Origin: Ornithinimicrobium sediminis
Lineage (GTDB): Bacteria; Actinomycetota; Actinomycetes; Actinomycetales; Dermatophilaceae
Direction: 5' to 3'
DNA: 64,000 nucleotides
NCBI RefSeq assembly: GCF_021272345.1
Contig: NZ_JAJSDQ010000004.1
Location: forward strand, 186,001 to 250,000
Of the stretch, positions 1 to 64,000 are shown piece after piece. The notes beneath the pieces were generated by a model. That model made no database searches. It was not told the origin of the DNA and saw only the letters and a program-made list of their open reading frames with translations. A program made the translations under genes and the position numbers. How positions within the stretch are numbered: the first letter of the stretch is position 1; every line of letters begins with the position of its first letter.

Positions 1-190
1 CGACGTCGAGGGCGCGCCGGACCGTCCAGCCGTGCTCGGCCAGGGCGTCGGCGACGACCCGCTCCAGCTCGACCTGCACAGGCCAGCCGGCCAGGTTGGC
101 CGACTCCCGCGAGTCGCCGCTGGGCACCAGGTAGGCGGTGCGCTCCGGCGCGCTCGGCGGGGTGGACAGCTCGGGCATGCGGTAGGTCAT
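1..190 (-). CDS. Possible sugar isomerase (fucose/arabinose isomerase-like), N-terminal fragment
   Basis: Only the first 63 codons lie in the window; the gene runs off the left edge. It starts with ATG at 190 and overlaps the stop of the upstream FGGY kinase by ATGA, so it is the last visible gene of a four-gene minus-strand operon. The visible protein (MTYRMPELSTPP..., then a stretch containing VPSGDSRESANLAGWP) resembles the N-termini of actinobacterial proteins annotated as L-fucose/L-arabinose isomerase family. That assignment is from memory of the family. No catalytic residues are visible in the fragment. An isomerase next to a sugar kinase fits the context. Alternative: another uncharacterised sugar-operon protein. 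Confidence 0.5.
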   Translation of the reverse strand, partial: MTYRMPELSTPPSAPERTAYLVPSGDSRESANLAGWPVQVELERVVADALAEHGWTVRRALDV

Positions 191-1698
191 GCGGGCTCCT
201 TGTTCTCGGTCGGGTCCTCGGTCAGGTCGGCGAGCGCGTGCATGGTCTCGGCGGTCGCCGGGTACAGCGCGCGGTAGTGCCGGTAGAGCTCGTCGTAGCG
301 GCGCTGCCGCGCCGGGTCCGGGCCGGTGGTGCGCTGCGGAGGGTTCCAGTCGTCGACGTGGGCCTCTCCCAGGGCGGTGGCGGCCAGTCGCGCCATGCCG
401 TAGCTGGCGCCGACGGTGACGGTGGGGATGACCTGCTCCAGACCGGTGACGTCGGAGACGACCTGCGGCCACAGTGGGTGCTGGACCCCGCCGCCGACGG
501 CGACGACGCGACGCACCTGCACGCCCTCGTCGCGGAACGCCTCGACGTTGTGCCGGACCCCGAACGCGGTGGCCTCCAGCGCCGCCCGGTAGACGTCGCC
601 ACGGGTGTGCGACAGCGTCAGGCCCGCGATGACACCACGGGCCCTAGGGTCGGAGATGGGGGTGCGCTCGCCGTCGAAGTAGGGCAACAGCAGCAGCCCG
701 CGGGCCCCGACACCGCTGGTCTCGGCCTCGGTGAGCAGGTCCTCGTAGGGTGCGCCTCCGGTGAGGTCGCGCACCCACGCGGTGACCGACCCGGAGGAGG
801 CCATCCCGCCGGCCAGGTTGTAGGTGCCCGGGTAGGCGCCGATGGTCCCCCACATCACCTCGCTGGTCCGGGGTTGGTCGGCGGTGGCGATGAGGAACAT
901 CGTCGTGCCGTACATCAGCATCAGGTCACCAGGGCTCTGCGCGGCCACGCTGACCGCCTCGGCCCAGGCGTCGATGGTGCCGGCGACGACTGGGGTGCCG
1001 GCCGCGACCCCGCCCAGCGGCGCCGCAGTGTGGCCGACGACCTCGCCGGGCCAGGCCAGCTCGGGCAGCTCCAGCCCCGGAGTGATCTGCTCGGCCCACG
1101 GCCGGTGCCACTCGCCGGTGTGCAGGTCCAGCATCGGGGTGCACTGGCTGGCCGAGTGCCGGTCCATCCGGTAGGCACCGGTCAGCCCGTGCACCAGCCA
1201 GGAGGACACCATGAACAGCCGCCGCGCCTTGGCATAGGCCTCCGGCTCGTGCTCGGCGACCCAGGCGACCTTCGGCCCGACGGCCTGGCTGGAGAGCACG
1301 GAGCCGGTACGCGCCCGGATCTCCTGCCGACCCAGCCGCTCCTCCAGCGCCGCGATCTGCTTCCCCGCCCGGCTGTCGACGCCGTAGAGGATCGCCGGGC
1401 GCACCGGGGTGCCGTCCTCCTCGGTCAGCACCACGCACGGGCCCATGCCGCTGACGCCGACGGCAGCCACGGCATACGCGCCGTCGCCGGTGAGCTCCTC
1501 GGCGAGAGAGACCAGCTCCTCCCACCAGGTGGCTGGGTCGGACTCGACGAACCCGGGCGCAGGGCGGGAGACCGTATGCGGTCGGCTGGCCGAGCGGGCC
1601 ACCGTCCCGTCGTCGACCACGAGCACCCCTTTGGTGCTGGACGTGCCGATGTCGACGCCGAGGTAGGCACGGGGCAGGTCGGTGGCCGGTGTCGTCAT
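187..1698 (-). CDS. FGGY-family carbohydrate kinase (xylulokinase-like)
   Basis: 503 residues, the usual length for FGGY kinases. The family phosphorylates sugars or polyols with ATP in the cytoplasm. The phosphate-binding motif DIGTSSTKG lies at about residues 16-24, and the C-terminal half carries the adenosine motif AVGGGVQHPLW. The open frame extends far upstream, but ATG 1698 is chosen because it overlaps the SDR stop by ATGA and places the DIG motif at the usual N-terminal distance. It lies between the SDR and the isomerase fragment, which suggests it phosphorylates the isomerised ketose. Substrate is not readable from sequence; xylulose, fuculose or rhamnulose are all possible. Confidence 0.9.
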   Translation of the reverse strand: MTTPATDLPRAYLGVDIGTSSTKGVLVVDDGTVARSASRPHTVSRPAPGFVESDPATWWEELVSLAEELTGDGAYAVAAVGVSGMGPCVVLTEEDGTPVRPAILYGVDSRAGKQIAALEERLGRQEIRARTGSVLSSQAVGPKVAWVAEHEPEAYAKARRLFMVSSWLVHGLTGAYRMDRHSASQCTPMLDLHTGEWHRPWAEQITPGLELPELAWPGEVVGHTAAPLGGVAAGTPVVAGTIDAWAEAVSVAAQSPGDLMLMYGTTMFLIATADQPRTSEVMWGTIGAYPGTYNLAGGMASSGSVTAWVRDLTGGAPYEDLLTEAETSGVGARGLLLLPYFDGERTPISDPRARGVIAGLTLSHTRGDVYRAALEATAFGVRHNVEAFRDEGVQVRRVVAVGGGVQHPLWPQVVSDVTGLEQVIPTVTVGASYGMARLAATALGEAHVDDWNPPQRTTGPDPARQRRYDELYRHYRALYPATAETMHALADLTEDPTENKEPA

Positions 1699-2480
1699 GA
1701 CGTCCTCTCCGCGGGGCGCATCCGCAGCCCCTGCATCCCCCCGTCGACGGCCAGCGCGGTGCCGGTCGTCGAGCCCGACAGCGGGGAGGCCAGGTAGGCG
1801 ATGGCGCCGGCGACCTCCGCGGCGGTGACGAGCCGGCCGTGCGGCTGCCGAGCCTCCAGGGCCGCGCGCTCGGCGCCGGGGTCCTCGGCCTTCTCCAGCA
1901 GACGGCCCACCCAGGGCGTGTCGGCGGTGCCGGGGTTGACGCAGTTGAACCGGATGCCCTCTCGCAGGTGGTCGGCGGCCATCGCCAGCGTCATCGACAG
2001 GACCGCGCCCTTGCTCGCGCTGTAGAGCACCCGGCTGGGCAGGCCGGCGGTCGCGGCGATCGAGCAGACGTTGACCACGGCCGCGGCCGGGGAGCGGCGT
2101 AGGTGCGCCAGCGCGGCGGCGACCACGCGGGCCATACCGACGACGTTGACCTGCAGCACCCGGTCCCACTCGGCGTCGTCGTTGTCCGCGACGGTGCCCT
2201 GGGCGCCGACGCCGGCGTTGTTGACGACGATGTCGAGTCGGCCGAGCCGGTCGACGGCCTCGGCGACCGCGCCCTCGACCGACGTGCGGTCGGCGACGTC
2301 GCAGACCAGCCCCAGGTGCGGGCCGTCGGCCGGGGTCGCCAGGTCGAGGACCGCCACCGTGGCTCCGCGGGCGGCCAGCAGGTCCGCCGTCGCAGCCCCG
2401 ATCCCGGAGCCACCGCCGGTGACGAGGGCGACAAGGCCGTGCAGCTCACCCTCCTGAGACTCAGTCTCGACGGCGGTCAT
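1695..2480 (-). CDS. SDR-family NAD(P)-dependent sugar (acid) dehydrogenase
   Basis: 261-residue classical short-chain dehydrogenase. The Rossmann motif TGGGSGIG is at about residues 21-28, NNAGV at about 87-91, the catalytic Ser in NVCSIAA, and YSASK (Tyr and Lys) follows. A C-terminal GTALAVDGG motif is typical. Both ends overlap neighbours by ATGA. The neighbours encode an FAH hydrolase and, divergently, an L-fuconate-dehydratase-like enolase, so the best guess is 2-keto-3-deoxy-L-fuconate 4-dehydrogenase, which makes 2,4-diketo-3-deoxy-L-fuconate. It could instead be the first-step L-fucose dehydrogenase. The SDR assignment is firm; the substrate is inference from context. Confidence 0.9.
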
Positions 2481-3358
2481 TGCGCGCCTCCCCCGACGCG
2501 GGCGCCGACCATCTCCTGGCGCTGTCGGCCCAGCCCGTCGATCTCCATCTCGACCACGTCACCGGGCTGCAGGTAGGGGAACCGGCCCGAGAGCGCGACG
2601 CCCTCCGGGGTGCCGGTGAGCACGACGTCGCCAGGCTCAAGGGTGAGGTACTGGCTCAGGTGCTCAATGACCTCACGCACCGGGAAGATCAGGTCCGCGG
2701 TGCTGGAGTCCTGGCGGGGCTCGCCGTTCACCCAGGAGCGCAGCCGCAGGGCCGTCTCGTCGACCTCACCCGCCGGCACCAGCCACGGCCCGAGCGGGGT
2801 GTAGCCGGCGGTGCACTTGCCCTTGGACCACTGGCCGCCGGACTCCTCCATCTGCCAGGTCCGCTCGGACAGGTCGTTGGCCACCGCGTAGCCGGCGATG
2901 CAGGCGGCGGCCTCCTCCGGAGAGGACAGCTCGGTGGCCTGCCGGCCGATGACCACGGCCAGCTCGACCTCCCAGTCGGTCTTGGTGCTGCGGCCCGGGA
3001 TCCGCACCGAGTCGTTCGGCCCGCCGACGGTGTTGGGCGTCTTGAGGAAGAGCACCGGCTGCTCCGGCAGCTGCGCACCGGACTCGGCGGCGTGCGCGGC
3101 GTAGTTCATCCCGATGCACAGCACCGCCCCCGGGCGCGCGACGGGCGTGCCGACCCGCTGCCCGGTGATGTCGGTCCGCAGCAGGTCACCGTCCCGGGCC
3201 GCGCGCGCTGCCCGATCCAGGCCGCCGGCGGCGAGGAACTCCGCGTCGATCCGAGATGTCAGCGGCAAGAGGTCATACGTGACCGTCGCATCGGACCCGT
3301 CCTCCACCTGGACGACGGGGCGCTCCGCACCCGGTTCGCCCACCTGCAGAAACCGCAC
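2477..3358 (-). CDS. Fumarylacetoacetate hydrolase family protein (probable 2,4-diketo-3-deoxy-L-fuconate hydrolase)
   Basis: 293 residues. The C-terminal FAH domain starts near [10 protein letters not shown]. Metal-binding acidic residues are visible in [10 protein letters not shown] and AVANDLSER, and the domain ends with LTGTPEGV and a PGD motif. The family cleaves C-C bonds in diketo acids in a Mg2+-dependent way. In the non-phosphorylating L-fucose route this enzyme splits 2,4-diketo-3-deoxy-L-fuconate into pyruvate and lactate, which fits the adjacent SDR and divergent dehydratase. Start is GTG at 3358, first gene of the minus-strand operon. An acylpyruvase or a 2-keto-3-deoxy-acid lyase/dehydratase role is possible. 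Confidence 0.88.
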
Positions 3359-3529
3359 AGAACTCTCACTTCCGACTCGTCAGGGCCATGGTGCAGCGGC
3401 AGCAGCCGCCGCCTGCAGTATGCCGCCCGGAAACATCCGATGTCCACCGGACTCGGGTATGTTGGACCTCGAAACATCCGATCTCTTGTCGGACCGAAGA
3501 ACGCAGCACGTTTCACCCGGGAGAAGCCA
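3359..3529. promoter_or_regulatory. Divergent promoter with two operator-like palindromes
   Basis: This 171-bp gap separates the minus-strand sugar operon from the plus-strand dehydratase. It contains GGAAACATCCGATGTCC at 3429-3445 (inner palindrome ACATC-C-GATGT) and a near copy, CGAAACATCCGATCTCT, at 3470-3486. The two start 41 bp apart. A copy matching 16 of 17 positions lies at 9985-10001 in inverted orientation. GGGAG at 3519-3523 is the likely ribosome site for the TTG start at 3530. Confidence 0.55.
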
Positions 3530-4831
3530 TTGAGCACCGTCATGTCCCTGTCGACCCTCGACATCCGTTTCCCGACCTCCCGAGCCATGGACGGCTCGGA
3601 CGCGATGAACCCAGACCCGGACTACTCGGCGGCCTACGTGCTGGTCGAGACCGACGCCGAGGACGGGCACACCGGCCACGGCTTCGTCTTCACCATCGGA
3701 CGCGGCAACGACGTGGTCCGCGCCGCACTCGAGGCGCTGCGCCCCCACCTGGTGGGGCGGGAGCTCGAGCCGCTGCTGGCCGACATGGGCGCCACCTGGC
3801 GGCTGCTGGTCCACGACTCGCCGCTGCGCTGGCTGGGCCCGGAGAAGGGCGTCATGCACATGGCGATCGGTGCCGTGGTGACAGCACTGTGGGACCTGCG
3901 GGCCAAGCGCGCCAAGCAGCCGCTGTGGCAGCATCTAGCCTCGCTGAGCCCCGAGGACCTCGTCGACCTCGTCGACTTCCGCTACCTCAGCGACGCGCTG
4001 ACCCGCGAGGAGGCCCTGGACATCCTGCGCCGGGCCGAGCCGGGACGCGCGGAGCGGGAGGCGCGCCTGCTCGAAGAGGGCTACCCGGCATACACCACGA
4101 CACCAGGGTGGCTGGGCTACGACGACGCGAAGCTGGCCCGGCTTTGCCGGGAGGCGGTCGACCAGGGATTCACGCAGATCAAGCTCAAGGTCGGCGCCGA
4201 CCTGGCCGAGGACGTCCGCCGGCTGCGGATCGCCCGGGAGACCGTCGGCCCGGACATAGCCATCGCGGTGGACGCCAACCAGCGCTGGGACGTGCCGGAG
4301 GCCATCGAGTGGGTGCGGGCGCTCGGGGACGACCGGCTGGCCTGGGTGGAGGAGCCGACCAGTCCCGACGACGTCCTCGGCCACGCCCGGATCGCTGAGG
4401 CCATCGCCCCGGTGCGGGTGGCCACCGGGGAGCACGTGGCCAACCGGGTCGTCTTCAAGCAGCTCCTGCAGGCCGGCGGCCTGCAGGTGCTGCAGCTGGA
4501 CGCCACCCGGGTCGCCGGCATCAACGAGAACATCGCGATCCTGCTGCTGGCCGCCAAGTTCGGGGTGCCGGTCTGCCCACACGCCGGCGGGGTCGGGCTG
4601 TGCGAGGCGGTCCAGCACGTCAGCATGCTCGACTACGTCGCGGTGTCCGGCTCGATGGAAGGGCGCACCATCGAGTACGTCGACCACCTGCACCAGCACT
4701 TCGTCACCCCCACCGTCATCCTGGACGGCCGCTACCGGGCGCCACTCACCCCCGGCGCCGGCACCGAGATGCTGGCCGACAGCCGCGCCACCTTCGCCTA
4801 CCCCAACGGCCCGGTCTGGGCCGACGCGTAG
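3530..4831 (+). CDS. L-fuconate dehydratase-like enolase-superfamily protein
   Basis: 433 residues, the usual size for L-fuconate dehydratases. The N-terminus (LDIRFPTSR, then [18 protein letters not shown]) is characteristic of this group. The barrel shows the general-base lysine in IKLKVGAD, metal ligands in [16 protein letters not shown] and ATGEHVANR, and a late CPHAGGVG histidine loop. It would dehydrate L-fuconate (or a stereoisomer) to 2-keto-3-deoxy-L-fuconate. TTG at 3530 is preferred over ATG at 3542 because GGGAG at 3519-3523 is 6 nt from the TTG but 18 nt from the ATG. Divergent partners (SDR, FAH hydrolase) supply the following steps. Close relatives acting on other sugar acids cannot be excluded. 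Confidence 0.88.
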
Positions 4832-4969
4832 CCGTCGGCGCCCCGCCATAGTCGCCCCAGCGCGCTCCTCCACCGGCCATGCGCAGCGAAGCTGCCACGC
4901 CTGCCGCCCCAGGCGCCCATGGTCACCTGACCGCAACATGAGTCCGCGGCCCGCACCGACCCGACACGC

Positions 4970-5008
4970 GTGGACGGCCAGGAGCGTTGGCTGCTCCTGG
5001 CCGTCCAC
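4970..5008. terminator. Strong bidirectional hairpin between convergent genes
   Basis: A perfect 16-bp inverted repeat (4970-4985 with 4993-5008; inner arm GGACGGCCAGGAGC) has a 7-nt loop. It lies between the plus-strand dehydratase and the minus-strand ABC operon. There is no clear U-tract on either side, as is common in high-GC actinobacteria, so termination is inferred from position and stem strength. Confidence 0.8.
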
Positions 5009-5068
5009 CGTGAGTCCACGACCCCCTGTGGCGGCGTCCTGTACCGCCGCCATCAGTCCGTCAGTGAC

Positions 5069-6097
5069 TCACTCGTAGAGCATCGCCTGGATCTCCTCGT
5101 CGTCGATGTTGTTCTCATCGACCCAGTACGAGCCGGTGTCGACCTCCTCCAGCTCTTCACCCTCGATGGCCGCGACGGCGGACTCGACCGTGGCGCGGCC
5201 GATGCCGGCCGGGTCCTGGGTGATGAGACCGGCCATGACGCCGCTCTGGATGGCTTCGATCTGGGCCTGGCCGGAGTCGAAGCCGACCACGGTCACCTCA
5301 CCGGGCTCCATGCCGAGCTCGTTGATCGCGTTGACGATGCCGATGGCCGAGCCCTCGTTGGTGCCGTACAGGCCGGCCATATCCGACTGGCCGGCCAGCA
5401 TCGTCTTGGCGATGTCGGCAGACTTCAGGTGGTCACCGTCGCCGTACTGGACGTCGACGATCTCGATGTCGGGGTAGTCCTCCTCCATCTTGTTGACGAA
5501 GCCGTCGCGACGCTCGACACCGGTGCTGTTGATCTGGCTGTGCGCCACGATCCCGACCGCGCCCTCGCCGCCGATGAGCTCGGCCATGTGCTCGGCGGCC
5601 AGCGCGCCTGCGACCATGCTGTCGGTCTTGGAGATGTTCAGCGGGATCTCCGAGTCGCAGCCGGCGTCGAACTCCACGATCGGGATGTCCTCAGCCTCGG
5701 CCTCCTCATAGAGCGGCACGCAGGCCTCGGGATCCAGCGCAGCGAAACCAATGGCGTCCGGCTGGCGCTCGATGGCGCTGCGTAGCATCTGCAGCTGGGC
5801 GTCGATCTCGGTCTCGGAGGCGGGACCGTCGAAGGTGACGGTGACGCCGAGCTCCTCGGCCTTCTCCTCCGCGCCGGACTGCACGGCCTGCCAGAACTGA
5901 TGCTGGAAGCCCTTGGAGACCAGAGCGATGTCGTACTCTCCGTCCTCGGCGCCGCCTTCCTGGCCACCGGCGTCCTCACCGCCCTCGGCCTCGGCGCCCG
6001 GGTCCTCGACGAGCTCGCCAGAGTCGCCGCCGCAGGCGGACAGGGTCAGGGCGGCAGCGGCCGCGACGGCCAGGAGGCTCATTCTGCTGTGCTTCAT
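5069..6097 (-). CDS. Sugar ABC transporter substrate-binding lipoprotein
   Basis: 342 residues. The signal peptide ends in a lipobox, LSAC, with the lipidated Cys at residue 22. A very acidic linker rich in Glu, Asp and Gly follows (about 25-55), then a periplasmic-binding-protein type 4 fold of the ribose/galactose-binding family (IALVSKGFQHQFWQAV, then VGFDSGQAQIEAIQSG near the C-terminus). It captures a sugar outside the membrane for the permease and ATPase encoded just upstream. GGGAG precedes the ATG at 6097. The acidic linker suggests adaptation to a salty or divalent-rich exterior, but that is inference. Cognate sugar unknown; the cluster suggests a deoxyhexose or pentose. Confidence 0.92.
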   Translation of the reverse strand: MKHSRMSLLAVAAAAALTLSACGGDSGELVEDPGAEAEGGEDAGGQEGGAEDGEYDIALVSKGFQHQFWQAVQSGAEEKAEELGVTVTFDGPASETEIDAQLQMLRSAIERQPDAIGFAALDPEACVPLYEEAEAEDIPIVEFDAGCDSEIPLNISKTDSMVAGALAAEHMAELIGGEGAVGIVAHSQINSTGVERRDGFVNKMEEDYPDIEIVDVQYGDGDHLKSADIAKTMLAGQSDMAGLYGTNEGSAIGIVNAINELGMEPGEVTVVGFDSGQAQIEAIQSGVMAGLITQDPAGIGRATVESAVAAIEGEELEEVDTGSYWVDENNIDDEEIQAMLYE

Positions 6098-6192
6098 TCG
6101 TGCTCCCTTACGGGTTCGGGATGCCCCACCGGGGCTTCGGGTATGTCGGTTGCAGGGGTCGTCGGGTCAGGTTCGCGTGGTGATGGCACGGG

Positions 6193-7257
6193 TCAGGCTC
6201 TGCCACCCCCTTCGGCACGGCGCTTGCGCAGGTTGTCGGCGAAGACCGCGATGAGGACGACGATGCCCACCACGACAGTCTGCCACTCGGACTGGACGGC
6301 CATGATCCGCAGACCGTTGATCAGCACGCTCATGATCAGCGCCCCGATCAGGGTGCCGAGGATCGTGCCGCGCCCGCCCAGCAAGGAGGTGCCGCCGATG
6401 ATGACCGCGGCGATGGCCTGCAGCTCATAGCCCATCCCCAACTGCGGCTGGGCCGAGCTCAGGCGGGAAGCGATGACGACGCCGGCCAGGCCGGTGCAGG
6501 CGCCAGCCAGGGCGTAGATCGACAGCAGCCAGCGGCGGGTGTTGATACCCGAGAGGCGGGTGGCCTCCTCGTTGCTGCCGATGGCGTAGGTCATCCGGCC
6601 CAGCACGGTCTTGCTGAGCACGACGCCGAGGACCAGCGCCAGCCCGAAGAGGATCAGCACCGCGTTGGGGATCCCCGGGATGAGCTGGCCGAGCGCGATC
6701 TGCTGGAACCCGGGGACGCCGCTGAGGTAGATCGGGCGGACACCGGAGAGCACCAGGGCCAGGCCCTGGGCGATCATCATCATCGCGAGCGTCGCGATGA
6801 ACGGCGGCAGGCCGAGCACCGCAACGTTGAAGCCGTTAATGAAGCCGATGAGCGCGCCGAAGGCGATGCCACCCAGCACCCCGACGACCAGTGGGAGGCC
6901 CAGGTCGGTCAGCAGCAGGCCGGTGACAACGGCACACAGCGTCATCCCGGTGCCGATCGACAGGTCGATGCCGCCGGTGATGATGACGAAGGTGGTGCCG
7001 ACCGCCAAGATCCCGATGACCGCGGTGGCCAGCAGGATCGAGGTCAGGTTGCTGACGGTGAAGAAGTTCGGGCTGGCGATCGAGAAGAACAGGACAAGGG
7101 CGACGAGCGTGCCGAACGCGAGCGCCTGCTGGAGCCTCTGGCCCAGGCTGGCCCGCCAGGCCGGCTTGGGCCCGGGGGTGCCGGCCTCGCCCCCGCCGGC
7201 GCCTGCGGCGGCGACGGTGGTCCCAGGGGGCTGCTCGTCGGTGCGTTGCTGGGTCAT
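6193..7257 (-). CDS. Sugar ABC transporter permease (RbsC/XylH type)
   Basis: 354 residues with a cytoplasmic N-terminal tail of about 45 residues, then about eight to ten hydrophobic helices. Family motifs include ITGGIDLSIG in the first third and GGTSLLGGRGTILGTLIGA near the C-terminus. It forms the membrane channel of a ribose-type importer. The frame is open upstream, but ATG 7257 overlaps the ATPase stop by ATGA and gives the normal length. Only one permease gene is present, so it probably works as a homodimer. The next gene, 95 bp downstream, is the binding lipoprotein. Confidence 0.92.
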   Translation of the reverse strand: MTQQRTDEQPPGTTVAAAGAGGGEAGTPGPKPAWRASLGQRLQQALAFGTLVALVLFFSIASPNFFTVSNLTSILLATAVIGILAVGTTFVIITGGIDLSIGTGMTLCAVVTGLLLTDLGLPLVVGVLGGIAFGALIGFINGFNVAVLGLPPFIATLAMMMIAQGLALVLSGVRPIYLSGVPGFQQIALGQLIPGIPNAVLILFGLALVLGVVLSKTVLGRMTYAIGSNEEATRLSGINTRRWLLSIYALAGACTGLAGVVIASRLSSAQPQLGMGYELQAIAAVIIGGTSLLGGRGTILGTLIGALIMSVLINGLRIMAVQSEWQTVVVGIVVLIAVFADNLRKRRAEGGGRA

Positions 7258-8768
7258 GCTGCCTCCCTGTCGATGTTTCTGGTCGCGAGGGCCATGACCT
7301 TCTCTTGGTCCGCCTCGTCGTTGTCGAGCTGCCCGGTGACCTGTCCCGCCGACATCACCACGACGCGGTGGGACAGCCGGAGCACCTCCGGCAGCTCGGA
7401 ACTGATGAGCATGACGGCCTTGCCGCGCTGAGCCAGCTCGTTGAGCAGCTTGTAGATCTCCTCCTTGGCCCCGACGTCGATGCCGCGGGTGGGCTCGTCG
7501 AAGATGAGGACGTCGCAGTCGCGGGCCAGCCACTTGCCAATGACGATCTTCTGCTGGTTGCCGCCGGACAGGTTCTTCACGGTGGCCCGCGTCGACGGCG
7601 TCTTGATGCGCAGCGAGTCGATGAAGGAACGGGTCACCTGCTGGGCCTTGTCCTTGCGCAGGAAGCCAAGCGGCCCGCGCACCGCGCGCAGCGAGGACAT
7701 CACCATGTTGAACGTGACGTCCTGGTCGAGCATCAGCCCGTGCCGCTTGCGGTCCTCCGGCAGGTAGCCGATGCCCAGCTCCACCGCCTTGTCCGGGCCG
7801 GTGATCTTGACGTCCTTGCCGTGCAGCGTGATGGAGCCGGCCGTGCTGGGGTCGGCGCCGATGATGGCCCGGGCGGTCTCGGTGCGACCGGCGCCCATGA
7901 GCCCCGCGAACCCGAGGATCTCGCCGCGGTGCAGGTCGAAGGAGACGTCCTTGAGGAGTCTCTTGGTTGACAGGCCCCGCACCGACAGCACGACGTCGTC
8001 GGGGTGGCGCTGCACCGCCTGGCGCTGGTCGTGGTGGCCGGACAGCTCGCGCCCGACCATCATCGCAATGATCTCCTCTTCGGTGACGTCGTCGATGGCC
8101 TTGGTGCCGACATACGTCCCGTCCCGGAGCACGGTGACCCGGTCGGCAATCTGGCGCAGCTCCTCCATCCGGTGGGAGATGTAGACGATGCCCACGCCGC
8201 GCTCGCGCAGCGAGGTGATGAGCCGGAACAGCACCTGAGTCTCGGACAGGCTGATCGCCGAGGTCGGCTCGTCCATCACCAGGATCTTGGTGCTGTCGAA
8301 CGACAGCGCCTTGGCAATCTCGACCATCTGCTGCTGGGCCACCGTGAGGTCGCCGACGACGGCGCTCACGGGCAGCTGAATCCCGAGGTCGGCCAGCAGC
8401 TGCTCGGCCTGCCGCCGCAGCGCCCGCTCCTTGAGCAGCGGCCCCAGCCGCGGCTCCCGACCGATGTACATGTTCTGCGCCACCGTCAGGTGCGGCAGCA
8501 GGTTCATCTCCTGGTGGATGATGCTGATCCCCAGCGCCTGCGCCTCCCGAGGGCCGGCGATGTCGACCGGCTCGCCGTCGATGTGGATGCTGCCGCTGTC
8601 CTTGGTGTAGATGCCCGACAGGATCTTCATCAGCGTCGACTTGCCCGCGCCGTTCTCGCCCACGAGTGCCAGAACCTCGCCGCGGTCGAGCACGAGGTTG
8701 ACGTCCTGCAGCGCCTGCACCCCCGGAAACCCCTTAGACACGTCCCGGATCTCGAGGAGCGGGCTCAT
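7254..8768 (-). CDS. Sugar ABC transporter ATPase with two nucleotide-binding domains (RbsA/MglA type)
   Basis: 504 residues, the standard length for two-domain sugar importer ATPases. Domain 1 has Walker A GENGAGKST at residues 37-45 and a Walker B ending in LVMDEPTSA. Domain 2 has the degenerate Walker region GLMGAGRTETA, signature LSGGNQQK and Walker B LIFDEPTRGID. It powers uptake with the permease it overlaps by ATGA. It is first in a three-gene operon with its own upstream region (8769-8893) holding an operator-like element. Assignment of family is firm; sugar specificity is not readable. Confidence 0.95.
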   Translation of the reverse strand: MSPLLEIRDVSKGFPGVQALQDVNLVLDRGEVLALVGENGAGKSTLMKILSGIYTKDSGSIHIDGEPVDIAGPREAQALGISIIHQEMNLLPHLTVAQNMYIGREPRLGPLLKERALRRQAEQLLADLGIQLPVSAVVGDLTVAQQQMVEIAKALSFDSTKILVMDEPTSAISLSETQVLFRLITSLRERGVGIVYISHRMEELRQIADRVTVLRDGTYVGTKAIDDVTEEEIIAMMVGRELSGHHDQRQAVQRHPDDVVLSVRGLSTKRLLKDVSFDLHRGEILGFAGLMGAGRTETARAIIGADPSTAGSITLHGKDVKITGPDKAVELGIGYLPEDRKRHGLMLDQDVTFNMVMSSLRAVRGPLGFLRKDKAQQVTRSFIDSLRIKTPSTRATVKNLSGGNQQKIVIGKWLARDCDVLIFDEPTRGIDVGAKEEIYKLLNELAQRGKAVMLISSELPEVLRLSHRVVVMSAGQVTGQLDNDEADQEKVMALATRNIDREAA

Positions 8769-8850
8769 GGCTTCACCGTCTTCTTCATCGAAGTTGTGGT
8801 CCTTGACTGGGTGGCGAGCCCGCTCGTCCGCGAGCCCTCGTGATCAAACA

Positions 8851-8884
8851 TCAAACATCCTACGTCTGGCGTGATCCTACGTCC
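8851..8884. promoter_or_regulatory. Operator-like element upstream of the ABC operon
   Basis: On the minus strand this reads CCAGACGTAGGATGTTTGA (8869-8851), which fits the CAGAC-N4-GATGT pattern seen at 19183-19200. A 10-bp direct repeat, ATCCTACGTC, occurs at 8857-8866 and again at 8875-8884, 18 bp apart. It lies 83-116 bp upstream of the ATPase start, immediately after the fucU-like gene. Confidence 0.45.
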
Positions 8885-8893
8885 TTATGAACG

Positions 8894-9319
8894 TCACACA
8901 ACACCCTTCTGCAGCAGGTAGCAGGAGTAAGGGACGGTGTCGCCGGTCTGCACGAACGCCGTCGCTCCTTCGGCCTGCCGGTAGAAGTCAAACCTCTCGA
9001 CGGGCTCCATGGTGATCTCCTCACCCTCGGCCTCGGCCGCCGCCCGTTCCAGCGCCGCCGTGGACTCGGTCACCCGCTCCGGCTCGCCGTCGATCTCCAT
9101 CCGGCGCAACGGTGCAGCGACGAACCGGTCGAGCGGGAACACGCTGAGCAGGGCCGCAACCGCGGCCGCGGTGTCCGCGCCGCGCAGGTCCACCACCGGC
9201 ACCCGGTAGCGGTAGGCGGGGAAGTTGCGGTCGACCAGACCGAGCACGTCACCGTGGCCCATCTCGTCGAGCAGGCGCAGCAGGGACCCGGTGAGCAGGG
9301 GGTCGATATTCTTCAGCAT
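8894..9319 (-). CDS. fucU: RbsD/FucU-family sugar mutarotase (L-fucose mutarotase-like)
   Basis: 141 residues, the full family length. It begins MLKNIDPLLTG with the conserved DEMGHGD motif (catalytic His) at about residues 19-25 and ends in YSCYLLQKGVV. FucU-type enzymes interconvert sugar anomers after uptake, giving the form the next enzyme needs. The match is closer to FucU than RbsD by the N-terminal LxxIDPLLTG pattern and length, which supports a fucose-type substrate. GAAGGAGCTG precedes the ATG at 9319. It sits 65 bp downstream of the cupin isomerase and 125 bp upstream of the ABC operon. Confidence 0.88.
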   Translation of the reverse strand: MLKNIDPLLTGSLLRLLDEMGHGDVLGLVDRNFPAYRYRVPVVDLRGADTAAAVAALLSVFPLDRFVAAPLRRMEIDGEPERVTESTAALERAAAEAEGEEITMEPVERFDFYRQAEGATAFVQTGDTVPYSCYLLQKGVV

Positions 9320-9384
9320 CGGTCAGCTCCTTCGCTGAGTGGCGGGCAGTATGTCGGTGCGCTTGACCGGCCGGTGCGCGGCGG

Positions 9385-9990
9385 TCAGGCCCGGCCGCTG
9401 TAGCCGGTGTGGTCGGGGTTGGGTCGGGTGGTCCAGCCCCCCGCGCCGTCGTCGACAACGAGGGTGGCCATGCCGCCGGCCTCCTCGATGAGGCCGTAGT
9501 CCTGGCCTGCGTCGGCGGGATAACAGAACAGCGTGACGAACGGTTGTTCGCCGGTGTTGACGCTGCGGTGCACCCAGTGGCCGGGCACGTGCACCGCCTC
9601 CCCGGCGGTCAGCGGCACCGCCTCCGAGCGCCCGTCGACGGTCTCCAGCAGCATCACCCCGGACCCGCTGAGGCAGTGGTAAAGCTCGGCCCGGTCGGCC
9701 CGGGCGTGCAGGTGGCCCCGGGTGACGGCGAACTCCTCGCCGACCCGGCCCGGCAGCAGCGTGCTGGTGCCGATGATGAGCGCGCCCTCGGTCTCGACGT
9801 TGCGGTGCTCATGGACGGTGTAGACCAGGGCGTCCGCGCCGCGCTGCGCCACGAGCTGCTCGTAGGCGCCCTGGTCGCGGTAGACGCCGCCCATGTCCCC
9901 GAGGTGCTTCGTGTAGCGGCCCGAGGCACCGCTCAGGGCGCCGTCGGCTCCCACGGTGAGGCGACCCGGAACGGAGAGCAGAGCGGACAT
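9385..9990 (-). CDS. Cupin-type phosphoglucose isomerase family protein
   Basis: 201 residues. The cupin signature GHLHARADRAELYHCLSGSG supplies the two metal His, Glu and a further His, matching the archaeal-type glucose-6-phosphate isomerase family (PF06560). These metal enzymes interconvert aldose and ketose phosphates; relatives of about 190 residues are known from Pyrococcus. The long frame starts further upstream, but ATG 9990 is preceded by GGAGGAAAC and fits the family start. An operator-like palindrome overlaps the start codon (9985-10001). In this cluster it may act on a sugar other than glucose 6-phosphate. Confidence 0.8.
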   Translation of the reverse strand: MSALLSVPGRLTVGADGALSGASGRYTKHLGDMGGVYRDQGAYEQLVAQRGADALVYTVHEHRNVETEGALIIGTSTLLPGRVGEEFAVTRGHLHARADRAELYHCLSGSGVMLLETVDGRSEAVPLTAGEAVHVPGHWVHRSVNTGEQPFVTLFCYPADAGQDYGLIEEAGGMATLVVDDGAGGWTTRPNPDHTGYSGRA

Positions 9991-10001
9991 CAGATGTTTC
10001 C
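9985..10001 (-). promoter_or_regulatory. Operator-like palindrome over the isomerase start
   Basis: On the minus strand this reads GGAAACATCTGATGTCC, matching the site at 3429-3445 at 16 of 17 positions. Its core, ACATC-N-GATGT, is a perfect palindrome. It covers the start codon and Shine-Dalgarno region of the cupin gene, so bound regulator would block transcription elongation or initiation there. Part of the match (GGAAAC and ATG) overlaps translation signals, which weakens it slightly. Confidence 0.5.
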
Positions 10002-10085
10002 TCCAGGAGATATCGGTCACCGCGGTACAGACCGCGGCTGAAGTTCCCGGCAACCCTAGAGCCCATTGGATGTCGTGACAAGGGG

Positions 10086-10115
10086 TTGACAGGTTGTCAT
10101 TACAGCAGTCAGGCT
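10086..10115 (+). promoter_or_regulatory. Candidate promoter of the kinase-aldolase operon
   Basis: TTGACA at 10086-10091 is followed, after 18 bp, by CAGGCT at 10110-10115, a weak -10. The -35 is embedded in a TGACA-GGT-TGTCA inverted repeat (10087-10099), and another TGACA lies just upstream at 10076-10080, so an operator may overlap the -35 box. The -10 is poor, so this is tentative. Confidence 0.35.
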
Positions 10116-10153
10116 CGGGACATCCTGCCCACCTCTCGCGACCAGGAGTGACG

Positions 10154-11650
10154 ATGATCGTCGCGCACGACCTCGGCACCACCGGGAACAAGGCCTCCCT
10201 GCACACCGACGACGGCAGGACGCTGGCCACCTTCACTGCGGAATACCCCACCCAATTCGGGGCCCACGGCGTCGCCGAGCAGGACCCCGAGCAGTGGTGG
10301 CAGGCGGTCGGCGCCGCGACCCGCGGCCTACTGGAGCAGGTCGGCGTCGCGGCCTCGGAGGTGCGGGGCATCGGCTTGTCCGGCCAGATGATGGGCGCGG
10401 TCTTCCTCGACGGGCAGCACCGTCCGACACGCCCCGCGATCATCTGGGCCGACAGCCGCAGCCAGGAGCAGGCGGCCCGGCTGCTCGACGCGGTCGGGCA
10501 GGAGACCGCCTACGCCGAGCTGGGCCATCGCATCCACCCGACCTACACGCTGGCCAAGATGATGTGGGTCCGGGAGAACGAGCCCCAGGTCTGGGCCCGG
10601 ACGCGTCATGTCTGCGTGGCCAAGGACATCGTGGCCTACCGGATGACCGGGATCCTGGTCACCGACCCCTCCGACGCCTCGGGGACTAACGCCTTCGACC
10701 AGCGGACCGGTGACTGGTCGGAACGGATGCTCGCGGCCGCCGGCATCGACGCCGCCGTCCTGCCGCCGATCGTCCCCTCCACCAGCGTCGTCGGCGGCCT
10801 GACCCCGGAGGCGGCGGCCGCGACCGGCCTGCCAGTGGACACTCCGGTGGTGCTCGGCGGCGGCGACGGCCCCATGGCCGCCGTGGGTGCCGGCGTCACC
10901 GCCGCCGAGGACTCGGCCTACGCCTGCTTAGGATCATCCTCTTGGATCTCTTGCGCTGCCATCGCCCCGCTGCACGACCCGCAGCTGCGGTCGATGACCT
11001 TCAACCACGTCGTGCCCGGCCACTTCGTCCCCACCGCCACCATGCAGGCCGGCGGCGCCAGTCTCAGCTGGGTGATGGAGCTGTTCGGCGGCGGGGAGGA
11101 CGACTACGGCCGGCTCCTGGCCGAAGCCACAGCTGTGGCCGCAGCCGACGAGGGCCTGTTCTTCCTGCCCTACCTGCTCGGCGAGCGCTCCCCGAACTGG
11201 AACGCCAATGCCGCGGGGACGTTTGCCGGGCTCCAGCGCCACCACGGACCGGCCCACCTGGTCCGGGCCGTCCTCGAGGGTGTGGCGTTCAACCTGCGCA
11301 CCTGCATGGGTGCCTTCACCGATAGCGGCATCCCGCTTGAGCACATCGATGCGATCGGCGGCGGCGCGCAGAGTGAGGCCTGGCTGCAGGTCCTGGCCGA
11401 TGTCTGGCAGATCCCGGTCCGCCAGCGCACCATCGTCGCCGACGCCAACAGCCTCGGCGCCGCCGTCACCGCGGCGGTGGGGCTGGGCCTGGTCCAGGAC
11501 TTCGAGGTCGCCAAGAACCTGTCGTCGATCAGCGCCGAGCTCACCCCCGACACCTCCCGCGCCGACCGGGCCGCCGCCCAGCACGAGATCTTCCTCGCCG
11601 CCTACGACCGGCTCGAGCAGTGGTTCGACACCCGGCGGGTGAGCGCATGA
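10154..11650 (+). CDS. FGGY-family carbohydrate kinase (xylulokinase-like), second copy
   Basis: 498 residues. The N-terminal phosphate loop HDLGTTGNKAS is at residues 5-15, the family sugar-binding region SGQMMGAVFLD follows, and the C-terminal IGGGAQSEAWLQ motif binds adenosine. It phosphorylates a sugar or sugar alcohol with ATP. ATG 10154 follows AGGAG at 10144-10148; a GTG at 10148 would overlap that site and is rejected. It overlaps the next gene by ATGA and leads a seven-gene operon with two dehydrogenases, a PTE-family protein, a HAD phosphatase, an aldolase and a regulator. It is clearly diverged from the kinase at 187-1698, so the two probably differ in substrate. Confidence 0.9.
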   Translation: MIVAHDLGTTGNKASLHTDDGRTLATFTAEYPTQFGAHGVAEQDPEQWWQAVGAATRGLLEQVGVAASEVRGIGLSGQMMGAVFLDGQHRPTRPAIIWADSRSQEQAARLLDAVGQETAYAELGHRIHPTYTLAKMMWVRENEPQVWARTRHVCVAKDIVAYRMTGILVTDPSDASGTNAFDQRTGDWSERMLAAAGIDAAVLPPIVPSTSVVGGLTPEAAAATGLPVDTPVVLGGGDGPMAAVGAGVTAAEDSAYACLGSSSWISCAAIAPLHDPQLRSMTFNHVVPGHFVPTATMQAGGASLSWVMELFGGGEDDYGRLLAEATAVAAADEGLFFLPYLLGERSPNWNANAAGTFAGLQRHHGPAHLVRAVLEGVAFNLRTCMGAFTDSGIPLEHIDAIGGGAQSEAWLQVLADVWQIPVRQRTIVADANSLGAAVTAAVGLGLVQDFEVAKNLSSISAELTPDTSRADRAAAQHEIFLAAYDRLEQWFDTRRVSA

Positions 11651-12669
11651 CCGCCCCGGCGGCCGGGGCCGGCACCGTGCTGGTGACCTCCCGCTCGTTC
11701 TCCTCCGGCGACGTGGACCTGGTCGCCAGGCTCGCTGAGGCCGGGCTGCAGGTCGTGCGCGGCCGGCCGGAGCACGACCTCGAGGCCCTGCGCCAGGTGC
11801 TGGCTGACGCGGTCGCGTGGGTTGCCGGCACCGGACCCGTCACGGCAGCCCACCTCGACCTCGCCCCGCGGCTGCGGGTGCTGGCCCGCTACGGGGTCGG
11901 CGTCGACGCCGTCGACCTCGCGGCGGCCGCCGACCGTCGCGTCACGGTGACCAACACCCCCGGGGCCAACAGCGAGGCTGTGGCCGAACACGCCGTCGCC
12001 CTCCTCCTCGCGGTCCTGCGCGGGGTACCTGACGGGGACCGCCGGGTTCGGGACGGCGACTGGGGCGTCATCCGCGGCCGCCAGCTGGCCGGCTCCGCCG
12101 TCGGCGTCGTCGGGTTCGGCCGCATCGGCCGGGGCGTGGCCGACCGGGTGCGCGGGCTCGGCTGCACCGTCCTGGTGCACGACCCCTACGTGGGTGACGA
12201 GGATGTCCGGGCCGCCGGGCACACCCCCTCGGCGCTCGAGCAGCTGGCCCGCGACGCCGACGCGGTCTCCTTACATGCCCCCGGAGGACTGACCTTGCTC
12301 GACCGGGCCTGGGTGAAGACGTGCCGACCAGGCCAGGTCGTGGTCAACACCGCCCGCGCCGACCTCGTCGACGAGGACGCCGTCGCCGAGGCGCTGCGCA
12401 GCGGCCGGCTGGCTGGCTACGCCGCAGACACCCTGACCACCGAGGCGGCCGCCCACCCCGGCGGCACCTCCGCACTGTTGGATCCCAGGCTTGCCGACCG
12501 GGTCGTCCTCACCCCTCACCTGGGCGGGCAGACCACCGAGGCGGTCGACCTCATGGGTTCCATGGCCGTCGATGCCGTGCTGGACGTCCTGGCCGGACGG
12601 CCCCCGGCATACCCGGTCCTGCCACCGGCCACCACCACCGACCCCCACCTCACAGGAGCTGACCGTTGA
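11647..12669 (+). CDS. D-isomer-specific 2-hydroxyacid dehydrogenase family protein
   Basis: 340 residues. The catalytic/substrate domain flanks a Rossmann fold with GFGRIGRGV at about residues 157-165. Active-site Arg lies in NTARADLVDE and the catalytic His in TPHLGGQT. The family reduces 2-ketoacids or oxidises D-2-hydroxyacids with NAD(P)H. The GVGVDAVD motif is typical of the phosphoglycerate/glyoxylate dehydrogenase branch. Start ATG 11647 overlaps the kinase stop by ATGA. In a sugar operon it more likely acts on a sugar acid or phosphosugar acid than in serine synthesis. Substrate is unknown. Confidence 0.88.
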   Translation: MTAPAAGAGTVLVTSRSFSSGDVDLVARLAEAGLQVVRGRPEHDLEALRQVLADAVAWVAGTGPVTAAHLDLAPRLRVLARYGVGVDAVDLAAAADRRVTVTNTPGANSEAVAEHAVALLLAVLRGVPDGDRRVRDGDWGVIRGRQLAGSAVGVVGFGRIGRGVADRVRGLGCTVLVHDPYVGDEDVRAAGHTPSALEQLARDADAVSLHAPGGLTLLDRAWVKTCRPGQVVVNTARADLVDEDAVAEALRSGRLAGYAADTLTTEAAAHPGGTSALLDPRLADRVVLTPHLGGQTTEAVDLMGSMAVDAVLDVLAGRPPAYPVLPPATTTDPHLTGADR

Positions 12670-13565
12670 CCGCCCGGATGCGTTTCGTCGGTGTCTCCAC
12701 CGCCTCCTCCTCGATCATGCGGATCTTCCCGGTCTGGGCCGACTTGCTCGGCCTGGACGCCGAGCTGGTCGGCCTGGACCTGCCGCTGGAGGCTGCCCCG
12801 GAGGACTACCGGCGCGCCCTGACAGGGATGCGGGAGGACCCCGACTGCGTCGGCGCGCTCGTGACCACCCACAAGATCTCGCTGCTGGAGGCCACCCGGG
12901 ATCTGTTCGACGATCTCGACCCGTTCGCCGCCACCGTCGGTGAGGTCTCCTCCATCGCTTTCCGCGACGGTCGGACCCACGGCTCGGCCAAGGACCCGCT
13001 CACCGCCGGCCTGGCGCTGGAGGAGGTGCTGGGCGAAGACCACTTCTCCGACGGCGGCGAGGTCGTGTGTCTGGGCGCGGGGGGTGCCGGCACCGCCATC
13101 GGCTGGTACCTGGCTCACCGCGCCGACCGGGCCGCGGCGATGAGCTTCGTCGACGTCTCGCCCTCCCGGCTCGAGCACCTGCGCGAGGTGCTCACCACCG
13201 CCGCACCCGAGGTCCCGGTGCGCACCGTGCCGGTGGCGCAGGCCGACCTCGCGGCGACGCTGCCGGACCTGCCGGCCGGCAGCCTCGTCGTTAACGCCAC
13301 CGGGCTGGGAAAGGACCGGCCCGGCAGCCCGCTGCCCGACGGCGTCCTCCTGCCCCGCGGGTCGGTGGTGTGGGAGCTGAACTACCGCGGGTCCCTGGAG
13401 TTCCTGCACCAGGCCCAGGCCCAGGCGGCCGACCGGGACCTTACTGTCGTCGATGGGTGGCGCTACTTCATCCACGGCTGGACGCAGGTCATCGCCGAGG
13501 TGTTCGGGGTGCCGATGGGGACCGACCGGGTGGCCGAGCTGTCCGACGCCGCGAGGTCGGCATGA
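12666..13565 (+). CDS. Shikimate dehydrogenase-like (AroE family) oxidoreductase
   Basis: 299 residues. AroE hallmarks are present: TTHKISL with the catalytic Lys, GSAKDPLTAG with the partner Asp, a Rossmann motif LGAGGAGTAIG at about residues 138-148, and VNATGLGKDRPGSP. The family oxidises or reduces cyclic or linear polyol acids using NAD(P). Start is TTG 12666, inside a TTGA overlap with the previous stop and 8 nt from AGGAG. Its position in a sugar-kinase/aldolase operon, not an aro cluster, argues for a paralogue with a carbohydrate substrate. Biosynthetic AroE cannot be ruled out by sequence alone, but context makes it unlikely. Confidence 0.85.
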   Translation: MTARMRFVGVSTASSSIMRIFPVWADLLGLDAELVGLDLPLEAAPEDYRRALTGMREDPDCVGALVTTHKISLLEATRDLFDDLDPFAATVGEVSSIAFRDGRTHGSAKDPLTAGLALEEVLGEDHFSDGGEVVCLGAGGAGTAIGWYLAHRADRAAAMSFVDVSPSRLEHLREVLTTAAPEVPVRTVPVAQADLAATLPDLPAGSLVVNATGLGKDRPGSPLPDGVLLPRGSVVWELNYRGSLEFLHQAQAQAADRDLTVVDGWRYFIHGWTQVIAEVFGVPMGTDRVAELSDAARSA

Positions 13566-14533
13566 GCCCAGCGGGGGGACCGGTGGTTCGCACCGTGCTG
13601 GGAGACATCGCCCCCGAGGACCTTGGGCCGACGGACTACCACGAGCACCTGTTCCAGGTCTCCCCGTTGCTCGCCGGCGACGAGCTCGACGACGAGGCTG
13701 CCAGCGCCCGCGAGGCGGCGTTGCTGCGCCGGTCCGGCGCCCGGGCCATGGTCGACCCCACGCCCCTGGGCTTGGGCCGCCGCCCCGACGCCGTCGCCCG
13801 GATCGCCGCCGACGTCGGCCTGCACGTCGTCCACGCCACGGGTGCCCACCACCACGGGCACTACGCCGAGGACGACCTGCTGCTGGGCCGTTCCGAGGAG
13901 GACCTCGCCGGGCTCTTCGCGGCCGAGCTGCTGACAGGGATGGCGGGCAGCGCCGTGCGCGCCGGGCTGATCAAGACCGGGGTCGGCTACTGGTCGGTCT
14001 CGCCGTTCGAGCACCGGGTGCTGGCCGCCGCCGGCGCACTGTCGGCGGACCACGGGGTGCCGGTCATGGTGCACCTGGAGCACGGCAGCGCGGCCCATGA
14101 GGTCCTCGATCTCCTCGGGCTCGCCGGGTGTCCCCCGGAGCGGGTCGCCCTGGCGCATGTCGACCGTAACCCCGACCCTGGGTTGCACGCCGACCTCGCG
14201 GCCCGGGGGTCCTACCTGGGGTATGACGGCGCCGCCCGCCACCAGCGCTGGCCGGACTCGGTCCTCGTGGACTGCCTGGCCACCGTGGTCGCAGCCGGCC
14301 ACGGCGACCGGCTCCTGCTCGGCGGCGACGTCGCCCGGCGGTCTCGCTACGTGGCCTACGGCGGTCTGCCAGGGCTGGCCTACCTCTTCGACCGGTTCGT
14401 CCCCCGGGTGCGCGAGCGCGTCGGTGAGGCTGCAACCGGCCGGATCCTGCTCGACAACCCGGCCCGCTGGCTGACGTGGACGCCGCCGGTTGACCCGTCC
14501 ATCGCCGACAGCTCGACGGGGGCCGACCCATGA
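13562..14533 (+). CDS. Phosphotriesterase-family amidohydrolase, possible phosphosugar lactonase
   Basis: 323 residues. Binuclear-metal ligands of the family are visible: HEH at residues 27-29, the bridging Lys in LIKTGVGYW, His in MVHLEHG, His in LAHVDRNPD and Asp in LGGDVARR. The family includes organophosphate hydrolases, N-acyl and phosphofuranose lactonases. Between a sugar kinase, two dehydrogenases and a KDPG-type aldolase, hydrolysis of a phosphorylated sugar lactone is the most coherent role, but this is inference. ATG 13562 overlaps the previous stop by ATGA; the frame extends upstream without a better start. It overlaps the HAD gene by ATGA too. Confidence 0.85.
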   Translation: MSPAGGPVVRTVLGDIAPEDLGPTDYHEHLFQVSPLLAGDELDDEAASAREAALLRRSGARAMVDPTPLGLGRRPDAVARIAADVGLHVVHATGAHHHGHYAEDDLLLGRSEEDLAGLFAAELLTGMAGSAVRAGLIKTGVGYWSVSPFEHRVLAAAGALSADHGVPVMVHLEHGSAAHEVLDLLGLAGCPPERVALAHVDRNPDPGLHADLAARGSYLGYDGAARHQRWPDSVLVDCLATVVAAGHGDRLLLGGDVARRSRYVAYGGLPGLAYLFDRFVPRVRERVGEAATGRILLDNPARWLTWTPPVDPSIADSSTGADP

Positions 14534-15228
14534 GCCTGATGCTGGGCGGGCGGCGCATCGAGGCCGCCGTCTTCGACTTCGACGGCGTGCTGGCCGACAC
14601 CGCCCACGGCTGGGCCCGGGCCGAAGCGGCCCTGTGCGACAGCTTCGGGGTGACGTACACCGCCGACCTGGCCGAGCAGACCCACGGAGTCGGCCTCGAC
14701 GACGCCGTGCGGGTCCTCACCGCCGCCGTGGACCCGCCGGTCCTCCATCACGAGGCGTGCGCGCTGATGCGCGAGCTGGCCTACAAGCACGTCCCGGCGG
14801 ACGCCTCCGCCATCGAAGGAGCCGTCGAGTCGGTGCGCATTCTCGCCTCCCGAGTCCCGGTCGCCATTGCCTCCAACAGCGAGCGCCCGCTCCTGGAGCT
14901 GCTGGTGGTGGACCTCGCGCTCGACGACACCGTCGCCGCGGTCGTCTCCGCCTCCGACGTGACGGCACCCAAGCCTGCCCCGGACGTCTACCTTGAAGCG
15001 GTCCGTCGGCTGGGCGGCACGCCCGGGCGGACGCTGGCAGTCGAGGACTCCTCCACCGGCGGAACCGCGGCCCACGCCGCGGGCTGCGTCGTGGTCGCCC
15101 TAGACCTGCCGGTCAAGGGGACGAACCGGCTCGACCCACCGTGGGCCACGGTGACGGTGACCTCGCACGCGCAGCTCTGCGCCATGATCGAGCCAGCACC
15201 CGGCAAAGAAAGGTGTGACCGCCGATGA
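14530..15228 (+). CDS. HAD-superfamily phosphatase / phosphoglucomutase-like protein
   Basis: 232 residues. Motif I FDFDGVLADTA carries the nucleophile Asp and acid/base Asp at about residues 15-17; motif II is ASNSERP; the motif III Lys is in TAPKPAPDVY, and motif IV is EDSSTGGTAA. A helical cap lies between motifs I and II. Such proteins dephosphorylate or isomerise small sugar phosphates. It is translationally coupled to both neighbours (ATGA at 14530 and 15225). It may remove phosphate from an operon intermediate, or recycle a dead-end sugar phosphate. Substrate not readable. Confidence 0.87.
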   Translation: MSLMLGGRRIEAAVFDFDGVLADTAHGWARAEAALCDSFGVTYTADLAEQTHGVGLDDAVRVLTAAVDPPVLHHEACALMRELAYKHVPADASAIEGAVESVRILASRVPVAIASNSERPLLELLVVDLALDDTVAAVVSASDVTAPKPAPDVYLEAVRRLGGTPGRTLAVEDSSTGGTAAHAAGCVVVALDLPVKGTNRLDPPWATVTVTSHAQLCAMIEPAPGKERCDRR

Positions 15229-15869
15229 CTGTCACCGCCGACGACACCGACACGACCCACCTGCTCAGCCTCGCCCCGGTGATCCCGGTCGCGGTGCTCC
15301 TCGACCCGGACAAGGCCGTCCCGATGGCCCGGGCGCTGGCCCGTGGTGGCGTCGGGGTCATTGAGGTGACGCTGCGCACCGACACCGCGCTGGAGTCGAT
15401 CCGCCGCATCGCCGAGGACGTCCCCGAGATCCGCGTCGGCGCCGGGACCGTGACCTCGACCGAGCTTGTCGTGGCCGCCCAGCGGGCCGGCGCCCAGTTC
15501 TTGGTTACCCCGGGCAGCCCAACCCTGGTCCTCGACGCGGCCATCGACAGCGGCTTGCCGGTCCTGCCCGGCGCCACCACGTTGACCGAGATGATGACGC
15601 TGCTGGAGCGAGGGTTGACCGCGCAGAAGTTCTTCCCCGCCGTCCCGGCCGGCGGCACCGCCTATCTCGAGGCGGTCCACGGCCCTCTCCCCCAGGTCAG
15701 GTTCTGCCCGACCGGCGGCATCACCCACGAGAACGCCCCCGCCTTTCTGGCGCTGCCGAACGTGGGCTGCGTCGGCGGGTCCTGGCTCACCCCGGGCGAC
15801 GCCGTCCGGGCCGACGACTGGGATGCTGTCAGTCGACTGGCCGCCGCCGCCGTGGGCCTGCGGGGGTGA
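15225..15869 (+). CDS. eda: KDPG/KHG-type aldolase
   Basis: 214 residues, the standard class I KDPG aldolase length. Diagnostic motifs are VIPVAVL near the N-terminus, EVTLRTDTALE, VGAGTVTS, the Schiff-base Lys in QKFFPA and FCPTGGI near the C-terminus. It cleaves 2-keto-3-deoxy-6-phosphogluconate-like acids to pyruvate and an aldehyde phosphate. No Entner-Doudoroff dehydratase is adjacent, so its substrate is more likely the product of the sugar pathway encoded upstream. It overlaps the HAD gene by ATGA and the GntR gene by GTGA. Confidence 0.92.
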   Translation: MTVTADDTDTTHLLSLAPVIPVAVLLDPDKAVPMARALARGGVGVIEVTLRTDTALESIRRIAEDVPEIRVGAGTVTSTELVVAAQRAGAQFLVTPGSPTLVLDAAIDSGLPVLPGATTLTEMMTLLERGLTAQKFFPAVPAGGTAYLEAVHGPLPQVRFCPTGGITHENAPAFLALPNVGCVGGSWLTPGDAVRADDWDAVSRLAAAAVGLRG

Positions 15870-16684
15870 CCGCCGTGGACACCGACGCGGGGAGAACAGT
15901 GCCGGCCGAACGGACCATCGACCGGTCCTCGCCGACTCCGTACTACCACCAGCTCAAGGAGATCCTGCGCGAGCAGGTCACCACCGGGGTGCTCAAGCCG
16001 GGGGACCAGCTGGACGGCGAGCACGAGCTGTGCCGCCGCTACGGGGTGTCCCGCCCGGTGGTCCGGCAGGCGCTGGCCGACCTCCACCGGGAGGACGTAC
16101 TGGACCGGGTCAGGGGCCGCGGCACCTTTGTGTCCCAGCCACGTACCTCCCAGACGCTCGTGCAGTTCGTCCACGGCCTCTACGACGACGTCGTGGCGAT
16201 GGGGCGCACGCTGCGCAGCGAGGTGCGGCAGCTGACCGTCGAGCCGGCCGACGCCGACATCAGCCAGCGGTTGCGTGTGCCGCCGAACACCCCGGTCATC
16301 CGGATTGCCCGACTGCGCTACGTCGACGACGAGCCGTGGGTCTACACCGTCAGCCACGTCCCCTTCGCGCTGGCCCCCGGGCTGCTCAAGGAGGACCTGA
16401 CCGACCAGTCCCTCTACCACCTGCTGCAGGAGCGCTTCGGGCTGCAGATCCAGCGCAGCGACCGCACCGTCGAGGCCCAGCAGGCCGACCCACAGCTGGC
16501 CAAGGACCTGCAGATCAAGGCAGGGGACGCGGTGCTGAAGCTGGGCAGCGTCAGCTTCACCGCCGACGGCGTGCCGATGGAGACTTTCGTCGCCTACCAC
16601 CGCGGGGACCGCTCGCGCTTCGAGGTGAGCCTGACCCGCTCGGCAAAGGCCAGTAGCTCGGTGCCGCTGGTGCGGCTGGTCTGA
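15866..16684 (+). CDS. GntR-family (HutC/UTRA) transcriptional regulator
   Basis: 272 residues. An N-terminal winged helix begins at PYYHQLKEILREQV and contains ELCRRYGVSRPVVRQAL and RGRGTFV, the GntR recognition unit. A UTRA ligand-binding domain follows (from about residue 95, with RIARLRYVDDEPW and QRSDRTVEAQQA). It is the last gene of the aldolase operon, with a GTG start at 15866 overlapping the eda stop, so it is made together with the enzymes and probably senses a pathway sugar or sugar phosphate. Candidate operators are the repeats at 10076-10099 or the ACATCCGATGT family; no direct evidence separates them. Confidence 0.92.
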   Translation: MTAVDTDAGRTVPAERTIDRSSPTPYYHQLKEILREQVTTGVLKPGDQLDGEHELCRRYGVSRPVVRQALADLHREDVLDRVRGRGTFVSQPRTSQTLVQFVHGLYDDVVAMGRTLRSEVRQLTVEPADADISQRLRVPPNTPVIRIARLRYVDDEPWVYTVSHVPFALAPGLLKEDLTDQSLYHLLQERFGLQIQRSDRTVEAQQADPQLAKDLQIKAGDAVLKLGSVSFTADGVPMETFVAYHRGDRSRFEVSLTRSAKASSSVPLVRLV

Positions 16685-16689
16685 GCAGA

Positions 16690-16723
16690 GAGGTCTGACC
16701 TCCGGGCGTCGGCCTTCTATGCT
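16690..16723 (+). promoter_or_regulatory. Operator-like palindrome and -10 box for the FCD-type regulator
   Basis: GAGGTC-T-GACCTC at 16690-16702 is a perfect 13-bp palindrome with the GT-N3-AC core typical of FadR-subfamily operators. TATGCT at 16718-16723 is a good -10, ending 6 nt before the GTG start, which suggests a leaderless mRNA and autoregulation. Confidence 0.5.
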
Positions 16724-16729
16724 GGCAGC

Positions 16730-17500
16730 GTGTCACTGACCGACCAGGCGATCATCAAGATCAAGGACATGATCATTTCCGGCGAGCTGCGGCCGGGGGA
16801 CCGGCTGCCGCCGGAGCAGGGGCTCAGCGAGCGGCTGGGCCTGTCCCGCAGCTCCCTGCGCGAGGCCATCAAGGCCCTGACCATGTTCCGGGTGCTCAAC
16901 GTACGCCGCGGTGACGGCACCTACGTCACCAGCCTGCGCCCCTCCCTGCTGGCCGAGGCGCTGTCCTTCGTGGTGGACCTGCACCAGGACAGCAGCATCC
17001 TGGAGCTCATGGAAGTGCGCCGGATCCTGGAGGCCGCCGCCGTGCGCCGGGCCGCGGGCCGGGTCACTGAGGAGCAGCTGCAGGCGCTATGGCAGGCGAT
17101 CCCGGACACCACGGTCGACGCCGAGGAGCTCGTCGAGGCCGACCTGACCTTCCACCGCCTGCTCGCGCAGGCCTCGGGCAACGAGTACCTCGAGGGGATG
17201 CTGGACGGACTCTCGGCCAACACGGTCCGGGCCCGCATCTGGCGAGCGCTGGCCGAGGAGAACGCGGTGACGCGCACCATCAACGAGCACAGGGCGATCG
17301 TGCGGGCTTTGGAACAGCGCGACCCCGACCTTGCCGAGGCCAGCATCGTCGTTCACATCGGCGGGGTCGAGCAGTGGCTGCGGGTGACTTTGGAGACTGA
17401 GGAGCTGGCCGAGCAGGCCGCTCGCGCGGAGTATGACCATGCGGAAGCCGCCGCCGACGGCTCCGACCCGAAGATCACCGGGCCGCAGCTCAGCTCCTAA
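16730..17500 (+). CDS. GntR-family (FadR/FCD) transcriptional regulator
   Basis: 256 residues. The winged helix is at the N-terminus (LSERLGLSRSSLREAIKAL, RRGDGTYV). The all-helical FCD effector domain follows from about residue 85, with metal-binding-type residues Asp-x3-His in ADLTFHRLLA and further His in INEHRAIV and IVVHIGG. These proteins usually sense sugar acids, so it is a second candidate controller of the cluster. No Shine-Dalgarno is obvious upstream of GTG 16730; a TATGCT box 6 nt away points to leaderless translation. A GT-N3-AC palindrome just upstream suggests autoregulation. Its 3' end overlaps the convergent transaldolase gene by 11 bp. Confidence 0.92.
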   Translation: MSLTDQAIIKIKDMIISGELRPGDRLPPEQGLSERLGLSRSSLREAIKALTMFRVLNVRRGDGTYVTSLRPSLLAEALSFVVDLHQDSSILELMEVRRILEAAAVRRAAGRVTEEQLQALWQAIPDTTVDAEELVEADLTFHRLLAQASGNEYLEGMLDGLSANTVRARIWRALAEENAVTRTINEHRAIVRALEQRDPDLAEASIVVHIGGVEQWLRVTLETEELAEQAARAEYDHAEAAADGSDPKITGPQLSS

Positions 17501-18143
17501 CGGCAGCGCCCTTCGCAGCGTCGGCTTCGAAGGCGTCCACCGCCGTCATCGTCAGCTCGTCGGCGACGATCCGCCGGGCAACCGACTCCCCGACGGTGAA
17601 GTCCGGGACGCCAGCGGCCGCCAGGGCCGCGACGTCGTCCGCCGATCGGAGCGACGCCGCCAGGATCCGGGTCGGCTCGGAGCCGATGGCCTGCTGCATC
17701 AGGGTGACCGCCTCGATTCCGGCGCGGCCCGCGTCGGTCATGCGCCCGACATACGGGGCGATGCCTTGGATTCCCAGGTCTTGGGCAACGAGCGCCTGCA
17801 CCGGGTGGTAGACGGCGGTGAGCAGCACCTGCACCCCGTCGCGCACCAGCGTCGAGGCGGCGGCGAGCCCGGCTGGTGAGGCGGGCACCTTGACGGTGAT
17901 CGGGCCGAGCTCGAGCAGGGCCCGGGCCGAGGCCAGCATGTCCTTGGTCGTGGTGCCGAGCACCTGGGCGTAGAACCGCTCGACGCCCAGGCCGTGCAGC
18001 CATTGGTACAGCTCGGGCAGGTCAGCCTGGGAGAGTCCGGAACGGTGCAGGATGGTGGGGTTGGTGGTGACGCCCCGAAAGGCCGTGGTGGGCCAGAGCT
18101 CCTCGATGAGGGAGCGGTCGGCCGAGTCGATGTAGAACGCCAT
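17490..18143 (-). CDS. Transaldolase / fructose-6-phosphate aldolase family protein
   Basis: 217 residues, matching the short TalC/FSA subfamily. It opens FYIDSADRSLIEELW, has the GVTTNPTIL motif at about residues 24-32, and the Schiff-base Lys in ITVKVPAS near residue 84. Short family members transfer or cleave dihydroxyacetone units of sugar phosphates in the cytoplasm. It is read toward the FCD-type regulator and follows the Gfo/Idh/MocA gene by 45 bp, so the two may be co-transcribed. A role in the sugar route is inferred from neighbours. Confidence 0.88.
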   Translation of the reverse strand: MAFYIDSADRSLIEELWPTTAFRGVTTNPTILHRSGLSQADLPELYQWLHGLGVERFYAQVLGTTTKDMLASARALLELGPITVKVPASPAGLAAASTLVRDGVQVLLTAVYHPVQALVAQDLGIQGIAPYVGRMTDAGRAGIEAVTLMQQAIGSEPTRILAASLRSADDVAALAAAGVPDFTVGESVARRIVADELTMTAVDAFEADAAKGAAVRS

Positions 18144-18188
18144 TGCTTCGCTGTCCTCCTGTGGTGTGGCTGGTTGGTGCGGGCGGCC

Positions 18189-19163
18189 TCAGGCCGCGGC
18201 CTGGGCCAGGCGGGCCAGGGTGGCGGTGGTGGCCGTGGTCAGGGCCCAGTCGGCCTCGTCCCGGCGACCCTGCCGGACCCAACCGGCGAACGCGCTGACC
18301 TCTGCGGCGTACTGGTCACCCTCGACGGCGAGCTCTTGGCGGCCGGTCTCGGTCTCCAGCACTAGGCTCGCGGTGCCGCCGTGGCGGTCGGCGCGGAACA
18401 CGTCGGAGAGCGTCACCGCGCCCTTGGTCCCGATGACGGTGGCCGTGTTGCGGAACGGGGCGTCGAAGCTGCAGTCGAAGGTGGCCACCGCGGTGCCGTA
18501 GCGGAGCGCCCCGGCGAACCGGGTGTCGACGTCGCCCTCGCGCTCGCGCACGGCCACAGCATGGACCTCGTCTGGCTCGGCCCGGGTGACGAGGCCGAAC
18601 AGGTCGACTGGGTAGCAGCCGACGTCGAGCAGGCTGCCGCCGCCCTGAGCCAAGTCCAGCCGGATGTCGTCGGCACCCTCTCGCCGGTCCAGGGCGAAAT
18701 GCAGCCGGGCCTCGACCGCCACGAGGTCGCCCAGCGTGCCGTCGGTGAGCAGCCGCCGCAGCTCGGCGACCTGAGGGTGATGGCGGTACATGAACGCCTC
18801 GGCGACGACCACACCGGCGTTGGCCGTGGCCCGCTCGACAGCGGCCAGGTCGGCGGGGTCGGTGACGATCGGCTTCTCGCACAGCACGTGTTTGCCGGCG
18901 GCGACGGCCTTGCCGATCCACTCGGCGTGCGCCCCGTTGGGCAGGGCGATGTAGACCGACTCGACGTCGGGATCGGCCAGCAGCTCCTCGTGGGAGCCGT
19001 AGGCGCGCTCGATGCCCTCCTCGGCGGCGTAGGCATGGGCCTTGCCGCTGGCACTGCTCACCGCGAGGATCTCCCCGGCGCTGGCGCGGCGGATGGCGGG
19101 GATGACCTGCTGACGGGCGATGCGGGCCGCCCCGATGACGCCCCAGGCGGTCGACGCGCTCAT
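18189..19163 (-). CDS. Gfo/Idh/MocA-family NAD(P)-dependent oxidoreductase
   Basis: 324 residues. An N-terminal Rossmann fold begins WGVIGAARIARQQVIPAI, the conserved EKP motif lies in HVLCEKPIVTD at about residues 90-100, and the C-terminal domain contains GGGSLLDVGCYPVDL with the catalytic-type His/Tyr region. Members oxidise cyclic polyols, aldoses or amino sugars. The long frame continues upstream, but ATG 19163 has GAGGAAGGAAAC before it and gives the family N-terminus. It is divergent from the PfkB kinase across a region with two operator-like sites, so it belongs to the sugar regulon. Confidence 0.9.
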   Translation of the reverse strand: MSASTAWGVIGAARIARQQVIPAIRRASAGEILAVSSASGKAHAYAAEEGIERAYGSHEELLADPDVESVYIALPNGAHAEWIGKAVAAGKHVLCEKPIVTDPADLAAVERATANAGVVVAEAFMYRHHPQVAELRRLLTDGTLGDLVAVEARLHFALDRREGADDIRLDLAQGGGSLLDVGCYPVDLFGLVTRAEPDEVHAVAVREREGDVDTRFAGALRYGTAVATFDCSFDAPFRNTATVIGTKGAVTLSDVFRADRHGGTASLVLETETGRQELAVEGDQYAAEVSAFAGWVRQGRRDEADWALTTATTATLARLAQAAA

Positions 19164-19182
19164 GGTTTCCTTCCTCGAACTA

Positions 19183-19264
19183 CAGACCTCCGATGTCTGG
19201 GCCATCCTAACGGCCCGTACGTCTGGGACACCGACTGCGCGGGACCCAGACATCCGATAACCTG
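19183..19264. promoter_or_regulatory. Divergent promoter region with two operator-like sites
   Basis: CAGACCTCCGATGTCTG at 19183-19199 is one base away from a perfect 17-bp palindrome (CAGACATC-C-GATGTCTG). A second copy of the left half, CAGACATCCGAT, lies at 19247-19258. They lie between the oxidoreductase and the PfkB kinase, 64 bp apart, and resemble the sites at 3429-3486, 8851-8869 and 9985-10001. Confidence 0.55.
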
Positions 19265-19317
19265 GCGCTTCGCATGGGTTACTGTGTGTATTCGCGGCAC
19301 CCGAGGAGGCAGCAGTC

Positions 19318-20151
19318 GTGGGCAGAGTCGTCGTGTTCGGTTCGCTGAGTCAGGACCTGCACCTGCCGATGGAACGCCACCCCCTTACCGGGGAGACCGT
19401 GATGTCCGGCGACATCGAGTACCGGTTCGGCGGCAAGGGCGCCAACCAGGCCGTGGCCGCCGCGCGGGCCGGGGTCGGGGCGATGTTCATCGGCAAGGTC
19501 GGCGACGACCCCCAGGGACACGAGTATGTCCGCCGCCTCGGCCTCTTCGGAGTCGACACCTCGCAGATGGAGATCGTGCCAGGGATGCCAACCGGCACCG
19601 CGATCATCTACAACGACAAGGGCGGCGAGAACATGATCGTCGTGGCCCCCGGGGCCAACCACCGGATGGGCATGCATGACATCGAGCGCCTCGACCTGCT
19701 GACGCCCGAGGACGTGCTCCTCATGCCGCTGGAGCTGCCGCACGACGTCGTCATGGCCGCCGTCCACCGGGGCAGCGAGCGTGGCGCCCGGGTGGTGCTC
19801 AACCTGGCGCCGTTCGCCCCTCTGCCCGCCGAAGTGCTGGCCGCGTGCGACCCGGTGGTGGTCAACGAGTCCGAGGCCAGGTTGCTGGCCGAGGCCGGCG
19901 TGACCCCCGACTCGCTGCTGACCACACTGGGGGCCGCCGGCTCCCGGTGGGGCGAACTGCAGGTCCCGGCCACCCCCATCACCCCGGTGGACACCACCGG
20001 CGCCGGCGACGCGTTCTGCGGGACCCTGGCCGCCGCGCTGTCCCAGGGTGAGGACCGGGAGACCGCGATGCGCCGCGCCTCCGAGGCCGCCGCCGCCTGC
20101 GTGCTCCACCACGGGGCCCAGCCGCCGCTACCGGACGAGACCCCTGCCTGA
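19318..20151 (+). CDS. PfkB-family carbohydrate kinase (ribokinase-like)
   Basis: 277 residues. Family signature 1 is visible as RFGGKGANQAVAAARAG (about residues 37-53), and signature 2 as DTTGAGDAFCGTLA with the catalytic Asp (about 222-235). The substrate-binding N-terminus VFGSLSQDLHLPMERHPLTGET is ribokinase-like. It phosphorylates a sugar or nucleoside with ATP. GTG 19318 follows GAGGAGGCAG. It is followed 36 bp later by a TIM-barrel epimerase, likely the same operon. It is slightly shorter than typical ribokinases (about 300). The regulated divergent promoter links it to the main sugar cluster. Confidence 0.92.
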   Translation: MGRVVVFGSLSQDLHLPMERHPLTGETVMSGDIEYRFGGKGANQAVAAARAGVGAMFIGKVGDDPQGHEYVRRLGLFGVDTSQMEIVPGMPTGTAIIYNDKGGENMIVVAPGANHRMGMHDIERLDLLTPEDVLLMPLELPHDVVMAAVHRGSERGARVVLNLAPFAPLPAEVLAACDPVVVNESEARLLAEAGVTPDSLLTTLGAAGSRWGELQVPATPITPVDTTGAGDAFCGTLAAALSQGEDRETAMRRASEAAAACVLHHGAQPPLPDETPA

Positions 20152-20187
20152 CCTCGCACCACCCCCCCGACCCGCAGGAGACCCACC

Positions 20188-21054
20188 ATGCTGATCGGCT
20201 GCCACGGGCTGGTCTGGACCGGCCAGTACAACGAGGCCGGGATCCGCCGTGCCGTCGAGCAGACCCGCGTCGCCGGGTTCGACCTCATCGAGTTCCCGCT
20301 CATGGACCCGACGACGTTCGACGCCGGGACCGCCCGTGCGGCCCTGGACGAGCACGGCCTCGTCGCCAGCGGCAGCCTCGGGCTCAGTGAGGCCACCGAC
20401 ATCAGCAGCGAGGACCCCGCGGCCGTCCGCGCCGGTGAGGAGCTACTCGACCAGGCGGTCGACGTGCTGGCCGAACTGGGGTCCAGGCACCTGTGCGGGA
20501 TCGTCTACAGCGCGATGAGCAAGTACCAGCAACCGGCCACCGAGCGCGGCGTGGCGAACAGCCGCGCGGTGGTGGAGCGGGTCGCCTCCCGGGCCGCCCA
20601 GGCTGGTATCCAGGTCAGCGTCGAGGTGACCAACCGCTACGAGTCCAACGTGCTCAACACGGCGCGGCAGGCCCGGGAGTATGTCACCGGGATGGACCCG
20701 GCTGTCGGCGTGCACCTCGACACCTACCACATGAACATCGAGGAGACCGGCATGTTCGCGCCGGTCCTGGAGACCGCTCACCAGTTGCGCTACGTCCACA
20801 TCGGCGAGAGCCACCGCGGCTACCTGGGCACCGGCAGCGTGGACTTCGACAGCTTCTTCAAGGCGCTGCGGCACATCGACTACGACGGCCCGGTAGTCTT
20901 CGAGTCCTTCTCCTCGGCCGTCGTTTCCCCGACACTCACCGGGGCCCTCGGCATCTGGCGCAACCTCTGGGAGAACGGCGCCGAGCTCGGTGCCCACGCC
21001 AACGTCTTCATCCGTGGGCACCTCACAGCGATGTCGTCGCTCCGGCATCACTGA
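20188..21054 (+). CDS. Sugar phosphate isomerase/epimerase, TIM-barrel (ketose 3-epimerase-like)
   Basis: 288 residues of the AP-endonuclease-2-like barrel family. Metal ligands typical of tagatose/psicose 3-epimerases are visible: Glu in VSVEVTNRYESN, Asp and His in VHLDTYHMNIEE, His in YVHIGESHRG and Glu in VVFESFSS. The family epimerises ketoses at C3 or isomerises sugars. AGGAGA precedes the ATG at 20188. It is the downstream partner of the PfkB kinase and the last gene before the accessory region. Specificity among ketoses cannot be told. Confidence 0.9.
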   Translation: MLIGCHGLVWTGQYNEAGIRRAVEQTRVAGFDLIEFPLMDPTTFDAGTARAALDEHGLVASGSLGLSEATDISSEDPAAVRAGEELLDQAVDVLAELGSRHLCGIVYSAMSKYQQPATERGVANSRAVVERVASRAAQAGIQVSVEVTNRYESNVLNTARQAREYVTGMDPAVGVHLDTYHMNIEETGMFAPVLETAHQLRYVHIGESHRGYLGTGSVDFDSFFKALRHIDYDGPVVFESFSSAVVSPTLTGALGIWRNLWENGAELGAHANVFIRGHLTAMSSLRHH

Positions 21055-21203
21055 ACCCGCCCCACCCGGATCCAGGCTCCGCCGGCTAAGTGCAGACTGG
21101 TCGCCGCAACTGCGCACCCCAACGGCCGCACCCCCGATCATTTCCGGACGATCTCCTCAGCAGACCACGCTTGCACCGCCCCGGGTGGCAGCACGACACG
21201 ACC

Positions 21204-21367
21204 TTGCGTGTGGCCACCATTTGGACACCACAGCATCGCCCCGACCCGCGCTGGTTGTGTCAAGAACCGTGGTTTCCGCCGATCACAGCCAGGTTCTTAC
21301 CCCCAGTTCAGCCTTGCATCTGCCCTTTAATCCGTAGGTTGTGGGTTCGAGTCCCACGGGGCCCACC
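21204..21367. repeat. 164-bp direct repeat, copy 1, ending in a tRNA-Lys 3' half (att-like)
   Basis: The last 41 bp (21327-21367, starting TTTAATCCGTAGG) are the anticodon loop, variable loop, T-arm (GTGGG-TTCGAGT-CCCAC) and acceptor 3' strand of a tRNA-Lys(UUU)-like gene. No 5' half precedes it, so it is not a functional tRNA. An identical 41 bp ends copy 2 at 28437-28600. The first 78 bp are also similar between copies, while about 44 bp in the middle are not. This is the expected look of an integration boundary created at a tRNA 3' end. The rest of the 21055-21521 gap contains no gene. Confidence 0.75.
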
Positions 21368-21374
21368 GTGTTTG

Positions 21375-21480
21375 TCCTGGTCAGGACCCCTGACGCGGCT
21401 GCAGCTCCGTCATGGGTCGCCCTTGACGTGGTGGCCTTGGCCACCATCCGGCCACCGGGATGCAGCCGGGCTTGCATCGC
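21375..21480. repeat. Degenerate repeat B, copy 1
   Basis: This roughly 105-bp stretch just inside the tRNA fragment aligns by eye with 35714-35820, sharing GCTGCAGCTC and then CGGCCACCGGG with the same spacing. It contains a small inverted repeat, TGGTGGCC-TT-GGCCACCA. Its function is unknown; it may be a remnant of an element end. Confidence 0.45.
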
Positions 21481-21521
21481 TGGAGGGCTGAAACTCCGGC
21501 CCGCCCCGGACACAGAGCCTG

Positions 21522-22751
21522 TTATCGACTGACCCCCACGGTCGCCGTCGCAGAGACCGGCGCTGGGTGAGTTGTGGCGTGCGCGAAGGCCGCGGCGAAG
21601 CCCGGCAGGCTCCGGTCGATCATTGTTTCGCTTGCGGTCAGTGAGAGCCGGAAGAATCCGGGGAACTCCATGACCGCGCCCGGCATGGAGAGGATGTCGT
21701 GCTCGATGAGGACCCGCGTGAAGGCGTGGTCGTCCGCCCATGGTGACCGCGGCAGCAGGTAGAACGTCCCCTCGGGCGCGTGCACCTCGTACCCGATCTC
21801 GCGCAGCGCCGTGACCAGGTGGTCCCGCTTCCGGGCAAGCTCGCTGAGGTCGATCGTCATCGGCTCCAGCTCGGCGATGGCGTGCTGCAGCAGGGCGTTC
21901 GGGAAGAGCCAGCCGCCTGCCACCTGCACGGTCATGATCGCGTCTCGTACCACCCGGCGCTCCGGCAGGGTCGGTGGCAGGGCGAGGTACCCCATCCGCT
22001 GCCCCGGCGTCAGGAGGATCTTCCCGTAGGAGTAGATCATCATCGCGTACGGGTACAAGGACAGCGGTGAGGTGAACGGCGCGCCGTAGAAGCGGAGCTT
22101 GCGGTAGGGCTCGTCGGAGATCAGCCAGATCGGGCGGCCGTTGCGTTCGGACGCCGCGGCGAGGATCGTCGCCAGGCGTTCGAGCGTCTCCGGCGGGTAG
22201 ACGCGGCCGGTCGGGTTGTTGGGCGTGTTGACGATGATCGCCCGGGTGCGCGGGGTCATCGCCGCCTCGATTGCACCGAGATCGAGGTCGAGGGTCTCCC
22301 GGTCGACCGTCACCTTCACCGGCACCCCGCCAACGCTGACGATCATCGCTTCATAGAAGAACCACGGCGGCAGGTTCATGACCACTTCGTCGCCCGGGTC
22401 GACGATCGCCAGCAGCGCTGCCGCGAGTGCCCCGAACGCGCCGGACGTCATGGCGATGTCCTCGGGGTCGAACGGCAGGCCGAGCTCGGCCCGCAGCGAC
22501 TCCGCGACGACCCGCTGGGCACCGGGGTCGCTGAGGGTGTAGGCGAACCAGTCCTTGTGCTCGGGCTCGGCGGCGTGCTGCAGGGCATCCACGTAACCGC
22601 GCATCGGCAGGTCCTGCGGGTTGCCGAACGCAAGGTTGCTCAGACGAGGGCCTCGCTCGGCCTCGGCGGCCTCCACCTCCCGGAGAAAGGACATGAACGG
22701 CACCATGGCGCCTTGCACTGCGGACGTTCGCGTAGCGACGACACGTTCCAT
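21522..22751 (-). CDS. PLP-dependent class I/II aminotransferase
   Basis: 409 residues. Fold-type I landmarks are clear: NTPNNPTGRVYP at about residues 174-185, DEPYRKL around 213-219 and the PLP Lys in YSYGKILLTPGQRMGY at about 240. Arg for the substrate carboxylate is in FFRLSLTAS near the end. AAGGAG precedes the ATG at 22751. It lies 78 bp downstream of the broken methyltransferase and just inside the left 164-bp repeat. It resembles aspartate-type aminotransferases but acts in an accessory segment with an aldehyde dehydrogenase, so an amine or amino acid catabolic or modifying role is possible. Substrate unknown. Confidence 0.9.
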   Translation of the reverse strand: MERVVATRTSAVQGAMVPFMSFLREVEAAEAERGPRLSNLAFGNPQDLPMRGYVDALQHAAEPEHKDWFAYTLSDPGAQRVVAESLRAELGLPFDPEDIAMTSGAFGALAAALLAIVDPGDEVVMNLPPWFFYEAMIVSVGGVPVKVTVDRETLDLDLGAIEAAMTPRTRAIIVNTPNNPTGRVYPPETLERLATILAAASERNGRPIWLISDEPYRKLRFYGAPFTSPLSLYPYAMMIYSYGKILLTPGQRMGYLALPPTLPERRVVRDAIMTVQVAGGWLFPNALLQHAIAELEPMTIDLSELARKRDHLVTALREIGYEVHAPEGTFYLLPRSPWADDHAFTRVLIEHDILSMPGAVMEFPGFFRLSLTASETMIDRSLPGFAAAFAHATTHPAPVSATATVGVSR

Positions 22752-22829
22752 GAGCGGATTCTCCTTGGGCAGCTGGGGTAGGTGGGGTCCTGCGGATCGA
22801 AGTGACCGTGGGACGCGGTGGCCCCCCGG

Positions 22830-23613
22830 TCAGGGCTTGGTCGCGGTGACGTAGCGCATCACGTTGTCCTGGCGCAGCTGCCCGTCGGGCTTGCGGTCCG
22901 ACTCCAGAACGTCGTGCAGCAGTCGGCGGACCGGTTCCGCTCCCACCGTGTCGATGAGCTTTTGCGGGGGCCCTCCGGCGGTGTGGTCGCGCCACGCTTC
23001 GTCGTGGTCGACGAAGCAGATGGGGATCGGTACCTCGGCCCCGGCCCCGGAGGGTGAGCCCGGCCTGGTCGAGCAGGGCTTCCACGACGCCCGTGGCGCT
23101 GACCCCGAGCGGCGCGGGAGTGCCGGGCGGGGGCGGGGCGAGGGAGCGGAGCCGGGCGAAGAGTGCTTCGGTCTCACACCGCGCGGGGTCGCCCCGTACT
23201 CCGATCGTGACAGTGCCCCCACGGCGGGTGACCCGCGCCAGCTCGGCCGCGGCGCACGCCGGATCCTGCGCGTACTGGATGGAGTTGAACGCGGTGACCA
23301 CGTCGAAGCTCGCCTCCTGGAAGGGCAGCGCCTCGAGGTCACCTACGTGCAGGTCAGCGTCCGGGACGCGGTCGCGGGCCACGTCTAGCAGCGGCGCGGA
23401 CGCATCCAGCCCGGTGACCACGGCACCTCTCGCGGCGGCCAGTTCGAGCGCGAGACCGGAGCCGCAACCGGCGTCGAAGTAGCGAGTGCCGTACCAGGGC
23501 CCGAGCGCCTGACGGGTGGCCTCGAAGAGCGGCTGTACACGCCGTTCCATCCCGTCGGCCCAGGTCTGTGCATGCCGGCCCCATGGCTCGCCTTGAACTG
23601 TCGCTGATCCCAT
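22830..23613 (-). pseudogene. SAM-dependent methyltransferase, single-base frameshift
   Basis: The 784-bp span is one base longer than a multiple of three. From ATG 23613 (AGGAGAAGGCG before it) the protein shows a class I methyltransferase: YFDAGCGSGLALELAA, GLDASAPLLD, GDLEALPFQEASFDVVTAFNSIQY. Near residue 190 the frame shifts: the C-terminus (PICFVDHDEAWRDHTAGG and, at the end, NVMRYVTATKP) continues in another frame to TGA at 22830. The shift falls in G/C runs at 23039-23048, where one extra base in a 4-base run would explain it. It could be a true mutation or a sequencing error. Operon context: upstream of the aminotransferase, divergent from the LuxR regulator. Confidence 0.75.
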
Positions 23614-23700
23614 CGCCTTCTCCTTGGTTTGTCGATGTCTCGTCAGCGTTGCAGCGGCGTGGGGTTGTGCGTATCCGGGACCATCCCGGATACGTGCCAG
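23611..23700. promoter_or_regulatory. Divergent promoter with 23-bp palindrome, copy 1 of a duplicated region
   Basis: GTATCCGGGA (23671-23680), CCA spacer, TCCCGGATAC (23684-23693) form a perfect inverted repeat 16 bp before the LuxR start and 58 bp before the methyltransferase start. The whole 90 bp, from the methyltransferase start codon outward, is repeated at 28110-28198 before the aldehyde dehydrogenase, with most positions identical. Confidence 0.6.
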
Positions 23701-23709
23701 ACTGAAGTG

Positions 23710-26265
23710 ATGACCCCGCGTGAGGGGGAGGTGCTGGCCTTGTTGGCCGAGCAGCTCACCTACGTCGAGATCGGGGCGCGTCTGTTCATCTCCGCGCGCA
23801 CCGTCGAAACGCATGTGGAGTCGCTGCGCCGCCAGTTCGGCGCTCGCGATCGCCGGGAGCTCGTGCAGCTCGCCGCCGCCGCGAACGGCGCAACGCTGCC
23901 AGCGCCGCTCTCCTCGTTCGTCGGACGGTTGTCCGAGCGGGCGGAGCTGGCCGATGCGCTGGCCGGGGCCCGGTTGGTCACCGCGGTCGGCCCAGGGGGC
24001 GTAGGCAAGACCCGGCTCGCGCAGAGGGTGGCGGCGGATCTGGTCGCACGCCACCGTGATGGCACCTTCTACGTCGATCTCGTTCCGATCGCTGGTTCCG
24101 ACGACCTGCTGGCCTCGGTCGCGCGGGTGGTCGCCCCGGTGCACACCGGCAGCGCCCTTCAGACACTGGTGGCCGTCATCGGAGCGCGACACGTGCTGCT
24201 TCTGTTGGACAACTGCGAGCACCTGGTGGATCCGGTCGCCCGGCTCGTGGAGGAGCTGCTGTCGAACTGTCCTGCGTTGCGGGTGCTGCTGACCAGCCGG
24301 TCGCGTCTGCTGCTGCCGCACGAACGGGTCTACGAGGTGCCGGGGCTCGACCCCCCCAGCGATGCCGCCGACTTGTTCCTGGCCCGCTGCGATGTCCCGG
24401 GCCTGGACCGCGACCGGGTCTCGGCGGTGTGCGAGGCGCTGGGCGGGCTGCCTCTGGCGGTCGAGCTGGCCGCATCCCGGCTACCGGCCCTCGGGCTCGA
24501 CGGTGTGGAGACCGCTCTGGCCGACCAGGCATCGTTGCTGGTCGGGGGTGCCCGGGTGACCCAACGGCATCGCTCACTGGAGGATCTGGTGGATTGGAGC
24601 TACCAGCTGCTCACCGAAGCAGAGCAAACCTTGTTCCGTGCGGTGGCCGTCTTCGTCGGACCCTTCGACACGGGCGCTGCGGCCGTGGTCGCCGACGTCG
24701 ACGACGCGTCTGCGGCCGTCGCGCTCGCCGGTCTGTGCGAGCACAGCCTGCTCGGCGCCATACCAGGGGACCCGACCCGCTACCGGGCCCTCGAACCAGT
24801 CCGCCAGTCCGCTGCCCGGATCCAGGACCCGACCGACGCCGCAGCCGTGTCCACGCGCCACCACGCCTGGTGCGCTTCCTTGCTGGAATCGCTCGCAGGT
24901 CAGCAAGAGGAAGACCTCGCATGGTGCGAGCGGCTCGACGCCATCGCGGCGGATGCGCGCGCCGCCGCCGACACCCACGACGACGCCGCACTGGGCGAGC
25001 TGCTAGGCGGTCTGCTGTTCCGGCGCGGAAGACTGCGAGAGGCGCAGCACGCGTTCGGACGGGCCGGGACACCGTGGGCCCTGGAGCGCGCGGCGGCGGT
25101 CGCAGAATGTCGGCTCGCGGGCGCTGAGGCGTACCCCCTCTTCCTGGCTGCAGCCGAGGGCTACGACCGGCTCGACGACCCGGTCGGCGCAGCCAGGATG
25201 CTCGCGCGGGCGGTCGACCACGCGGTGCGCTTCGCGGGCATGTACCCCGACCCGGTGCCCGAGGGCGACCTTCGGGCCCTGCTCGACCGCGCCCGTGCGT
25301 TCGACGGTGCGTCCGCGGTCGTCATGGTGGCCGGCGCCCATCTGGATGCCAGCATCGACCTCGAGGAGATCCTCGAAGCGACGCGCGAGGACCCAGTGCT
25401 GAGGAGCGCGGCGCTCGACGCGATCGTCGTCGCCCGCGTCTGGAGCGCCGATCTGCCGGAGGCGACGAAGGCCTGTCTGCTGCGGGTCGATCCCTTGGAG
25501 CCGCTGTGCCTCGACCCGGTCGCCGGTCTGGAGCTCAAGGATGCCCTGCACACGGGCTCCCTCGTCGCTGTCGGGGCAGGTGAACTGGCGCTGAGCCGTG
25601 ACCTGGGGGCCCGTAACGCCGCTCTGCCCTATCTGCGAGAGGAACGGGCTCTCGCCGTGGAGGAGGGCCTCGTCTCCGCGGCCTTGTCCGGTGACTGGGA
25701 CGAATTCCCGGAGCGGGCGCGGGCCTACCGCCTCGGCTGGGAACGGTCCGGGCGGCCAGCTGCGCCCGGGCGAGGCCTGGCACCGGCGGCGATCGCACTC
25801 GTCCTGGGCCTGCAGGGCTCGCCAGAGCGTGAAGACTGGCTCGAGGTCCTTGCCGGCGTCCGAGGCGTCCCGACCGCCCAGGCCAGCGACGTCGCCTACG
25901 GGCGCGTGTTCACCGCGCTGCTCCATCTGCACCGCGACGATCCGCTCGCGGCGCTCACCCTCCTCGACCACGACGACCCAGGCTGGCTTCATCTGCTGTT
26001 CACCTCCTGGCGTGAGGCACTCGCTGCCGAAGCATCCGTCCTCGCGGGTCTCCCCGACGCCGAAGCCCGCATCGCCCTCGCGCGGGAACACTGCGCGACC
26101 AACCCGGTCGCCGAGCGGATCACCCAACGCGCGCACACACTGCGCATAGGCGAGCCACGGTACGTCGACGTTCCCGGATGCCCCTACCAGCAGGCCAGGA
26201 GCCTGCAGCTCGCAGGCGACCCCGCAGCCGGAATCGCCTACGCCGCCCTAGGCATTTCTCGGTGA
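23710..26265 (+). CDS. STAND-type transcriptional regulator with N-terminal LuxR HTH
   Basis: 851 residues. The LuxR helix-turn-helix is at the very N-terminus (MTPREGEVLALLAEQLTYVE, then ARTVETHVESLRRQ, residues 1-50), not at the C-terminus as usual. After LPAPLSSFVGR comes an NB-ARC-like ATPase with Walker A GPGGVGKT at 94-101, Walker B LLLLDNCEH at about 160 and GLPLAVELAA. The rest is helical, probably TPR-like. ATG 23710 is chosen because it starts the HTH; a CAGACT box 6 nt upstream hints at a leaderless message. A 23-bp palindrome at 23671-23693 lies just before it and again before the aldehyde dehydrogenase, so this protein probably controls both. Confidence 0.88.
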   Translation: MTPREGEVLALLAEQLTYVEIGARLFISARTVETHVESLRRQFGARDRRELVQLAAAANGATLPAPLSSFVGRLSERAELADALAGARLVTAVGPGGVGKTRLAQRVAADLVARHRDGTFYVDLVPIAGSDDLLASVARVVAPVHTGSALQTLVAVIGARHVLLLLDNCEHLVDPVARLVEELLSNCPALRVLLTSRSRLLLPHERVYEVPGLDPPSDAADLFLARCDVPGLDRDRVSAVCEALGGLPLAVELAASRLPALGLDGVETALADQASLLVGGARVTQRHRSLEDLVDWSYQLLTEAEQTLFRAVAVFVGPFDTGAAAVVADVDDASAAVALAGLCEHSLLGAIPGDPTRYRALEPVRQSAARIQDPTDAAAVSTRHHAWCASLLESLAGQQEEDLAWCERLDAIAADARAAADTHDDAALGELLGGLLFRRGRLREAQHAFGRAGTPWALERAAAVAECRLAGAEAYPLFLAAAEGYDRLDDPVGAARMLARAVDHAVRFAGMYPDPVPEGDLRALLDRARAFDGASAVVMVAGAHLDASIDLEEILEATREDPVLRSAALDAIVVARVWSADLPEATKACLLRVDPLEPLCLDPVAGLELKDALHTGSLVAVGAGELALSRDLGARNAALPYLREERALAVEEGLVSAALSGDWDEFPERARAYRLGWERSGRPAAPGRGLAPAAIALVLGLQGSPEREDWLEVLAGVRGVPTAQASDVAYGRVFTALLHLHRDDPLAALTLLDHDDPGWLHLLFTSWREALAAEASVLAGLPDAEARIALAREHCATNPVAERITQRAHTLRIGEPRYVDVPGCPYQQARSLQLAGDPAAGIAYAALGISR

Positions 26266-26591
26266 AGCTGCCGATGCACACCGCGCCAGGACTCCCTTGG
26301 CCAGGGACGTGCGGAGAGCCACTTCTTGCCTAACGCTGACGGATGACCCCGCCGAGGGGCGCGTGGCAGGCCGACGTCGAGACCCGCTTGGTCGCATTTC
26401 TGGAAACCGGAGCGGCCCGGTCCGACTACCACGATCACCAGCCTGGGGCCGGTCGGGACCGCGCCGCCTGCACGCGGTGATCGTCCGCCTACAGGCGTGG
26501 GGCACCCGCTCATCGCCGGCGCACCGGCGCATATCCGGGTGGGGTGCTCCCCGCCCAGGTTGGCGCCGATGACGCCAGACGCCCGCGGTGA
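26266..26591. other. Intergenic gap without a recognisable gene
   Basis: This 326-bp region lies between the convergent regulator and aldehyde dehydrogenase. I see no coding signal I can support. CGCGGTGATCACCGCG at 26584-26599 is a perfect 16-bp palindrome over the dehydrogenase stop codon; without a loop it is a poor terminator. Confidence 0.5.
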
Positions 26592-28112
26592 TCACCGCGC
26601 AGCCTCGGGCCAGGGGATGAGGGTGCTGTGGAACTCGAGGTACTCACCCAGGCCGGACGGCGAGTTCTCCCAGCCGATCCCGCTCTGCTTGATCCCACCG
26701 AACGGAACGTGCTTCTGACCGAGCGGGGAGAGTGCGGTGTGGTGGTTGACGAAGGCCAGCCCAGCCTCGATCCGCGAGGCGACCGCCTCGGCGCGTTCGT
26801 GGTCGGAGCCCCAGACGGACGACCCGAGGCCGTACTCGGTGGCGTTCGCCATCTCGATGGCCTGCTCCTCGGTGTCGTAACCGACGATGGGAAGGATCGG
26901 ACCGAACTGCTCCTCCTGGACGAGCGGGTCCCTCGGGTCCGCATCCACGACGACGGCGGGCCGCAGGTAGTAGCCCTCGTCCCAGCGGTCCGGGTTCAGG
27001 ACCCGGCCGGTCATGCGGACGTCTGCACCGGTCTCGGCCAGGCGGGAGTGGATCGCTCGGATCCGGTCGAGCTGCGGGCGGTTGTTCACCGGCCCCATCG
27101 TGGCCTCCGGGTCCAGTCCGTGGCCGATCGAGATGCTGCCCACCCGGTCCAGCATCGCCTCGCTGAAGTCGGTCACCAGGGCACGCGGCACATAGACCCG
27201 CTTGACGGCGTAACAGACCTGACCGGCCCTTTGGAAGGCCTGAGCCGAGATCTGGTCCGCGGTGCGCTCGAGGTCGGCGTCATCGAGCACGATGGCCGGG
27301 TCGTTGCCGCCGAGCTCGAAGTGGATCCTGGTGAGCGTGTCGGCCGCAGACTTCATGATCACCTTTGCGGCGGGGCCGCCCCCGGTGAACGAGACCTTGC
27401 GGACCTCGCGGTTCGCGACCAGGGCCGCCCCGACGTCATGGTCGCCGTGGACGACGTTGAGGACTCCGGGTGGGAGGAGGCTCGCGATCCGTCTCAGCGC
27501 CAGAGAGACGGCGAGCGGAGCGAATGGCGAGGGCTTGACGATGACCGCGTTCCCCGCGACCAGCGCCGGTCCGATCTTCTGCGCGGCCAGCACGACCGGT
27601 GCGTTCCACGGGACGATGCAGGCGACGACCCCCAGGGGGCGACGCTCGACGCGGACCCACCCCCACGAGTCCTCGAAGACGGAGCCGGCTCCGAGCAGAT
27701 CCTGCCCCCACCCGGCCGCGGTACGCAGCACCCCCGATGCGCCCAACAGCTCCCGGCGCGTGTTCGGCAGCACCGTGCCGTTCTCCCGGGTGAGCACGAC
27801 CGCGAGGTCCTCGTGCTCACGCTGGAGGTCATCGGCGGCACGGGTCAGGAGCGCGGCGCGTTCTTCCACCGGTCGTGCACGCCAACCGGCTTGCGCCCGA
27901 CGAGCGATTTCTACGACGACATCCACGTCGTCCACGGTCGCCGTCGACACCACGCCCACCACTTCATCCAGTCTGCCGGGGTCGCGAACCTCCAACGAGC
28001 CCGCCCCGGCCGTCCAGGCCTCCCCGCCTGCGTAAGTCCCGACCAGGCTCGTCCCAAGGGGCGCCACGGCACCCTGCCGGACCCTGACCGTCACGTCTGA
28101 TGTCGATCCCAT
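26592..28112 (-). CDS. NAD(P)-dependent aldehyde dehydrogenase
   Basis: 506 residues, full length for the family. Motifs include IVPWNAPVVLAAQKIGPALVAGNAVIVKPS in part (cofactor entry), FTGGGPAAK as the Rossmann turn, the general base Glu in FELGGNDP and the catalytic Cys in GQVCYAVKRVY. The C-terminus has PFGGIKQSGIGWENSPSG. It oxidises an aldehyde to the acid. In a segment with an aminotransferase it may oxidise the semialdehyde or aldehyde formed by deamination, but this is inference. Its promoter is a copy of the methyltransferase/LuxR promoter, including most of the palindrome. Confidence 0.93.
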   Translation of the reverse strand: MGSTSDVTVRVRQGAVAPLGTSLVGTYAGGEAWTAGAGSLEVRDPGRLDEVVGVVSTATVDDVDVVVEIARRAQAGWRARPVEERAALLTRAADDLQREHEDLAVVLTRENGTVLPNTRRELLGASGVLRTAAGWGQDLLGAGSVFEDSWGWVRVERRPLGVVACIVPWNAPVVLAAQKIGPALVAGNAVIVKPSPFAPLAVSLALRRIASLLPPGVLNVVHGDHDVGAALVANREVRKVSFTGGGPAAKVIMKSAADTLTRIHFELGGNDPAIVLDDADLERTADQISAQAFQRAGQVCYAVKRVYVPRALVTDFSEAMLDRVGSISIGHGLDPEATMGPVNNRPQLDRIRAIHSRLAETGADVRMTGRVLNPDRWDEGYYLRPAVVVDADPRDPLVQEEQFGPILPIVGYDTEEQAIEMANATEYGLGSSVWGSDHERAEAVASRIEAGLAFVNHHTALSPLGQKHVPFGGIKQSGIGWENSPSGLGEYLEFHSTLIPWPEAAR

Positions 28113-28198
28113 CGTCTTCTCCTCTGTTCGTCGATGTCTCCTGAGCGTTGCAGCGGCGGGGGTTGGTCGTATCCGGGATGATCCCGGGTTTGTGCCAG
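28110..28198. promoter_or_regulatory. Duplicated promoter with palindrome, copy 2
   Basis: This 89-bp stretch begins at the aldehyde dehydrogenase start codon and aligns end to end with 23611-23700. The left palindrome arm GTATCCGGGA (28169-28178) is unchanged; the right arm is TCCCGGGTTT. No regulator gene follows in the plus direction, unlike at copy 1. Confidence 0.6.
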
Positions 28199-28436
28199 GT
28201 CGCCGGTCCGGAGCGGAGTCCAGGGACCCAAGAGCCCTCGAGGTACGGGAACGGCGCCCCTCAAAGGACGCGCTCGAGCAACTGCTGGGGCCTCGACGGA
28301 CCCAGCCTGGTTACGCTCATCTGTTTGAGGGTCGCGGTGGTGTGGCCCGCCGGCCACCGGTGGCCTCGCCCATCCTGCAGCGACGTCCCAGCCGTGAGGG
28401 ACCGCCCGCCGACCACGACGCGGGGCCGCATGCGGG

Positions 28437-28600
28437 TTGCGCGTGGCCACCGTTTGGCCACCACAGCATCGTCGCGACCATCATTGGTTGCGTCAGGAAC
28501 CGTGGTTCCCGCCTACTGCAACTGTGCCCACGTCCCTTGTGCTGCAGCGCATCTTCCATTTAATCCGTAGGTTGTGGGTTCGAGTCCCACGGGGCCCACC
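28437..28600. repeat. 164-bp direct repeat, copy 2, ending in a tRNA-Lys 3' half (att-like)
   Basis: It has exactly the same length and orientation as 21204-21367. The final 41 bp (28560-28600) are identical. The first 78 bp match at most positions (for example GTGGCCACC, CACCACAGCATCG, GAACCGTGGTT), and the middle differs. No 5' half of a tRNA precedes it. The two copies bracket 28437-21368, about 7.1 kb, containing the aminotransferase to aldehyde dehydrogenase block. Confidence 0.75.
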
Positions 28601-28701
28601 TTGCGTTTTCGCAGGTCAAGTTGGGTACGATCACACTCCCCGACTCCGTGCGGACACAAGAAGCGTGGCCCGTGGGACGGCCTGAGGCCGTCATCTCGGT
28701 G

Positions 28702-28836
28702 GCCGACGCGGAGCTCAAGGCGTTGGTGGAGACGACCGAGTTCTCGCTCATGGGGCTGCACGGCATCGGTCCCTCCGGTGCCGCCCGGCTGCTGGTCGAG
28801 GTCGGCGAAGTCAGCCGATTCCCCGACCGCAACCAC
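28702..28836 (+). mobile_element. IS110-family transposase remnant
   Basis: About 45 codons in one frame read ELKALVETTEFSLMGLHGIG followed by GPSGAARLLVEVGEVSRFPD. This is the conserved C-terminal Transposase_20 region of IS110-type transposases. The reading then loses similarity, and neither an N-terminal DEDD domain nor a complete end is present. It lies 100 bp outside the right-hand tRNA-like repeat. The stretch 28837-29110 has nothing I can support. Confidence 0.7.
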
Positions 28837-29110
28837 GCAGTGGTCGGCGTCCCTGCACCTGCTGCTCGGCGCCGGATCATGTGTGTCAACACGGCACCGA
28901 GCTGGCTGTCGCCGTTGCCCGTGTCATCCCGTTCGCTGGATCCAGTTGTGTCGACGCTTTCCATCGCCGCAACAGGCGAACCCTTATGCGCCGCAGCAGT
29001 ACTGCGGCTGGGGGATCCATGCCGGTGCGCAGATATACCCATTGAACGGCGCCGACGAATGGGTATCGCGTCCGAAGCAGTTGCGGCCCTGCTTTCCTAG
29101 CGTCTTCTGT

Positions 29111-29376
29111 ATGACGACGCAGAACGCGACGGACGACGCGAAGGCCGTCTTCCGGGCGCCATTGATGACGGAGCTGTCAGGTCACACGCTCTACGCGGTC
29201 GAACTGCCCGGCGTTGGCCTGACAGACAGGGCGCGCGTGGGCGGTCCTGAGCTGGGCTCGGCCGCCACGGCATCCCGGATGCCGACCTGCAGGTCATGCC
29301 CGGTGGCCGTACTCCCTGGCTGCATCGGGCAGGGACAGTCGCCGCGCTCACCCACGAGTTCTTCGACACGCACTGA
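29111..29376 (+). pseudogene. Alpha/beta-hydrolase remnant with internal deletion
   Basis: From ATG 29111 one frame gives an N-terminal hydrolase-like strand (GHTLYAVELPGVGLTDR). After about 29230 similarity stops, and a second frame from 29266 gives HGIPDADLQVMPGGRTPWL and a short helix ending at TGA 29376, which resembles the C-terminal catalytic-His region of alpha/beta-hydrolases. The middle, including the nucleophile elbow, is missing. Reading it as one decayed gene is inference from the order of the two pieces. Confidence 0.5.
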
Positions 29377-29405
29377 TCGCCCAACCCTCACCGGAGGAGA
29401 CCCAG

Positions 29406-30506
29406 ATGAGCCAGCACATCGAGACCCTGATCATCGGCGCAGGCCAGGCCGGCCTCGCCACGGCTTACCACCTGCAGCGGGCGGGCCGGCAGTGCCTGGT
29501 CGTCGATGCCAACGAGCGGATCGGCGACAACTGGCGCTGCCACTACGACTCACTCAGGCTGTACTCGCCCGTGAAGTACGACGGCCTTCCGGGCATGGAC
29601 TTCCCAGGAGACCCGTGGCACTTCCCCGGCAAGGAGGAGGTCGCCGGGTTCCTCGAGGCCTACGCGGTGGAGCACGACCTGCCGGTCCGGCTGCAGACGG
29701 AGGTCGATCGTCTCCTGGCAGGTGAGGGCGGTGGGTTTACCGCCCACCTCGGAGCCGACGTCCTCGAGTGTGACAACGTGGTGGTCGCCACCGGCACGTT
29801 TGGGCGCACCCCGCGAGTGCCGGAGGTCGCGTCGCGGCTCGATCCCCGAATCCGCCAGCTCCACTCCTCGGCGTACAAGAACCCGGCCCAGCTGCAACCC
29901 GGGACCACTTTGGTCGTCGGCGCCTCGCACTCCGGCTACGACATCGCCTTTGAGGCGGGGGCTGACCGACCCACAGTCCTGGTCGGACCCGACCGCGGGA
30001 ACATCCCGCTGGAGTGGGACACCCGCAAGTTCAAGATGTTTCTCCCGATCGTGGTCTTCATGTGGAAGCACGTGCTGACCCGACGCACCCCCATGGGTCG
30101 CAAGGAGATGCGGAAGGTGCGCCACGAGGGCGGCCCGACCACCCGGGTCAAGGCTCACCACCTCGCCGAGCGTGGCGTCGATCGGTTCGCGGAGAAGCTC
30201 ACCGACGCCTCCGCCAGTGGAAAGCCCGTGCTGGAAGACGGCCGGGTGCTCGACGTCAGCAACGTGGTGTGGGCCACAGGCTTCCGCCGCGACCTCAGCT
30301 GGATCGACCCTTCACTGTTGATGGACGACGGCTGGCCGGTGGAGTACCGCGGCGTCGTCGACTCGACACCCGGTCTGTTCTTCTGCGGGCTGTCCTTCCA
30401 GTACGCCTTCGGGTCGATGCTTCTGCCCGGCGTCGGCCGCGACGCGGCCTACGTCGCCAAGAAGATTGGTGCGCGCGGCACGGCGAAGACGCCGGCCGCG
30501 GTCTGA
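29406..30506 (+). CDS. FAD-dependent NAD(P)-binding oxidoreductase (CzcO/flavin monooxygenase-like), copy 1
   Basis: 366 residues. FAD-binding GAGQAG is at residues 11-16; DNWRCHYDSLRLYSP is the usual flavoprotein monooxygenase loop; a second Rossmann motif VVGASHSGYD (about 170-179) should bind NAD(P)H; VVWATGFRRDLSWID is the ATG-type motif near residue 290. The family oxygenates small organic substrates or reduces metals/quinones. GGAGGAG precedes the ATG. It is followed, with a 1-nt TGATG overlap, by a clear paralogue, so the pair arose by tandem duplication. Substrate unknown. Confidence 0.9.
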   Translation: MSQHIETLIIGAGQAGLATAYHLQRAGRQCLVVDANERIGDNWRCHYDSLRLYSPVKYDGLPGMDFPGDPWHFPGKEEVAGFLEAYAVEHDLPVRLQTEVDRLLAGEGGGFTAHLGADVLECDNVVVATGTFGRTPRVPEVASRLDPRIRQLHSSAYKNPAQLQPGTTLVVGASHSGYDIAFEAGADRPTVLVGPDRGNIPLEWDTRKFKMFLPIVVFMWKHVLTRRTPMGRKEMRKVRHEGGPTTRVKAHHLAERGVDRFAEKLTDASASGKPVLEDGRVLDVSNVVWATGFRRDLSWIDPSLLMDDGWPVEYRGVVDSTPGLFFCGLSFQYAFGSMLLPGVGRDAAYVAKKIGARGTAKTPAAV

Positions 30507-31621
30507 TGGCGGGGATCGAGATGGCCACCCAGCACATCGAGACCCTCATCATCGGAGCGGGCCAGGCGGGGCTCGCTACCGGGTATGAGCTCCAGCGGCG
30601 CGGCCGGGAGCTGCTGATCGTGGACGGGGTGGAGCGGGTGGGCGACAGCTGGCGCCGTCACTGGGACTCGCTGCGACTCTTCACACCCGGGAAGTACAAC
30701 AGCCTGCCCGGGCACCCGTTCCCGGGCGGGTCCTGGCAGTTCTCCGGTAAGGACGAGATCGCCGCCTACCTCGAGACCTACGCCGTGGTGCATGACCTGC
30801 CGGTGCGGCTGCGCACCCGTGTCGATCGGTTGGAGCGCCAGACCGAAGGAGGGTTCACCGCGCACCTGGGCGCGGAGACGATCACCTGCGAGAACGTCGT
30901 CGTGGCCACCGGGGGCAACGGCTGCGTGCCGCGCGTGCCCGAGTTCGCGGGCCACCTCGACCCCAACGTCGAACAGCTGCACTCAAGCCAGTACCGGCGC
31001 CCCGACCAGCTACCAGCCGGCCCCACGCTGGTGGTCGGGGCAGCCAACTCCGGCTGCGAGATCGCCCACGAGCTGGCAGCAGATCGTCCGGTGACGCTCA
31101 GTGGCCGGGACCCCGGCCACGAGCCGTTCCGCCCCGGCTCGCGGGCCGACCGGGCGTTCGTGCCGGCCTTCGTCTTCCTCGCCCGCCATGTCCTCACCCG
31201 GCGCACTCCGCTGGGCCGCAGGATGATGCGCCGCTTCCGCACGCACGGCATCCCGGTCGGGCGCGTGCGGGCGAAGGACCTGGCCGACCGGGGGGTCACC
31301 CGGAGCGAGGCCCGCGTCGTCGGCGTCCGTGACGGGCGGCCCATGCTCGCCGACGGCACCGTCGTTGACGTGGCGGTCGTGGTGTGGTGCACCGGCAGCG
31401 CGCCCGACCTCGGCTGGATAGATCTGCCCGTCGTCGGGGACGACGGCTGGCCCCGCGAGTACCGCGGGGTCGCCGAGGACGTGTCTGGCCTGTACTTCTG
31501 CGGCCTGCTGTTCCAGTACGCCGTCGCCTCGTCCGTGCTACCCGGCGTCGGCCGCGACGCGGCCTACGTCGCCCGGCACATCACTGAGCACACAGCGGCC
31601 CGTGCAGCGATCACTGCTTGA
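30506..31621 (+). CDS. FAD-dependent NAD(P)-binding oxidoreductase, copy 2
   Basis: 371 residues from ATG 30506, which overlaps the previous stop (TGATG). An internal ATG at 30521 would align exactly with the first copy (MATQHIETLIIGAGQAG versus MSQHIETLIIGAGQAG), so the true start may be 30521. Both Rossmann motifs are kept (GAGQAG; VVGAANSGCE), as are DSWRRHWDSLRLFTPG and a late CTGSAPDLGW. It is a diverged tandem duplicate, perhaps with a shifted substrate. It is 29 bp upstream of a membrane protein gene and likely shares its transcript. Confidence 0.9.
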   Translation: MAGIEMATQHIETLIIGAGQAGLATGYELQRRGRELLIVDGVERVGDSWRRHWDSLRLFTPGKYNSLPGHPFPGGSWQFSGKDEIAAYLETYAVVHDLPVRLRTRVDRLERQTEGGFTAHLGAETITCENVVVATGGNGCVPRVPEFAGHLDPNVEQLHSSQYRRPDQLPAGPTLVVGAANSGCEIAHELAADRPVTLSGRDPGHEPFRPGSRADRAFVPAFVFLARHVLTRRTPLGRRMMRRFRTHGIPVGRVRAKDLADRGVTRSEARVVGVRDGRPMLADGTVVDVAVVVWCTGSAPDLGWIDLPVVGDDGWPREYRGVAEDVSGLYFCGLLFQYAVASSVLPGVGRDAAYVARHITEHTAARAAITA

Positions 31622-31650
31622 GGACTGCTACCGGAACCAGGAGGTTCGTC

Positions 31651-32337
31651 ATGTCCGTCACCATCGACAACAGGGCCCAGTCAGGCGAGGAAGCGGCTGC
31701 GCCCACGCCCGGGAGGTGGGCCGCCATCTTGACGGGTGTCGGCCCGGTGCTGCTGCTCGTCGCCTTTCTGTGGCACCCGCCCATCCCCGGTCGGCTTCCC
31801 GACGACGCGGCGGTGGCCGATGCCGCGGCGTCCGACCTGACCCGCTGGGGGCTGGCTCATGTCGCGGCTGTGCTCGCCTCGGCGGCGATCGCGGTGGCCT
31901 TCGTCGCGGTCCGTGAGTACCTCCGCGCACACGGTGACCGTCGGCTGAGCGCCCTGGGGCTCGGTGCGGTGGTGATCGGCAGCGTCCTGTACGCCGTACT
32001 GCCCAGCCTGGAGTTCGCGCACATCGCGGCCCACGAGACCGGTGCCGACATGGAGGCCACCCAGGCGGCCCTCAGGGAGTGGTTCCTGGTCTTCCTCCTC
32101 GGCGGCTCGCTGATGTTCCTCCTCGGCTGCACCGCCTTCGCCGTGGCCGTGATGCGCATGCGACCTCTGGGAGCATGGCTCGACGGCGTGGTGGCCGGCG
32201 CGCTGGTCATGTTTGCCCTCGCTCGCCTGGTGCCCATCGGTGCGGTCCAGTTCTACGTGCAGCCCGCCGCTGCCCTGCTGGCCCTGCTGCCGCTGGCCGT
32301 CGGTATGTGGCGGCGAACGAAGACCCCGGGAGCGTGA
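31651..32337 (+). CDS. Multi-pass membrane protein of unknown function
   Basis: 228 residues. A hydrophilic N-terminus (about 20 residues) is followed by about six hydrophobic helices: near [81 protein letters not shown] and [17 protein letters not shown] 31651 is preceded by CAGGAGG, which decides the start over an upstream in-frame ATG at 31618. It resembles the DUF4386-type family in layout only. It follows the two flavoproteins and is probably co-transcribed. No catalytic motif seen. Confidence 0.8.
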
Positions 32338-32365
32338 GACTTCACCGGACCCGGGCCGGCGTGAG

Positions 32366-32371
32366 TATCGT
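32366..32371 (+). promoter_or_regulatory. -10 box of a leaderless promoter
   Basis: TATCGT ends 7 nt before GTG 32379; no Shine-Dalgarno is present between them. Confidence 0.45.
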
Positions 32372-32378
32372 TTATGGG

Positions 32379-34007
32379 GTGGGCGTGATCCAGGATCTAC
32401 AGCGCGCGCGCGAGGCCTACGAGCGACGGGAGTGGGTGTCGGCGTACCAGGCGTTGTCGGGCCTAGCCGACACCGAGCTCGAGCCCGACGACTTCGTGGC
32501 CCTGGCGACCGCCGCTTTCCTGCTCGGTCGCACCAACGACGTGGTGCTGGCCCTGCAACGGGCCTACCAGGCCAAACTCGACGTGGGCGACGTGCCCGGC
32601 ACGGTGCGCGTCGCATACTGGCTGACCACCACGCTCTGGGGCGCCGGCGAGGTCGCGGTCGGCAACGGCTGGCTCTCCAAGGGCCAGCGCCTGCTCGACG
32701 ACCTCGGAGAGGACGTCGTGGAGCGGGGCTACCTGCAGGAGCGTGTCACGCTCGGTCACATCATGAAGGGCGAGTTCCCTGATGCCATGCAGGCGGCCCC
32801 GATGATCACCGAGTACGGCCGACGCTTTGGAGACCAGGATCTGCTGGCGATGGGCCTGCACATACAAGGCCGGCTCTCCATCTTCTCGGGGCACGTCGCC
32901 GATGGGCTGCGCCTGCTCGACGAGGCAATGATCTCTGTCGTGGCCGGCCAGGTGTCGCCGATCTTCTCCGGGGTCGTCTACTGCTCGTCGATCGAAGCCT
33001 GCCAGGAGATCTCGGACTTCGACCGGGCGGGGCAGTGGACGCACGCCCTCACGAACTGGTGCGACGCGCAACCGGGCCTGGTCGCGTTCACCGGTCAGTG
33101 CGCCGTTCATCGAGGGCAGCTGATGAAGCTGCACGGCGCCTTCGAAGACGCCATCGCCGAGCTCCACCATGCGGCGGCGCGGTACGCAGAGTCCGGTGGA
33201 GGTCCGGCGGTCGGGCTGGCGCACTACGAGCGAGCCGAGGTGCATCGGCTGCGCGGTGAGCACGAGGCGGCCGAGGGCGCCTACGACGAGGCCGCAGAGC
33301 ACGGGCACCCGGCCCAGCCCGGGCGGGCCCTGCTGTGGCTCAAGCGAGGGCGTCGTGATGCCGCGGTGGCCGCTGTCCGCCGGCTGCTCACCGAGCGGCA
33401 GGACCCGGTGCACCGCTCACAGGTGCTCCCGGCCGCCGTCGACGTGCTGGTTGAGATCGGCGAGCCTGAGGAGGCGGCCCCTCTCGTGGAGCAGCTGGGT
33501 GACATCGGCGCATCGTTTGACTGCACGGCGTTGCGGGCCGCTGGCTGCTACGCGGACGCGAACGTCGCGTTGGGCCGGGGAGACGCCGAAGCGGGCCTCG
33601 CTGGCGCGCGTCAGGCACTCGAACGCTGGCACCGGCTCTCCGCGCCGTACGAGGCGGCGCGCAGCCGGATGCTGGTCGGCCGGGCCCTGCGTCTGCTTGG
33701 CGATGAGGATTCCGCGATTGCCGACCTCACCGCTGCGCGCACCACCTTCGCCGAACTCGGCGCGACGATCAGCGAACGAGAGGCGGCTCACCTGCTCGGC
33801 GAGGGTCAGGCCCCTGGAGGCCTCAGCCCGCGCGAGGTTGAGGTGCTCAGGCTGGTGGCCGCGGGGAAGAGCAACCCGGAGATCGCCGAGGCGCTGGTGC
33901 TGTCCGAGAAGACCGTAGCCCGGCACCTGTCCAACATCTTCACCAAGCTCGACGTCGGCTCCCGCACCGCCGCCGCCGCGTTCGCCTACCGGCACAGGCT
34001 GGTGTGA
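32379..34007 (+). CDS. LuxR-family regulator with N-terminal helical repeats
   Basis: 542 residues. The first roughly 470 residues are helical, TPR-like (for example ALALQRAYQ-like and AYDEAAEHG repeats), without a Walker motif. The C-terminus is a Lux[24 protein letters not shown], then [18 protein letters not shown]. No ATPase or receiver domain is present, unlike the regulator at 23710. Possible starts are GTG 32361, 32379 and 32385; 32379 is preferred because TATCGT lies 7 nt upstream. It starts 41 bp after the membrane protein gene. It may regulate the flavoprotein genes; target unknown. Confidence 0.87.
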
Positions 34008-34120
34008 ATCTAGTCGTTTGGAAGCGCCTCAACTCGGCGGAGCCGAGATGTCACGAAGTTGAGCCCAGCAGAGTGGTGTACGACGTGGTGAGCGTCCCAG
34101 CGGGGTAGACGTGGGACGAG

Positions 34121-34126
34121 TACGGT
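34121..34126 (+). promoter_or_regulatory. -10 box of a leaderless promoter
   Basis: TACGGT ends 7 nt before ATG 34134; no ribosome site between them. Confidence 0.45.
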
Positions 34127-34133
34127 GCCATAC

Positions 34134-34532
34134 ATGGAGCCCGAAGCTGCGATCAGGGCGATATTCGAGCAAGGATGGAACCAGGGAGACTTCTCAGGTC
34201 TCGGTGGAGTGCTCGCTGCGCGAGTCGTCCACCACTCCGGAGAGGCCAGCCGAGTCACGGGCTTGGAGGACCTCGAGACGGTGGTCAGAAGGTGGCGGTC
34301 GGGCTTCCCGGACCTTGAGTTCAAGATTCGCGCTCTGGTCGCCTCAGCGGAGGTAGTGGCTGCCCACCTCACACTTGTGGCTACTCATCAGGGGACGTGG
34401 GCCGGACGGGAGCCGACAGGCAGACGAATCGAGGTCGACCATATGTTCTTCTTCAGGTTCGATGGTGGACAGGTCGTGGAGGTCTGGGAGCTCGTTGACG
34501 CGACGGCCCTGAGGAAACACCTCGGTGGCTGA
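34134..34532 (+). CDS. SnoaL-like ester cyclase / polyketide cyclase-fold protein
   Basis: 132 residues. It reads MEPEAAIRAIFEQGWNQGDF, then VVHHSGEA, PDLEFKIRALVAS, VATHQGTWAGREPTGRR and MFFFRFDGGQVVEVWELVDA, the pattern of the SnoaL-like NTF2 fold. These proteins cyclise, hydrolyse or simply bind small ligands. GTG 34125 is also possible, but ATG 34134 is preferred because a TACGGT box lies 7 nt upstream. It stands alone between a LuxR regulator and an alpha/beta hydrolase. Substrate unknown. Confidence 0.82.
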   Translation: MEPEAAIRAIFEQGWNQGDFSGLGGVLAARVVHHSGEASRVTGLEDLETVVRRWRSGFPDLEFKIRALVASAEVVAAHLTLVATHQGTWAGREPTGRRIEVDHMFFFRFDGGQVVEVWELVDATALRKHLGG

Positions 34533-34764
34533 GGGGCTCACCAAGCCTTGACCCGATCTAGTGCCGAATCTGTAGACCGGCCAGCATTCCGCGGCATCAA
34601 GGTGCGCACTCCCATACCGCTGTGTGTGCGTCGTGCCGGTTGGCGAATCTCTCTGATGACCTTGAGAACACGGGCGGTTGCTGTTCCTGCTACGCAACTC
34701 CGTTCGCACCGGAGGTGCTTGCTCGGGAAGCCGTCCGATCCGCGGGTTGGGGTCACCTCGGGAG

Positions 34765-34770
34765 TACCGT
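34765..34770 (+). promoter_or_regulatory. -10 box of a leaderless promoter
   Basis: TACCGT ends 6 nt before ATG 34777; an in-frame TTG at 34774 is also possible. Confidence 0.45.
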
Positions 34771-34776
34771 GGGTTG

Positions 34777-35565
34777 ATGGAGACGGTCGAGGTGTACGGC
34801 CTCCGCCTCGCCTACCGCCGCACCGGTCACGGGCGCACCGTGATGTTCGTGCACGGTGGTGCTGAGGACAGCCGCGCCTGGACCCCACAGCTCGAGGCGC
34901 TCTGCGACGAGTTCACGGTGTCTGCCTGGGACGAGCCCGGGGCCGGCGGATCCGAAGACGTGCCGGCCGCGTTCGGCCTGTCCGACTACGCCGACTGCCT
35001 GGCCGCGATGATTCGCGCGACCGGCTCCCCGCCGACAGCGGTCGTCGGGCTTTCGTGGGGTGCGACCGTGGTCCTCGAGCTGTATCGACGCCATCCTGCG
35101 GTGGTTCGCGCCATGGTGCTGGCCGATGGGTACGCCGGGTGGCGGGGGTCGCTGGGCGCCGAGGAGGCAGACTCAAGGTTGGCGGCCGTACGGGCTTCGC
35201 TGGCTGAGCCGGACGAGGCCTTCGATCCGACCTTGCCGGGGCTCTTCGCGGGTGATCCACCGGCCATCTTCGTGCCACTCATGCAGGCGATGGCGACTGA
35301 CGTCAGACGGCGCAGCATGTTGACCGCCCTGACCGCGATGGCACAGGCTGATCTCACCGACGTCCTGCCCACCGTTGAGGTGCCGACACAGCTGATCTGG
35401 GGTGCGCTCGACGCACGGTCCCCACTGTCCGTGGCACGCGAGTTCGAGCACCGGATCCCGGGAGCGAGGCTGGCCGTCATCCCAGGTTGCGGACACGTCA
35501 GCAACCTCGAGGCACCCGGGCCGTTCAACGACCTCGTGCGCGGCTTCCTCCGCCAGCACGGCTAA
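34777..35565 (+). CDS. Alpha/beta-fold hydrolase
   Basis: 262 residues. The oxyanion region is MFVHGGAEDSRAW, the nucleophile elbow VGLSWGATV carries Ser near residue 93, the acid is in WGALDARSPLS and the catalytic His in PGCGHVSNLEAP. It likely hydrolyses an ester, lactone or amide. The frame is open upstream, but ATG 34777 gives the family N-terminus (VEVYGLRLAYRRTG) and has a TACCGT box 6 nt upstream. It stands alone; a 244-bp gap precedes it and a 600-bp gap with repeats follows. Substrate unknown. Confidence 0.9.
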   Translation: METVEVYGLRLAYRRTGHGRTVMFVHGGAEDSRAWTPQLEALCDEFTVSAWDEPGAGGSEDVPAAFGLSDYADCLAAMIRATGSPPTAVVGLSWGATVVLELYRRHPAVVRAMVLADGYAGWRGSLGAEEADSRLAAVRASLAEPDEAFDPTLPGLFAGDPPAIFVPLMQAMATDVRRRSMLTALTAMAQADLTDVLPTVEVPTQLIWGALDARSPLSVAREFEHRIPGARLAVIPGCGHVSNLEAPGPFNDLVRGFLRQHG

Positions 35566-35623
35566 CTGACGGTTCGACACCGTCCAGCCTCGTGCCCACA
35601 GCCGGTCCCCGGGTCAGCCCATG

Positions 35624-35695
35624 CCGATCTCCCGAGACAGACCTACACCCATGTCTTGAGACACCCCCATCCCGATGTGTTGATCCAGGACACCA
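35624..35695. repeat. Three degenerate 24-bp tandem repeats
   Basis: Units at 35624-35647, 35648-35671 and 35672-35695 share a CCGATGTCTTGAGACA-like core (CCGATCTCCCGAGACA, CCCATGTCTTGAGACA, CCGATGTGTTGATCCA). The 24-bp register is exact. The core, GTCTTGAGAC, is itself a palindrome. These lie in the 35566-36166 gap, which holds no gene I can support. Similar arrays flank some actinobacterial IS elements, from memory; that link is tentative. Confidence 0.5.
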
Positions 35696-35713
35696 CGCGG
35701 CCCATCGATCTTC

Positions 35714-35820
35714 TGCCAGTCAGAGGCCCTTACGCTGCTGCAGCTCGGTCAAGAGCCCACTTGATGTGGTGTCCCTGACCACCATGCGGCCACCGGGCCG
35801 CAGCCCGGCCGTCGGGGAGC
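35714..35820. repeat. Degenerate repeat B, copy 2
   Basis: It aligns with 21375-21480 in the same orientation: shared GCTGCAGCTC, GTGGTG, then CGGCCACCGGG and GCAGCC. Here no tRNA fragment is attached. It is the main other feature of the 35566-36166 gap. Confidence 0.45.
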
Positions 35821-36166
35821 CAGCGCCAGAGGGGGCGCATCATGGCTGGTCACGAACTCAGCGCACCCACCAGCAACCTGCGGATTGTGCGCCCGCGCCG
35901 GTCACCTCCCGGCGGACCACACCACCTTCGTCCGACACGCGCGCACTCCGGCCGGCAAGACAACCGCCAAGGCTCTCAAGCCATCGGTGAGCTCATCGCC
36001 TCTCACGTCCGGTCGCTGAATGGACCAGTTCGTCGTCTTCGCGCGAACGGCGCTACCCAGGGACACAGGGACCTCTTGTGATGTCCCAGAACGTGCAGTG
36101 ATCTGCATGCTCCCACCGGATCGTGTTTCCAGACATCCCGGGAGGCCTCACGCCCGCTCGGTTGAG

Positions 36167-36661
36167 CTAACCGAGGCTTCCGGGGCCCTCGTCGCACTGC
36201 GCTTCGGTCTTCGGCTCGGGCGGGTAGAAGGTGGTGACGTTGACCTCACCGGAAGGGGTCACGGTGAGTCTTGCCCGCTCGGCAGCGAGCGGCTCAGCCT
36301 CGGGCGTGATGGTGAGGAAGTAGTCGGAGAACCAGGTGCACTCTCCGGACGTGCTGGCGAGGGCGCGCTCCGGCGGCGTGCCGGGGAACACGAAGAACGG
36401 CTCGGTGAGCTGGCAGTGCTGGGTCTCTACCGAAGACCCGTCCGGCTTCTCGACCCGCTGGACGAAGTCGCACTCGGCGAACATGAGCTCGACTCCGTCG
36501 GGGTTGTCGGGTGTGGGGTCGTCGAAGGCGACCGGGACGACCGTCGTGAACGGACCCACCCGGTCCACGGTGGCCTTCGCGGACGCCACGGTCGATGCGG
36601 AGGTCATCAGGAGCGCGGAGCCTGCGATCAGCATGGTCGCGCGTCGAATTGTCTTGGTCAT
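36167..36661 (-). CDS. Secreted protein of unknown function
   Basis: 164 residues. A signal peptide (MTKTIRRATMLIAGSALLMT..., predicted cleavage after ASTVASA near residue 28) is followed by about 136 residues, acidic, with Cys at three conserved-looking spots (AECDF, THCQL, GECTWF) and a fourth near the C-terminus (AQCDEG), so two disulfides are possible. I do not recognise the family. ATG 36661 has GAGAGGCACG upstream. It stands alone, divergent from the large SARP regulator across 169 bp, and could be its target; that is speculative. Confidence 0.75.
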   Translation of the reverse strand: MTKTIRRATMLIAGSALLMTSASTVASAKATVDRVGPFTTVVPVAFDDPTPDNPDGVELMFAECDFVQRVEKPDGSSVETQHCQLTEPFFVFPGTPPERALASTSGECTWFSDYFLTITPEAEPLAAERARLTVTPSGEVNVTTFYPPEPKTEAQCDEGPGSLG

Positions 36662-36830
36662 GATCGTGCCTCTCTCATCGTGTTCGCTGGGGCCCCGGCT
36701 GAGGCCCGAGCTGTCACTCACACGGCTCAGCATCGAGTCAGGGCGCAAGAGCGGCGCAAGGATCGCGAGTAAACTGGCAAGCGCCCGGTGCTCGGGTGAC
36801 CGGGCGGTGGCATCCGGCGAAGGGACTGAC

Positions 36831-39800
36831 GTGGACGTCCACCTGAGCCTGGCAGGGGCGCTGACGCTGGTGCACGATGGCACTCGGATCGACGAGGTGG
36901 ACTTCGGCGGGCCGCAGGCTCGGCTGGTGACCGGGATGTTGCTGGTCGACCGGGAGCGTCTGTGGTCGGCGGAAGAGCTCGCGGACCAGCTATGGCCCGC
37001 GGGACCGCCACAGCAATGGAGACCGGCGGTGCGGGCCCTCGTGAGTCGCGTCCGCGCCCTGCTCCACCAGATCGGTGTGCCTGGTGACGCCATCGTCAGC
37101 CGAGCCGGCCGCTACCACGTCGATCTGCCCGACCTTGCAGTCGACCTCGAGATCGCCCGTCGGCGTGTCGAGCGAGCCGCGCAGGCGTTGGCTGAGGGGC
37201 GGTACGACGTGGCCGACCAGCTGGCCGGGCGGGCTCGGGCCGTGCTGTCCCAGCCCGTCCTCGCCGGCGTGGAGGCGCCGTGGGCCGAGGAGCTGCGTCA
37301 GGCGACGCGTCCCCATCTGGTCGACTCCCAGCTCCTGCTCGGGCAGGCACGGCGGTGCCAGGGCCGGTGGTCGGCAGCCCGTCTGGCCCTCACCGAGGCT
37401 CTCCGGCGGAGCCCGTTCCGGGAGGAGGTGTGGCGCGAGCTGATGATGGTCGAGGCAGCGGCGGGCAACGCCGCAACGGCTCTGGGGCTCTACGAGGAGT
37501 GCCGACGTCAGTTGGCCCAGGAGCTCGGCGCCGACCCCTCACCCGAGACGCAAGACCTGCACACGTCGATCCTGCGGGGTCTGCCGGTCGGTGCCTCACC
37601 TCCATCTGCTCCGGGCCGGGCGGCGTCGCACGGACCGACCACGACGCGGGTATGGGCGCCGTACGTCGGTCTACGGCCGTTCGAGCAGGTCGAGGCAGAC
37701 CGCTTCTTCGGCCGGGACGCCCTCGTGCAGCAGCTCGTGGAGAAGCTCGGCGAGCACCGTGCGGTGGCGGTGGTGGGTCCCTCGGGCAGTGGCAAGTCCT
37801 CGCTCGTGCGCGCGGGGCTGCTGCCCGCACTCGCGGCAGGTGCGATCCCGAACGCCGACACGTGGCCGGTCATGGTGCTCGTCCCGGGTCGTGACCCGTT
37901 GGACTCGTTGGCCGGAGCCTTGACAGAGGCCGGCATCGACGCTCGCGGGACGACGCCCGGTCCGGGGCGGCAACGTCGACGCTTGGCCGACGCGCTGGCC
38001 GCTGACCCGAGTCGTCTGCATCTGGAGGCAGAGCGGCTCCTGGCATCGCGATCCGCCGACCCCACGGCCCGGGTGCTCTTGGTGCTCGACCAGGCGGAGG
38101 AGCTGTTCACGGTCGCCGATGCGCCCCGGGCGGACTGCCTGCTCGCGGCGCTGAGGTCGGCGATTCGTCGTCGTACGCCGTGGCTCAGGGTGGTTGCCAC
38201 CCTGCGCGCCGACTTCTACGCCCACGCAGCGAGGAACCCCGACATGGCGGCGCTGCTGAGTCGCTCACAGCTCGTGGTGCCGCCGATGTCCGGAGCTGAG
38301 CTGGAGGCGGCCGTCGTCGGTCCCGCGGCGCTGGCCGGCGCTACTCTCGAGCGCGGCGTCGTCGGCCGGATCGTGGATGACGCCACTGGCGAGCCGGGTC
38401 GGCTTCCCCTGCTGCAACACACGCTCTGGGAGCTGTGGAGCCATCGTGACGGCTCGGTTCTGACTGTCGCGGGTTACGAGCAGATCGGTGGCCTTGCGGG
38501 AGCGCTGGCCAAGCATGCCGAACGCACCTGGCTGTCGGTCAGCGACCCGGCGGCGGCCCGAGGTGTGCTGCTGCGCGGAGTGGCACCCGGCGGTCGCGAC
38601 CGTGAGGACACCCGGCGTCCGATCCACCGTCACGACCTCGTCAGCGCTATCGGACCCGCGAGCTTGGACGCCGTGCTCGAGCACCTGGTGTCCCATCGGC
38701 TGCTCCAGGCTCGGACCAGCGGTGAGCAGGTCGTCTACGAGCTTGCCCACGAGGCCCTCATCACGGAGTGGCCGCGTCTGAACGGCTGGGTGTCCCAGAA
38801 GCGACAGCATCTCGCGACAGCCAGGGCCATCGAGACAGCGGCGCAACGCTGGCTGGACTCCGGCCAAGACCACGGCTGGCTGCTGACGGGTCAGGCGCTG
38901 GCCGAGGCGCGGACGATGCGTGCTGCCGTCGACGCCGGCGATCTCGACCTCGCGCTCTCCCAGGCCGAGGCCGAGCTCGTGGCGGCCTCCGAGGCAGAGG
39001 CTGCGGTGGAGGCCGCCGCACGGCGTGTCGAGCGGGGGCTGGCCGCGTCCCGGCTGCATCTCGTCGAGGACCCCGAGCTCGCCCTGCTGCTCGGTCTCGG
39101 CATGCTGCGCGACGTCGTGGACCTGGCGCCAGAACGCACCGCAGACCTGGCTGCGCTGCTTCGTGGTGGCATCCACCGACAGCGTCTGGTGCGCCGGATG
39201 GAGGGGCGCGGTGCGCTGCTGGCCGTCAGCGCAGATGGGACGCTGATGGCGCTGGCAGACCCCCCGGGTGCCACGGCCAGGCCTGACGGCCCGGTCGAGA
39301 TCCGGATCCACCGCATGGCGGACGAGGAGTGCCTGGCCCGCCTCCCGGGTCACGTGGGCGACCTCCTGCCACGAGCCGCCTTCAGCCCCGACGGGGCCCG
39401 GCTGGTCAGTGGAGACGGCCACGGAAGGATCCGCATTTGGTGTGCCACCACCGGGCGTCTCGAGGCGGAGTGGCCGGGACCGGACGGGCCAGTGGGCGGC
39501 GTGGACGTCGCCGCAGGCACGGGCTACATCGCCACCTGGGCCGCGATCGGTCACGACCGGCAGCTGGTCGTCTTCGACCCCGAAGGTCGCCACCTGCACG
39601 AGATGGCAGCGGACGGTCGTGCGGCGTTCGAGGAGGACCTTCCCCGCCCAGGTCGCCTGGTCGCGTTCAACCCTGCAGGGGATCGCCTCCTGGCGGCGGT
39701 CGGCGACGTGGCGCGGCGTCTCGACCTGATCGACGTGGCGACGTGGGAGAGGGTGGTCTCGACCAACCGTCCCACGAGCAGCGGCTCGACCCTGAACCTC

Positions 39801-41171
39801 TACCGGGAAGTGACGTCCCTGGAGTGGCATCCCGATGGCAGCCACGTCGCGGTGTCGCTCGGCCCCACTACCCAGATCCTCGATGGCGAGACGCTCCAGG
39901 TGCTGCGTTCAGCCCACTCCGACACCCGCGCGTCGGTTGCCTGGTCACCCGAGGGAGGGCGCGTCATCACGGCGGGACGATCGGTGTCGTTCCTCGACCG
40001 TCGCGACCCCGACCCCGAGCTGGACACGCCGGCGCCGCCGGTGAGGATCCGCCCCACCCACCCGTCGCCGGACCGGCTGCGGGTGCGCAGGGTCCCCGGC
40101 ACGGATCTCGTCGTGCTGGGAGCCGAGGGCAGCGGCGACCTGGACCTGCACGATGTCTCTGTCGCCGGGCCAGCCGAGGTTGCCAACCTGGCACCTATGC
40201 TCGGGCAAGGCGTCGCCTGGTCGCCGGACGGCTGCCACCTCGCCTTCGGTCGGGGCGGCGGCGAACTGGCCATCGTCGACAGTTCGACCTGGGCCGAGGT
40301 GACGCGTTACACGGCCCACACCCACGACCACGCCTGGCCCCGACTGGACGGGCCCATCGCCTGGTCGCCGGACGGCTCGTTCCTGGCCAGCACCGCCAAC
40401 GACGGCACGCTGGCGATGCGCGACCTCGCCCGTGGGACGACGACGACGGTGGCGGTCGGCGGTGCAAGCAACTGGCCGGGCACCGTCGGCATCACCCCCG
40501 ACAGCCGGCACATCGCCGCTGTCGCCACCGGCCGAGCGGTCGTCGCGCGTCGTGACGGCACGGTCGTGGCCAGCCTCGACGTGCCGACGGGAGGCCTCGG
40601 CATCCCTCGGCTGAGCGCCGATGGCACCCAGCTGGCCATCCCCAACCGGGGTCGACAAGGTCGCGCCGTCTCGGCGACCTGGACGACCCACCTCTGGAGG
40701 TGGGGATCGGACGAGCCTCCGCGGACGCTGGGCCCACCCGGCTCGAGGTTCGGCGAGTGCCTCAGCTTCCACCCCGACGGGCAGACGGTGGCCTTCGCGT
40801 CGGATGACCCCATCGTGTGGATCGTCGATGCGCACACGGGCGCCGTGCTGCGTGAGCTCGCAGGTCACGCCTTGCCGATCCAAGACGTGATGCACCACCC
40901 GAGTGGGCGCATGCTCGCGTCGAGCTCGTGGGACCGGACGGTCCGGGTGTGGGACCTCGCCACGGGCTCGGAGGTCGCGATGATCGCGTCCCTGACCGGA
41001 CCTCCAAGCATCCTGGCTTTCCACCCCACCCGACCCTGGCTGGCGGTCGCCGACTGGACGGGCGTGGTGAGGGTGTGGACCCTGGACTTCGACGAGCTCG
41101 TGGCGATCGCACGGAGCCGGGTCACGAGAGGTCTGAGCGACGAGGAGCTCACGCTGTCACGCGGGTCTTGA
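36831..41171 (+). CDS. SARP-type regulator fused to STAND NTPase and WD40 repeats
   Basis: 1446 residues. Residues 1-95 are an OmpR/SARP-type winged helix (SAEELADQLWPAGPPQQWRP), and about 100-245 a bacterial transcriptional activator domain ending DPSPETQDLH. An nSTAND1-type NTPase follows: YVGLRPFEQVEADRFFGRD, Walker A GPSGSGKSS at 316-324 and Walker B VLLVLDQAEELFT. A helical region precedes the C-terminal WD40-like repeats (from about 780 to the end, with DLLPRAAFSPDGARLVSGDG, GVAWSPDGCHLAF, RMLASSSWDRTVRVWD). GTG 36831 is chosen because it immediately starts the winged helix; the frame extends 165 codons upstream. Such proteins are large signal-integrating activators. No co-transcribed target is adjacent, but the secreted-protein gene is divergent. 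Confidence 0.9.
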   Translation: MDVHLSLAGALTLVHDGTRIDEVDFGGPQARLVTGMLLVDRERLWSAEELADQLWPAGPPQQWRPAVRALVSRVRALLHQIGVPGDAIVSRAGRYHVDLPDLAVDLEIARRRVERAAQALAEGRYDVADQLAGRARAVLSQPVLAGVEAPWAEELRQATRPHLVDSQLLLGQARRCQGRWSAARLALTEALRRSPFREEVWRELMMVEAAAGNAATALGLYEECRRQLAQELGADPSPETQDLHTSILRGLPVGASPPSAPGRAASHGPTTTRVWAPYVGLRPFEQVEADRFFGRDALVQQLVEKLGEHRAVAVVGPSGSGKSSLVRAGLLPALAAGAIPNADTWPVMVLVPGRDPLDSLAGALTEAGIDARGTTPGPGRQRRRLADALAADPSRLHLEAERLLASRSADPTARVLLVLDQAEELFTVADAPRADCLLAALRSAIRRRTPWLRVVATLRADFYAHAARNPDMAALLSRSQLVVPPMSGAELEAAVVGPAALAGATLERGVVGRIVDDATGEPGRLPLLQHTLWELWSHRDGSVLTVAGYEQIGGLAGALAKHAERTWLSVSDPAAARGVLLRGVAPGGRDREDTRRPIHRHDLVSAIGPASLDAVLEHLVSHRLLQARTSGEQVVYELAHEALITEWPRLNGWVSQKRQHLATARAIETAAQRWLDSGQDHGWLLTGQALAEARTMRAAVDAGDLDLALSQAEAELVAASEAEAAVEAAARRVERGLAASRLHLVEDPELALLLGLGMLRDVVDLAPERTADLAALLRGGIHRQRLVRRMEGRGALLAVSADGTLMALADPPGATARPDGPVEIRIHRMADEECLARLPGHVGDLLPRAAFSPDGARLVSGDGHGRIRIWCATTGRLEAEWPGPDGPVGGVDVAAGTGYIATWAAIGHDRQLVVFDPEGRHLHEMAADGRAAFEEDLPRPGRLVAFNPAGDRLLAAVGDVARRLDLIDVATWERVVSTNRPTSSGSTLNLYREVTSLEWHPDGSHVAVSLGPTTQILDGETLQVLRSAHSDTRASVAWSPEGGRVITAGRSVSFLDRRDPDPELDTPAPPVRIRPTHPSPDRLRVRRVPGTDLVVLGAEGSGDLDLHDVSVAGPAEVANLAPMLGQGVAWSPDGCHLAFGRGGGELAIVDSSTWAEVTRYTAHTHDHAWPRLDGPIAWSPDGSFLASTANDGTLAMRDLARGTTTTVAVGGASNWPGTVGITPDSRHIAAVATGRAVVARRDGTVVASLDVPTGGLGIPRLSADGTQLAIPNRGRQGRAVSATWTTHLWRWGSDEPPRTLGPPGSRFGECLSFHPDGQTVAFASDDPIVWIVDAHTGAVLRELAGHALPIQDVMHHPSGRMLASSSWDRTVRVWDLATGSEVAMIASLTGPPSILAFHPTRPWLAVADWTGVVRVWTLDFDELVAIARSRVTRGLSDEELTLSRGS

Positions 41172-41458
41172 CGTGGCCACACGGGCAGGCGGCGGGCAGC
41201 GATCCTCTCGGATATTGCTCGTGCTGGGGCTTTGCGGCAGACGTTCACGAAGAGATCCAACGGCCCTCCCCGAGTCTCTCCAGCCTGACCGGGGCCGTCG
41301 TCCGTCCTGGAGCGGCTGCTTAGCCTCCGAACCCTCGGGCCGCACACAGTCATTCGCTCAAGGACGCTGTGGCGCGGCCATCAACCTGTGGTGGCCTCGC
41401 CGTGCTACAGCGGCGTCCTCCCCACGAGGAGCAGCCGTCCACGACTCTGCTGGACTAC

Positions 41459-42439
41459 TCAGCCCAGCTCATCCAGGAGCGCGGGAAGGACTTCGTGCAT
41501 GTCGCCGATGACGGCATACCGCGCCTTGGTCACCATCGGCGCCTCTTCGTCGGTGTTGACCGCGATGATGGTCCGCGAGGACGAGCATCCGGCCCAGTGC
41601 TGGATCGCGCCGCTGATGCCGCACGCCAGGTAGAGATCCGGGCTGATGCGGCTGCCGGTCTGGCCCACCTGCTCGTGGTGCGGACGCCAGCCGAGGCTGG
41701 TCACCACCCGCGAGACACCGACCGAGCCGCCGAGGCGCTCGGCGAGCGCCTCGGCAGCGGCGAACCGGTCGGCGCCACCGACCCCACGTCCGACCCCCAC
41801 GACCACCGAGGCGCCGGCCAAAGCCGAGGTGTCGCCGCCCTCACGCGCCTCGCTGCGCCGCACCTGGGCGACCAGGTCGGCCGGAGTCAGCTCGACCGCG
41901 ACCTGCTCCACCGTGGGCTGCGTCGGCTCTGCCGACGGGGCGGGTGCCACCGCGTGTCCCGCCACCGACGCCACCGCGAGCTGACCGCCGAGCCCGATCC
42001 GCTCCAGCACCGCGCCGCCGACGACCTGCCGCTCGACCTCGAGCGGGTCCAGCTGCACGATGTGCACCACGTTCGCCGCCATCGGCACGTCGTGGATGGC
42101 AGCCACGTGCGCCAGCACCTCGTTGCCGCACGGGGTGCCACCGCCGAGCAGGTATGCCGCACCGCTCACCTGGAGGCCGGCGTCGACGACGCGGGCCCAG
42201 GCAAGCGCCGCGTACCGCTCCAGCTGCGCATCCGTGGAGACGAACAGGGTGCGCACCCCCTGCTCGCGACACTGCGCCAGCACCCTCTCACCGGGCTGGC
42301 CGACCTGCCCGACGAGCACCGCGTGGACCCCCTCCCCGGGTAGTCCACGCGCGAAGGTCAACGTCTCCTCAGCCACCACGGACAGGCCCGCCTCGCCCTG
42401 GCCGGGGTCCTCCATCTCCACGAGCACCAGCACGCTCAT
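41459..42439 (-). CDS. etfA: Electron transfer flavoprotein, alpha subunit
   Basis: 326 residues. The C-terminal FAD domain shows GVGRGVGG, then VGQTGSRISPDLYLACGISG, AIQHWAGC and the late IIAVNTDEEAPM, the family signature. It forms a heterodimer with EtfB and passes electrons from flavin dehydrogenases to the respiratory quinone pool. ATG 42439 overlaps the EtfB stop by ATGA. It is the third gene of a minus-strand operon headed by a dimethylglycine-oxidase-like enzyme, so electrons from N-demethylation are the likely source. A matching ETF-quinone oxidoreductase is not in the window. Confidence 0.94.
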   Translation of the reverse strand: MSVLVLVEMEDPGQGEAGLSVVAEETLTFARGLPGEGVHAVLVGQVGQPGERVLAQCREQGVRTLFVSTDAQLERYAALAWARVVDAGLQVSGAAYLLGGGTPCGNEVLAHVAAIHDVPMAANVVHIVQLDPLEVERQVVGGAVLERIGLGGQLAVASVAGHAVAPAPSAEPTQPTVEQVAVELTPADLVAQVRRSEAREGGDTSALAGASVVVGVGRGVGGADRFAAAEALAERLGGSVGVSRVVTSLGWRPHHEQVGQTGSRISPDLYLACGISGAIQHWAGCSSSRTIIAVNTDEEAPMVTKARYAVIGDMHEVLPALLDELG

Positions 42440-43206
42440 CGCACGACTCCCAGCTCGCGCAGCACCTGGGCAAGCCGCACGGCGGCGCCAGTACCGTGAC
42501 CCAGCACCTCCACCTGGCTCTCCGGCGGTGGAAGCACCCGCAACCCGAGCCGGCCGTTGCCCCGCGGTTCGACACCCGGTGCGAGGACCTCGATCGGCGT
42601 CTTCCTGGCCCGCATCCGTCCGGTGATCGCAGGGTAGCGCGGCTGCACGCCGCCCTCCAGCACGGTGGCGACTGCGGGCAACGGCAGCTCGTAGACCACG
42701 GTCCCCGTCGCCGTCCCGGCCCGGACCTCGGCCCGGCCCTCGGCCACGGTGATCGTCTGCGCCCCGGCCACCACCGGCCGCGCGAGCAGGTGCGCCAGCC
42801 GGATACCGACCTGGTGATCTCCGGTGTCAGCAGCGTCGTTGCCCAGCAGCACCAGGTCGTAGCTGGTGCCACCGGCCTCCTTCTCGCGCACGGCGGAGGC
42901 GATCGCGGCGGCGACGTCGCCCGGCCCGAAGCCATCTGCCTGCGCATCGATCCGGACGGCCGCATGGGCACCTACTGCGACCGCGGCCCGCAGCTGCTCC
43001 ACGCAGTCCTCTTGCCCCAGGCTGAGCACGGTGACCTCACCACCGGACTCACCGGCGATCTCCACCGCGATGGCGACGGCACACTCCTCGTGCTCGCTCA
43101 TGGTGTAGCCGGCGTAGCGCCCGTCCACTGCGTCCCCGGCCTCGTTCAGCACCACTTCGCCGCTGGCGTCGGGCACCCTCTTCACACACACCAGCACGTC
43201 GGTCAT
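42436..43206 (-). CDS. etfB: Electron transfer flavoprotein, beta subunit
   Basis: 256 residues. It begins MTDVLVCVKRVPD, then has EHEECAVAIAVEIA, an AMP-binding-type loop (LLGNDAADTGDHQVG) and YELPLPAVATVLEGG with KARKTPIEV-like RMRARKTPIEV at the recognition loop. It pairs with EtfA (ATGA overlap). The frame is open upstream; ATG 43206 gives the conserved N-terminus and is one base from the end of the flavoprotein gene. Neighbours make it the electron acceptor of that flavoprotein. Confidence 0.94.
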   Translation of the reverse strand: MTDVLVCVKRVPDASGEVVLNEAGDAVDGRYAGYTMSEHEECAVAIAVEIAGESGGEVTVLSLGQEDCVEQLRAAVAVGAHAAVRIDAQADGFGPGDVAAAIASAVREKEAGGTSYDLVLLGNDAADTGDHQVGIRLAHLLARPVVAGAQTITVAEGRAEVRAGTATGTVVYELPLPAVATVLEGGVQPRYPAITGRMRARKTPIEVLAPGVEPRGNGRLGLRVLPPPESQVEVLGHGTGAAVRLAQVLRELGVVR

Positions 43207-43207
43207 C

Positions 43208-45760
43208 TCAGGCGCCCCCCGTCCCGGGACCCAGCTCGGCATACCGCCCCTTCACCCGCAGGTTGTCCGGGTCGAGCAGCGGGGTGGCGTCGGCGCGGGC
43301 CACGGTGACGGGGAAGAGCTGCTCCATGTAGGAGACCGCCAGCTCGGTGCCGGGCACCGCCTGCGCGGGCGGTAGGAATGCCATCAGCACGTGCGTGCCC
43401 AGACTCGGTGCCGAGGCGGCCGAGGTGACGTATGGATGGTGTCCGTGCCCGTCGGTCAGGAGCTGGCCCTCACGGGTCAGGATGGGTTCGCCACCGAGCA
43501 TGTAGCGCCTCGAGCCGTCGGCGCAGGTGTGGTCGTCGACGGTCAGGGCGCACAGGACCGCCCTGGGGGCCACGCCTTGTTGCTCGAGGACCGCCTGTCT
43601 GCCGATGAAGTCGGCGTCCTTGATCCTGGGCCTGCTCATCCCCGTCTCGAAGAGGCTGCGCTCTGCGTCCAGCTCTGCGCCGTAGGCGCGGTACCCCTTC
43701 TCGATCCGACCGGTGGCGGTGTAGACGCCGATCCCGACAGGCCCGACGCCGTGCTCGCGCCCGGCCTCGATCAGCCGGTCCCACAGCGCCGCTCCGGTCT
43801 CCATCGGCACGTAGAGCTCCCACCCGAACTCCCCCACGTAGGAGATCCTGGAGGCCAGCACCGACAGCTCCCCGACCTCGATGAGCCTCCACGTCGCGAA
43901 CGCGAAGCTCTCCGGGGAGATGTCGTCGTCGGTCAGCGCGCCGAGCACGTCGCCCGCCCGCGGTCCCCAGAGACCGACCGTGCTGATGGCGGAGGTGAGG
44001 TCGACGAGCCGGGCCCCATCGGGCAGGTGGTCGGCGAACCACTTCTTGTCGACCATGCCGTGCGCTCCGCCGGTGACGACGCGGAAGTGGTCGTGCGCGA
44101 GGCGCATGACGGTCAGGTCGGAGCGGAAGCCACCAGCCTCGTCCAGCACCGGGGTGTAGATGACCCGGCCCACCCGGACATCCGCCTGTGCCACGACGAT
44201 GCGCTGGATCGCGGCCAGGGCCTGCGGGCCGACGACGTCGAAGATCGCGAAGGCGGTCAGGTCCACGATCCCGCCGCGGGCCCGCATCGCCAGGTGCTCC
44301 GCGTTGATGATCGGGCTCCACCAGCGGGCATCCCACTCGTTCTCCCGGTGCATCACTGCCTCACCGAACTCCTCCAGGAGGCCGGCGTTGGTCTCGTACC
44401 ACTGTGGGCGCTCCCAGCCCACGGCCTCGTGGAAGACGGCACCGAGCTCACGCTGCGCGGCGTGCATCGGGGAGAGCCGCAGCGGGCGCGAGCTCTGCCA
44501 CTGCTCTGCGGGGTGCACGATGCCGTAGGTCTTGTTGAAGCCTTCGCTGGTGCGGGCGCGGATGTGGGCGCGCGTCCGCTGGTGCGGATAGAAGCGGGCG
44601 ATGTCGCTGGCTCCCAGGTCGATCTCGGAGCGACCGTGGGTCATCCACTCGGCCATGGCCCGCCCGACGCCGGGACCTTCCTTGATCCATACCGCTGCGC
44701 AGCTCCACAGCCCACCGACCTCGGGAGTCTCCCCCAGCACCGGTGCGCCGTCGGGGGTGAGCGAGAGCAGGCCGTTGATGGCGTACCGGATCTCGGCGCG
44801 CTCGTCGCCGAGCAGCTCGGGCATGATCTCCAGGGCCTGTTCCAGCTGTGGGTCGAAGTCGTCCTCCGTGAACGGCATCTCGGTCGGCGAGAGCTTGGCC
44901 TGCGCGATCGAGGGGATCTCCTCGGGCTCGTGCAGGATCGGCCGGTGCGCATAGGAGCCGACCTCCATGTCCGAGCCGTGCTGGCGTTCGTAGCAGAACG
45001 TGTCCATGTCGCGGATGATCGGGAAGCTGATCTCACCCTCCGTCCCGGCCAGCGGGGCGCAGGGTCCCACCGAGATCATCTGGTGCACCGCCGGGGTCAG
45101 CGGGATGTGCGCGCCCGCCATCCGCGCAAGCCGAGGGCTCCAGACGCCGCAGGCGATGACCACCACGGGGGCCTCGATCGAGCCTTTGTCGGTCTGCACG
45201 GCACGGACTCGGCCCTCGGTCACGGTCATCCCCGTCACCTCGACGTTCGGCACGGTGGTCAGGGCACCGGACTCCTGGGCCCGCTCCCGCATGATGGTGC
45301 CGGCGCGCAGCGAGTCGACCACGCCGACGGACGGCGTGTAGAAGCCCCCGACCACGACGTCGGGGTCGACGAAAGGCACCATCTCGACGATCTCCTCCGG
45401 GGTGACCAACCGCGACTCGACCCCCCAGGCCGTGGCCGACGACATCCGACGCCGCAGCTCCTCCATCCGCTCCTGCGTCCGCGCGACCTCGATGCCGCCG
45501 GACTCGGTGAAGACGCCCATCTCGCGGTACTGCCGAACCGAGTCCAACGTCAGGTCTGTGATCTCGCGACTGTGGTCGACGGGGAAGACGAAGTTTGAGG
45601 CATGACCGGTGGAGCCGCCGGGGTTCGGCAGCGGACCCTTGTCTATCTGCACGATGTCGTGCCACCCCAGCAGGGCCAGATGGTGGACCAACGCGTTCCC
45701 GACGATGCCGGCCCCGATGACCAGCACGTCACAGCGGTCCGGGAGGGTTGATCTGCTCAT
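43208..45760 (-). CDS. FAD-dependent dimethylglycine/sarcosine oxidase-dehydrogenase-like protein with GcvT domain
   Basis: 850 residues, the length of dimethylglycine oxidase. The N-terminal half is a DAO-type flavoprotein: VIGAGIVGNALVHHLALLGW near residues 14-33 and PGGSTGHASNF, where His corresponds to the position of the covalent flavin in dimethylglycine oxidase. The C-terminal half (from about 430) is a GcvT-like folate domain (VDLTAFAIFDVVGPQALAAI, SYVGEFGWELYVPMETG). Oxidation of an N-methyl amine would give a methylene group transferred to tetrahydrofolate. ATG 45760 is the start; EtfA/B follow, so it is probably an ETF-linked dehydrogenase. The exact amine is unknown. Confidence 0.88.
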   Translation of the reverse strand: MSRSTLPDRCDVLVIGAGIVGNALVHHLALLGWHDIVQIDKGPLPNPGGSTGHASNFVFPVDHSREITDLTLDSVRQYREMGVFTESGGIEVARTQERMEELRRRMSSATAWGVESRLVTPEEIVEMVPFVDPDVVVGGFYTPSVGVVDSLRAGTIMRERAQESGALTTVPNVEVTGMTVTEGRVRAVQTDKGSIEAPVVVIACGVWSPRLARMAGAHIPLTPAVHQMISVGPCAPLAGTEGEISFPIIRDMDTFCYERQHGSDMEVGSYAHRPILHEPEEIPSIAQAKLSPTEMPFTEDDFDPQLEQALEIMPELLGDERAEIRYAINGLLSLTPDGAPVLGETPEVGGLWSCAAVWIKEGPGVGRAMAEWMTHGRSEIDLGASDIARFYPHQRTRAHIRARTSEGFNKTYGIVHPAEQWQSSRPLRLSPMHAAQRELGAVFHEAVGWERPQWYETNAGLLEEFGEAVMHRENEWDARWWSPIINAEHLAMRARGGIVDLTAFAIFDVVGPQALAAIQRIVVAQADVRVGRVIYTPVLDEAGGFRSDLTVMRLAHDHFRVVTGGAHGMVDKKWFADHLPDGARLVDLTSAISTVGLWGPRAGDVLGALTDDDISPESFAFATWRLIEVGELSVLASRISYVGEFGWELYVPMETGAALWDRLIEAGREHGVGPVGIGVYTATGRIEKGYRAYGAELDAERSLFETGMSRPRIKDADFIGRQAVLEQQGVAPRAVLCALTVDDHTCADGSRRYMLGGEPILTREGQLLTDGHGHHPYVTSAASAPSLGTHVLMAFLPPAQAVPGTELAVSYMEQLFPVTVARADATPLLDPDNLRVKGRYAELGPGTGGA

Positions 45761-45778
45761 CGCGACGAACCCTTCCAA

Positions 45779-45812
45779 CTGCGTATTGCGCAACTCTGCG
45801 CGTATAACGCAA
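45779..45812. promoter_or_regulatory. Pair of IclR-type operators near the flavoprotein gene
   Basis: CTGCG-TATTG-CGCAA at 45779-45793 and GCGCG-TATAA-CGCAA at 45798-45812 match the palindrome TTGCG-N5-CGCAA. They start exactly 19 bp apart, and the nearest is 19 bp upstream of the flavoprotein start codon. They mirror the pair at 45911-45944. Confidence 0.6.
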
Positions 45813-45910
45813 CTATCGTGCGCCCGGGTCGAACTCCTGTCAAGGGCCCTTCTCGGGGACTCTCCCGTGCCAGGCCTCCCCTTCCGGCCGGCCTTGATGT
45901 GTGACTGCTG

Positions 45911-45944
45911 TTGCGTATAGCGCAAACCGTTGCACTATTCGCAT
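45911..45944. promoter_or_regulatory. Pair of IclR-type operators near the GcvT-like gene
   Basis: TTGCG-TATAG-CGCAA at 45911-45925 is a perfect palindrome, and TTGCA-CTATT-CGCAT at 45930-45944 is a weaker one, again 19 bp between starts. They lie about 92-126 bp before ATG 46037. Confidence 0.6.
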
Positions 45945-46036
45945 CGCATGAGGTAGCGTGCGTAGGCACGCTGAGTCACAGCGCACTGCTCTGGTCGGTC
46001 CATGCAGGTCCGGCCCTGCACCGCAAGGAGGGGACG

Positions 46037-47416
46037 ATGACACCGTTCCTGAGCACCGCGACCTACGCGGACAAGGCCGCTGAGCAGGCCGCCCCGCAGG
46101 CAGCCTCACCTCATACCAGCCACCACAACCACCCGACGGTGAACCAGGGCCGGACCCTGCCGGTGAACCTTCGGCAGACCGGCTCGACCCCCGTGGAGCT
46201 GCTGATCTCGACCCGCATCCGCAAGTCGCCCTACTGGCACCTGTCGGTCGCCGCCGGCGCCTGGCGCGCCGAGGTGTACAACCGCGTCTACCACCCGCGT
46301 GGCTATCTCTCCATGGAGGAGGGCGGCCCGCTCAACGAGCACCAGTCTGTGGTGAACGACGTCACCATGTGGAATGTCGCGGTGGAGCGCCAGATCCAGG
46401 TCACGGGCCCGGAGGCCGAGGACTTCGTCAACTACGTCATCACCCGGCAGGCCAAGAAGATCTCACCGATGCACGCGCGCTACGTCATCCTCTGCAACGA
46501 GGCCGGCGGCATCCTCAACGACCCGGTGCTGCTGCGCCTGTCGCAGGACGAGTTCTGGTTCAGCGTGTCCGACTCCGACCTCATGCTGTGGCTGCAGGGG
46601 GTGAACGTCGGCAAGGGGTATGACGTGCGCATCCAGGAGATCGACGTCTGCCCGGTCCAGATCCAGGGCCCGAGGTCCGAGGCCCTGATGCATGACCTGA
46701 TCGGCCCGGTGGTCGCCGACATCCCGAACTACGGTCTCGCCGCGGCCTCGGTCGCGGGGCTGCCGGTGATCGTCTCCCAGACCGGGTTCACCGGTGAGAA
46801 GGGTTACGAGATCTACCTCTACGACGCCACCCTTCACGCCGAGGAGATGTGGCACGCAGTGCTGGAGGCCGGCAAGGCGCACAACCTGCGGGTGATCGCC
46901 CCCGCCCACCCCCGACGCGTCCAGGCAGGCATTCTCTCCTGGGGCCAGGACATGGACGCCGAGACCTCGCCGCTGCAGACCAACCTCGCCTACCAGGTGC
47001 CGCGGATGAAGGAGGAGGACTACGTCGGCAAGGAGGCACTGGAGGCCCAGCGGGCACAGCTGGAGGCGGGTTTCCCGCCCTTCACCCAGATGCTGGTCGG
47101 GATGAGGCTCGGCGGGAAGCCGATCACCGACTACGCGCCGGACTTCTGGTTGGTGAGCACGGCCGAGCATGACGACCCTGTCGGCTACCTGACCTCGCCC
47201 TGGTACTCGCCGGAGCTCGGGACCAACATCGCCCTGGGCTACGTGCCGGTCGAGCAGAGCCAGGTCGGCACCCAGCTGCGGGCATGGCTGCCGGACGAGT
47301 ATGCCGAGACCCCCGGCGAGCCGGTCGGCGCCGTGGTGGTGCAGGTGCCGTTCCGCCCGTCGGTCAACCCCAACACCCGCGAGGTGCTGGCGGACGAGGG
47401 CAAGCAGTTTCTCTGA
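46037..47416 (+). CDS. GcvT/DmdA-like tetrahydrofolate-dependent methyltransferase
   Basis: 459 residues. After a polar N-terminal tail with a His-rich stretch (HTSHHNHP, about 29-36), the GcvT fold is clear: TMWNVAVERQIQVTGPEAED, KISPMHARYVILCNEAGGIL, NDPVLLRLSQDEFWFSVSDS and TGFTGEKGYEIYLYD. It resembles DmdA-type dimethylsulfoniopropionate demethylases and other aminomethyltransferases; such proteins move a methyl or methylene group to tetrahydrofolate. CAAGGAGGGG precedes ATG 46037. It is divergent from the flavoprotein operon across paired IclR-type operators. The substrate could be DMSP, a betaine or an O-methyl aromatic; the sequence does not decide. Confidence 0.85.
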   Translation: MTPFLSTATYADKAAEQAAPQAASPHTSHHNHPTVNQGRTLPVNLRQTGSTPVELLISTRIRKSPYWHLSVAAGAWRAEVYNRVYHPRGYLSMEEGGPLNEHQSVVNDVTMWNVAVERQIQVTGPEAEDFVNYVITRQAKKISPMHARYVILCNEAGGILNDPVLLRLSQDEFWFSVSDSDLMLWLQGVNVGKGYDVRIQEIDVCPVQIQGPRSEALMHDLIGPVVADIPNYGLAAASVAGLPVIVSQTGFTGEKGYEIYLYDATLHAEEMWHAVLEAGKAHNLRVIAPAHPRRVQAGILSWGQDMDAETSPLQTNLAYQVPRMKEEDYVGKEALEAQRAQLEAGFPPFTQMLVGMRLGGKPITDYAPDFWLVSTAEHDDPVGYLTSPWYSPELGTNIALGYVPVEQSQVGTQLRAWLPDEYAETPGEPVGAVVVQVPFRPSVNPNTREVLADEGKQFL

Positions 47417-47458
47417 GCCGCACCTACACGCGGCAGGGCCCGGTCGCCCCGCCTGGCC

Positions 47459-48238
47459 TCAACCGTGCCACCCGAGCCGGGTGGACAGGCCGGTCGCGGC
47501 GCGTCGCAGCGGGGCGAGCAGCTCCCCCTCCCGCTCGACACCCATCCGGAAGGACGGACCGGACAGGCTGATCGAGGCCACCAGCTCCCCGTGGACGTTG
47601 TAGACCGGAGCAGCCATCGCGGTGAGGCCGATGTCCAGCTCGTCCCGCACTACGGCATAACCCTGCTTCCTGACCACCGCGACGAGCCGCTCCAGCTCCG
47701 CCGGCTGCGTCACCGTGTGCTCGGTGAAGGCGGTGAGCTCGCCCCAGGCCTCTCTGCGCTCGGCGGGGGAGAGCCCACCGAGCAGCACGCGGCCGTTCGA
47801 GGTGGCGTGTAGCGGGATGTGCTGCCCGACCCAGTTGTACGAGGTGATCGTCGAGGGGCCGAGTGCCTGGTCCACGTAGAGAGCCGTGTGTCCGGCCATC
47901 ACCGCGACGTTGACGGTCTCGCCGGTCTCCTCCGCCAGTGCCCGGCATACCGGCCGCCCCTCCTGGACGAGGTCGAGCCGGGCAGTCGTCGCCCCGGCCA
48001 GGCGAAGGATGCCTGGACCCAGCCGCACCGGACCGCGAGCCTCCGGCTGCTCCACCAGGTCATGGGCAGAGAGGGCGGCGACCGTCCGGCTGACGGTGCT
48101 CTTGTGGACCCCGAGCTCGTCGGCGATCTCGCCCAGACCTGCCTCGCCGGTGCGTGCCAGGATCTCGAGGATGGTCAGGGCCCGCTCAACGGACTGCACC
48201 GGGGACCGGTCGCCCCCGTCGCTCTCCTCGTCCGCCAT
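47459..48238 (-). CDS. IclR-family transcriptional regulator
   Basis: 259 residues. The N-terminal winged helix reads SVERALTILEILARTGEAGL, IADELGVHKSTVSRTVAAL; the C-terminal IclR effector domain contains HIPLHATSNGRVLLGGLSP, then RDELDIGLTAMAAPVYN and ASISLSGPSFRM. It probably binds the TTGCG-N5-CGCAA palindromes in the 45761-46036 promoter and at the metF start. ATG 48238 is 10 nt after the metF stop, so it is in the metF operon. A TAGGGT box 7 nt upstream could drive it separately, but it overlaps the metF stop codon. Convergent with the GcvT-like gene. Confidence 0.92.
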   Translation of the reverse strand: MADEESDGGDRSPVQSVERALTILEILARTGEAGLGEIADELGVHKSTVSRTVAALSAHDLVEQPEARGPVRLGPGILRLAGATTARLDLVQEGRPVCRALAEETGETVNVAVMAGHTALYVDQALGPSTITSYNWVGQHIPLHATSNGRVLLGGLSPAERREAWGELTAFTEHTVTQPAELERLVAVVRKQGYAVVRDELDIGLTAMAAPVYNVHGELVASISLSGPSFRMGVEREGELLAPLRRAATGLSTRLGWHG

Positions 48239-48248
48239 ACGGCCCACC

Positions 48249-49124
48249 CTAGGGACCGGAGGGACGGGCGCCACGCTCGGGGTGGATGCCCGACAGCATG
48301 TCCAGCTGCTCTCGGCGCCAGGACTCGGTCCGGCCGACCTGGTTGAAGGTATAGATGTGCAGTCCGCAGATCCCGAGGCGCTCGTCTGCCGCCAGCTGGG
48401 CGACCTTGTGCACGAAGGTGGTGCTGGAGAAGCCCGGCAGGACGATCCGGGTGAACACGTTCTTCTGCTTGCGCAGGAACCGTATCGAGTCACCGGCCCC
48501 GATCGTCGTGGCCATCCGCAGCAGCTTGCCGGGGTCGACCGGCCCGGGGACGCCCACGTGCACGGGCAGGGCGACGCCGCGGTCGCGGACCGACTCCAGC
48601 CACCTCCCCACCATTGCGTGGTCGAAGGTCATGTTCGACACGATGGAGGTGGCGTGCTCGCGCTTGGCCCACATGGACTCCACCAGGACGTGGTCGTCGA
48701 TGCCAGGGTGGGACTCCGGGTAGCCGGTGATGCCGACGTGCTCGAACGGCCTGCCCAGGTCGTCCAGGGCCAGCAACAGCTCCAGTGCGCCCTCGAAGGT
48801 CTCGACGGTGCCGGTCGCGTCCCCCCCGGGCACGAAGACCTCGGTCACGCCGGCTTCCTGCAACCGTGACACCAGGCGGGGCAGCCCGGCCCGGGGCACC
48901 ATCCGTGCTGCCAGGTGCGGCACCACGTGGTAGCGCTGCGCCAGCCGCTCGGTGACCTCGAGCGTGGCGTCCAGTCCCTTGGTCGGTGACGCCGTGACCG
49001 TGATGGTGCGACCTGGCGCCACATGCTCGTGCACCCGGTCGACGATGCCCCCAGACGGCAGCACCTCCAGCCGGGCGTCGAGCAGCAACGACCTCAGGGC
49101 GGAGGGCGGACGCTTGTTGCTCAT
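48249..49124 (-). CDS. metF: Methylenetetrahydrofolate reductase
   Basis: 291 residues, normal for bacterial MetF. The TIM barrel shows the early VTASPTKGLDATLEV, VPHLAARMVPR, VFVPGGDATGTVETFEG, ITGYPESHPGIDDHV and the late FNQVGRTESWR. The last stretch, IYTFNQVG, matches the barrel end. The enzyme interconverts methyl- and methylene-tetrahydrofolate. In this cluster it could run in the oxidative direction, recovering methyl groups put on folate by the GcvT-like protein. ATG 49124 follows AGAAAGAGG with a 7-nt space. An IclR-type palindrome covers its start codon. Confidence 0.88.
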   Translation of the reverse strand: MSNKRPPSALRSLLLDARLEVLPSGGIVDRVHEHVAPGRTITVTASPTKGLDATLEVTERLAQRYHVVPHLAARMVPRAGLPRLVSRLQEAGVTEVFVPGGDATGTVETFEGALELLLALDDLGRPFEHVGITGYPESHPGIDDHVLVESMWAKREHATSIVSNMTFDHAMVGRWLESVRDRGVALPVHVGVPGPVDPGKLLRMATTIGAGDSIRFLRKQKNVFTRIVLPGFSSTTFVHKVAQLAADERLGICGLHIYTFNQVGRTESWRREQLDMLSGIHPERGARPSGP

Positions 49125-49131
49125 CACGCAA
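49117..49131 (-). promoter_or_regulatory. IclR-type operator over the metF start
   Basis: TTGCT-CATCA-CGCAA at 49117-49131 differs from the TTGCG-N5-CGCAA palindrome at one arm position. It covers the start codon (49122-49124) and extends into the Shine-Dalgarno spacing. It is 3.2 kb from the other sites, which links metF to the same regulator. Confidence 0.5.
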
Positions 49132-49211
49132 CCTCTTTCTCAAGACGCATCCAACCTACGAGAGTCCGGAGCTCAGGACAAGCACGCGAGCGCGGGTCAT
49201 CTCCGCCCCTG

Positions 49212-49950
49212 GTGCCCCAGGGCACCGTTGCCAACTCGGTGGCCGTCCGTGCCGACGGGCTCGCGGTGGTGGCCCTGGAGGCCCCGCAGAAGACCGACGA
49301 CGGCTGGCTGCCCGTGGTCGACATGCGGCCGCAGGAGCCGGTGCCCCTCGGCGCGTACCGCGTCGGGTCCTGCCCGACATGGTCGCCCTGACTCCCCGAG
49401 GCGACGCGGTGGCCATCGCCGACGTCCGTGCCTCCGAGGGAGACGCCCTACCAGGCGGGCATGACCGTGGAGGAGCTGTAGGCGGACGAGAACCTCGGTC
49501 GCCTCAAGGTCACCCTGGCCCAGGCCCTCGACGAGCAGGACAGCTGCTACGCCGAGCTGTTCACCTACGGGACGCGCGGCTTCTCTCTCGTCGACGGTGA
49601 CGGCACCCTCGTCTTCGACTCGGGCTCGCAGTTCGAGGAGATCCTCGCCGCGGCGGTCCCGGACTTCTTCAACTCCAACCACTCGGAGACGAGCTTCGAG
49701 GGCCGCTCCGACGACAAGGGTCCCGAGCCCGAGGGTGTCGTGCTCGGCGAGATCGACGCCCCGGACCTATGCGTTCATCGGCCTGGAGCGCATCGGCGGC
49801 GTCATGGTCGACGACGTGACCCAGCCCGCGGCGGCGTTCTTCGTCACCTACGTGAACAACCGGGACTTCTCGGTGTCCGTCGAGGACACCGAGGACATCG
49901 ACGCAGCACTGGCCGCTGCGGGTGACCTCGGCGCCGAGGGCCTGGCTTAG
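49212..49950 (+). pseudogene. Choice-of-anchor I family secreted protein, decayed
   Basis: Pieces in three frames match this family in order: VANSVAVRADGLAVVALEAP (from 49212), LPDMVALTPRGDAVAIAD-like (near 49370-49420), GRLKVTLAQ with [13 protein letters not shown] and [20 protein letters not shown] (49490-49740), and [20 protein letters not shown] and [19 protein letters not shown] (to TAG 49950). At least three frameshifts and one in-frame TAG (49479-49481) break it. The N-terminal part and signal peptide are absent. It lies directly before a decayed tRNA end. Confidence 0.7.
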
Positions 49951-49981
49951 CACACCAGGTCCCCGTTCAGGCTCTGGACAG

Positions 49982-50026
49982 CCTTTGGGTCCGTAGGGTG
50001 TGGGTTCGAGCCCCACGGGCCCTCTC
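49982..50026. repeat. Decayed tRNA 3'-end fragment
   Basis: The T-arm GTGGG-TTCGAGC-CCCAC and preceding TCCGTAGG match the att-like tRNA ends at 21327-21367 and 28560-28600, with small changes and one indel each side of the variable region. No 5' half lies upstream. It marks the right edge of the accessory region. The next 258 bp hold nothing I recognise. Confidence 0.5.
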
Positions 50027-50273
50027 AGGCCATTGCTGGTCAGAGGCAGTTATGGCCTCCAGGCGGCTGCTCCGCGAGCCGGGGATCGCCGTCCGCAATC
50101 CGTCGCAGGCGGCCATCCCTGTATGCCGAACCTCGTCGGGGTGCGGTGGTGCTGTGTCACGACGCTCATCCGCCGTCGAGTGAGACCCTCCGTCGACCCC
50201 GGCGAGGCACCTTTCGAGTGCGCAGAGCGGTGGAGGCCAGGCCGGTGTGCTCGTGCCCCGTGCGTCGCCGCTC

Positions 50274-50279
50274 CATACT
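50274..50279 (+). promoter_or_regulatory. -10 box of a leaderless promoter
   Basis: CATACT ends 6 nt before GTG 50286. Confidence 0.4.
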
Positions 50280-50285
50280 GATGGG

Positions 50286-53200
50286 GTGAGCGTGTTCACG
50301 GGTCTGGACGCCAGTGCCCGGCCCGGAGTGGAGATCCGGCTTCTCGGCGCGTTCTCCGTGACCGTATCGGGCGAGCGGGTGGTCCCGCGCGCGTGGAGAC
50401 TGGCGAAGGCACAGCACGTCGTGAAGCTTCTGGCACTCGACTCGCGCCATCGCCTGCACCGTGACGAGCTGATCGACCTGCTGTGGCCCGACCGCCAGCC
50501 TCGATCGGCGGCGAACAACCTGTACCAGGCGCTGTCGGCCGCTCGGAGGGCCATCACGTCGGCCGGTGGTGACGGGCATGACTGTCTGCGCCTGGAGGAT
50601 GAGTGGGTCACGTTCGCCCCTGAGGCCGGTGTCTGGGTCGATGTCGAAGCCTTCGAGGCACTGAGCTGCAGCAAGGACCCCAGGGACCTACGCGCGGCGT
50701 TGTCCTTGTACGGCGGCGAGCTGCTGGCCGACGACCGGTATGCCGAGTGGCTGATGGTGCGCCGCGCCGCCCTTGGCCGCGCGCGGAACGACCTGCTGCG
50801 AAGGCTGGCGCAGCATTGCCTGGACGCGGGGGACCTCGTCGAGGCGCGCAGGCTGTTGGAGAGGGTGCTCAACGACAACCCCGTGGACGAGAACGCCCAC
50901 CAAGCCCTGATGCGCGTCCATGCGCACTCTGGCAACCGAGCCGCAGCACAACAACAGTTCGCTGCGCTCGAGCTGGCGTTGCGTGACGACCTCGACGTCG
51001 AACCTGCCGTCGAGAGTCGTCGCATCCTCGACCAGATCCGTAGGGGGAGGTTGGCGCCCCCCGAGCCCGTCACGTCCCGGGTGGCCGGACACTCGCGCGA
51101 TCACCGTGACATCCCGAACAACCTCCCGACGGCGCTGAGCAGCTTCGTCGGGCGCGAGCGCGAGCTGGCTGAGCTCACGGTGGCCATCTCCCGTCGTCGC
51201 CTGGTGACACTCACAGGTCCTGGCGGGTGCGGCAAGACCAGACTCGCCACCGAGGTCGCCGCCCGATGCCTGGACGAGTCCCTGGACGGGGTCTTTCTGG
51301 TCGAGCTGGGTCCGCTCACCTCGAGGTCCGGGGTCGACCTCGAGATCGCACGCACCCTCGGCGTGCGTGGCGCCCCCCAGCAGGGCCTGATGAACGCGAT
51401 CGCCGACCGGATCGGCACCGGACGGCAGCTGCTCCTGCTCGACAACTGCGAGCACCTGATCGACGCCGCGGCCGCGGTCGCCGAGACGTTGCTGTCGGCG
51501 TGCCCGCGACTCACCGTGGTCGCCACGAGCCGCGAGCCGCTTCGTGTGCCCGGCGAGTGGGTCCGTCGCGTGCCGTCACTGCGACTGCCGGACGTGGACG
51601 ACCTGCCCGCGCCGAACGCGCTGACCCGGTACGAGTCGGTGCGTCTCCTCGTCGACCGGGTGTCTGTGGGCGACCCGGACTTCGAGCTCGACGAGTCCAA
51701 CGCCGCCACGGCTGCCCAGATCTGCGTGCGACTCGACGGCCTGCCCCTTGCACTTGAACTGGCGGCGGCGCTGGTCCCTGCCCTGACTCTGGCTGCCGTC
51801 GCTGAGGGACTGGACGACCGGTTCCACCTGCTCACCGCCGGCCGGAGAACCGGGCTGACCCGGCATCAGACGCTCGAGGCCGCCATCGGGTGGAGCTTCG
51901 ACCTCCTCCCCGACGAGCAACGGTCCCTGCTGTGTCGGCTGGCGACCTTCCGGGACAGCTTCGCCGTGCCGGAAGCGGTGGCGGTGGGGACCGCAACCGA
52001 CACGAGTCCCGCTGCGGTAGCGGCACGGCTGGCCGACCTGGTGGACCGGTCGATGATCGTCGCCGAACCAGTCATGGACCAGCCACGTTTCCGCCTTCTC
52101 GAGACGATCCGGGAGTACGCCCTGACCGAGCTCCGCGACCGTGGTGCCGTCGAGGAAGCTCTCGACGCACATGCCAGGTGGTTCGCCTCGTACGTCGACC
52201 GCGCCGTGGGCGAGCTGACCGGACCCGAGCACCACCGATGGCTCGCACGACTCGACCAGTCACGCACCGACCTGAGGGCGGCCCTCGCGCGGCTACGCCG
52301 TATCGACCCCTCCGAGGCGGTTCGGCTCGCCTCCGCGATGTGGACATACTGGTTGTTGTTCGGGTACCTCGATGACGGCATCAGGGAGCTCGAGGCCGCG
52401 CTGGCCGTTGCGGACGGACCTTCCGAGGCGCGATCTGCGTGCTGGCTGGGCGTCTTCGCGCTGCACAGCAGATGGAAGGGCATCCGCAGCCCGAGCATGC
52501 ACGGCTACATCGACAACGCCGTGGCCGAAGCACGTGCCGTCCGGGGCGCGGCAGCCGAGAGCAGGGCGCTCGTGTTCGACGGCATCCACCGGTTGTTCAC
52601 CGACCTCGACCCCTTCGACGCCGCCGGGGCGCAATTCCACCGCGCCGAGGAGATCGCGTCCTCGGGCGGTCTGGTCACCGACCAGGCTTCGGCTCTTCAT
52701 GCTCGCGCGGTGCTGGCGGCCCACTGCTCCCGAGTCGAGCTGTCCCATGAGCTCCTCCTGGAAACCCGTCGGCTGCTGAGATCTCAGCCGCGAGAGGCCG
52801 GCGCTGTGCTGATGCTGCCGGTCTGCCCGGTGACGACGTCCCGGCGGCTCGGGGTGCCCTGGTTGGTGTGGGAGGACACACTCATGCCACACCGCGCCAC
52901 GGCTGGGCCATCAGCCGAGGCCTACGTCGAGGCGAACCTGGGAAGCCTGAAGCGGGCCGTGGGGCAAGGAGGCGAGGCCCGGGGGCACTTCGAACGGGCG
53001 CAGGCCACCTACCAGGACGAAGGCGACGAGTCCGGTGAGGCACTCGTGTTGGCACGGCTCGGCTCGCTCGCACTCGCCCAGGGCGAGCTCGAGCGAGCCA
53101 GACTCCGGATGGAAGAGTCCCTGGTCGCCTACGAGAATGTCGGCGACGTGCGCGGGCGTCACATGGTGATGCTCGGGCTCAGTAGGGTCGCGATTGAAGA

Positions 53201-53579
53201 GAGGACTCCCCGCACCGCCCGGAGGCTGCTGGACGATGTCCAGCGTGCCGCGCGGGAGCAGGGAGACCTCCCGGCGGTGCTGGGTGCGCTCGAGGTTCGT
53301 GGCGAGCTCGAGGTAGCCGTGGGTGCCTTCGGTGCGGGTCTCAAGGCGCTGCGCGAGGCGCTCGAGATATCGACGGTGATGGGTCAGCACCTGACGACTG
53401 CACTGGTCAGCCTCGACCTCGCCGACGCCCTTCGGCGAGCGGGCAGACCGACGGACGCCCTGGAGCTCGCGAGAGCGGCCCACACCACCTTCGAGACGCT
53501 CGGCTACGAACACGCAGCAGCGTGCTGCCGGCGCATCCTGACCGAGGCGGACGACTCACACCTGTTCAGCCCGCGCTAA
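50286..53579 (+). CDS. SARP/BTAD regulator fused to NB-ARC STAND ATPase (AfsR-like)
   Basis: 1097 residues. An OmpR-type winged helix (IRLLGAFSVTVSGERVVPRA, ELIDLLWPD) occupies about 15-95; a BTAD domain follows to about 250 (ALRDDLDVEPAVESRRI). After LSSFVGRERELAELTVAISR comes an NB-ARC-type ATPase with Walker A GPGGCGKT at 311-318, LLLLDNCEHLID, TSREPLRVPGE and LPLALELAAALVPAL. The remaining C-terminal half is helical with TPR-like repeats. GTG 50286 is chosen for a CATACT box 6 nt upstream. Such regulators activate secondary metabolism or catabolic genes. The FAD oxidase downstream, 69 bp away and in the same direction, is the obvious target. Confidence 0.9.
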   Translation: MSVFTGLDASARPGVEIRLLGAFSVTVSGERVVPRAWRLAKAQHVVKLLALDSRHRLHRDELIDLLWPDRQPRSAANNLYQALSAARRAITSAGGDGHDCLRLEDEWVTFAPEAGVWVDVEAFEALSCSKDPRDLRAALSLYGGELLADDRYAEWLMVRRAALGRARNDLLRRLAQHCLDAGDLVEARRLLERVLNDNPVDENAHQALMRVHAHSGNRAAAQQQFAALELALRDDLDVEPAVESRRILDQIRRGRLAPPEPVTSRVAGHSRDHRDIPNNLPTALSSFVGRERELAELTVAISRRRLVTLTGPGGCGKTRLATEVAARCLDESLDGVFLVELGPLTSRSGVDLEIARTLGVRGAPQQGLMNAIADRIGTGRQLLLLDNCEHLIDAAAAVAETLLSACPRLTVVATSREPLRVPGEWVRRVPSLRLPDVDDLPAPNALTRYESVRLLVDRVSVGDPDFELDESNAATAAQICVRLDGLPLALELAAALVPALTLAAVAEGLDDRFHLLTAGRRTGLTRHQTLEAAIGWSFDLLPDEQRSLLCRLATFRDSFAVPEAVAVGTATDTSPAAVAARLADLVDRSMIVAEPVMDQPRFRLLETIREYALTELRDRGAVEEALDAHARWFASYVDRAVGELTGPEHHRWLARLDQSRTDLRAALARLRRIDPSEAVRLASAMWTYWLLFGYLDDGIRELEAALAVADGPSEARSACWLGVFALHSRWKGIRSPSMHGYIDNAVAEARAVRGAAAESRALVFDGIHRLFTDLDPFDAAGAQFHRAEEIASSGGLVTDQASALHARAVLAAHCSRVELSHELLLETRRLLRSQPREAGAVLMLPVCPVTTSRRLGVPWLVWEDTLMPHRATAGPSAEAYVEANLGSLKRAVGQGGEARGHFERAQATYQDEGDESGEALVLARLGSLALAQGELERARLRMEESLVAYENVGDVRGRHMVMLGLSRVAIEERTPRTARRLLDDVQRAAREQGDLPAVLGALEVRGELEVAVGAFGAGLKALREALEISTVMGQHLTTALVSLDLADALRRAGRPTDALELARAAHTTFETLGYEHAAACCRRILTEADDSHLFSPR

Positions 53580-53648
53580 GACCGTGCTCAGGTGTCAGGC
53601 GTAGACCTCTGTCTCGAACGGACCGGACTCGCGGGAAGGGTGAGACAC

Positions 53649-55064
53649 ATGCGCAATACACAGTCCACGGTGATCGGTGAGGCGACGCTCGCGGACCTGC
53701 GTGCGTCCCTCAAAGGGGACGTCATCACTCCACATGACGAGGAGTACCAGCTTGCCCGACGGGTGTGGAACGGCGCGATCGACCGCCATCCGGCCGTGGT
53801 CGCCCGGTGCACGGGGACAGCAGATGTGCTGAGCACGCTGGAGTTCGCCCGCAGCGAAGGTCTGCCGATCGCGGTGCGCGGTGGGGGTCACAACGTCGCC
53901 GGCTTCGGGACCTGTGACGACGGCCTTGTGCTCGACCTGTCGCCGATGAAGGGGATCAGGGTCGACACCTCTGCCGGCACGGTGCGAGCGCAGGGCGGCG
54001 TGCTGTGGGGTGAGCTCGACCGCGAGACCCAGGCCTTCGGGTGCGCGACGACCGGGGGCCTCGTCAGCACGACCGGGGTTGCCGGCTTCACACTCGGCGG
54101 CGGCATCGGCTGGCTGATGCGTCGCCACGGTCTCGCCGTGGACAACCTGTGCTCGGCCGACGTCGTCACCGCCGACGGGGCGCTCGTCACGACGAGCCTC
54201 GAGAGCGAGCCTGAGCTGCTGTGGGGGCTCAGGGGCGGAGGCGGCAACTTCGGCGTCGTCACATCGCTCGAGTTCGCACTGCACCCGGTGGGGCCACTTG
54301 TCGTCGGTGGGGCCGTGTTCCACCCCGCGGAGAGCGCAGGAGAGCTGCTGCGCTTCTACGCCGACTGGACCCGGTCCCTTCCCGACGAGCTCACCACCAT
54401 GGTGGTCTTCCTCACCGCTCCGCCACAGCCGTTCATCCCGGCCGAGTACCAGGGGGCCCCGCTGGTCGCCGTCGCCGTCTGTCACACCGGCGACACCTCC
54501 GACGCCCTCGAGGCGCTCGTCCCACTTCGCGGGTTCGGGGAGCCGGTTGCCGACGTGATCGGCCCCATGCCCTACGTGAGCCTCCAGTCGCTGTTCGACC
54601 ACTCCGCTCCGTACGGCATACGCACGTACTGGAAGACTGCCTATCTCGACGACCTCGACGAAGCCGGCATCGACGAGCTCGTCGCCCAGGCCGCCGCACT
54701 CCGCGATCTCTTCCCGCTGTCCGCGGTGCATCTGCACCACATGGAAGGTGCGTTGACCCAGGAGCCGCAGGGGGGCGCTGCGTTCGGGCACCGTGACCAT
54801 CGGTTCGTGCTGAACCTGATCGGCATGTGGAGCGATGATGACGAGCACGCCAGGCACGTGGGCTGGGTCCGTGGAGCCTGGGACGCCATGCAGCGGCACA
54901 CGACGGGTGCGCCCTATCTCAACTTCCTCGGCGACGAGGGGCTCGACCGGGTCCGGGACGCCTACGGGTCCCGAGCCTACGACCGGCTGGTCCAGGTCAA
55001 ACGCCGCTACGACCCCGACAACATCTTCCGGATCAACCAGAACATCGACCCGGGCACGACATGA
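53649..55064 (+). CDS. FAD-linked oxidase (berberine-bridge-enzyme type)
   Basis: 471 residues. The FAD_binding_4 domain shows PIAVRGGGHNVAGFG, where His is a covalent-flavin position, then TGVAGFTLGGGIGWLMR and LRGGGGNFGVV. The BBE C-terminal motif is present as RRYDPDNIFRINQNI. The family oxidises sugars, alcohols or alkaloid-like compounds with O2. ATG 53649 is the start (GGAAGG upstream). It overlaps, by ATGA, a broken second flavoprotein gene, so an original two-gene operon lost its partner. The SARP regulator directly upstream may control it. Signal peptide: none, so it should be cytoplasmic. Confidence 0.9.
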   Translation: MRNTQSTVIGEATLADLRASLKGDVITPHDEEYQLARRVWNGAIDRHPAVVARCTGTADVLSTLEFARSEGLPIAVRGGGHNVAGFGTCDDGLVLDLSPMKGIRVDTSAGTVRAQGGVLWGELDRETQAFGCATTGGLVSTTGVAGFTLGGGIGWLMRRHGLAVDNLCSADVVTADGALVTTSLESEPELLWGLRGGGGNFGVVTSLEFALHPVGPLVVGGAVFHPAESAGELLRFYADWTRSLPDELTTMVVFLTAPPQPFIPAEYQGAPLVAVAVCHTGDTSDALEALVPLRGFGEPVADVIGPMPYVSLQSLFDHSAPYGIRTYWKTAYLDDLDEAGIDELVAQAAALRDLFPLSAVHLHHMEGALTQEPQGGAAFGHRDHRFVLNLIGMWSDDDEHARHVGWVRGAWDAMQRHTTGAPYLNFLGDEGLDRVRDAYGSRAYDRLVQVKRRYDPDNIFRINQNIDPGTT

Positions 55065-55247
55065 ACGACACCCTCCCGGCGACACGACGTGCTGCCCGAC
55101 GCTGGGCGCAACGGACCTCGGGCGGTCGTGCTCGGCACCTCGGTCGCCGGTGCTGCCACAGCCGTCAAGCTGGCACGACGTGGCTGAGAGGTCGCGGTCC
55201 TGGACCCCGACCTAGGTCGTTTCGGGGATGTGGCCCAGGTGCCGTAG
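55061..55247 (+). pseudogene. FAD/NAD(P)-binding oxidoreductase remnant
   Basis: ATG 55061 overlaps the BBE oxidase stop (ATGA). After about 20 codons the frame shifts to one reading AVVLGTSVAGAATAVKLARR (from 55122), a dinucleotide-binding strand-turn-helix, then an in-frame TGA at 55185 and EVAVLDPDLGRFG before TAG at 55245. The rest of the gene is gone. The stretch 55248-55579 shows nothing I can support. Confidence 0.55.
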
Positions 55248-55579
55248 GTGCACCTCGGGGCGCCACATGCATGCTGTGGAGGGTCAAGGTCGTCGGCGAC
55301 CGCCACCGCAGTGCACTTCGTGCCGGACACGTGGCTCTACAGCACTCCGTCAGCGTCGTCGCAGCTGCGGCCGTCGCGGTCGTCACGGCGGTGCTGCTCG
55401 CTCGTGGCGGGCGCGAGGACGGCCCACTCGGTGCGCTGACCTGTGCCTCGACCGGGCGGTGCTGCTCCTGGCCGCCACCACCGCTCTGCTCGCCGGCTGA
55501 CGGCCCAGGTCCCGCAGGCCGCCAGGTCGTGACCCCGCGCTCGTATGCTGGGACATCGGCACCAAACAAAGGGGCAGGG

Positions 55580-55768
55580 ATGGCAGGCAGCAACGCGAAC
55601 GCCAGCGCAGGCGCCGGCAGCGCGATCTACGGCCTCGGCGTGCTCGGCACAGTCGTCTACTTCTGGCAGCAGGCGGACGCGTTCTGGGAGTACGTGCTGG
55701 CCGTCGTGCAGGGCCTGGTCTGGCCCGCGATCATGGTCTACGAGGGGTTCGCCGCGCTCGCCGCCTGA
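55580..55768 (+). CDS. Small single-pass membrane protein
   Basis: 62 residues. A short small-residue N-terminus (MAGSNANASAGAG) is followed by one hydrophobic segment (AIYGLGVLGTVVYFWQQ) and a second partly hydrophobic part (VLAVVQGLVWPAIMVYEG). It resembles short conserved actinobacterial membrane proteins, from memory. ATG 55580 follows AAAGGGGCAGG. Its last 31 bp overlap the convergent OsmC gene. Function unknown. Confidence 0.7.
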   Translation: MAGSNANASAGAGSAIYGLGVLGTVVYFWQQADAFWEYVLAVVQGLVWPAIMVYEGFAALAA

Positions 55769-56217
55769 GGCGCGACCCGCACGACCTCACCGTGCACGTC
55801 GCACACGGCCGCCAGCGTGTTGTAGACGGTGCCGAACTTCGTGAGGTTGCGGTGCATGAGCTCGGTGCGGCGTGCTGACTCGGTCGTGCTCACCCGCAGC
55901 GTGTAGTGCACCGACACGAACCGCGGCGGGCTGTCCTGACGCTCGGCGACGATCTCGACGTCCGCCTCGGTGTACTCGTAGCCCATCAGGACCCGGGCCC
56001 GCGCCAGGTTCTTCAGCAGGCAGGCCGCGAAGGCCGAGGCGAGCAGCTCGGCCGGCCCCGGCAACCCGGCATACGGCCTGCCCCACGTGCCGTCGAAGGG
56101 GATGACGGCCCCGGCGGCCTCGGCGCTGGCGCGGGAGGACGGCGAGGAGTGGGCGGTCACCCGGTATGCGGTAGAGGCTGCCGTCGCGGCGGGAGCGTCG
56201 TGGTGAACGTCGGTCAT
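55738..56217 (-). CDS. OsmC-family peroxiredoxin-like protein
   Basis: 159 residues. It reads GTWGRPYAGLPGPAELLASAFAACLLKNLARAR, with the conserved Cys in FAACLLKN that acts as resolving/peroxidatic residue; the first conserved Cys region is replaced by FDGTWG. Full OsmC members use two Cys for organic hydroperoxide reduction, and only one is obvious here, so it may be a YhfA-like member. The start is ATG 56217. It is convergent with the 62-residue membrane protein and stands upstream-unpaired, 53 bp after the geranylgeranyl-reductase-like gene in the same direction. Confidence 0.85.
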   Translation of the reverse strand: MTDVHHDAPAATAASTAYRVTAHSSPSSRASAEAAGAVIPFDGTWGRPYAGLPGPAELLASAFAACLLKNLARARVLMGYEYTEADVEIVAERQDSPPRFVSVHYTLRVSTTESARRTELMHRNLTKFGTVYNTLAAVCDVHGEVVRVAPQAASAANPS

Positions 56218-56270
56218 GGCTCCAGGGTGACCCGTCGATTCGGCCTGCCATAGGGGCCAAGGTCCCGGAC

Positions 56271-57515
56271 TCAGCTGAAGGGGGCCCGGTGGTCCAGACG
56301 CACCGACTGCCGGCCCGCCCACCGCCAGATGCGGGCCGCGACGTCGCGGTCCTCGTCGGTGACCAGGTTGCCCATCCACCGCAGCGCAAGGGTCATCATC
56401 CAGGTCGAGCGCATGCCCACCGGCCCCAGCGTGGGCAGCACCCGCGGCACGGTCACGACACCGGCGAGCCGACGCGCGATGGAGAACGCCTCGCCGTAGT
56501 GCTCGGTCAGCACCCCGGGCCAGGTGGTGCCCAGCGGCAGGCCCGCGTCGATGGTCTCGGCGACCAGACGGCCCGTCTCCAGCCCGTAGTCGATGCCCTC
56601 GCCGTTGAGCGGGTTCACGCACCCGGCCGCGTCGCCGATGAGTGCCCAGTTGGCGCCCGCGACCCCGGAGACGGCTCCGCCCATGGGCAGCATCGCCGAC
56701 AGCGGGGCCTGCATCGGCCCGGAGAGGCCGAACTCCTCCTGGCGGGCGTCGACGTAGAACTGCATGAGCGGCCTGAGCTGGATGTTCGCCGGGCGTCTGG
56801 CCGTCGCCAGCGTGCCGACCCCGACGTTGACCTGCCCTCCGCCCAGCGGGAAGATCCACCCGTAGCCGGACAGGATCTCGCCCTGCATGCCGCGCAGCTC
56901 CAGGTGCGAGCTGATCCAGGGGTCGGCGGAGCGGGTGGAGTCGACGTAGGCCCGGGCGGCCACCCCGAACACGGTGTCGCGGTGCCACTCCCGGCCGAGC
57001 ATGCGGCCCAGCTGCGAGCGCACCCCGTCAGCGACCACCAGGTGGCGGCAGCGCACGGTGTGCCGCTCCCCCTCCACGTCGAGCACCACACCCGCCACGC
57101 GCTCACCGGACCACTCCACGTCCACCGCGCGGGCGCCCTCCAGCCCGAGGGCACCGGCCTTGACGGCGCCGGTGCGGATGTGGTCGTCGAGCTCGGTGCG
57201 CGGCACGGCCGAGCCGTGGTCGGGCAGCGACCCGCCGGGCCAGGGCAGCTCCAGCACCTGGCCGAAGCCGTGGGCGCGCAGACCCTGGTTGACGACGTGG
57301 GCACGCACCCAGTCGCCCAGGCCCAGCCGGTCGAGCTCGGCGACGGCGCGTGGGGTCAGGCCGTCCCCGCAGCTCTTGTCGCGCGGGAAGACGGCGGCGT
57401 CGGCCAGCACCACGTCGTGGCCCAGGCGCGCCGCCCAGGTCGCCGCTGCCGACCCCGCGGGCCCGGCACCCACGACCAGCACATCGGTCTCAGCGGGGAT
57501 CGGTGTCGTGCTCAC
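56271..57515 (-). CDS. Geranylgeranyl reductase family FAD-dependent oxidoreductase
   Basis: 414 residues. FAD motif VVGAGPAGSAAATWAARLG at about 14-32, then PRDKSCGDGLTPRAV, which is characteristic of geranylgeranyl reductases, and LIGDAAGCVNPLNGEGIDYG near residue 290. The family saturates prenyl chains, in actinobacteria often of menaquinone or lipid. GTG 57515 gives the conserved N-terminus. The start overlaps the upstream membrane protein gene by 26 bp. No prenyl pathway gene is in the window, so substrate is open. Confidence 0.9.
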   Translation of the reverse strand: MSTTPIPAETDVLVVGAGPAGSAAATWAARLGHDVVLADAAVFPRDKSCGDGLTPRAVAELDRLGLGDWVRAHVVNQGLRAHGFGQVLELPWPGGSLPDHGSAVPRTELDDHIRTGAVKAGALGLEGARAVDVEWSGERVAGVVLDVEGERHTVRCRHLVVADGVRSQLGRMLGREWHRDTVFGVAARAYVDSTRSADPWISSHLELRGMQGEILSGYGWIFPLGGGQVNVGVGTLATARRPANIQLRPLMQFYVDARQEEFGLSGPMQAPLSAMLPMGGAVSGVAGANWALIGDAAGCVNPLNGEGIDYGLETGRLVAETIDAGLPLGTTWPGVLTEHYGEAFSIARRLAGVVTVPRVLPTLGPVGMRSTWMMTLALRWMGNLVTDEDRDVAARIWRWAGRQSVRLDHRAPFS

Positions 57516-58197
57516 GCCCCGATTGTCCCAGGCCCACCCGGGTGCTCGGCACACCAGCACCCGCAGTGGCCGGCGCATCCTCCAGGTGCCGGACGACGAC
57601 CGCGGCCGGGAAGGCCGCCCAGGCCACGGCCCCGACCATCTTGAAGGTCTCCTCGGCCACCCGGCGGGTGAGGGAGTCCCATCCGGTGAGGTCCAGCCCC
57701 ACGGAGACCGCGAGGGCCGCGATCGCGAACAGCAGGATGCCGGTCTCCGGCAGCCGCCGGAAGACGTCCCGGAAGGCCACCAGCACGGCGACCGCAGCGA
57801 CGGCATACAGCCCGTAGGTCACGAGCTCCGGCACCCCGAGGTAGTGCGGCAGCACCACCTCGTGCAGCAGGAACCGGTCGTCCAGGGTGAGCACGAGGCT
57901 CAGCAGCCCGAGGGCGAGCAGCATGGCGGCCAGGGACCCGTCGCGGCGGCGCAGGCCGATCGCCGCCACGAGGAAGACCCCCGCCCCGGCCGCCCAGACG
58001 AAGAGGTTGAGCGAGGCGACGGCACCGGCGTGCCAGGCGATGCCGGTGACCTCCACCGCGTCGCTCATGAGGTCCATCGGGTCCAGGCTCCCGCCGGTCA
58101 GCACACCGGCCAGCGGGGCGGGTGCCGACAGGGCCAGACCGACCACCACGGCGGCCACGACCCAGGGCCAGGGGAAGCGGGTGTCGTCTCCGGGCAT
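57490..58197 (-). CDS. Multi-pass membrane protein of unknown function
   Basis: 235 residues with about seven hydrophobic helices (for example WPWVVAAVVVGLALSAPAPL, NLFVWAAGAGVFLVAAIGL, AAMLLALGLLSLVLTL, YGLYAVAAVAVLVAF, ILLFAIAALAVSVGL, AVAWAAFPAAVVV). The C-terminal tail is soluble. ATG 58197 is chosen because a TACCGT box lies 7 nt upstream (58210-58205); a GTG at 58206 is less likely. Its end overlaps the geranylgeranyl-reductase-like gene by 26 bp, so they are translationally linked. No family recognised. Confidence 0.78.
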   Translation of the reverse strand: MPGDDTRFPWPWVVAAVVVGLALSAPAPLAGVLTGGSLDPMDLMSDAVEVTGIAWHAGAVASLNLFVWAAGAGVFLVAAIGLRRRDGSLAAMLLALGLLSLVLTLDDRFLLHEVVLPHYLGVPELVTYGLYAVAAVAVLVAFRDVFRRLPETGILLFAIAALAVSVGLDLTGWDSLTRRVAEETFKMVGAVAWAAFPAAVVVRHLEDAPATAGAGVPSTRVGLGQSGREHDTDPR

Positions 58198-58204
58198 GGC
58201 CACC

Positions 58205-58210
58205 ACGGTA
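58205..58210 (-). promoter_or_regulatory. -10 box of a leaderless promoter
   Basis: TACCGT (minus strand) ends 7 nt before ATG 58197; no ribosome site between. Confidence 0.4.
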
Positions 58211-58331
58211 GGTGCGTCGTGCGTCCCGGCCGCGTGAGACCCCCGTCCTGGCGTGTCGGCCCGCGTGGTGCACGCCGTTGCTCCACGGGGAATCGCGCAC
58301 CCGGGTCCCGGGATCGTCGACAGTCCGACGC

Positions 58332-58337
58332 TAGGGT
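58332..58337 (+). promoter_or_regulatory. -10 box of a leaderless promoter
   Basis: TAGGGT ends 6 nt before ATG 58344; no ribosome site between. Confidence 0.45.
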
Positions 58338-58343
58338 GGCCGC

Positions 58344-59546
58344 ATGGCTATGTCGCCCCGAGCCCTCATCGTCTGCACGGGCCGGGACCGTGGGGCCCTG
58401 GCCGGCGCCCGTGCGCTGCACGACGCGGGGTGGTCCGTGGGGGCGGGCACCCCGACCGGGTCCGGCATGGTCACCGCCTCCCGTGCCGTGTCCGCCAGCC
58501 ACCTGGTGCCGCGTCCCCGCGGTGACGGACGCGCTTTCGTGAGGGGGGTGCGGGCAGCCGTCGCCGACGGCGCCTATGACGTGGTGCTCGGTGGCGGTGA
58601 CGACTGGATGGCCGGGCTGTCGGCCTACCGGGACGAGATCCCGACGGCGGTGGCGCACCCGCCGTTCGAGGCCGTGCGCAGCGCGCTCGACAAGGTCGAC
58701 CTGGCTGACGCCGCGCACGCCGTGGGGCTGGGGGCGCCGCACACCGTGGCCGCCACCGACGACGCACTCCGGGAGTGGTCCGGCCCCGTCGTGGTCAAGT
58801 GCCGCACCCACTGGTCGCCGGGGCAGCGACGTCGCCACCGCATCGACGCCCGGCTGTTCCCCGACCCGCACGCCGCCCGGGCCCAGGTGGAGCACATCCG
58901 CGCCTCGGGGGCCGAGCCCGTGCTCCAGGAGCCGGTCGAGGGTCGTCTGGGTGCCGTGATCGGGCTGTTCGACGACGGCCGGCTGCACGGGCGGGTCCAG
59001 CAGACCACGTCCGGACTCTGGCCGACCCCCTCCGGGATGTCGTCGCGGGCCCGGACCGTCGCGGTCGACCAGGACCTGGTGACACGGGTCGAGCGGCTCC
59101 TCTCCCGCATCGGCTGGTGGGGCCTGGTCGAGCTGCAGTTCCTCACCGACGCCACCGGGGTGCCCCGGCTGATCGACCTCAACGGCCGCTTCTTCGGCTC
59201 GCTGGCGCTCACCAACGCCGCCCGACCGGGGCTGGTCGACGCGTGGTGCCGGGCGGCCCTGGGCCACCCGGTGCCGACGCTGCCGGACGCACCGGGGGGC
59301 CACCGGTACTCATGGCTCGCCGGAGACCTGCGTCGAGCCCGCACGGAGCGCCGCGGGGGCCTCGTCGCCGATGTGCTGGACAGCCTCCGCTGGGGCCTCG
59401 GCGCCCAGCACAGTGTCTGGGACCGTGCCGACCCCTGCCCCACCCTCCAGCTGGTCCGCGAGCGGATCTCCGGGGAGCACGCCGGCACCGACGAGCCCTT
59501 CCTGGCCCCGTCCCGGTCCGCGACGGGCACGGCTGCAGCGGGCTGA
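58344..59546 (+). CDS. ATP-grasp family protein of unknown substrate
   Basis: 400 residues. An N-terminal pre-ATP-grasp domain (RALIVCTGRDRGALAGARAL) precedes the ATP-grasp core: PVVVKCRTHWSPG with the ATP-binding Lys, then VLQEPVEGRLGAVIGLFDDG and the Mg-binding RLIDLNGRFFGSLALTN. These enzymes join a carboxylate to an amine or thiol with ATP. The layout resembles D-aspartate ligase or carbamoyl-phosphate-synthase-like domain proteins. A TAGGGT box 6 nt before ATG suggests a leaderless gene. It is divergent from the membrane protein and 69 bp before the glycosidase. Substrate unknown; it could act on a cell-wall or small-molecule substrate. Confidence 0.78.
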   Translation: MAMSPRALIVCTGRDRGALAGARALHDAGWSVGAGTPTGSGMVTASRAVSASHLVPRPRGDGRAFVRGVRAAVADGAYDVVLGGGDDWMAGLSAYRDEIPTAVAHPPFEAVRSALDKVDLADAAHAVGLGAPHTVAATDDALREWSGPVVVKCRTHWSPGQRRRHRIDARLFPDPHAARAQVEHIRASGAEPVLQEPVEGRLGAVIGLFDDGRLHGRVQQTTSGLWPTPSGMSSRARTVAVDQDLVTRVERLLSRIGWWGLVELQFLTDATGVPRLIDLNGRFFGSLALTNAARPGLVDAWCRAALGHPVPTLPDAPGGHRYSWLAGDLRRARTERRGGLVADVLDSLRWGLGAQHSVWDRADPCPTLQLVRERISGEHAGTDEPFLAPSRSATGTAAAG

Positions 59547-59615
59547 CCGGCATACCTGCTCCTTGCTAGGTTGGTCGGCACGCCGACTCGGGAGACCCCC
59601 GGAAGGAGCACGAGG

Positions 59616-61988
59616 ATGCCGACGACGTCCCCAGCCCGCACGGTCCCGGAGGCAGGCGAACAGCTTGCCGCCTGGGCTCGGTCGATCCGCAAGCACGAGC
59701 CCGACGACTTCGTCGCGGCCCGACGGATCGCGCGACGGCTCGGGGCCACCTGGACGGGTGACCGGGTCGAGATCGGCTTCTGGGCGCCGCAGCTCGTCGA
59801 GACCGGCACCCCCGACGAGCACGTGGCCCTCGAGGTGCTGCTGCCGCCGGAGGGCCTCGACCTGTCGGTGCCGGACCAGGAGGTGGTCTTCCGGCGGGCC
59901 CAGCTGCCGGTCGTGGCGGACGGGGAGTACCGCTGGGCCGTCCTGGAGGGGGTGCAGCCGGGGACCCGCGACCGGGTCGGCGCGCTCTACCAGCTCGTCT
60001 GGCAGGACGACCGGGGCCACCGGCACGTCATCCTCGACGTCGTCGCGCACTCGCTACCCTTCGGCGCGTTCGGCCCGGCCGAGGTCTACGACGTGGCCGG
60101 GATGCAGGCGGCGCGCGGTGACGGCGACTACTACGCCGCGCTGGCGGACCGCGCCGACGCGCAGGGCGTGGTGCACTTCGACCCGCCCACCAACATCCTG
60201 CAGCTCCATGTGCCGACGGCCACGACCCAGGGGACCGTCGGTGCCCTGGCCGAGCAGTTCCGCTCGCTGGGCGAGGCGCTGCACACCGGCCGCCGGCTCA
60301 CGGCCGAGGAGGAGGTGCTGGCGGGCTACGAGGCGCTCCAGCCGTTGCCGCTGGAGCCCACGATCGAGTACGAGCTCGGCCCCCGCGCGGTGCAGCGCGT
60401 CGACGAGGGTCCTGCCGACGCCCCCGAGGTGACGCTGCGGCTGCGGCGCCCCGACATGACCAACTGGGGCTACGACATCGTGCTGGCCGGCTCCTCGGCC
60501 ACCAACCCGGCCCTGCTCGCCGACGGGCGCCCCGACGAGGTCGTCGACCTCGCCGCCGCGCTGCACAGCCTGCCCGAACCGATGATGCTCGTCCTCGACG
60601 TCGTCTACGGCCACACCGACAACCAGGCGCTCTCCCTGCTGCCCTCCCCCTGGTTCCGTGGCCCCAACATGTACGGCCAGGACGTCAACCAGCAGCACCC
60701 GGTCGTGCGGGCCCTCATGCTGGAGATGCAGCGCCGCAAGGTCGACCTCGGCGCCGACGGGGTGCGGGTCGACGGTGCCCAGGACTTCAAGACGTGGGAC
60801 GCCGCCAAGCAGGTGGTCGCCCACGACGACGACTTCCTGGCCCGTATGTCGCAGGTCGAGCAGTCGGTGCACGGAGTGCGCTACCTGCCGTGGTTCGTCT
60901 TCGAGGACGGCCGGCCGTGGCCCCGTGAGGACTGGCCGGTCGCCTCGACCTACCGTGCCGTCATCGACCAGCAGCCCGACGCCTTCCAGTGGGGGCCGAT
61001 CACCTTCGCCCACAACACCCCGGCCCTGCACGGGTTCTGGGACGAGCGCTGGTGGCGCGTGGAGCAGATCTTCACCACCGGCAGCCACTGGATCTCCGGC
61101 AGCGCCAACCACGACACCGTGCGACGCGGCACCCAGATCCCGCTGGACGAGCCGGTCAACCCCGCCCTCGGCGACACGCTGCCGCAGATCCTGGGCAACG
61201 CCTACGACAACGCCGGCGCACAGATGCTGACGTATGCCGCGTTCCCCGGTGTGCCGATGGACTTCCTCAACGCCACCGCGCGGGCCCCGTGGGGCTTCAT
61301 CCGCAACGCCGACGACCGCTACGGCGTGAAGATCGTGGCCGAGGAGTCGCTCTTCCTCTGGTGGCAGGTCGACGAGGAGCGCTGGTCGCAGCCCGGCGCT
61401 TTCGCCCGTCTGCGCGACCTGGGTCTCGGGACGCTGGAGGACGCCCGTGCCTTCTTCGCCGCCCTGGCCCGGTGTGTCGAGGCAGCCGGTGACGACCTGA
61501 CCACTGCTGCCGAGCTCATGGCGGGCGTGACCCCGCGCCTGCCCGGGCCGGAGCCCACGACCTCCAGCCTCAAGCAGGTGGCCCGGGCGTTCATGGACGA
61601 CGCGCACGACTTCTGCTCGGTGCCCCGGTGGCTGCCCTCGCTGGACCCTGCCCGCACCGCCTTCAACCGCTCGGTCAGGGAGTTCCGGCACTCCCGGCCC
61701 TGGCTGCGCGAGGACGCCGGGCCGCAGGACCGCTACGGCCACAGCACCGAGGACGGCGCGTTCCTGGCGCACAGCCTGCGCCACGGGCCGGACGGGGAGC
61801 AGGTGCTGCTGGTGGTCAACCTGGCGGGCGACCCCGTCGACGTCCTCTGCGCCAAGGTGCCGGACGCACCGCTCGAGGCCGCCGGGTGGCAGCCGGAGCT
61901 GCTGGCCCCGGGCGTGGAGTGGACGGGCGCCGACGCCCCCCTCCACCTGGCCGACAGCCAGGGCGTGGTGCTGGTCCGCCGTCCCTGA
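59616..61988 (+). CDS. gghA: Glucosylglycerol hydrolase-like GH13 protein
   Basis: 790 residues. The barrel carries the GH13 catalytic pattern: LDVVYGHTDNQ (region I), GADGVRVDGAQDFK with the nucleophile Asp (region II), and SGSANHDTV (region IV); the acid Glu lies in WFVFEDGRPW (region III). The sequence around MTNWGYDIVLAGSSATNPALLADGRPDEVVDL resembles glucosylglycerol hydrolases, which break down the compatible solute glucosylglycerol. The assignment is from family memory. ATG 59616 follows GGAAGGAG. It starts 69 bp after the ATP-grasp gene. Alternative: another GH13 hydrolase. Confidence 0.7.
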   Translation: MPTTSPARTVPEAGEQLAAWARSIRKHEPDDFVAARRIARRLGATWTGDRVEIGFWAPQLVETGTPDEHVALEVLLPPEGLDLSVPDQEVVFRRAQLPVVADGEYRWAVLEGVQPGTRDRVGALYQLVWQDDRGHRHVILDVVAHSLPFGAFGPAEVYDVAGMQAARGDGDYYAALADRADAQGVVHFDPPTNILQLHVPTATTQGTVGALAEQFRSLGEALHTGRRLTAEEEVLAGYEALQPLPLEPTIEYELGPRAVQRVDEGPADAPEVTLRLRRPDMTNWGYDIVLAGSSATNPALLADGRPDEVVDLAAALHSLPEPMMLVLDVVYGHTDNQALSLLPSPWFRGPNMYGQDVNQQHPVVRALMLEMQRRKVDLGADGVRVDGAQDFKTWDAAKQVVAHDDDFLARMSQVEQSVHGVRYLPWFVFEDGRPWPREDWPVASTYRAVIDQQPDAFQWGPITFAHNTPALHGFWDERWWRVEQIFTTGSHWISGSANHDTVRRGTQIPLDEPVNPALGDTLPQILGNAYDNAGAQMLTYAAFPGVPMDFLNATARAPWGFIRNADDRYGVKIVAEESLFLWWQVDEERWSQPGAFARLRDLGLGTLEDARAFFAALARCVEAAGDDLTTAAELMAGVTPRLPGPEPTTSSLKQVARAFMDDAHDFCSVPRWLPSLDPARTAFNRSVREFRHSRPWLREDAGPQDRYGHSTEDGAFLAHSLRHGPDGEQVLLVVNLAGDPVDVLCAKVPDAPLEAAGWQPELLAPGVEWTGADAPLHLADSQGVVLVRRP

Positions 61989-62012
61989 GCCTCGTCGCGG
62001 GTCGCTCGCGGG

Positions 62013-63101
62013 TCAGCCGCGGACGGGTCGGGAGCTCGCGACGTCGTCCACGATGGTGATGATGTTCCTGAGGTTCGCCAGCAGCGACCCGTAGACCGGC
62101 CAGAGCATGTGCGGCAGGTCCCTGGTCGACATCTCGCTCGTCAGCTCGTCGACGTCCCGGCGCAGGGGTGCGACGTCCCCCTGCGGGTCGCCGACGCGCC
62201 GGCCCGTCTCCTCCAGCAGGTCGAGCCAGCGCTCGCGGAAGTGGTCGTCCCACTGCTCCGAGGACACCGTGGACTCGTGGATCATCCTGGCCATCCCCCG
62301 GGCCTGGGCGATGCCCTCCTCGACCCGCCTGAGCACCTCCTCGTAGCCCGCCGGGTCGCCCGCCTTGCGCGACAGCTTCCTGCGGGGGTTCCACCGGCCG
62401 CTCTCCCGTGACTCCCTGACGACTCTCCAGACGTCGTCCAGGTCGTCGTCGAGCCGGCGCGTGCGGTCGATCCACCTCTGGGAGTCGTCGTCGCTCCACT
62501 GCTCACGCATCTCGCGGGCCATGTCCTCCAGCAGGTCGCCGAGGTCGCGGTCGATCCGGTCGAGCTGCTGCTCGGCGCTCCTGTCGACCAGGGGTGGGAC
62601 GACCACGAGGTTGACCAGCACCCCGACGCTCACCCCGATGAGCACGTCGAAGATGCGGTCCATGAGCATCGACTCCTGCAGCGTCCAGCTCGTCGTCAGC
62701 ACGAAGAGTGCCGTGGTCGCCGCGGTCACCCCCTCGTCCCGGAGCAGGGACACCCGGGCCACCAGCAGCCCGACGAAGAGGGTCACGCCCAGCGCCACCA
62801 GGCCCATCCCGAACAGCTCCACCGCCAGGTAGGACAGCACGATGCCGAGGACGGTCGCAGCGACGGTCTGGGTGCCGTGTGACACGCTGCGGTGGACCGT
62901 GATGTGGACCGCCAGGAGCGCGGTCCACGGCGCCAGGAAGGCCGAGGTCAGGTCGAAGACGTTGACTGCCAGCACCCAGGCGATGAGCGCGGCCGCCACG
63001 GACTTGGTGATCTGCAGCAGGTCGGTCTGCAGCGACGGCTGTCGGGCGGCGCGGACGGCGCGGGACGGAGCGGACCTGACGGAGTCGAGGACGGTGCTCA
63101 T
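62013..63101 (-). CDS. FUSC-like / aromatic acid exporter family membrane protein, copy 1
   Basis: 362 residues. About five or six N-terminal hydrophobic segments (ITKSVAAALIAWVLAV, LLAVHITVHRSV, TVLGIVLSYLAVELFG, LVALGVTLFVGLLVA, VTAATTALFVLTTS, VLIGVSVGVLVNLVVVPPLV) precede a long charged helical cytoplasmic domain (from about 200), typical of the ArAE/FUSC group thought to export aromatic acids. ATG 63101 gives the normal N-terminus. It lies 56 bp after a close paralogue, so the two form a tandem pair. Substrate unknown. Confidence 0.82.
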   Translation of the reverse strand: MSTVLDSVRSAPSRAVRAARQPSLQTDLLQITKSVAAALIAWVLAVNVFDLTSAFLAPWTALLAVHITVHRSVSHGTQTVAATVLGIVLSYLAVELFGMGLVALGVTLFVGLLVARVSLLRDEGVTAATTALFVLTTSWTLQESMLMDRIFDVLIGVSVGVLVNLVVVPPLVDRSAEQQLDRIDRDLGDLLEDMAREMREQWSDDDSQRWIDRTRRLDDDLDDVWRVVRESRESGRWNPRRKLSRKAGDPAGYEEVLRRVEEGIAQARGMARMIHESTVSSEQWDDHFRERWLDLLEETGRRVGDPQGDVAPLRRDVDELTSEMSTRDLPHMLWPVYGSLLANLRNIITIVDDVASSRPVRG

Positions 63102-63157
63102 CACCCCACCCTGGCCGCACCGGTCCCGCGCGGCAAGGCCGCGTGCCACGTCGGGTC

Positions 63158-64000
63158 TCAGGCGCGGGCCGCGCGCGAGCCCGCCTCGTTGCCGACGATG
63201 CGGATGATGTTGAGCAGCGCCGACACGAGCGTGCCGTAGATCGGCCACAGCACGTCGGACATCCGGCGCTCGGCGAGCTCCTTGGCGAGCGCACGCACCT
63301 CGTCGGTCAGCGCCGCCAGGTCCCCCTCCGGCTCGGAGATGCGCCGGCCCACCTCCTCCAGCAGGTCGCACCAGCGCTCCGCGAAGTAGTCGTCCCACTC
63401 CACGGCGTCGACCGTCGACTCGTGGATGAGGCGCACCATGCTGCGGGTCTGCGCGATGCCCTCCTCGAGCCGGACGAGCGTCAGCTCGTACTCGGCCGGG
63501 TCGCCGATCGCCTCCTGCGACCAGCGTCGCCGGGGGTTCCAGCGCACGCTCTCCTGGGCCTCGCGCACGAGCTCCCACGCGTTGTCGAGGTCGTCGTCCA
63601 GCTTGCGGGTGCGGTCGACCCAGACCGAGGAGTCCTCGTCGGTCCAGGGCCGGCGGGCGTCCTCGGCCAGGTCCATCAGCAGCCGGCCCAGGCCGCGGTC
63701 GATGCCCTCGACGTACTGCTCTGCCATCTGGGTGTTGAGGGGAGGCACGACCAGCACGTTGACCAGCACCCCGATGACCACGCCGGCCAGCGTGTCCAGC
63801 ACCCTGTCCAGCAGCATCGTCTCATCGACCCGCCAGTTCGTCGTGAGGACGAACAGCGCGGTCGTCGCCACGACGATGCCCTCGTCACGGATGTAGCCGA
63901 TGCGCGACAGCAGCAGCCCGATGAGGAGCACCATGCCGAGGGTGCCCACACCCATGCCGAAGAAGAACGGGAAGCCGTAGGCCAGGCCCACGCCGAGCAG
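63158..64000 (-). CDS. FUSC-like / aromatic acid exporter family membrane protein, copy 2 (N-terminus beyond the window)
   Basis: About 280 C-terminal residues are visible; the start lies past 64000. The last hydrophobic segments (LGMVLLIGLLLSRIGY, LAGVVIGVLVNVLVVPPL) and the charged domain align with copy 1: DEGIVVATTALFVLTTNW versus DEGVTAATTALFVLTTSW, SVRWNPRRRWS versus SGRWNPRRKLS, and MVRLIHESTVDAVEWDDYF versus MARMIHESTVSSEQWDDHF. The pair looks like a tandem duplication, with diverged loops. Confidence 0.82.
   Translation of the reverse strand: MLGVGLAYGFPFFFGMGVGTLGMVLLIGLLLSRIGYIRDEGIVVATTALFVLTTNWRVDETMLLDRVLDTLAGVVIGVLVNVLVVPPLNTQMAEQYVEGIDRGLGRLLMDLAEDARRPWTDEDSSVWVDRTRKLDDDLDNAWELVREAQESVRWNPRRRWSQEAIGDPAEYELTLVRLEEGIAQTRSMVRLIHESTVDAVEWDDYFAERWCDLLEEVGRRISEPEGDLAALTDEVRALAKELAERRMSDVLWPIYGTLVSALLNIIRIVGNEAGSRAARA

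Follow-up and report, generated by a model that had tools for sequence, protein, structure and literature searches.

The 64-kb window analysed here, a stretch of 64,000 nucleotides from the actinobacterium Ornithinimicrobium sediminis, carries a gene module in which two folate-linked demethylases and a MetF partner share a common operator, as the evidence below supports. From sequence comparison we consider it probable that the DmdA-like protein of this module is a glycine betaine:tetrahydrofolate (THF) methyltransferase, that a dimethylglycine oxidase with its electron transfer flavoprotein takes the second methyl group, and that MetF oxidises the methyl-THF. Glycine betaine (GB) is proposed as the substrate because of gene context. 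In the first step, the DmdA-like protein would move one GB methyl group to THF, so that dimethylglycine (DMG) and 5-methyl-THF are formed with no need of cobalamin, oxygen or homocysteine. MetF, acting in the oxidising direction, would then convert 5-methyl-THF to methylene-THF. In the third step, proposed on full-length homology, the dimethylglycine oxidase (DMGO)-type protein would oxidise DMG to sarcosine, with the carbon leaving as methylene-THF and the electrons passing to EtfAB rather than to O2, as the adjacency of the EtfAB genes suggests. To our knowledge, there is no precedent for passing a methyl group directly from a quaternary ammonium onto THF without cobalamin; the substrate of DmdA is a sulfonium, a better leaving group than a quaternary ammonium.

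All six genes are real open reading frames between 41459 and 49124, and the set named in a preliminary description of this DNA (EtfAB, DMGO-type protein, DmdA-like protein, IclR-family regulator and MetF) is present in full, each protein being assigned by Pfam above its cut-off. The reverse strand encodes EtfA (41459..42439; 326 aa; ETF_alpha 101 bits, ETF 63 bits), whose gene is syntenic in the relatives L057-L059; EtfB (42436..43206; 256 aa; ETF 81 bits), whose gene overlaps etfA by 4 bases; and a DMGO/DMGDH-type FAD and folate protein of 850 aa (43208..45760). The DmdA-like GcvT-family protein (46037..47416; 459 aa; GCV_T and GCV_T_C) is encoded on the forward strand. On the reverse strand follow the IclR-family regulator (47459..48238; 259 aa; IclR_C 146 bits, HTH_IclR 52 bits), its gene lying downstream of metF across a gap of 10 bases, and a short divergent MetF (48249..49124, 291 aa from ATG, or starting from GTG at 49127). 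The best NCBIfam model for the regulator is BhcR (NF045644), at 178.6 bits against a cut-off of 350. MetF scores 30.4 bits with Pfam MTHFR (cut-off 24) and 50.3 bits with TIGR00676, below the cut-off of 293.7. The preliminary description had seen no transporter, which holds for the cluster itself but not for the genome, where two BCCT-family transporters are encoded elsewhere; we count these in favour of GB.

Direct-repeat operators with a pitch of 19 nt lie at the promoter of the DMGO-etf genes (45788..45812, reverse strand), at that of the DmdA-like gene (45911..45935, forward strand, containing a perfect TTGCGTATAGCGCAA) and at that of metF (49126..49150, reverse strand), where the operator abuts the start codon. 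With at most three mismatches, TTGCGTATNNCGCAA has 12 matches in the window, eight of them within two promoter regions, versus 4.7 +/- 2.0 in shuffles, none of which (0/100) reached 12. The core, two half-sites 19 nt apart, is present in all 11 promoter segments picked in advance, three from the window and eight from L057-L059, so that the 19-nt direct repeat recurs at the corresponding promoters of these three relatives; the pattern itself additionally found a match at L059:5352, ahead of the MetF match of that locus. On both strands of the whole window the core occurs three times, exactly at the three promoters. Because the core was built from these promoters, it must match them, whereas nothing in its making excludes it from the remainder of the 64 kb, where it is absent. 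The earlier claim that common operators tie the genes into one unit is borne out. Genome-wide, the 15-mer with at most two mismatches gives 16 matches versus 7 for a reversed control. We infer that the IclR-family protein binds the 19-nt direct repeat and switches the three promoters together, probably as a repressor, since -10-like boxes are found immediately upstream of the repeats. An operator-like site with one mismatch adjoins a formate-dehydrogenase-like operon; it coincides with the beginning of an XRE-type gene that runs divergently, and may be a chance match.

The DMGO-type protein matches Arthrobacter dimethylglycine oxidase (PDB 1pj5) over its full length (E 3.2e-156 over residues 12-838) and has the domain order DAO, FAO_M, GCV_T and GCV_T_C both of that enzyme and of mitochondrial DMGDH (5l46, 4pab). 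The Asp that differs between chains 1pj5 and 3gsi is present, in the motif GGFRSDLTV. By homology this protein is a putative DMG (possibly also sarcosine) demethylase yielding methylene-THF, in agreement with the earlier claim that one protein makes methylene-THF from an N-methyl amine, and EtfAB encoded next door suggests use as a dehydrogenase rather than an oxidase. The companion claim, that the other protein makes methyl-THF, agrees with its placement on the DmdA side of the GcvT family, its activity being presumed. Likewise, MetF fits the role of partner to a methyl-THF-forming protein, since metF lies within 3 kb of the DmdA-like gene in 54 of 56 genomes counted (62 loci, 60 with metF; each of six genomes retrieved in duplicate entered the count a single time), and the short MetF would run in the methyl-THF-oxidising direction. 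Left out of this count were L048, whose frame is broken in two and whose 21 kb hold no MetF match above 60 bits, and L063, which reaches a contig end and has none either; metF is absent from L061, as from L048.

The preliminary description had left the substrate open among DMSP, glycine betaine, proline betaine and carnitine derivatives. These candidates are not on an equal footing, because relatives of the DmdA-like gene are placed among GB catabolic genes. Among the 14 scan loci (L035-L048), nine have such genes (Sox, Dgc, DMGDH-type or GbdR). Of the five long Photobacterium loci, four (L039, L040, L043 and L045, not L036) have the DmdA-like gene between sox and dgc genes, in the order soxB, a gap at the expected place of soxD, soxA fused with soxG, the DmdA-like gene and metF, followed by genes for formate-THF ligase, M19 dipeptidase, DUF5943, DgcA-like and DgcB-like proteins and then etfA; SoxA, SoxB, SoxG and Fhs of L040 score above NCBIfam cut-offs. 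A GbdR homologue is found in L037, L038, L042 and L046 (the L042 copy above the GbdR cut-off, 493 vs 480), and a DMGDH/DMGO-type gene is nearby in L037, L042, L046, L050, L051, the window and L057-L059; a formate-THF ligase gene is a further neighbour outside the four Photobacterium loci. Both the DMG and the sarcosine steps are linked in the same four Photobacterium loci (DgcA and Sox) and in L046 (DMGDH-type and Sox), while the window carries the DMG-type step only, with no linked sarcosine step. Scan loci L035, L036, L044, L047 and L048 (5/14, two of them short) and actinobacterial L060 and L061 showed none of the Sox, Dgc, DMGDH and GbdR genes.

Co-occurrence points the same way. Across 197 Photobacterium-family genomes, DgcA is present in 13 of 14 with the DmdA-like gene vs 8 of 183 without it (Fisher p 4e-14), and the gap between the two genes is less than 8 kb in 10 of the 13. 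Each of the 21 DgcA-positive genomes encodes the DmdA-like protein, a Rieske alpha subunit or both; G442, G443 and G447 encode only the former. Among the DgcA-positive carriers, 10 of 13 show a PF00848 match. Four carrier Rieske genes were examined (those of G439, G496, G513, G521, G528 and G531 were left out of the comparison): G481, G505 and G509 are GbcA-like with a reductase-like gene alongside, and G591, at 22-29% identity to the GbcA-like set, is not. Strict replacement of GbcAB was therefore rejected, and since a GbcA-like protein is encoded in some Photobacterium carriers as well, the proposed route would be alternative or additional. In a set of 13 genomes with the DmdA-like gene, from which the L043 genome was left out, PF00848 occurs in three and MttB (PF06253) in none.

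Haloarchaeal plasmids gave 16 matches at >=51.7% identity, of which 12 were opened. metF lies within about 4 kb of the DmdA-like gene in 10 of these loci, and an approximately 850-aa FAD-dependent oxidoreductase within 10 kb in nine; L052 and L185 have neither, and L049 no FAD oxidoreductase. Creatininase-family genes are present in haloarchaeal clusters as well, which makes it possible that these clusters draw on other N-methyl compounds too, and the clusters of H. marismortui and H. sinaiiensis enclose a Rieske alpha subunit. According to PMC3102087, betaine brought H. walsbyi no benefit and was left unused by H. utahensis, a point against GB if these two carry the DmdA-like gene. On this record it is unlikely, though it is the best-surviving alternative, that the DmdA-like protein demethylates another quaternary ammonium (proline betaine, a carnitine derivative, choline or trigonelline), with its product entering the same operons. 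The coexistence of GbcA-like Rieske proteins with the DmdA-like gene in some Photobacterium-family genomes would suit it, as would the haloarchaeal creatininase-family genes and the two Rieske alpha genes, which suggest more than one N-methyl substrate, and the lack of GB-line genes near the seven loci named above, L052 and L185. However, the informative neighbours belong to the line from GB through DMG to sarcosine (SoxA/SoxB, DgcA/DgcB-like, GbdR, DMGDH-type), and G442, G443, G447 and G591 would then lack a recognised GB-to-DMG step, barring BHMT or imported DMG.

In a tree of GcvT, DmdA, SoxA and DMGO rows (no LigM rows; L048 left out), the DmdA-like protein and its relatives form a separate clade of 30 orthologues with 100/100 support, whose members outside the host genus (Photobacterium, Marinobacter, SAR11, haloarchaea) share about 52-72% identity with the window protein. 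Two annotated DmdA rows group with roseobacter and actinobacterial rows, apart from this clade. A class-wide search matched 14 of 296 genomes at 1e-60, with the clade itself only in the host genome; the 13 other matches have 38-47% identity, and the 10 placed in the tree all fall in an actinobacterial sister clade. D162, S176, E258 and Y260 are kept in all 30 orthologues, the last three corresponding by offset to the DmdA folate-contact residues S122, E204 and Y206 given in the available part of PMC7487153. The preliminary description of a non-canonical DmdA-like protein with a His-rich tail stands as to the protein, and the tail (H26-H32) is real, but it is no family feature: the window protein (P0001) is its sole bearer among 13 aligned orthologues, same-genus relatives have a shorter NHNHP in its place, and conservation starts about R39. 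Importance of the tail was accordingly dropped. A structure predicted from 13 close orthologues was poor (mean pLDDT 52, pTM 0.42).

The closest relative of known structure is DmdA (PDB 3tfh/3tfi/3tfj; E 7e-39 single, 9e-57 profile), which belongs to the same family and the same side of the tree and whose folate-contact residues are kept. It differs in its identity of about 31% to the window protein, which has an N-terminal extension and metF linkage, and no dmdBCD-like set was seen alongside. Canonical DmdA identity was rejected on the separate 100/100 clade and the DmdA model NF009133 (PRK12486), at 231.6 bits below its cut-off of 410. The nearness of DmdA in tree and PDB nevertheless favours an organosulfur methyl donor, DMSP or MMPA, and so does the SAR11 gene beside metF: in the available part of Sun et al. 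2011 (PMC3160333), SAR11_1265 was speculated to remove the second methyl group of DMSP (MMPA), and SAR11_1265/SAR11_1264 are a GcvT-like protein beside metF, arranged as in the DmdA-like clade. From this arrangement SAR11_1265 of HTCC1062 probably belongs to the clade. An orthologue (best match 1e-130 or better) is present in 81 of 147 SAR11-family genomes, many of them small and maybe incomplete; 96 matched at 1e-20, of which 15 were not taken as carriers because their best matches were weaker or fragmentary. In all 25 SAR11 loci fetched, metF is about 1 kb away. SAR11_1264 and SAR11_1265 are also among 23 genes with significant change under sulfur limitation in the accessible part of PMC5069961, where their tabulated values (0.20/0.12 and 0.10/0.10) may represent decreases. 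Against an organosulfur donor stand, besides the DmdA score, the absence of an acyl-CoA synthetase/dehydrogenase/hydratase set beside the gene in 12 annotated haloarchaeal loci, unlike the roseobacter proteins of L053-L054, which have this set alongside; isolated AMP-binding or acetate-CoA ligase genes are found at a distance of 5-10 kb in L049, L052 and L181, and no such set was noticed by eye in the unannotated loci. A Trp at alignment position 171 is called key for DMSP in the part of PMC7487153 available, and the DmdA W197 position, equated by offset, is Phe in 29 of 30 orthologues, an argument weakened by the Tyr of two roseobacter DmdA rows. Taken together, an organosulfur substrate seems improbable.

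A metF gene adjoining a GcvT-family demethylase is a known arrangement in O-demethylation, yet a LigM/DesA-kind O-demethylase coupled to MetF is very hard to credit: LigM and DesA models score 31.6 and 43.4 bits against NCBIfam cut-offs of 580 and 800, far enough below for membership to be rejected, and in those loci that were read, visual inspection showed no aromatic catabolic cluster. Equally remote is a glycine-cleavage T-protein brought together with a DMG oxidase without GB-specific function, as the public names of relatives ('glycine cleavage T C-terminal barrel' or 'aminomethyltransferase' proteins) might suggest, given the long 100/100 branch that parts the clade from GcvT, SoxA and DMGO rows, the separate GcvT encoded on another contig of the host genome, the metF linkage and the operators. 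The clustering with T-proteins that the preliminary description had named as refuting was not seen in this LigM-free tree, where nine GcvT rows lie beyond a 100/100 branch at which long branches meet, and T-protein identity was rejected on tree position and on the NCBIfam models (TIGR00528 138.9 bits, cut-off 235.85; PRK00389 164.4 bits, cut-off 300).

As a nitrogen osmolyte, glycine betaine is very common in marine settings and brines alike. It is an evenly balanced proposition that a GB:THF methyltransferase family independent of cobalamin, oxygen and homocysteine, with members in SAR11, Photobacterium, other halophilic proteobacteria, actinobacteria and haloarchaea, provides an additional route of aerobic GB demethylation, that SAR11_1265 truly has this function, and that the family may thus account for a large share of GB methyl oxidation in the ocean. 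If so, GB could be demethylated with neither oxygen nor B12, carriers without Rieske and MttB-type proteins would be explained, the gene in those 81 SAR11-family genomes would gain a testable function, and the DmdA side of the GcvT family could take a methyl group from quaternary nitrogen. The open-licence literature searched, as far as its available parts go, names no THF-dependent GB demethylase of the DmdA-like clade.

Among known systems, GcvT shares the GCV_T and GCV_T_C domains and an Asp at 162 with the window protein but lacks the N-D-P and W-x-S-x-x-D residues that this protein has in common with the DmdA side. LigM/DesA resemble it in THF-dependent GcvT-like demethylation, with a weak sequence match, and the BrdA/SesA demethylenases are likened to it by description only, from the available part of PMC5547118. 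The known aerobic systems for the first GB demethylation are GbcAB, BHMT (not experimentally validated in SAR11, according to PMC12478193) and the cobalamin-dependent MtgBCD. All three share with the window protein the proposed reaction from GB to DMG and similar downstream genes; however, GbcAB uses O2, Mtg cobalamin (PMC12478193) and BHMT homocysteine, whereas the window protein would use THF directly.

The six-gene cluster that the preliminary description had observed at 41459-49124 of the window was confirmed, with open reading frames at these coordinates and every gene assignment above the Pfam cut-off. Within a window of 70.6% GC and a genome of 3.5 Mb, it comprises three transcription units: a dimethylglycine oxidase (DMGO)-type gene followed by etfB and etfA, leftwards from 45760 on the minus strand, the first two genes 1 base apart and the last two overlapping by 4 bases; the DmdA-like gene (459 aa), rightwards from 46037 on the plus strand; and metF followed by iclR, leftwards from 49124 on the minus strand. 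The 850-aa DMGO-type protein has a full-length match to dimethylglycine oxidase (E 3.2e-156) and retains the Asp that distinguishes chains 1pj5 and 3gsi, the latter a catalytic mutant. Near the module lie a gene for a BTAD-domain transcriptional activator (1110 aa, 50247-53579, plus strand) and, on its other side, a 1611-aa frame (36336-41171) resembling by eye a BTAD/WD40 regulator. Also in the window, 59571-61985 (plus strand) encodes a large protein that Pfam assigns at 787 bits to GHL5 (hypothetical glycoside hydrolase 5).

The claim that shared operators tie these genes into one unit is borne out by the same pattern at three promoters, kept in three relatives (L057-L059). At up to three mismatches, TTGCGTATNNCGCAA matches the window 12 times, versus 4.7 times on average in shuffled sequence (sd 2.0); 0 of 100 shuffles attain this number, and eight of the 12 matches fall within the two promoter regions. 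Two half-sites are spaced exactly 19 nt in all 11 promoter segments of the window and the three relatives, the same segments from which the half-site pattern was derived. This pattern also locates a site upstream of the MetF match in L059, and within the 64-kb window is confined to the three promoters. By eye, -10-like boxes precede the repeats, which at metF directly adjoin the start codon, so that repression appears likelier than activation. Since iclR is adjacent, and conserved in L057-L059, we infer that IclR binds these candidate operators. Elsewhere in the genome, a formate-dehydrogenase-like operon (L165 in C15, ~3312-9573) carries an operator-like site with one mismatch, which overlies the start of a divergent XRE-type gene and may be chance.

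What kind of enzyme is the DmdA-like protein? It scores under every cut-off of the NCBIfam models for DmdA, GcvT, TMAO demethylase, SoxA, DesA and LigM. In a tree of 61 rows, none of them LigM, DesA or TMAO demethylase, 30 orthologues form one clade (100/100, present in 100% of 200 bootstrap trees), separated by a long 100/100 branch from GcvT, DMGO and SoxA domains, at a split where long branches meet and of a kind that the tree tool flagged as possibly false. The orthologues thus stand apart from glycine-cleavage T-proteins, the clustering that the preliminary description had named as refuting its reading, and identity as a T-protein is rejected by this branch together with the score under the GcvT cut-off. 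A canonical DmdA lies closer, as DmdA is the closest solved structure in both single-sequence and profile searches, and, when the tree is rooted on the GcvT/oxidase side, the clade is sister to a group made up of two annotated DmdA rows, 12 actinobacterial proteins and two proteins from roseobacter plasmids; this identity was also rejected, given the score under the DmdA cut-off and the separate 100/100 clade. D162, S176, E258 and Y260 are invariant in all 30 orthologues, and the column of DmdA W197 holds Phe in 29. Trp at alignment position 171, which we equate with W197 through the common offset of folate residues, was called key for DMSP (PMC7487153), but as an argument against DMSP the Phe is weak because the two roseobacter DmdA rows carry Tyr there. 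The 'non-DmdA' clade described in the same paper may include ours.

The tree holds 12 rows of a second, uncharacterised actinobacterial clade (L062 and L064-L077; 35-44% identity to the window protein), which lies beside DmdA and the roseobacter proteins and has metF or a formate-THF (tetrahydrofolate) ligase gene adjacent in 11 of 15 loci. The GcvT-like proteins from roseobacter plasmids that fall with DmdA (L053:7980-9119 and L054:7977-9119) neighbour Lrp/AsnC, OsmC, enoyl-CoA hydratase and acyl-CoA synthetase genes, and perhaps serve another sulfonium or CoA-linked demethylation route.

A genome scan recovered 14 loci at 59-72% identity, from Photobacterium, Marinobacter, Marinobacterium, Roseospira, Salinarimonas, an ectothiorhodospiracean, a SAR11 single-cell genome, a Hyphomicrobiales MAG and Pseudonocardia. 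Sox, Dgc, dimethylglycine dehydrogenase-type or GbdR genes lie near the gene in nine of them, and none was seen near it in L035, L036, L044, L047 and L048. The Pseudonocardia orthologue (L048:10001-11286) is broken across two frames by a frameshift or sequencing error. Four of five long Photobacterium loci (L039, L040, L043, L045) share the order soxB-soxA, the gene, then metF-fhs-dipeptidase-DUF5943-dgcA-dgcB-etfA, in which soxD was not identified. In L040, curated cut-offs are exceeded by SoxA (1411 vs 1164 bits), SoxB (701 vs 529), SoxG (154 vs 144, in one ORF with SoxA) and Fhs (831 vs 652), and the M19 peptidase and DUF5943 are clear; no model named DgcA or DgcB matched, and these names follow gene order and the Vibrio/Pseudomonas dgc cluster described in PMC12093977. 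A GbdR homologue lies near the gene in L037, L038, L042 and L046, that of L042 scoring above its cut-off. In 54 of 56 genomes metF is no more than 3 kb away from the gene (exceptions L052 and L061), a count excluding L048 and L063, neither of which shows MetF above 60 bits.

Among 197 genomes of the Photobacterium family, 14 carry the gene, 21 DgcA and 13 both (Fisher p 4e-14), with the gene and dgcA less than 8 kb apart in 10 of the 13. A PF00848 Rieske protein occurs in all eight DgcA-positive genomes that lack the gene and in 10 of the 13 that carry it. Nine Rieske proteins from ten genomes examined fall into a single group, here labelled GbcA-like, with mutual identities of 56-98%; a reductase-like gene adjoins them (by eye), and dgcA is on the same stretch in G614 and G603. 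The gene is present with no GbcA-like protein found in G442, G443, G447 and G591, the last so counted because its Rieske protein lies outside that group (22-29% identity); both occur together in G481, G505 and G509, with six more Rieske-positive carriers outside this comparison. An fhs-like gene lies near the dgc cluster in G476 and G525, which are DgcA-positive without the gene (by eye). Across 13 genomes from the scan, PF00848 was found in three and MttB in none. The gene occurs in 81 of 147 SAR11-family genomes, with metF ~1 kb away in 25/25 loci fetched; Sun et al. 2011 (PMC3160333) noted that SAR11_1265 adjoins metF and speculated on a role with the second DMSP methyl, linking a different GcvT-like gene, SAR11_1303, to glycine betaine (GB). 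In the window's own family it occurs in 7/149 genomes (one partial), and in a class sample of 296 in the own genome only. Overall the gene is patchily distributed, consistent with horizontal transfer among salt-exposed lineages.

Haloarchaeal plasmids encode orthologues at 52-63% identity. In the 12 of 16 loci opened, metF lies near the gene in 10 and an ~850-aa FAD oxidoreductase in nine, those of L050 and L051 having a C-terminal GcvT-like part; annotations include SHMT (4), formate-THF ligase (2), FolD-type (2), threonine ammonia-lyase (3), dihydrofolate reductase (6) and a BCCT transporter (1). Taken together, genes of these kinds could make up the rest of a pathway from GB by way of glycine and serine. 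PMC3102087 described haloarchaeal DMGO-like genes close to BCCT transporters without deciding on GB use; it cited one species that gained no growth from betaine and another unable to grow on it. A Rieske oxygenase alpha subunit lies between two FAD-dependent oxidoreductases in L183:18052-19191 (H. marismortui) and L186:18052-19191 (H. sinaiiensis), and creatininase-family genes occur in L050, L179, L180, L181, L182 and L184.

The module reading of the preliminary description is right in outline; the substrate, which it left open, is on the comparative evidence probably GB. Two BCCT transporters are encoded in the own genome. Judged by eye, it also has a molybdopterin oxidoreductase that resembles the alpha subunit of formate dehydrogenase, and a protein of the DAO family which could act as a monomeric sarcosine oxidase. 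The genome has four GCV_T matches, all in frames whose size does not suit SoxA. MetF would oxidise methyl-THF, a step supported by results on a MetF2 whose synthesis, of all proteins, differed most on three N-osmolytes and which was suggested to work in that direction (PMC12478193, in whose main text neither GcvT nor DmdA occurs). The literature searched yielded no published naming of the proposed THF-dependent GB demethylation by this clade.

DmdA moves a methyl group from a sulfonium onto THF in a redox-neutral reaction, with 5-methyl-THF as the product (PMC5395565). The DmdA-like protein would perform the same type of transfer with GB as the donor. GB methyl transfer is chemically harder than the sulfonium reaction, and we know of no precedent for such a transfer to THF without cobalamin. 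The orthologues belong to an established enzyme family, within which they make up a new clade with GB proposed as its new substrate.
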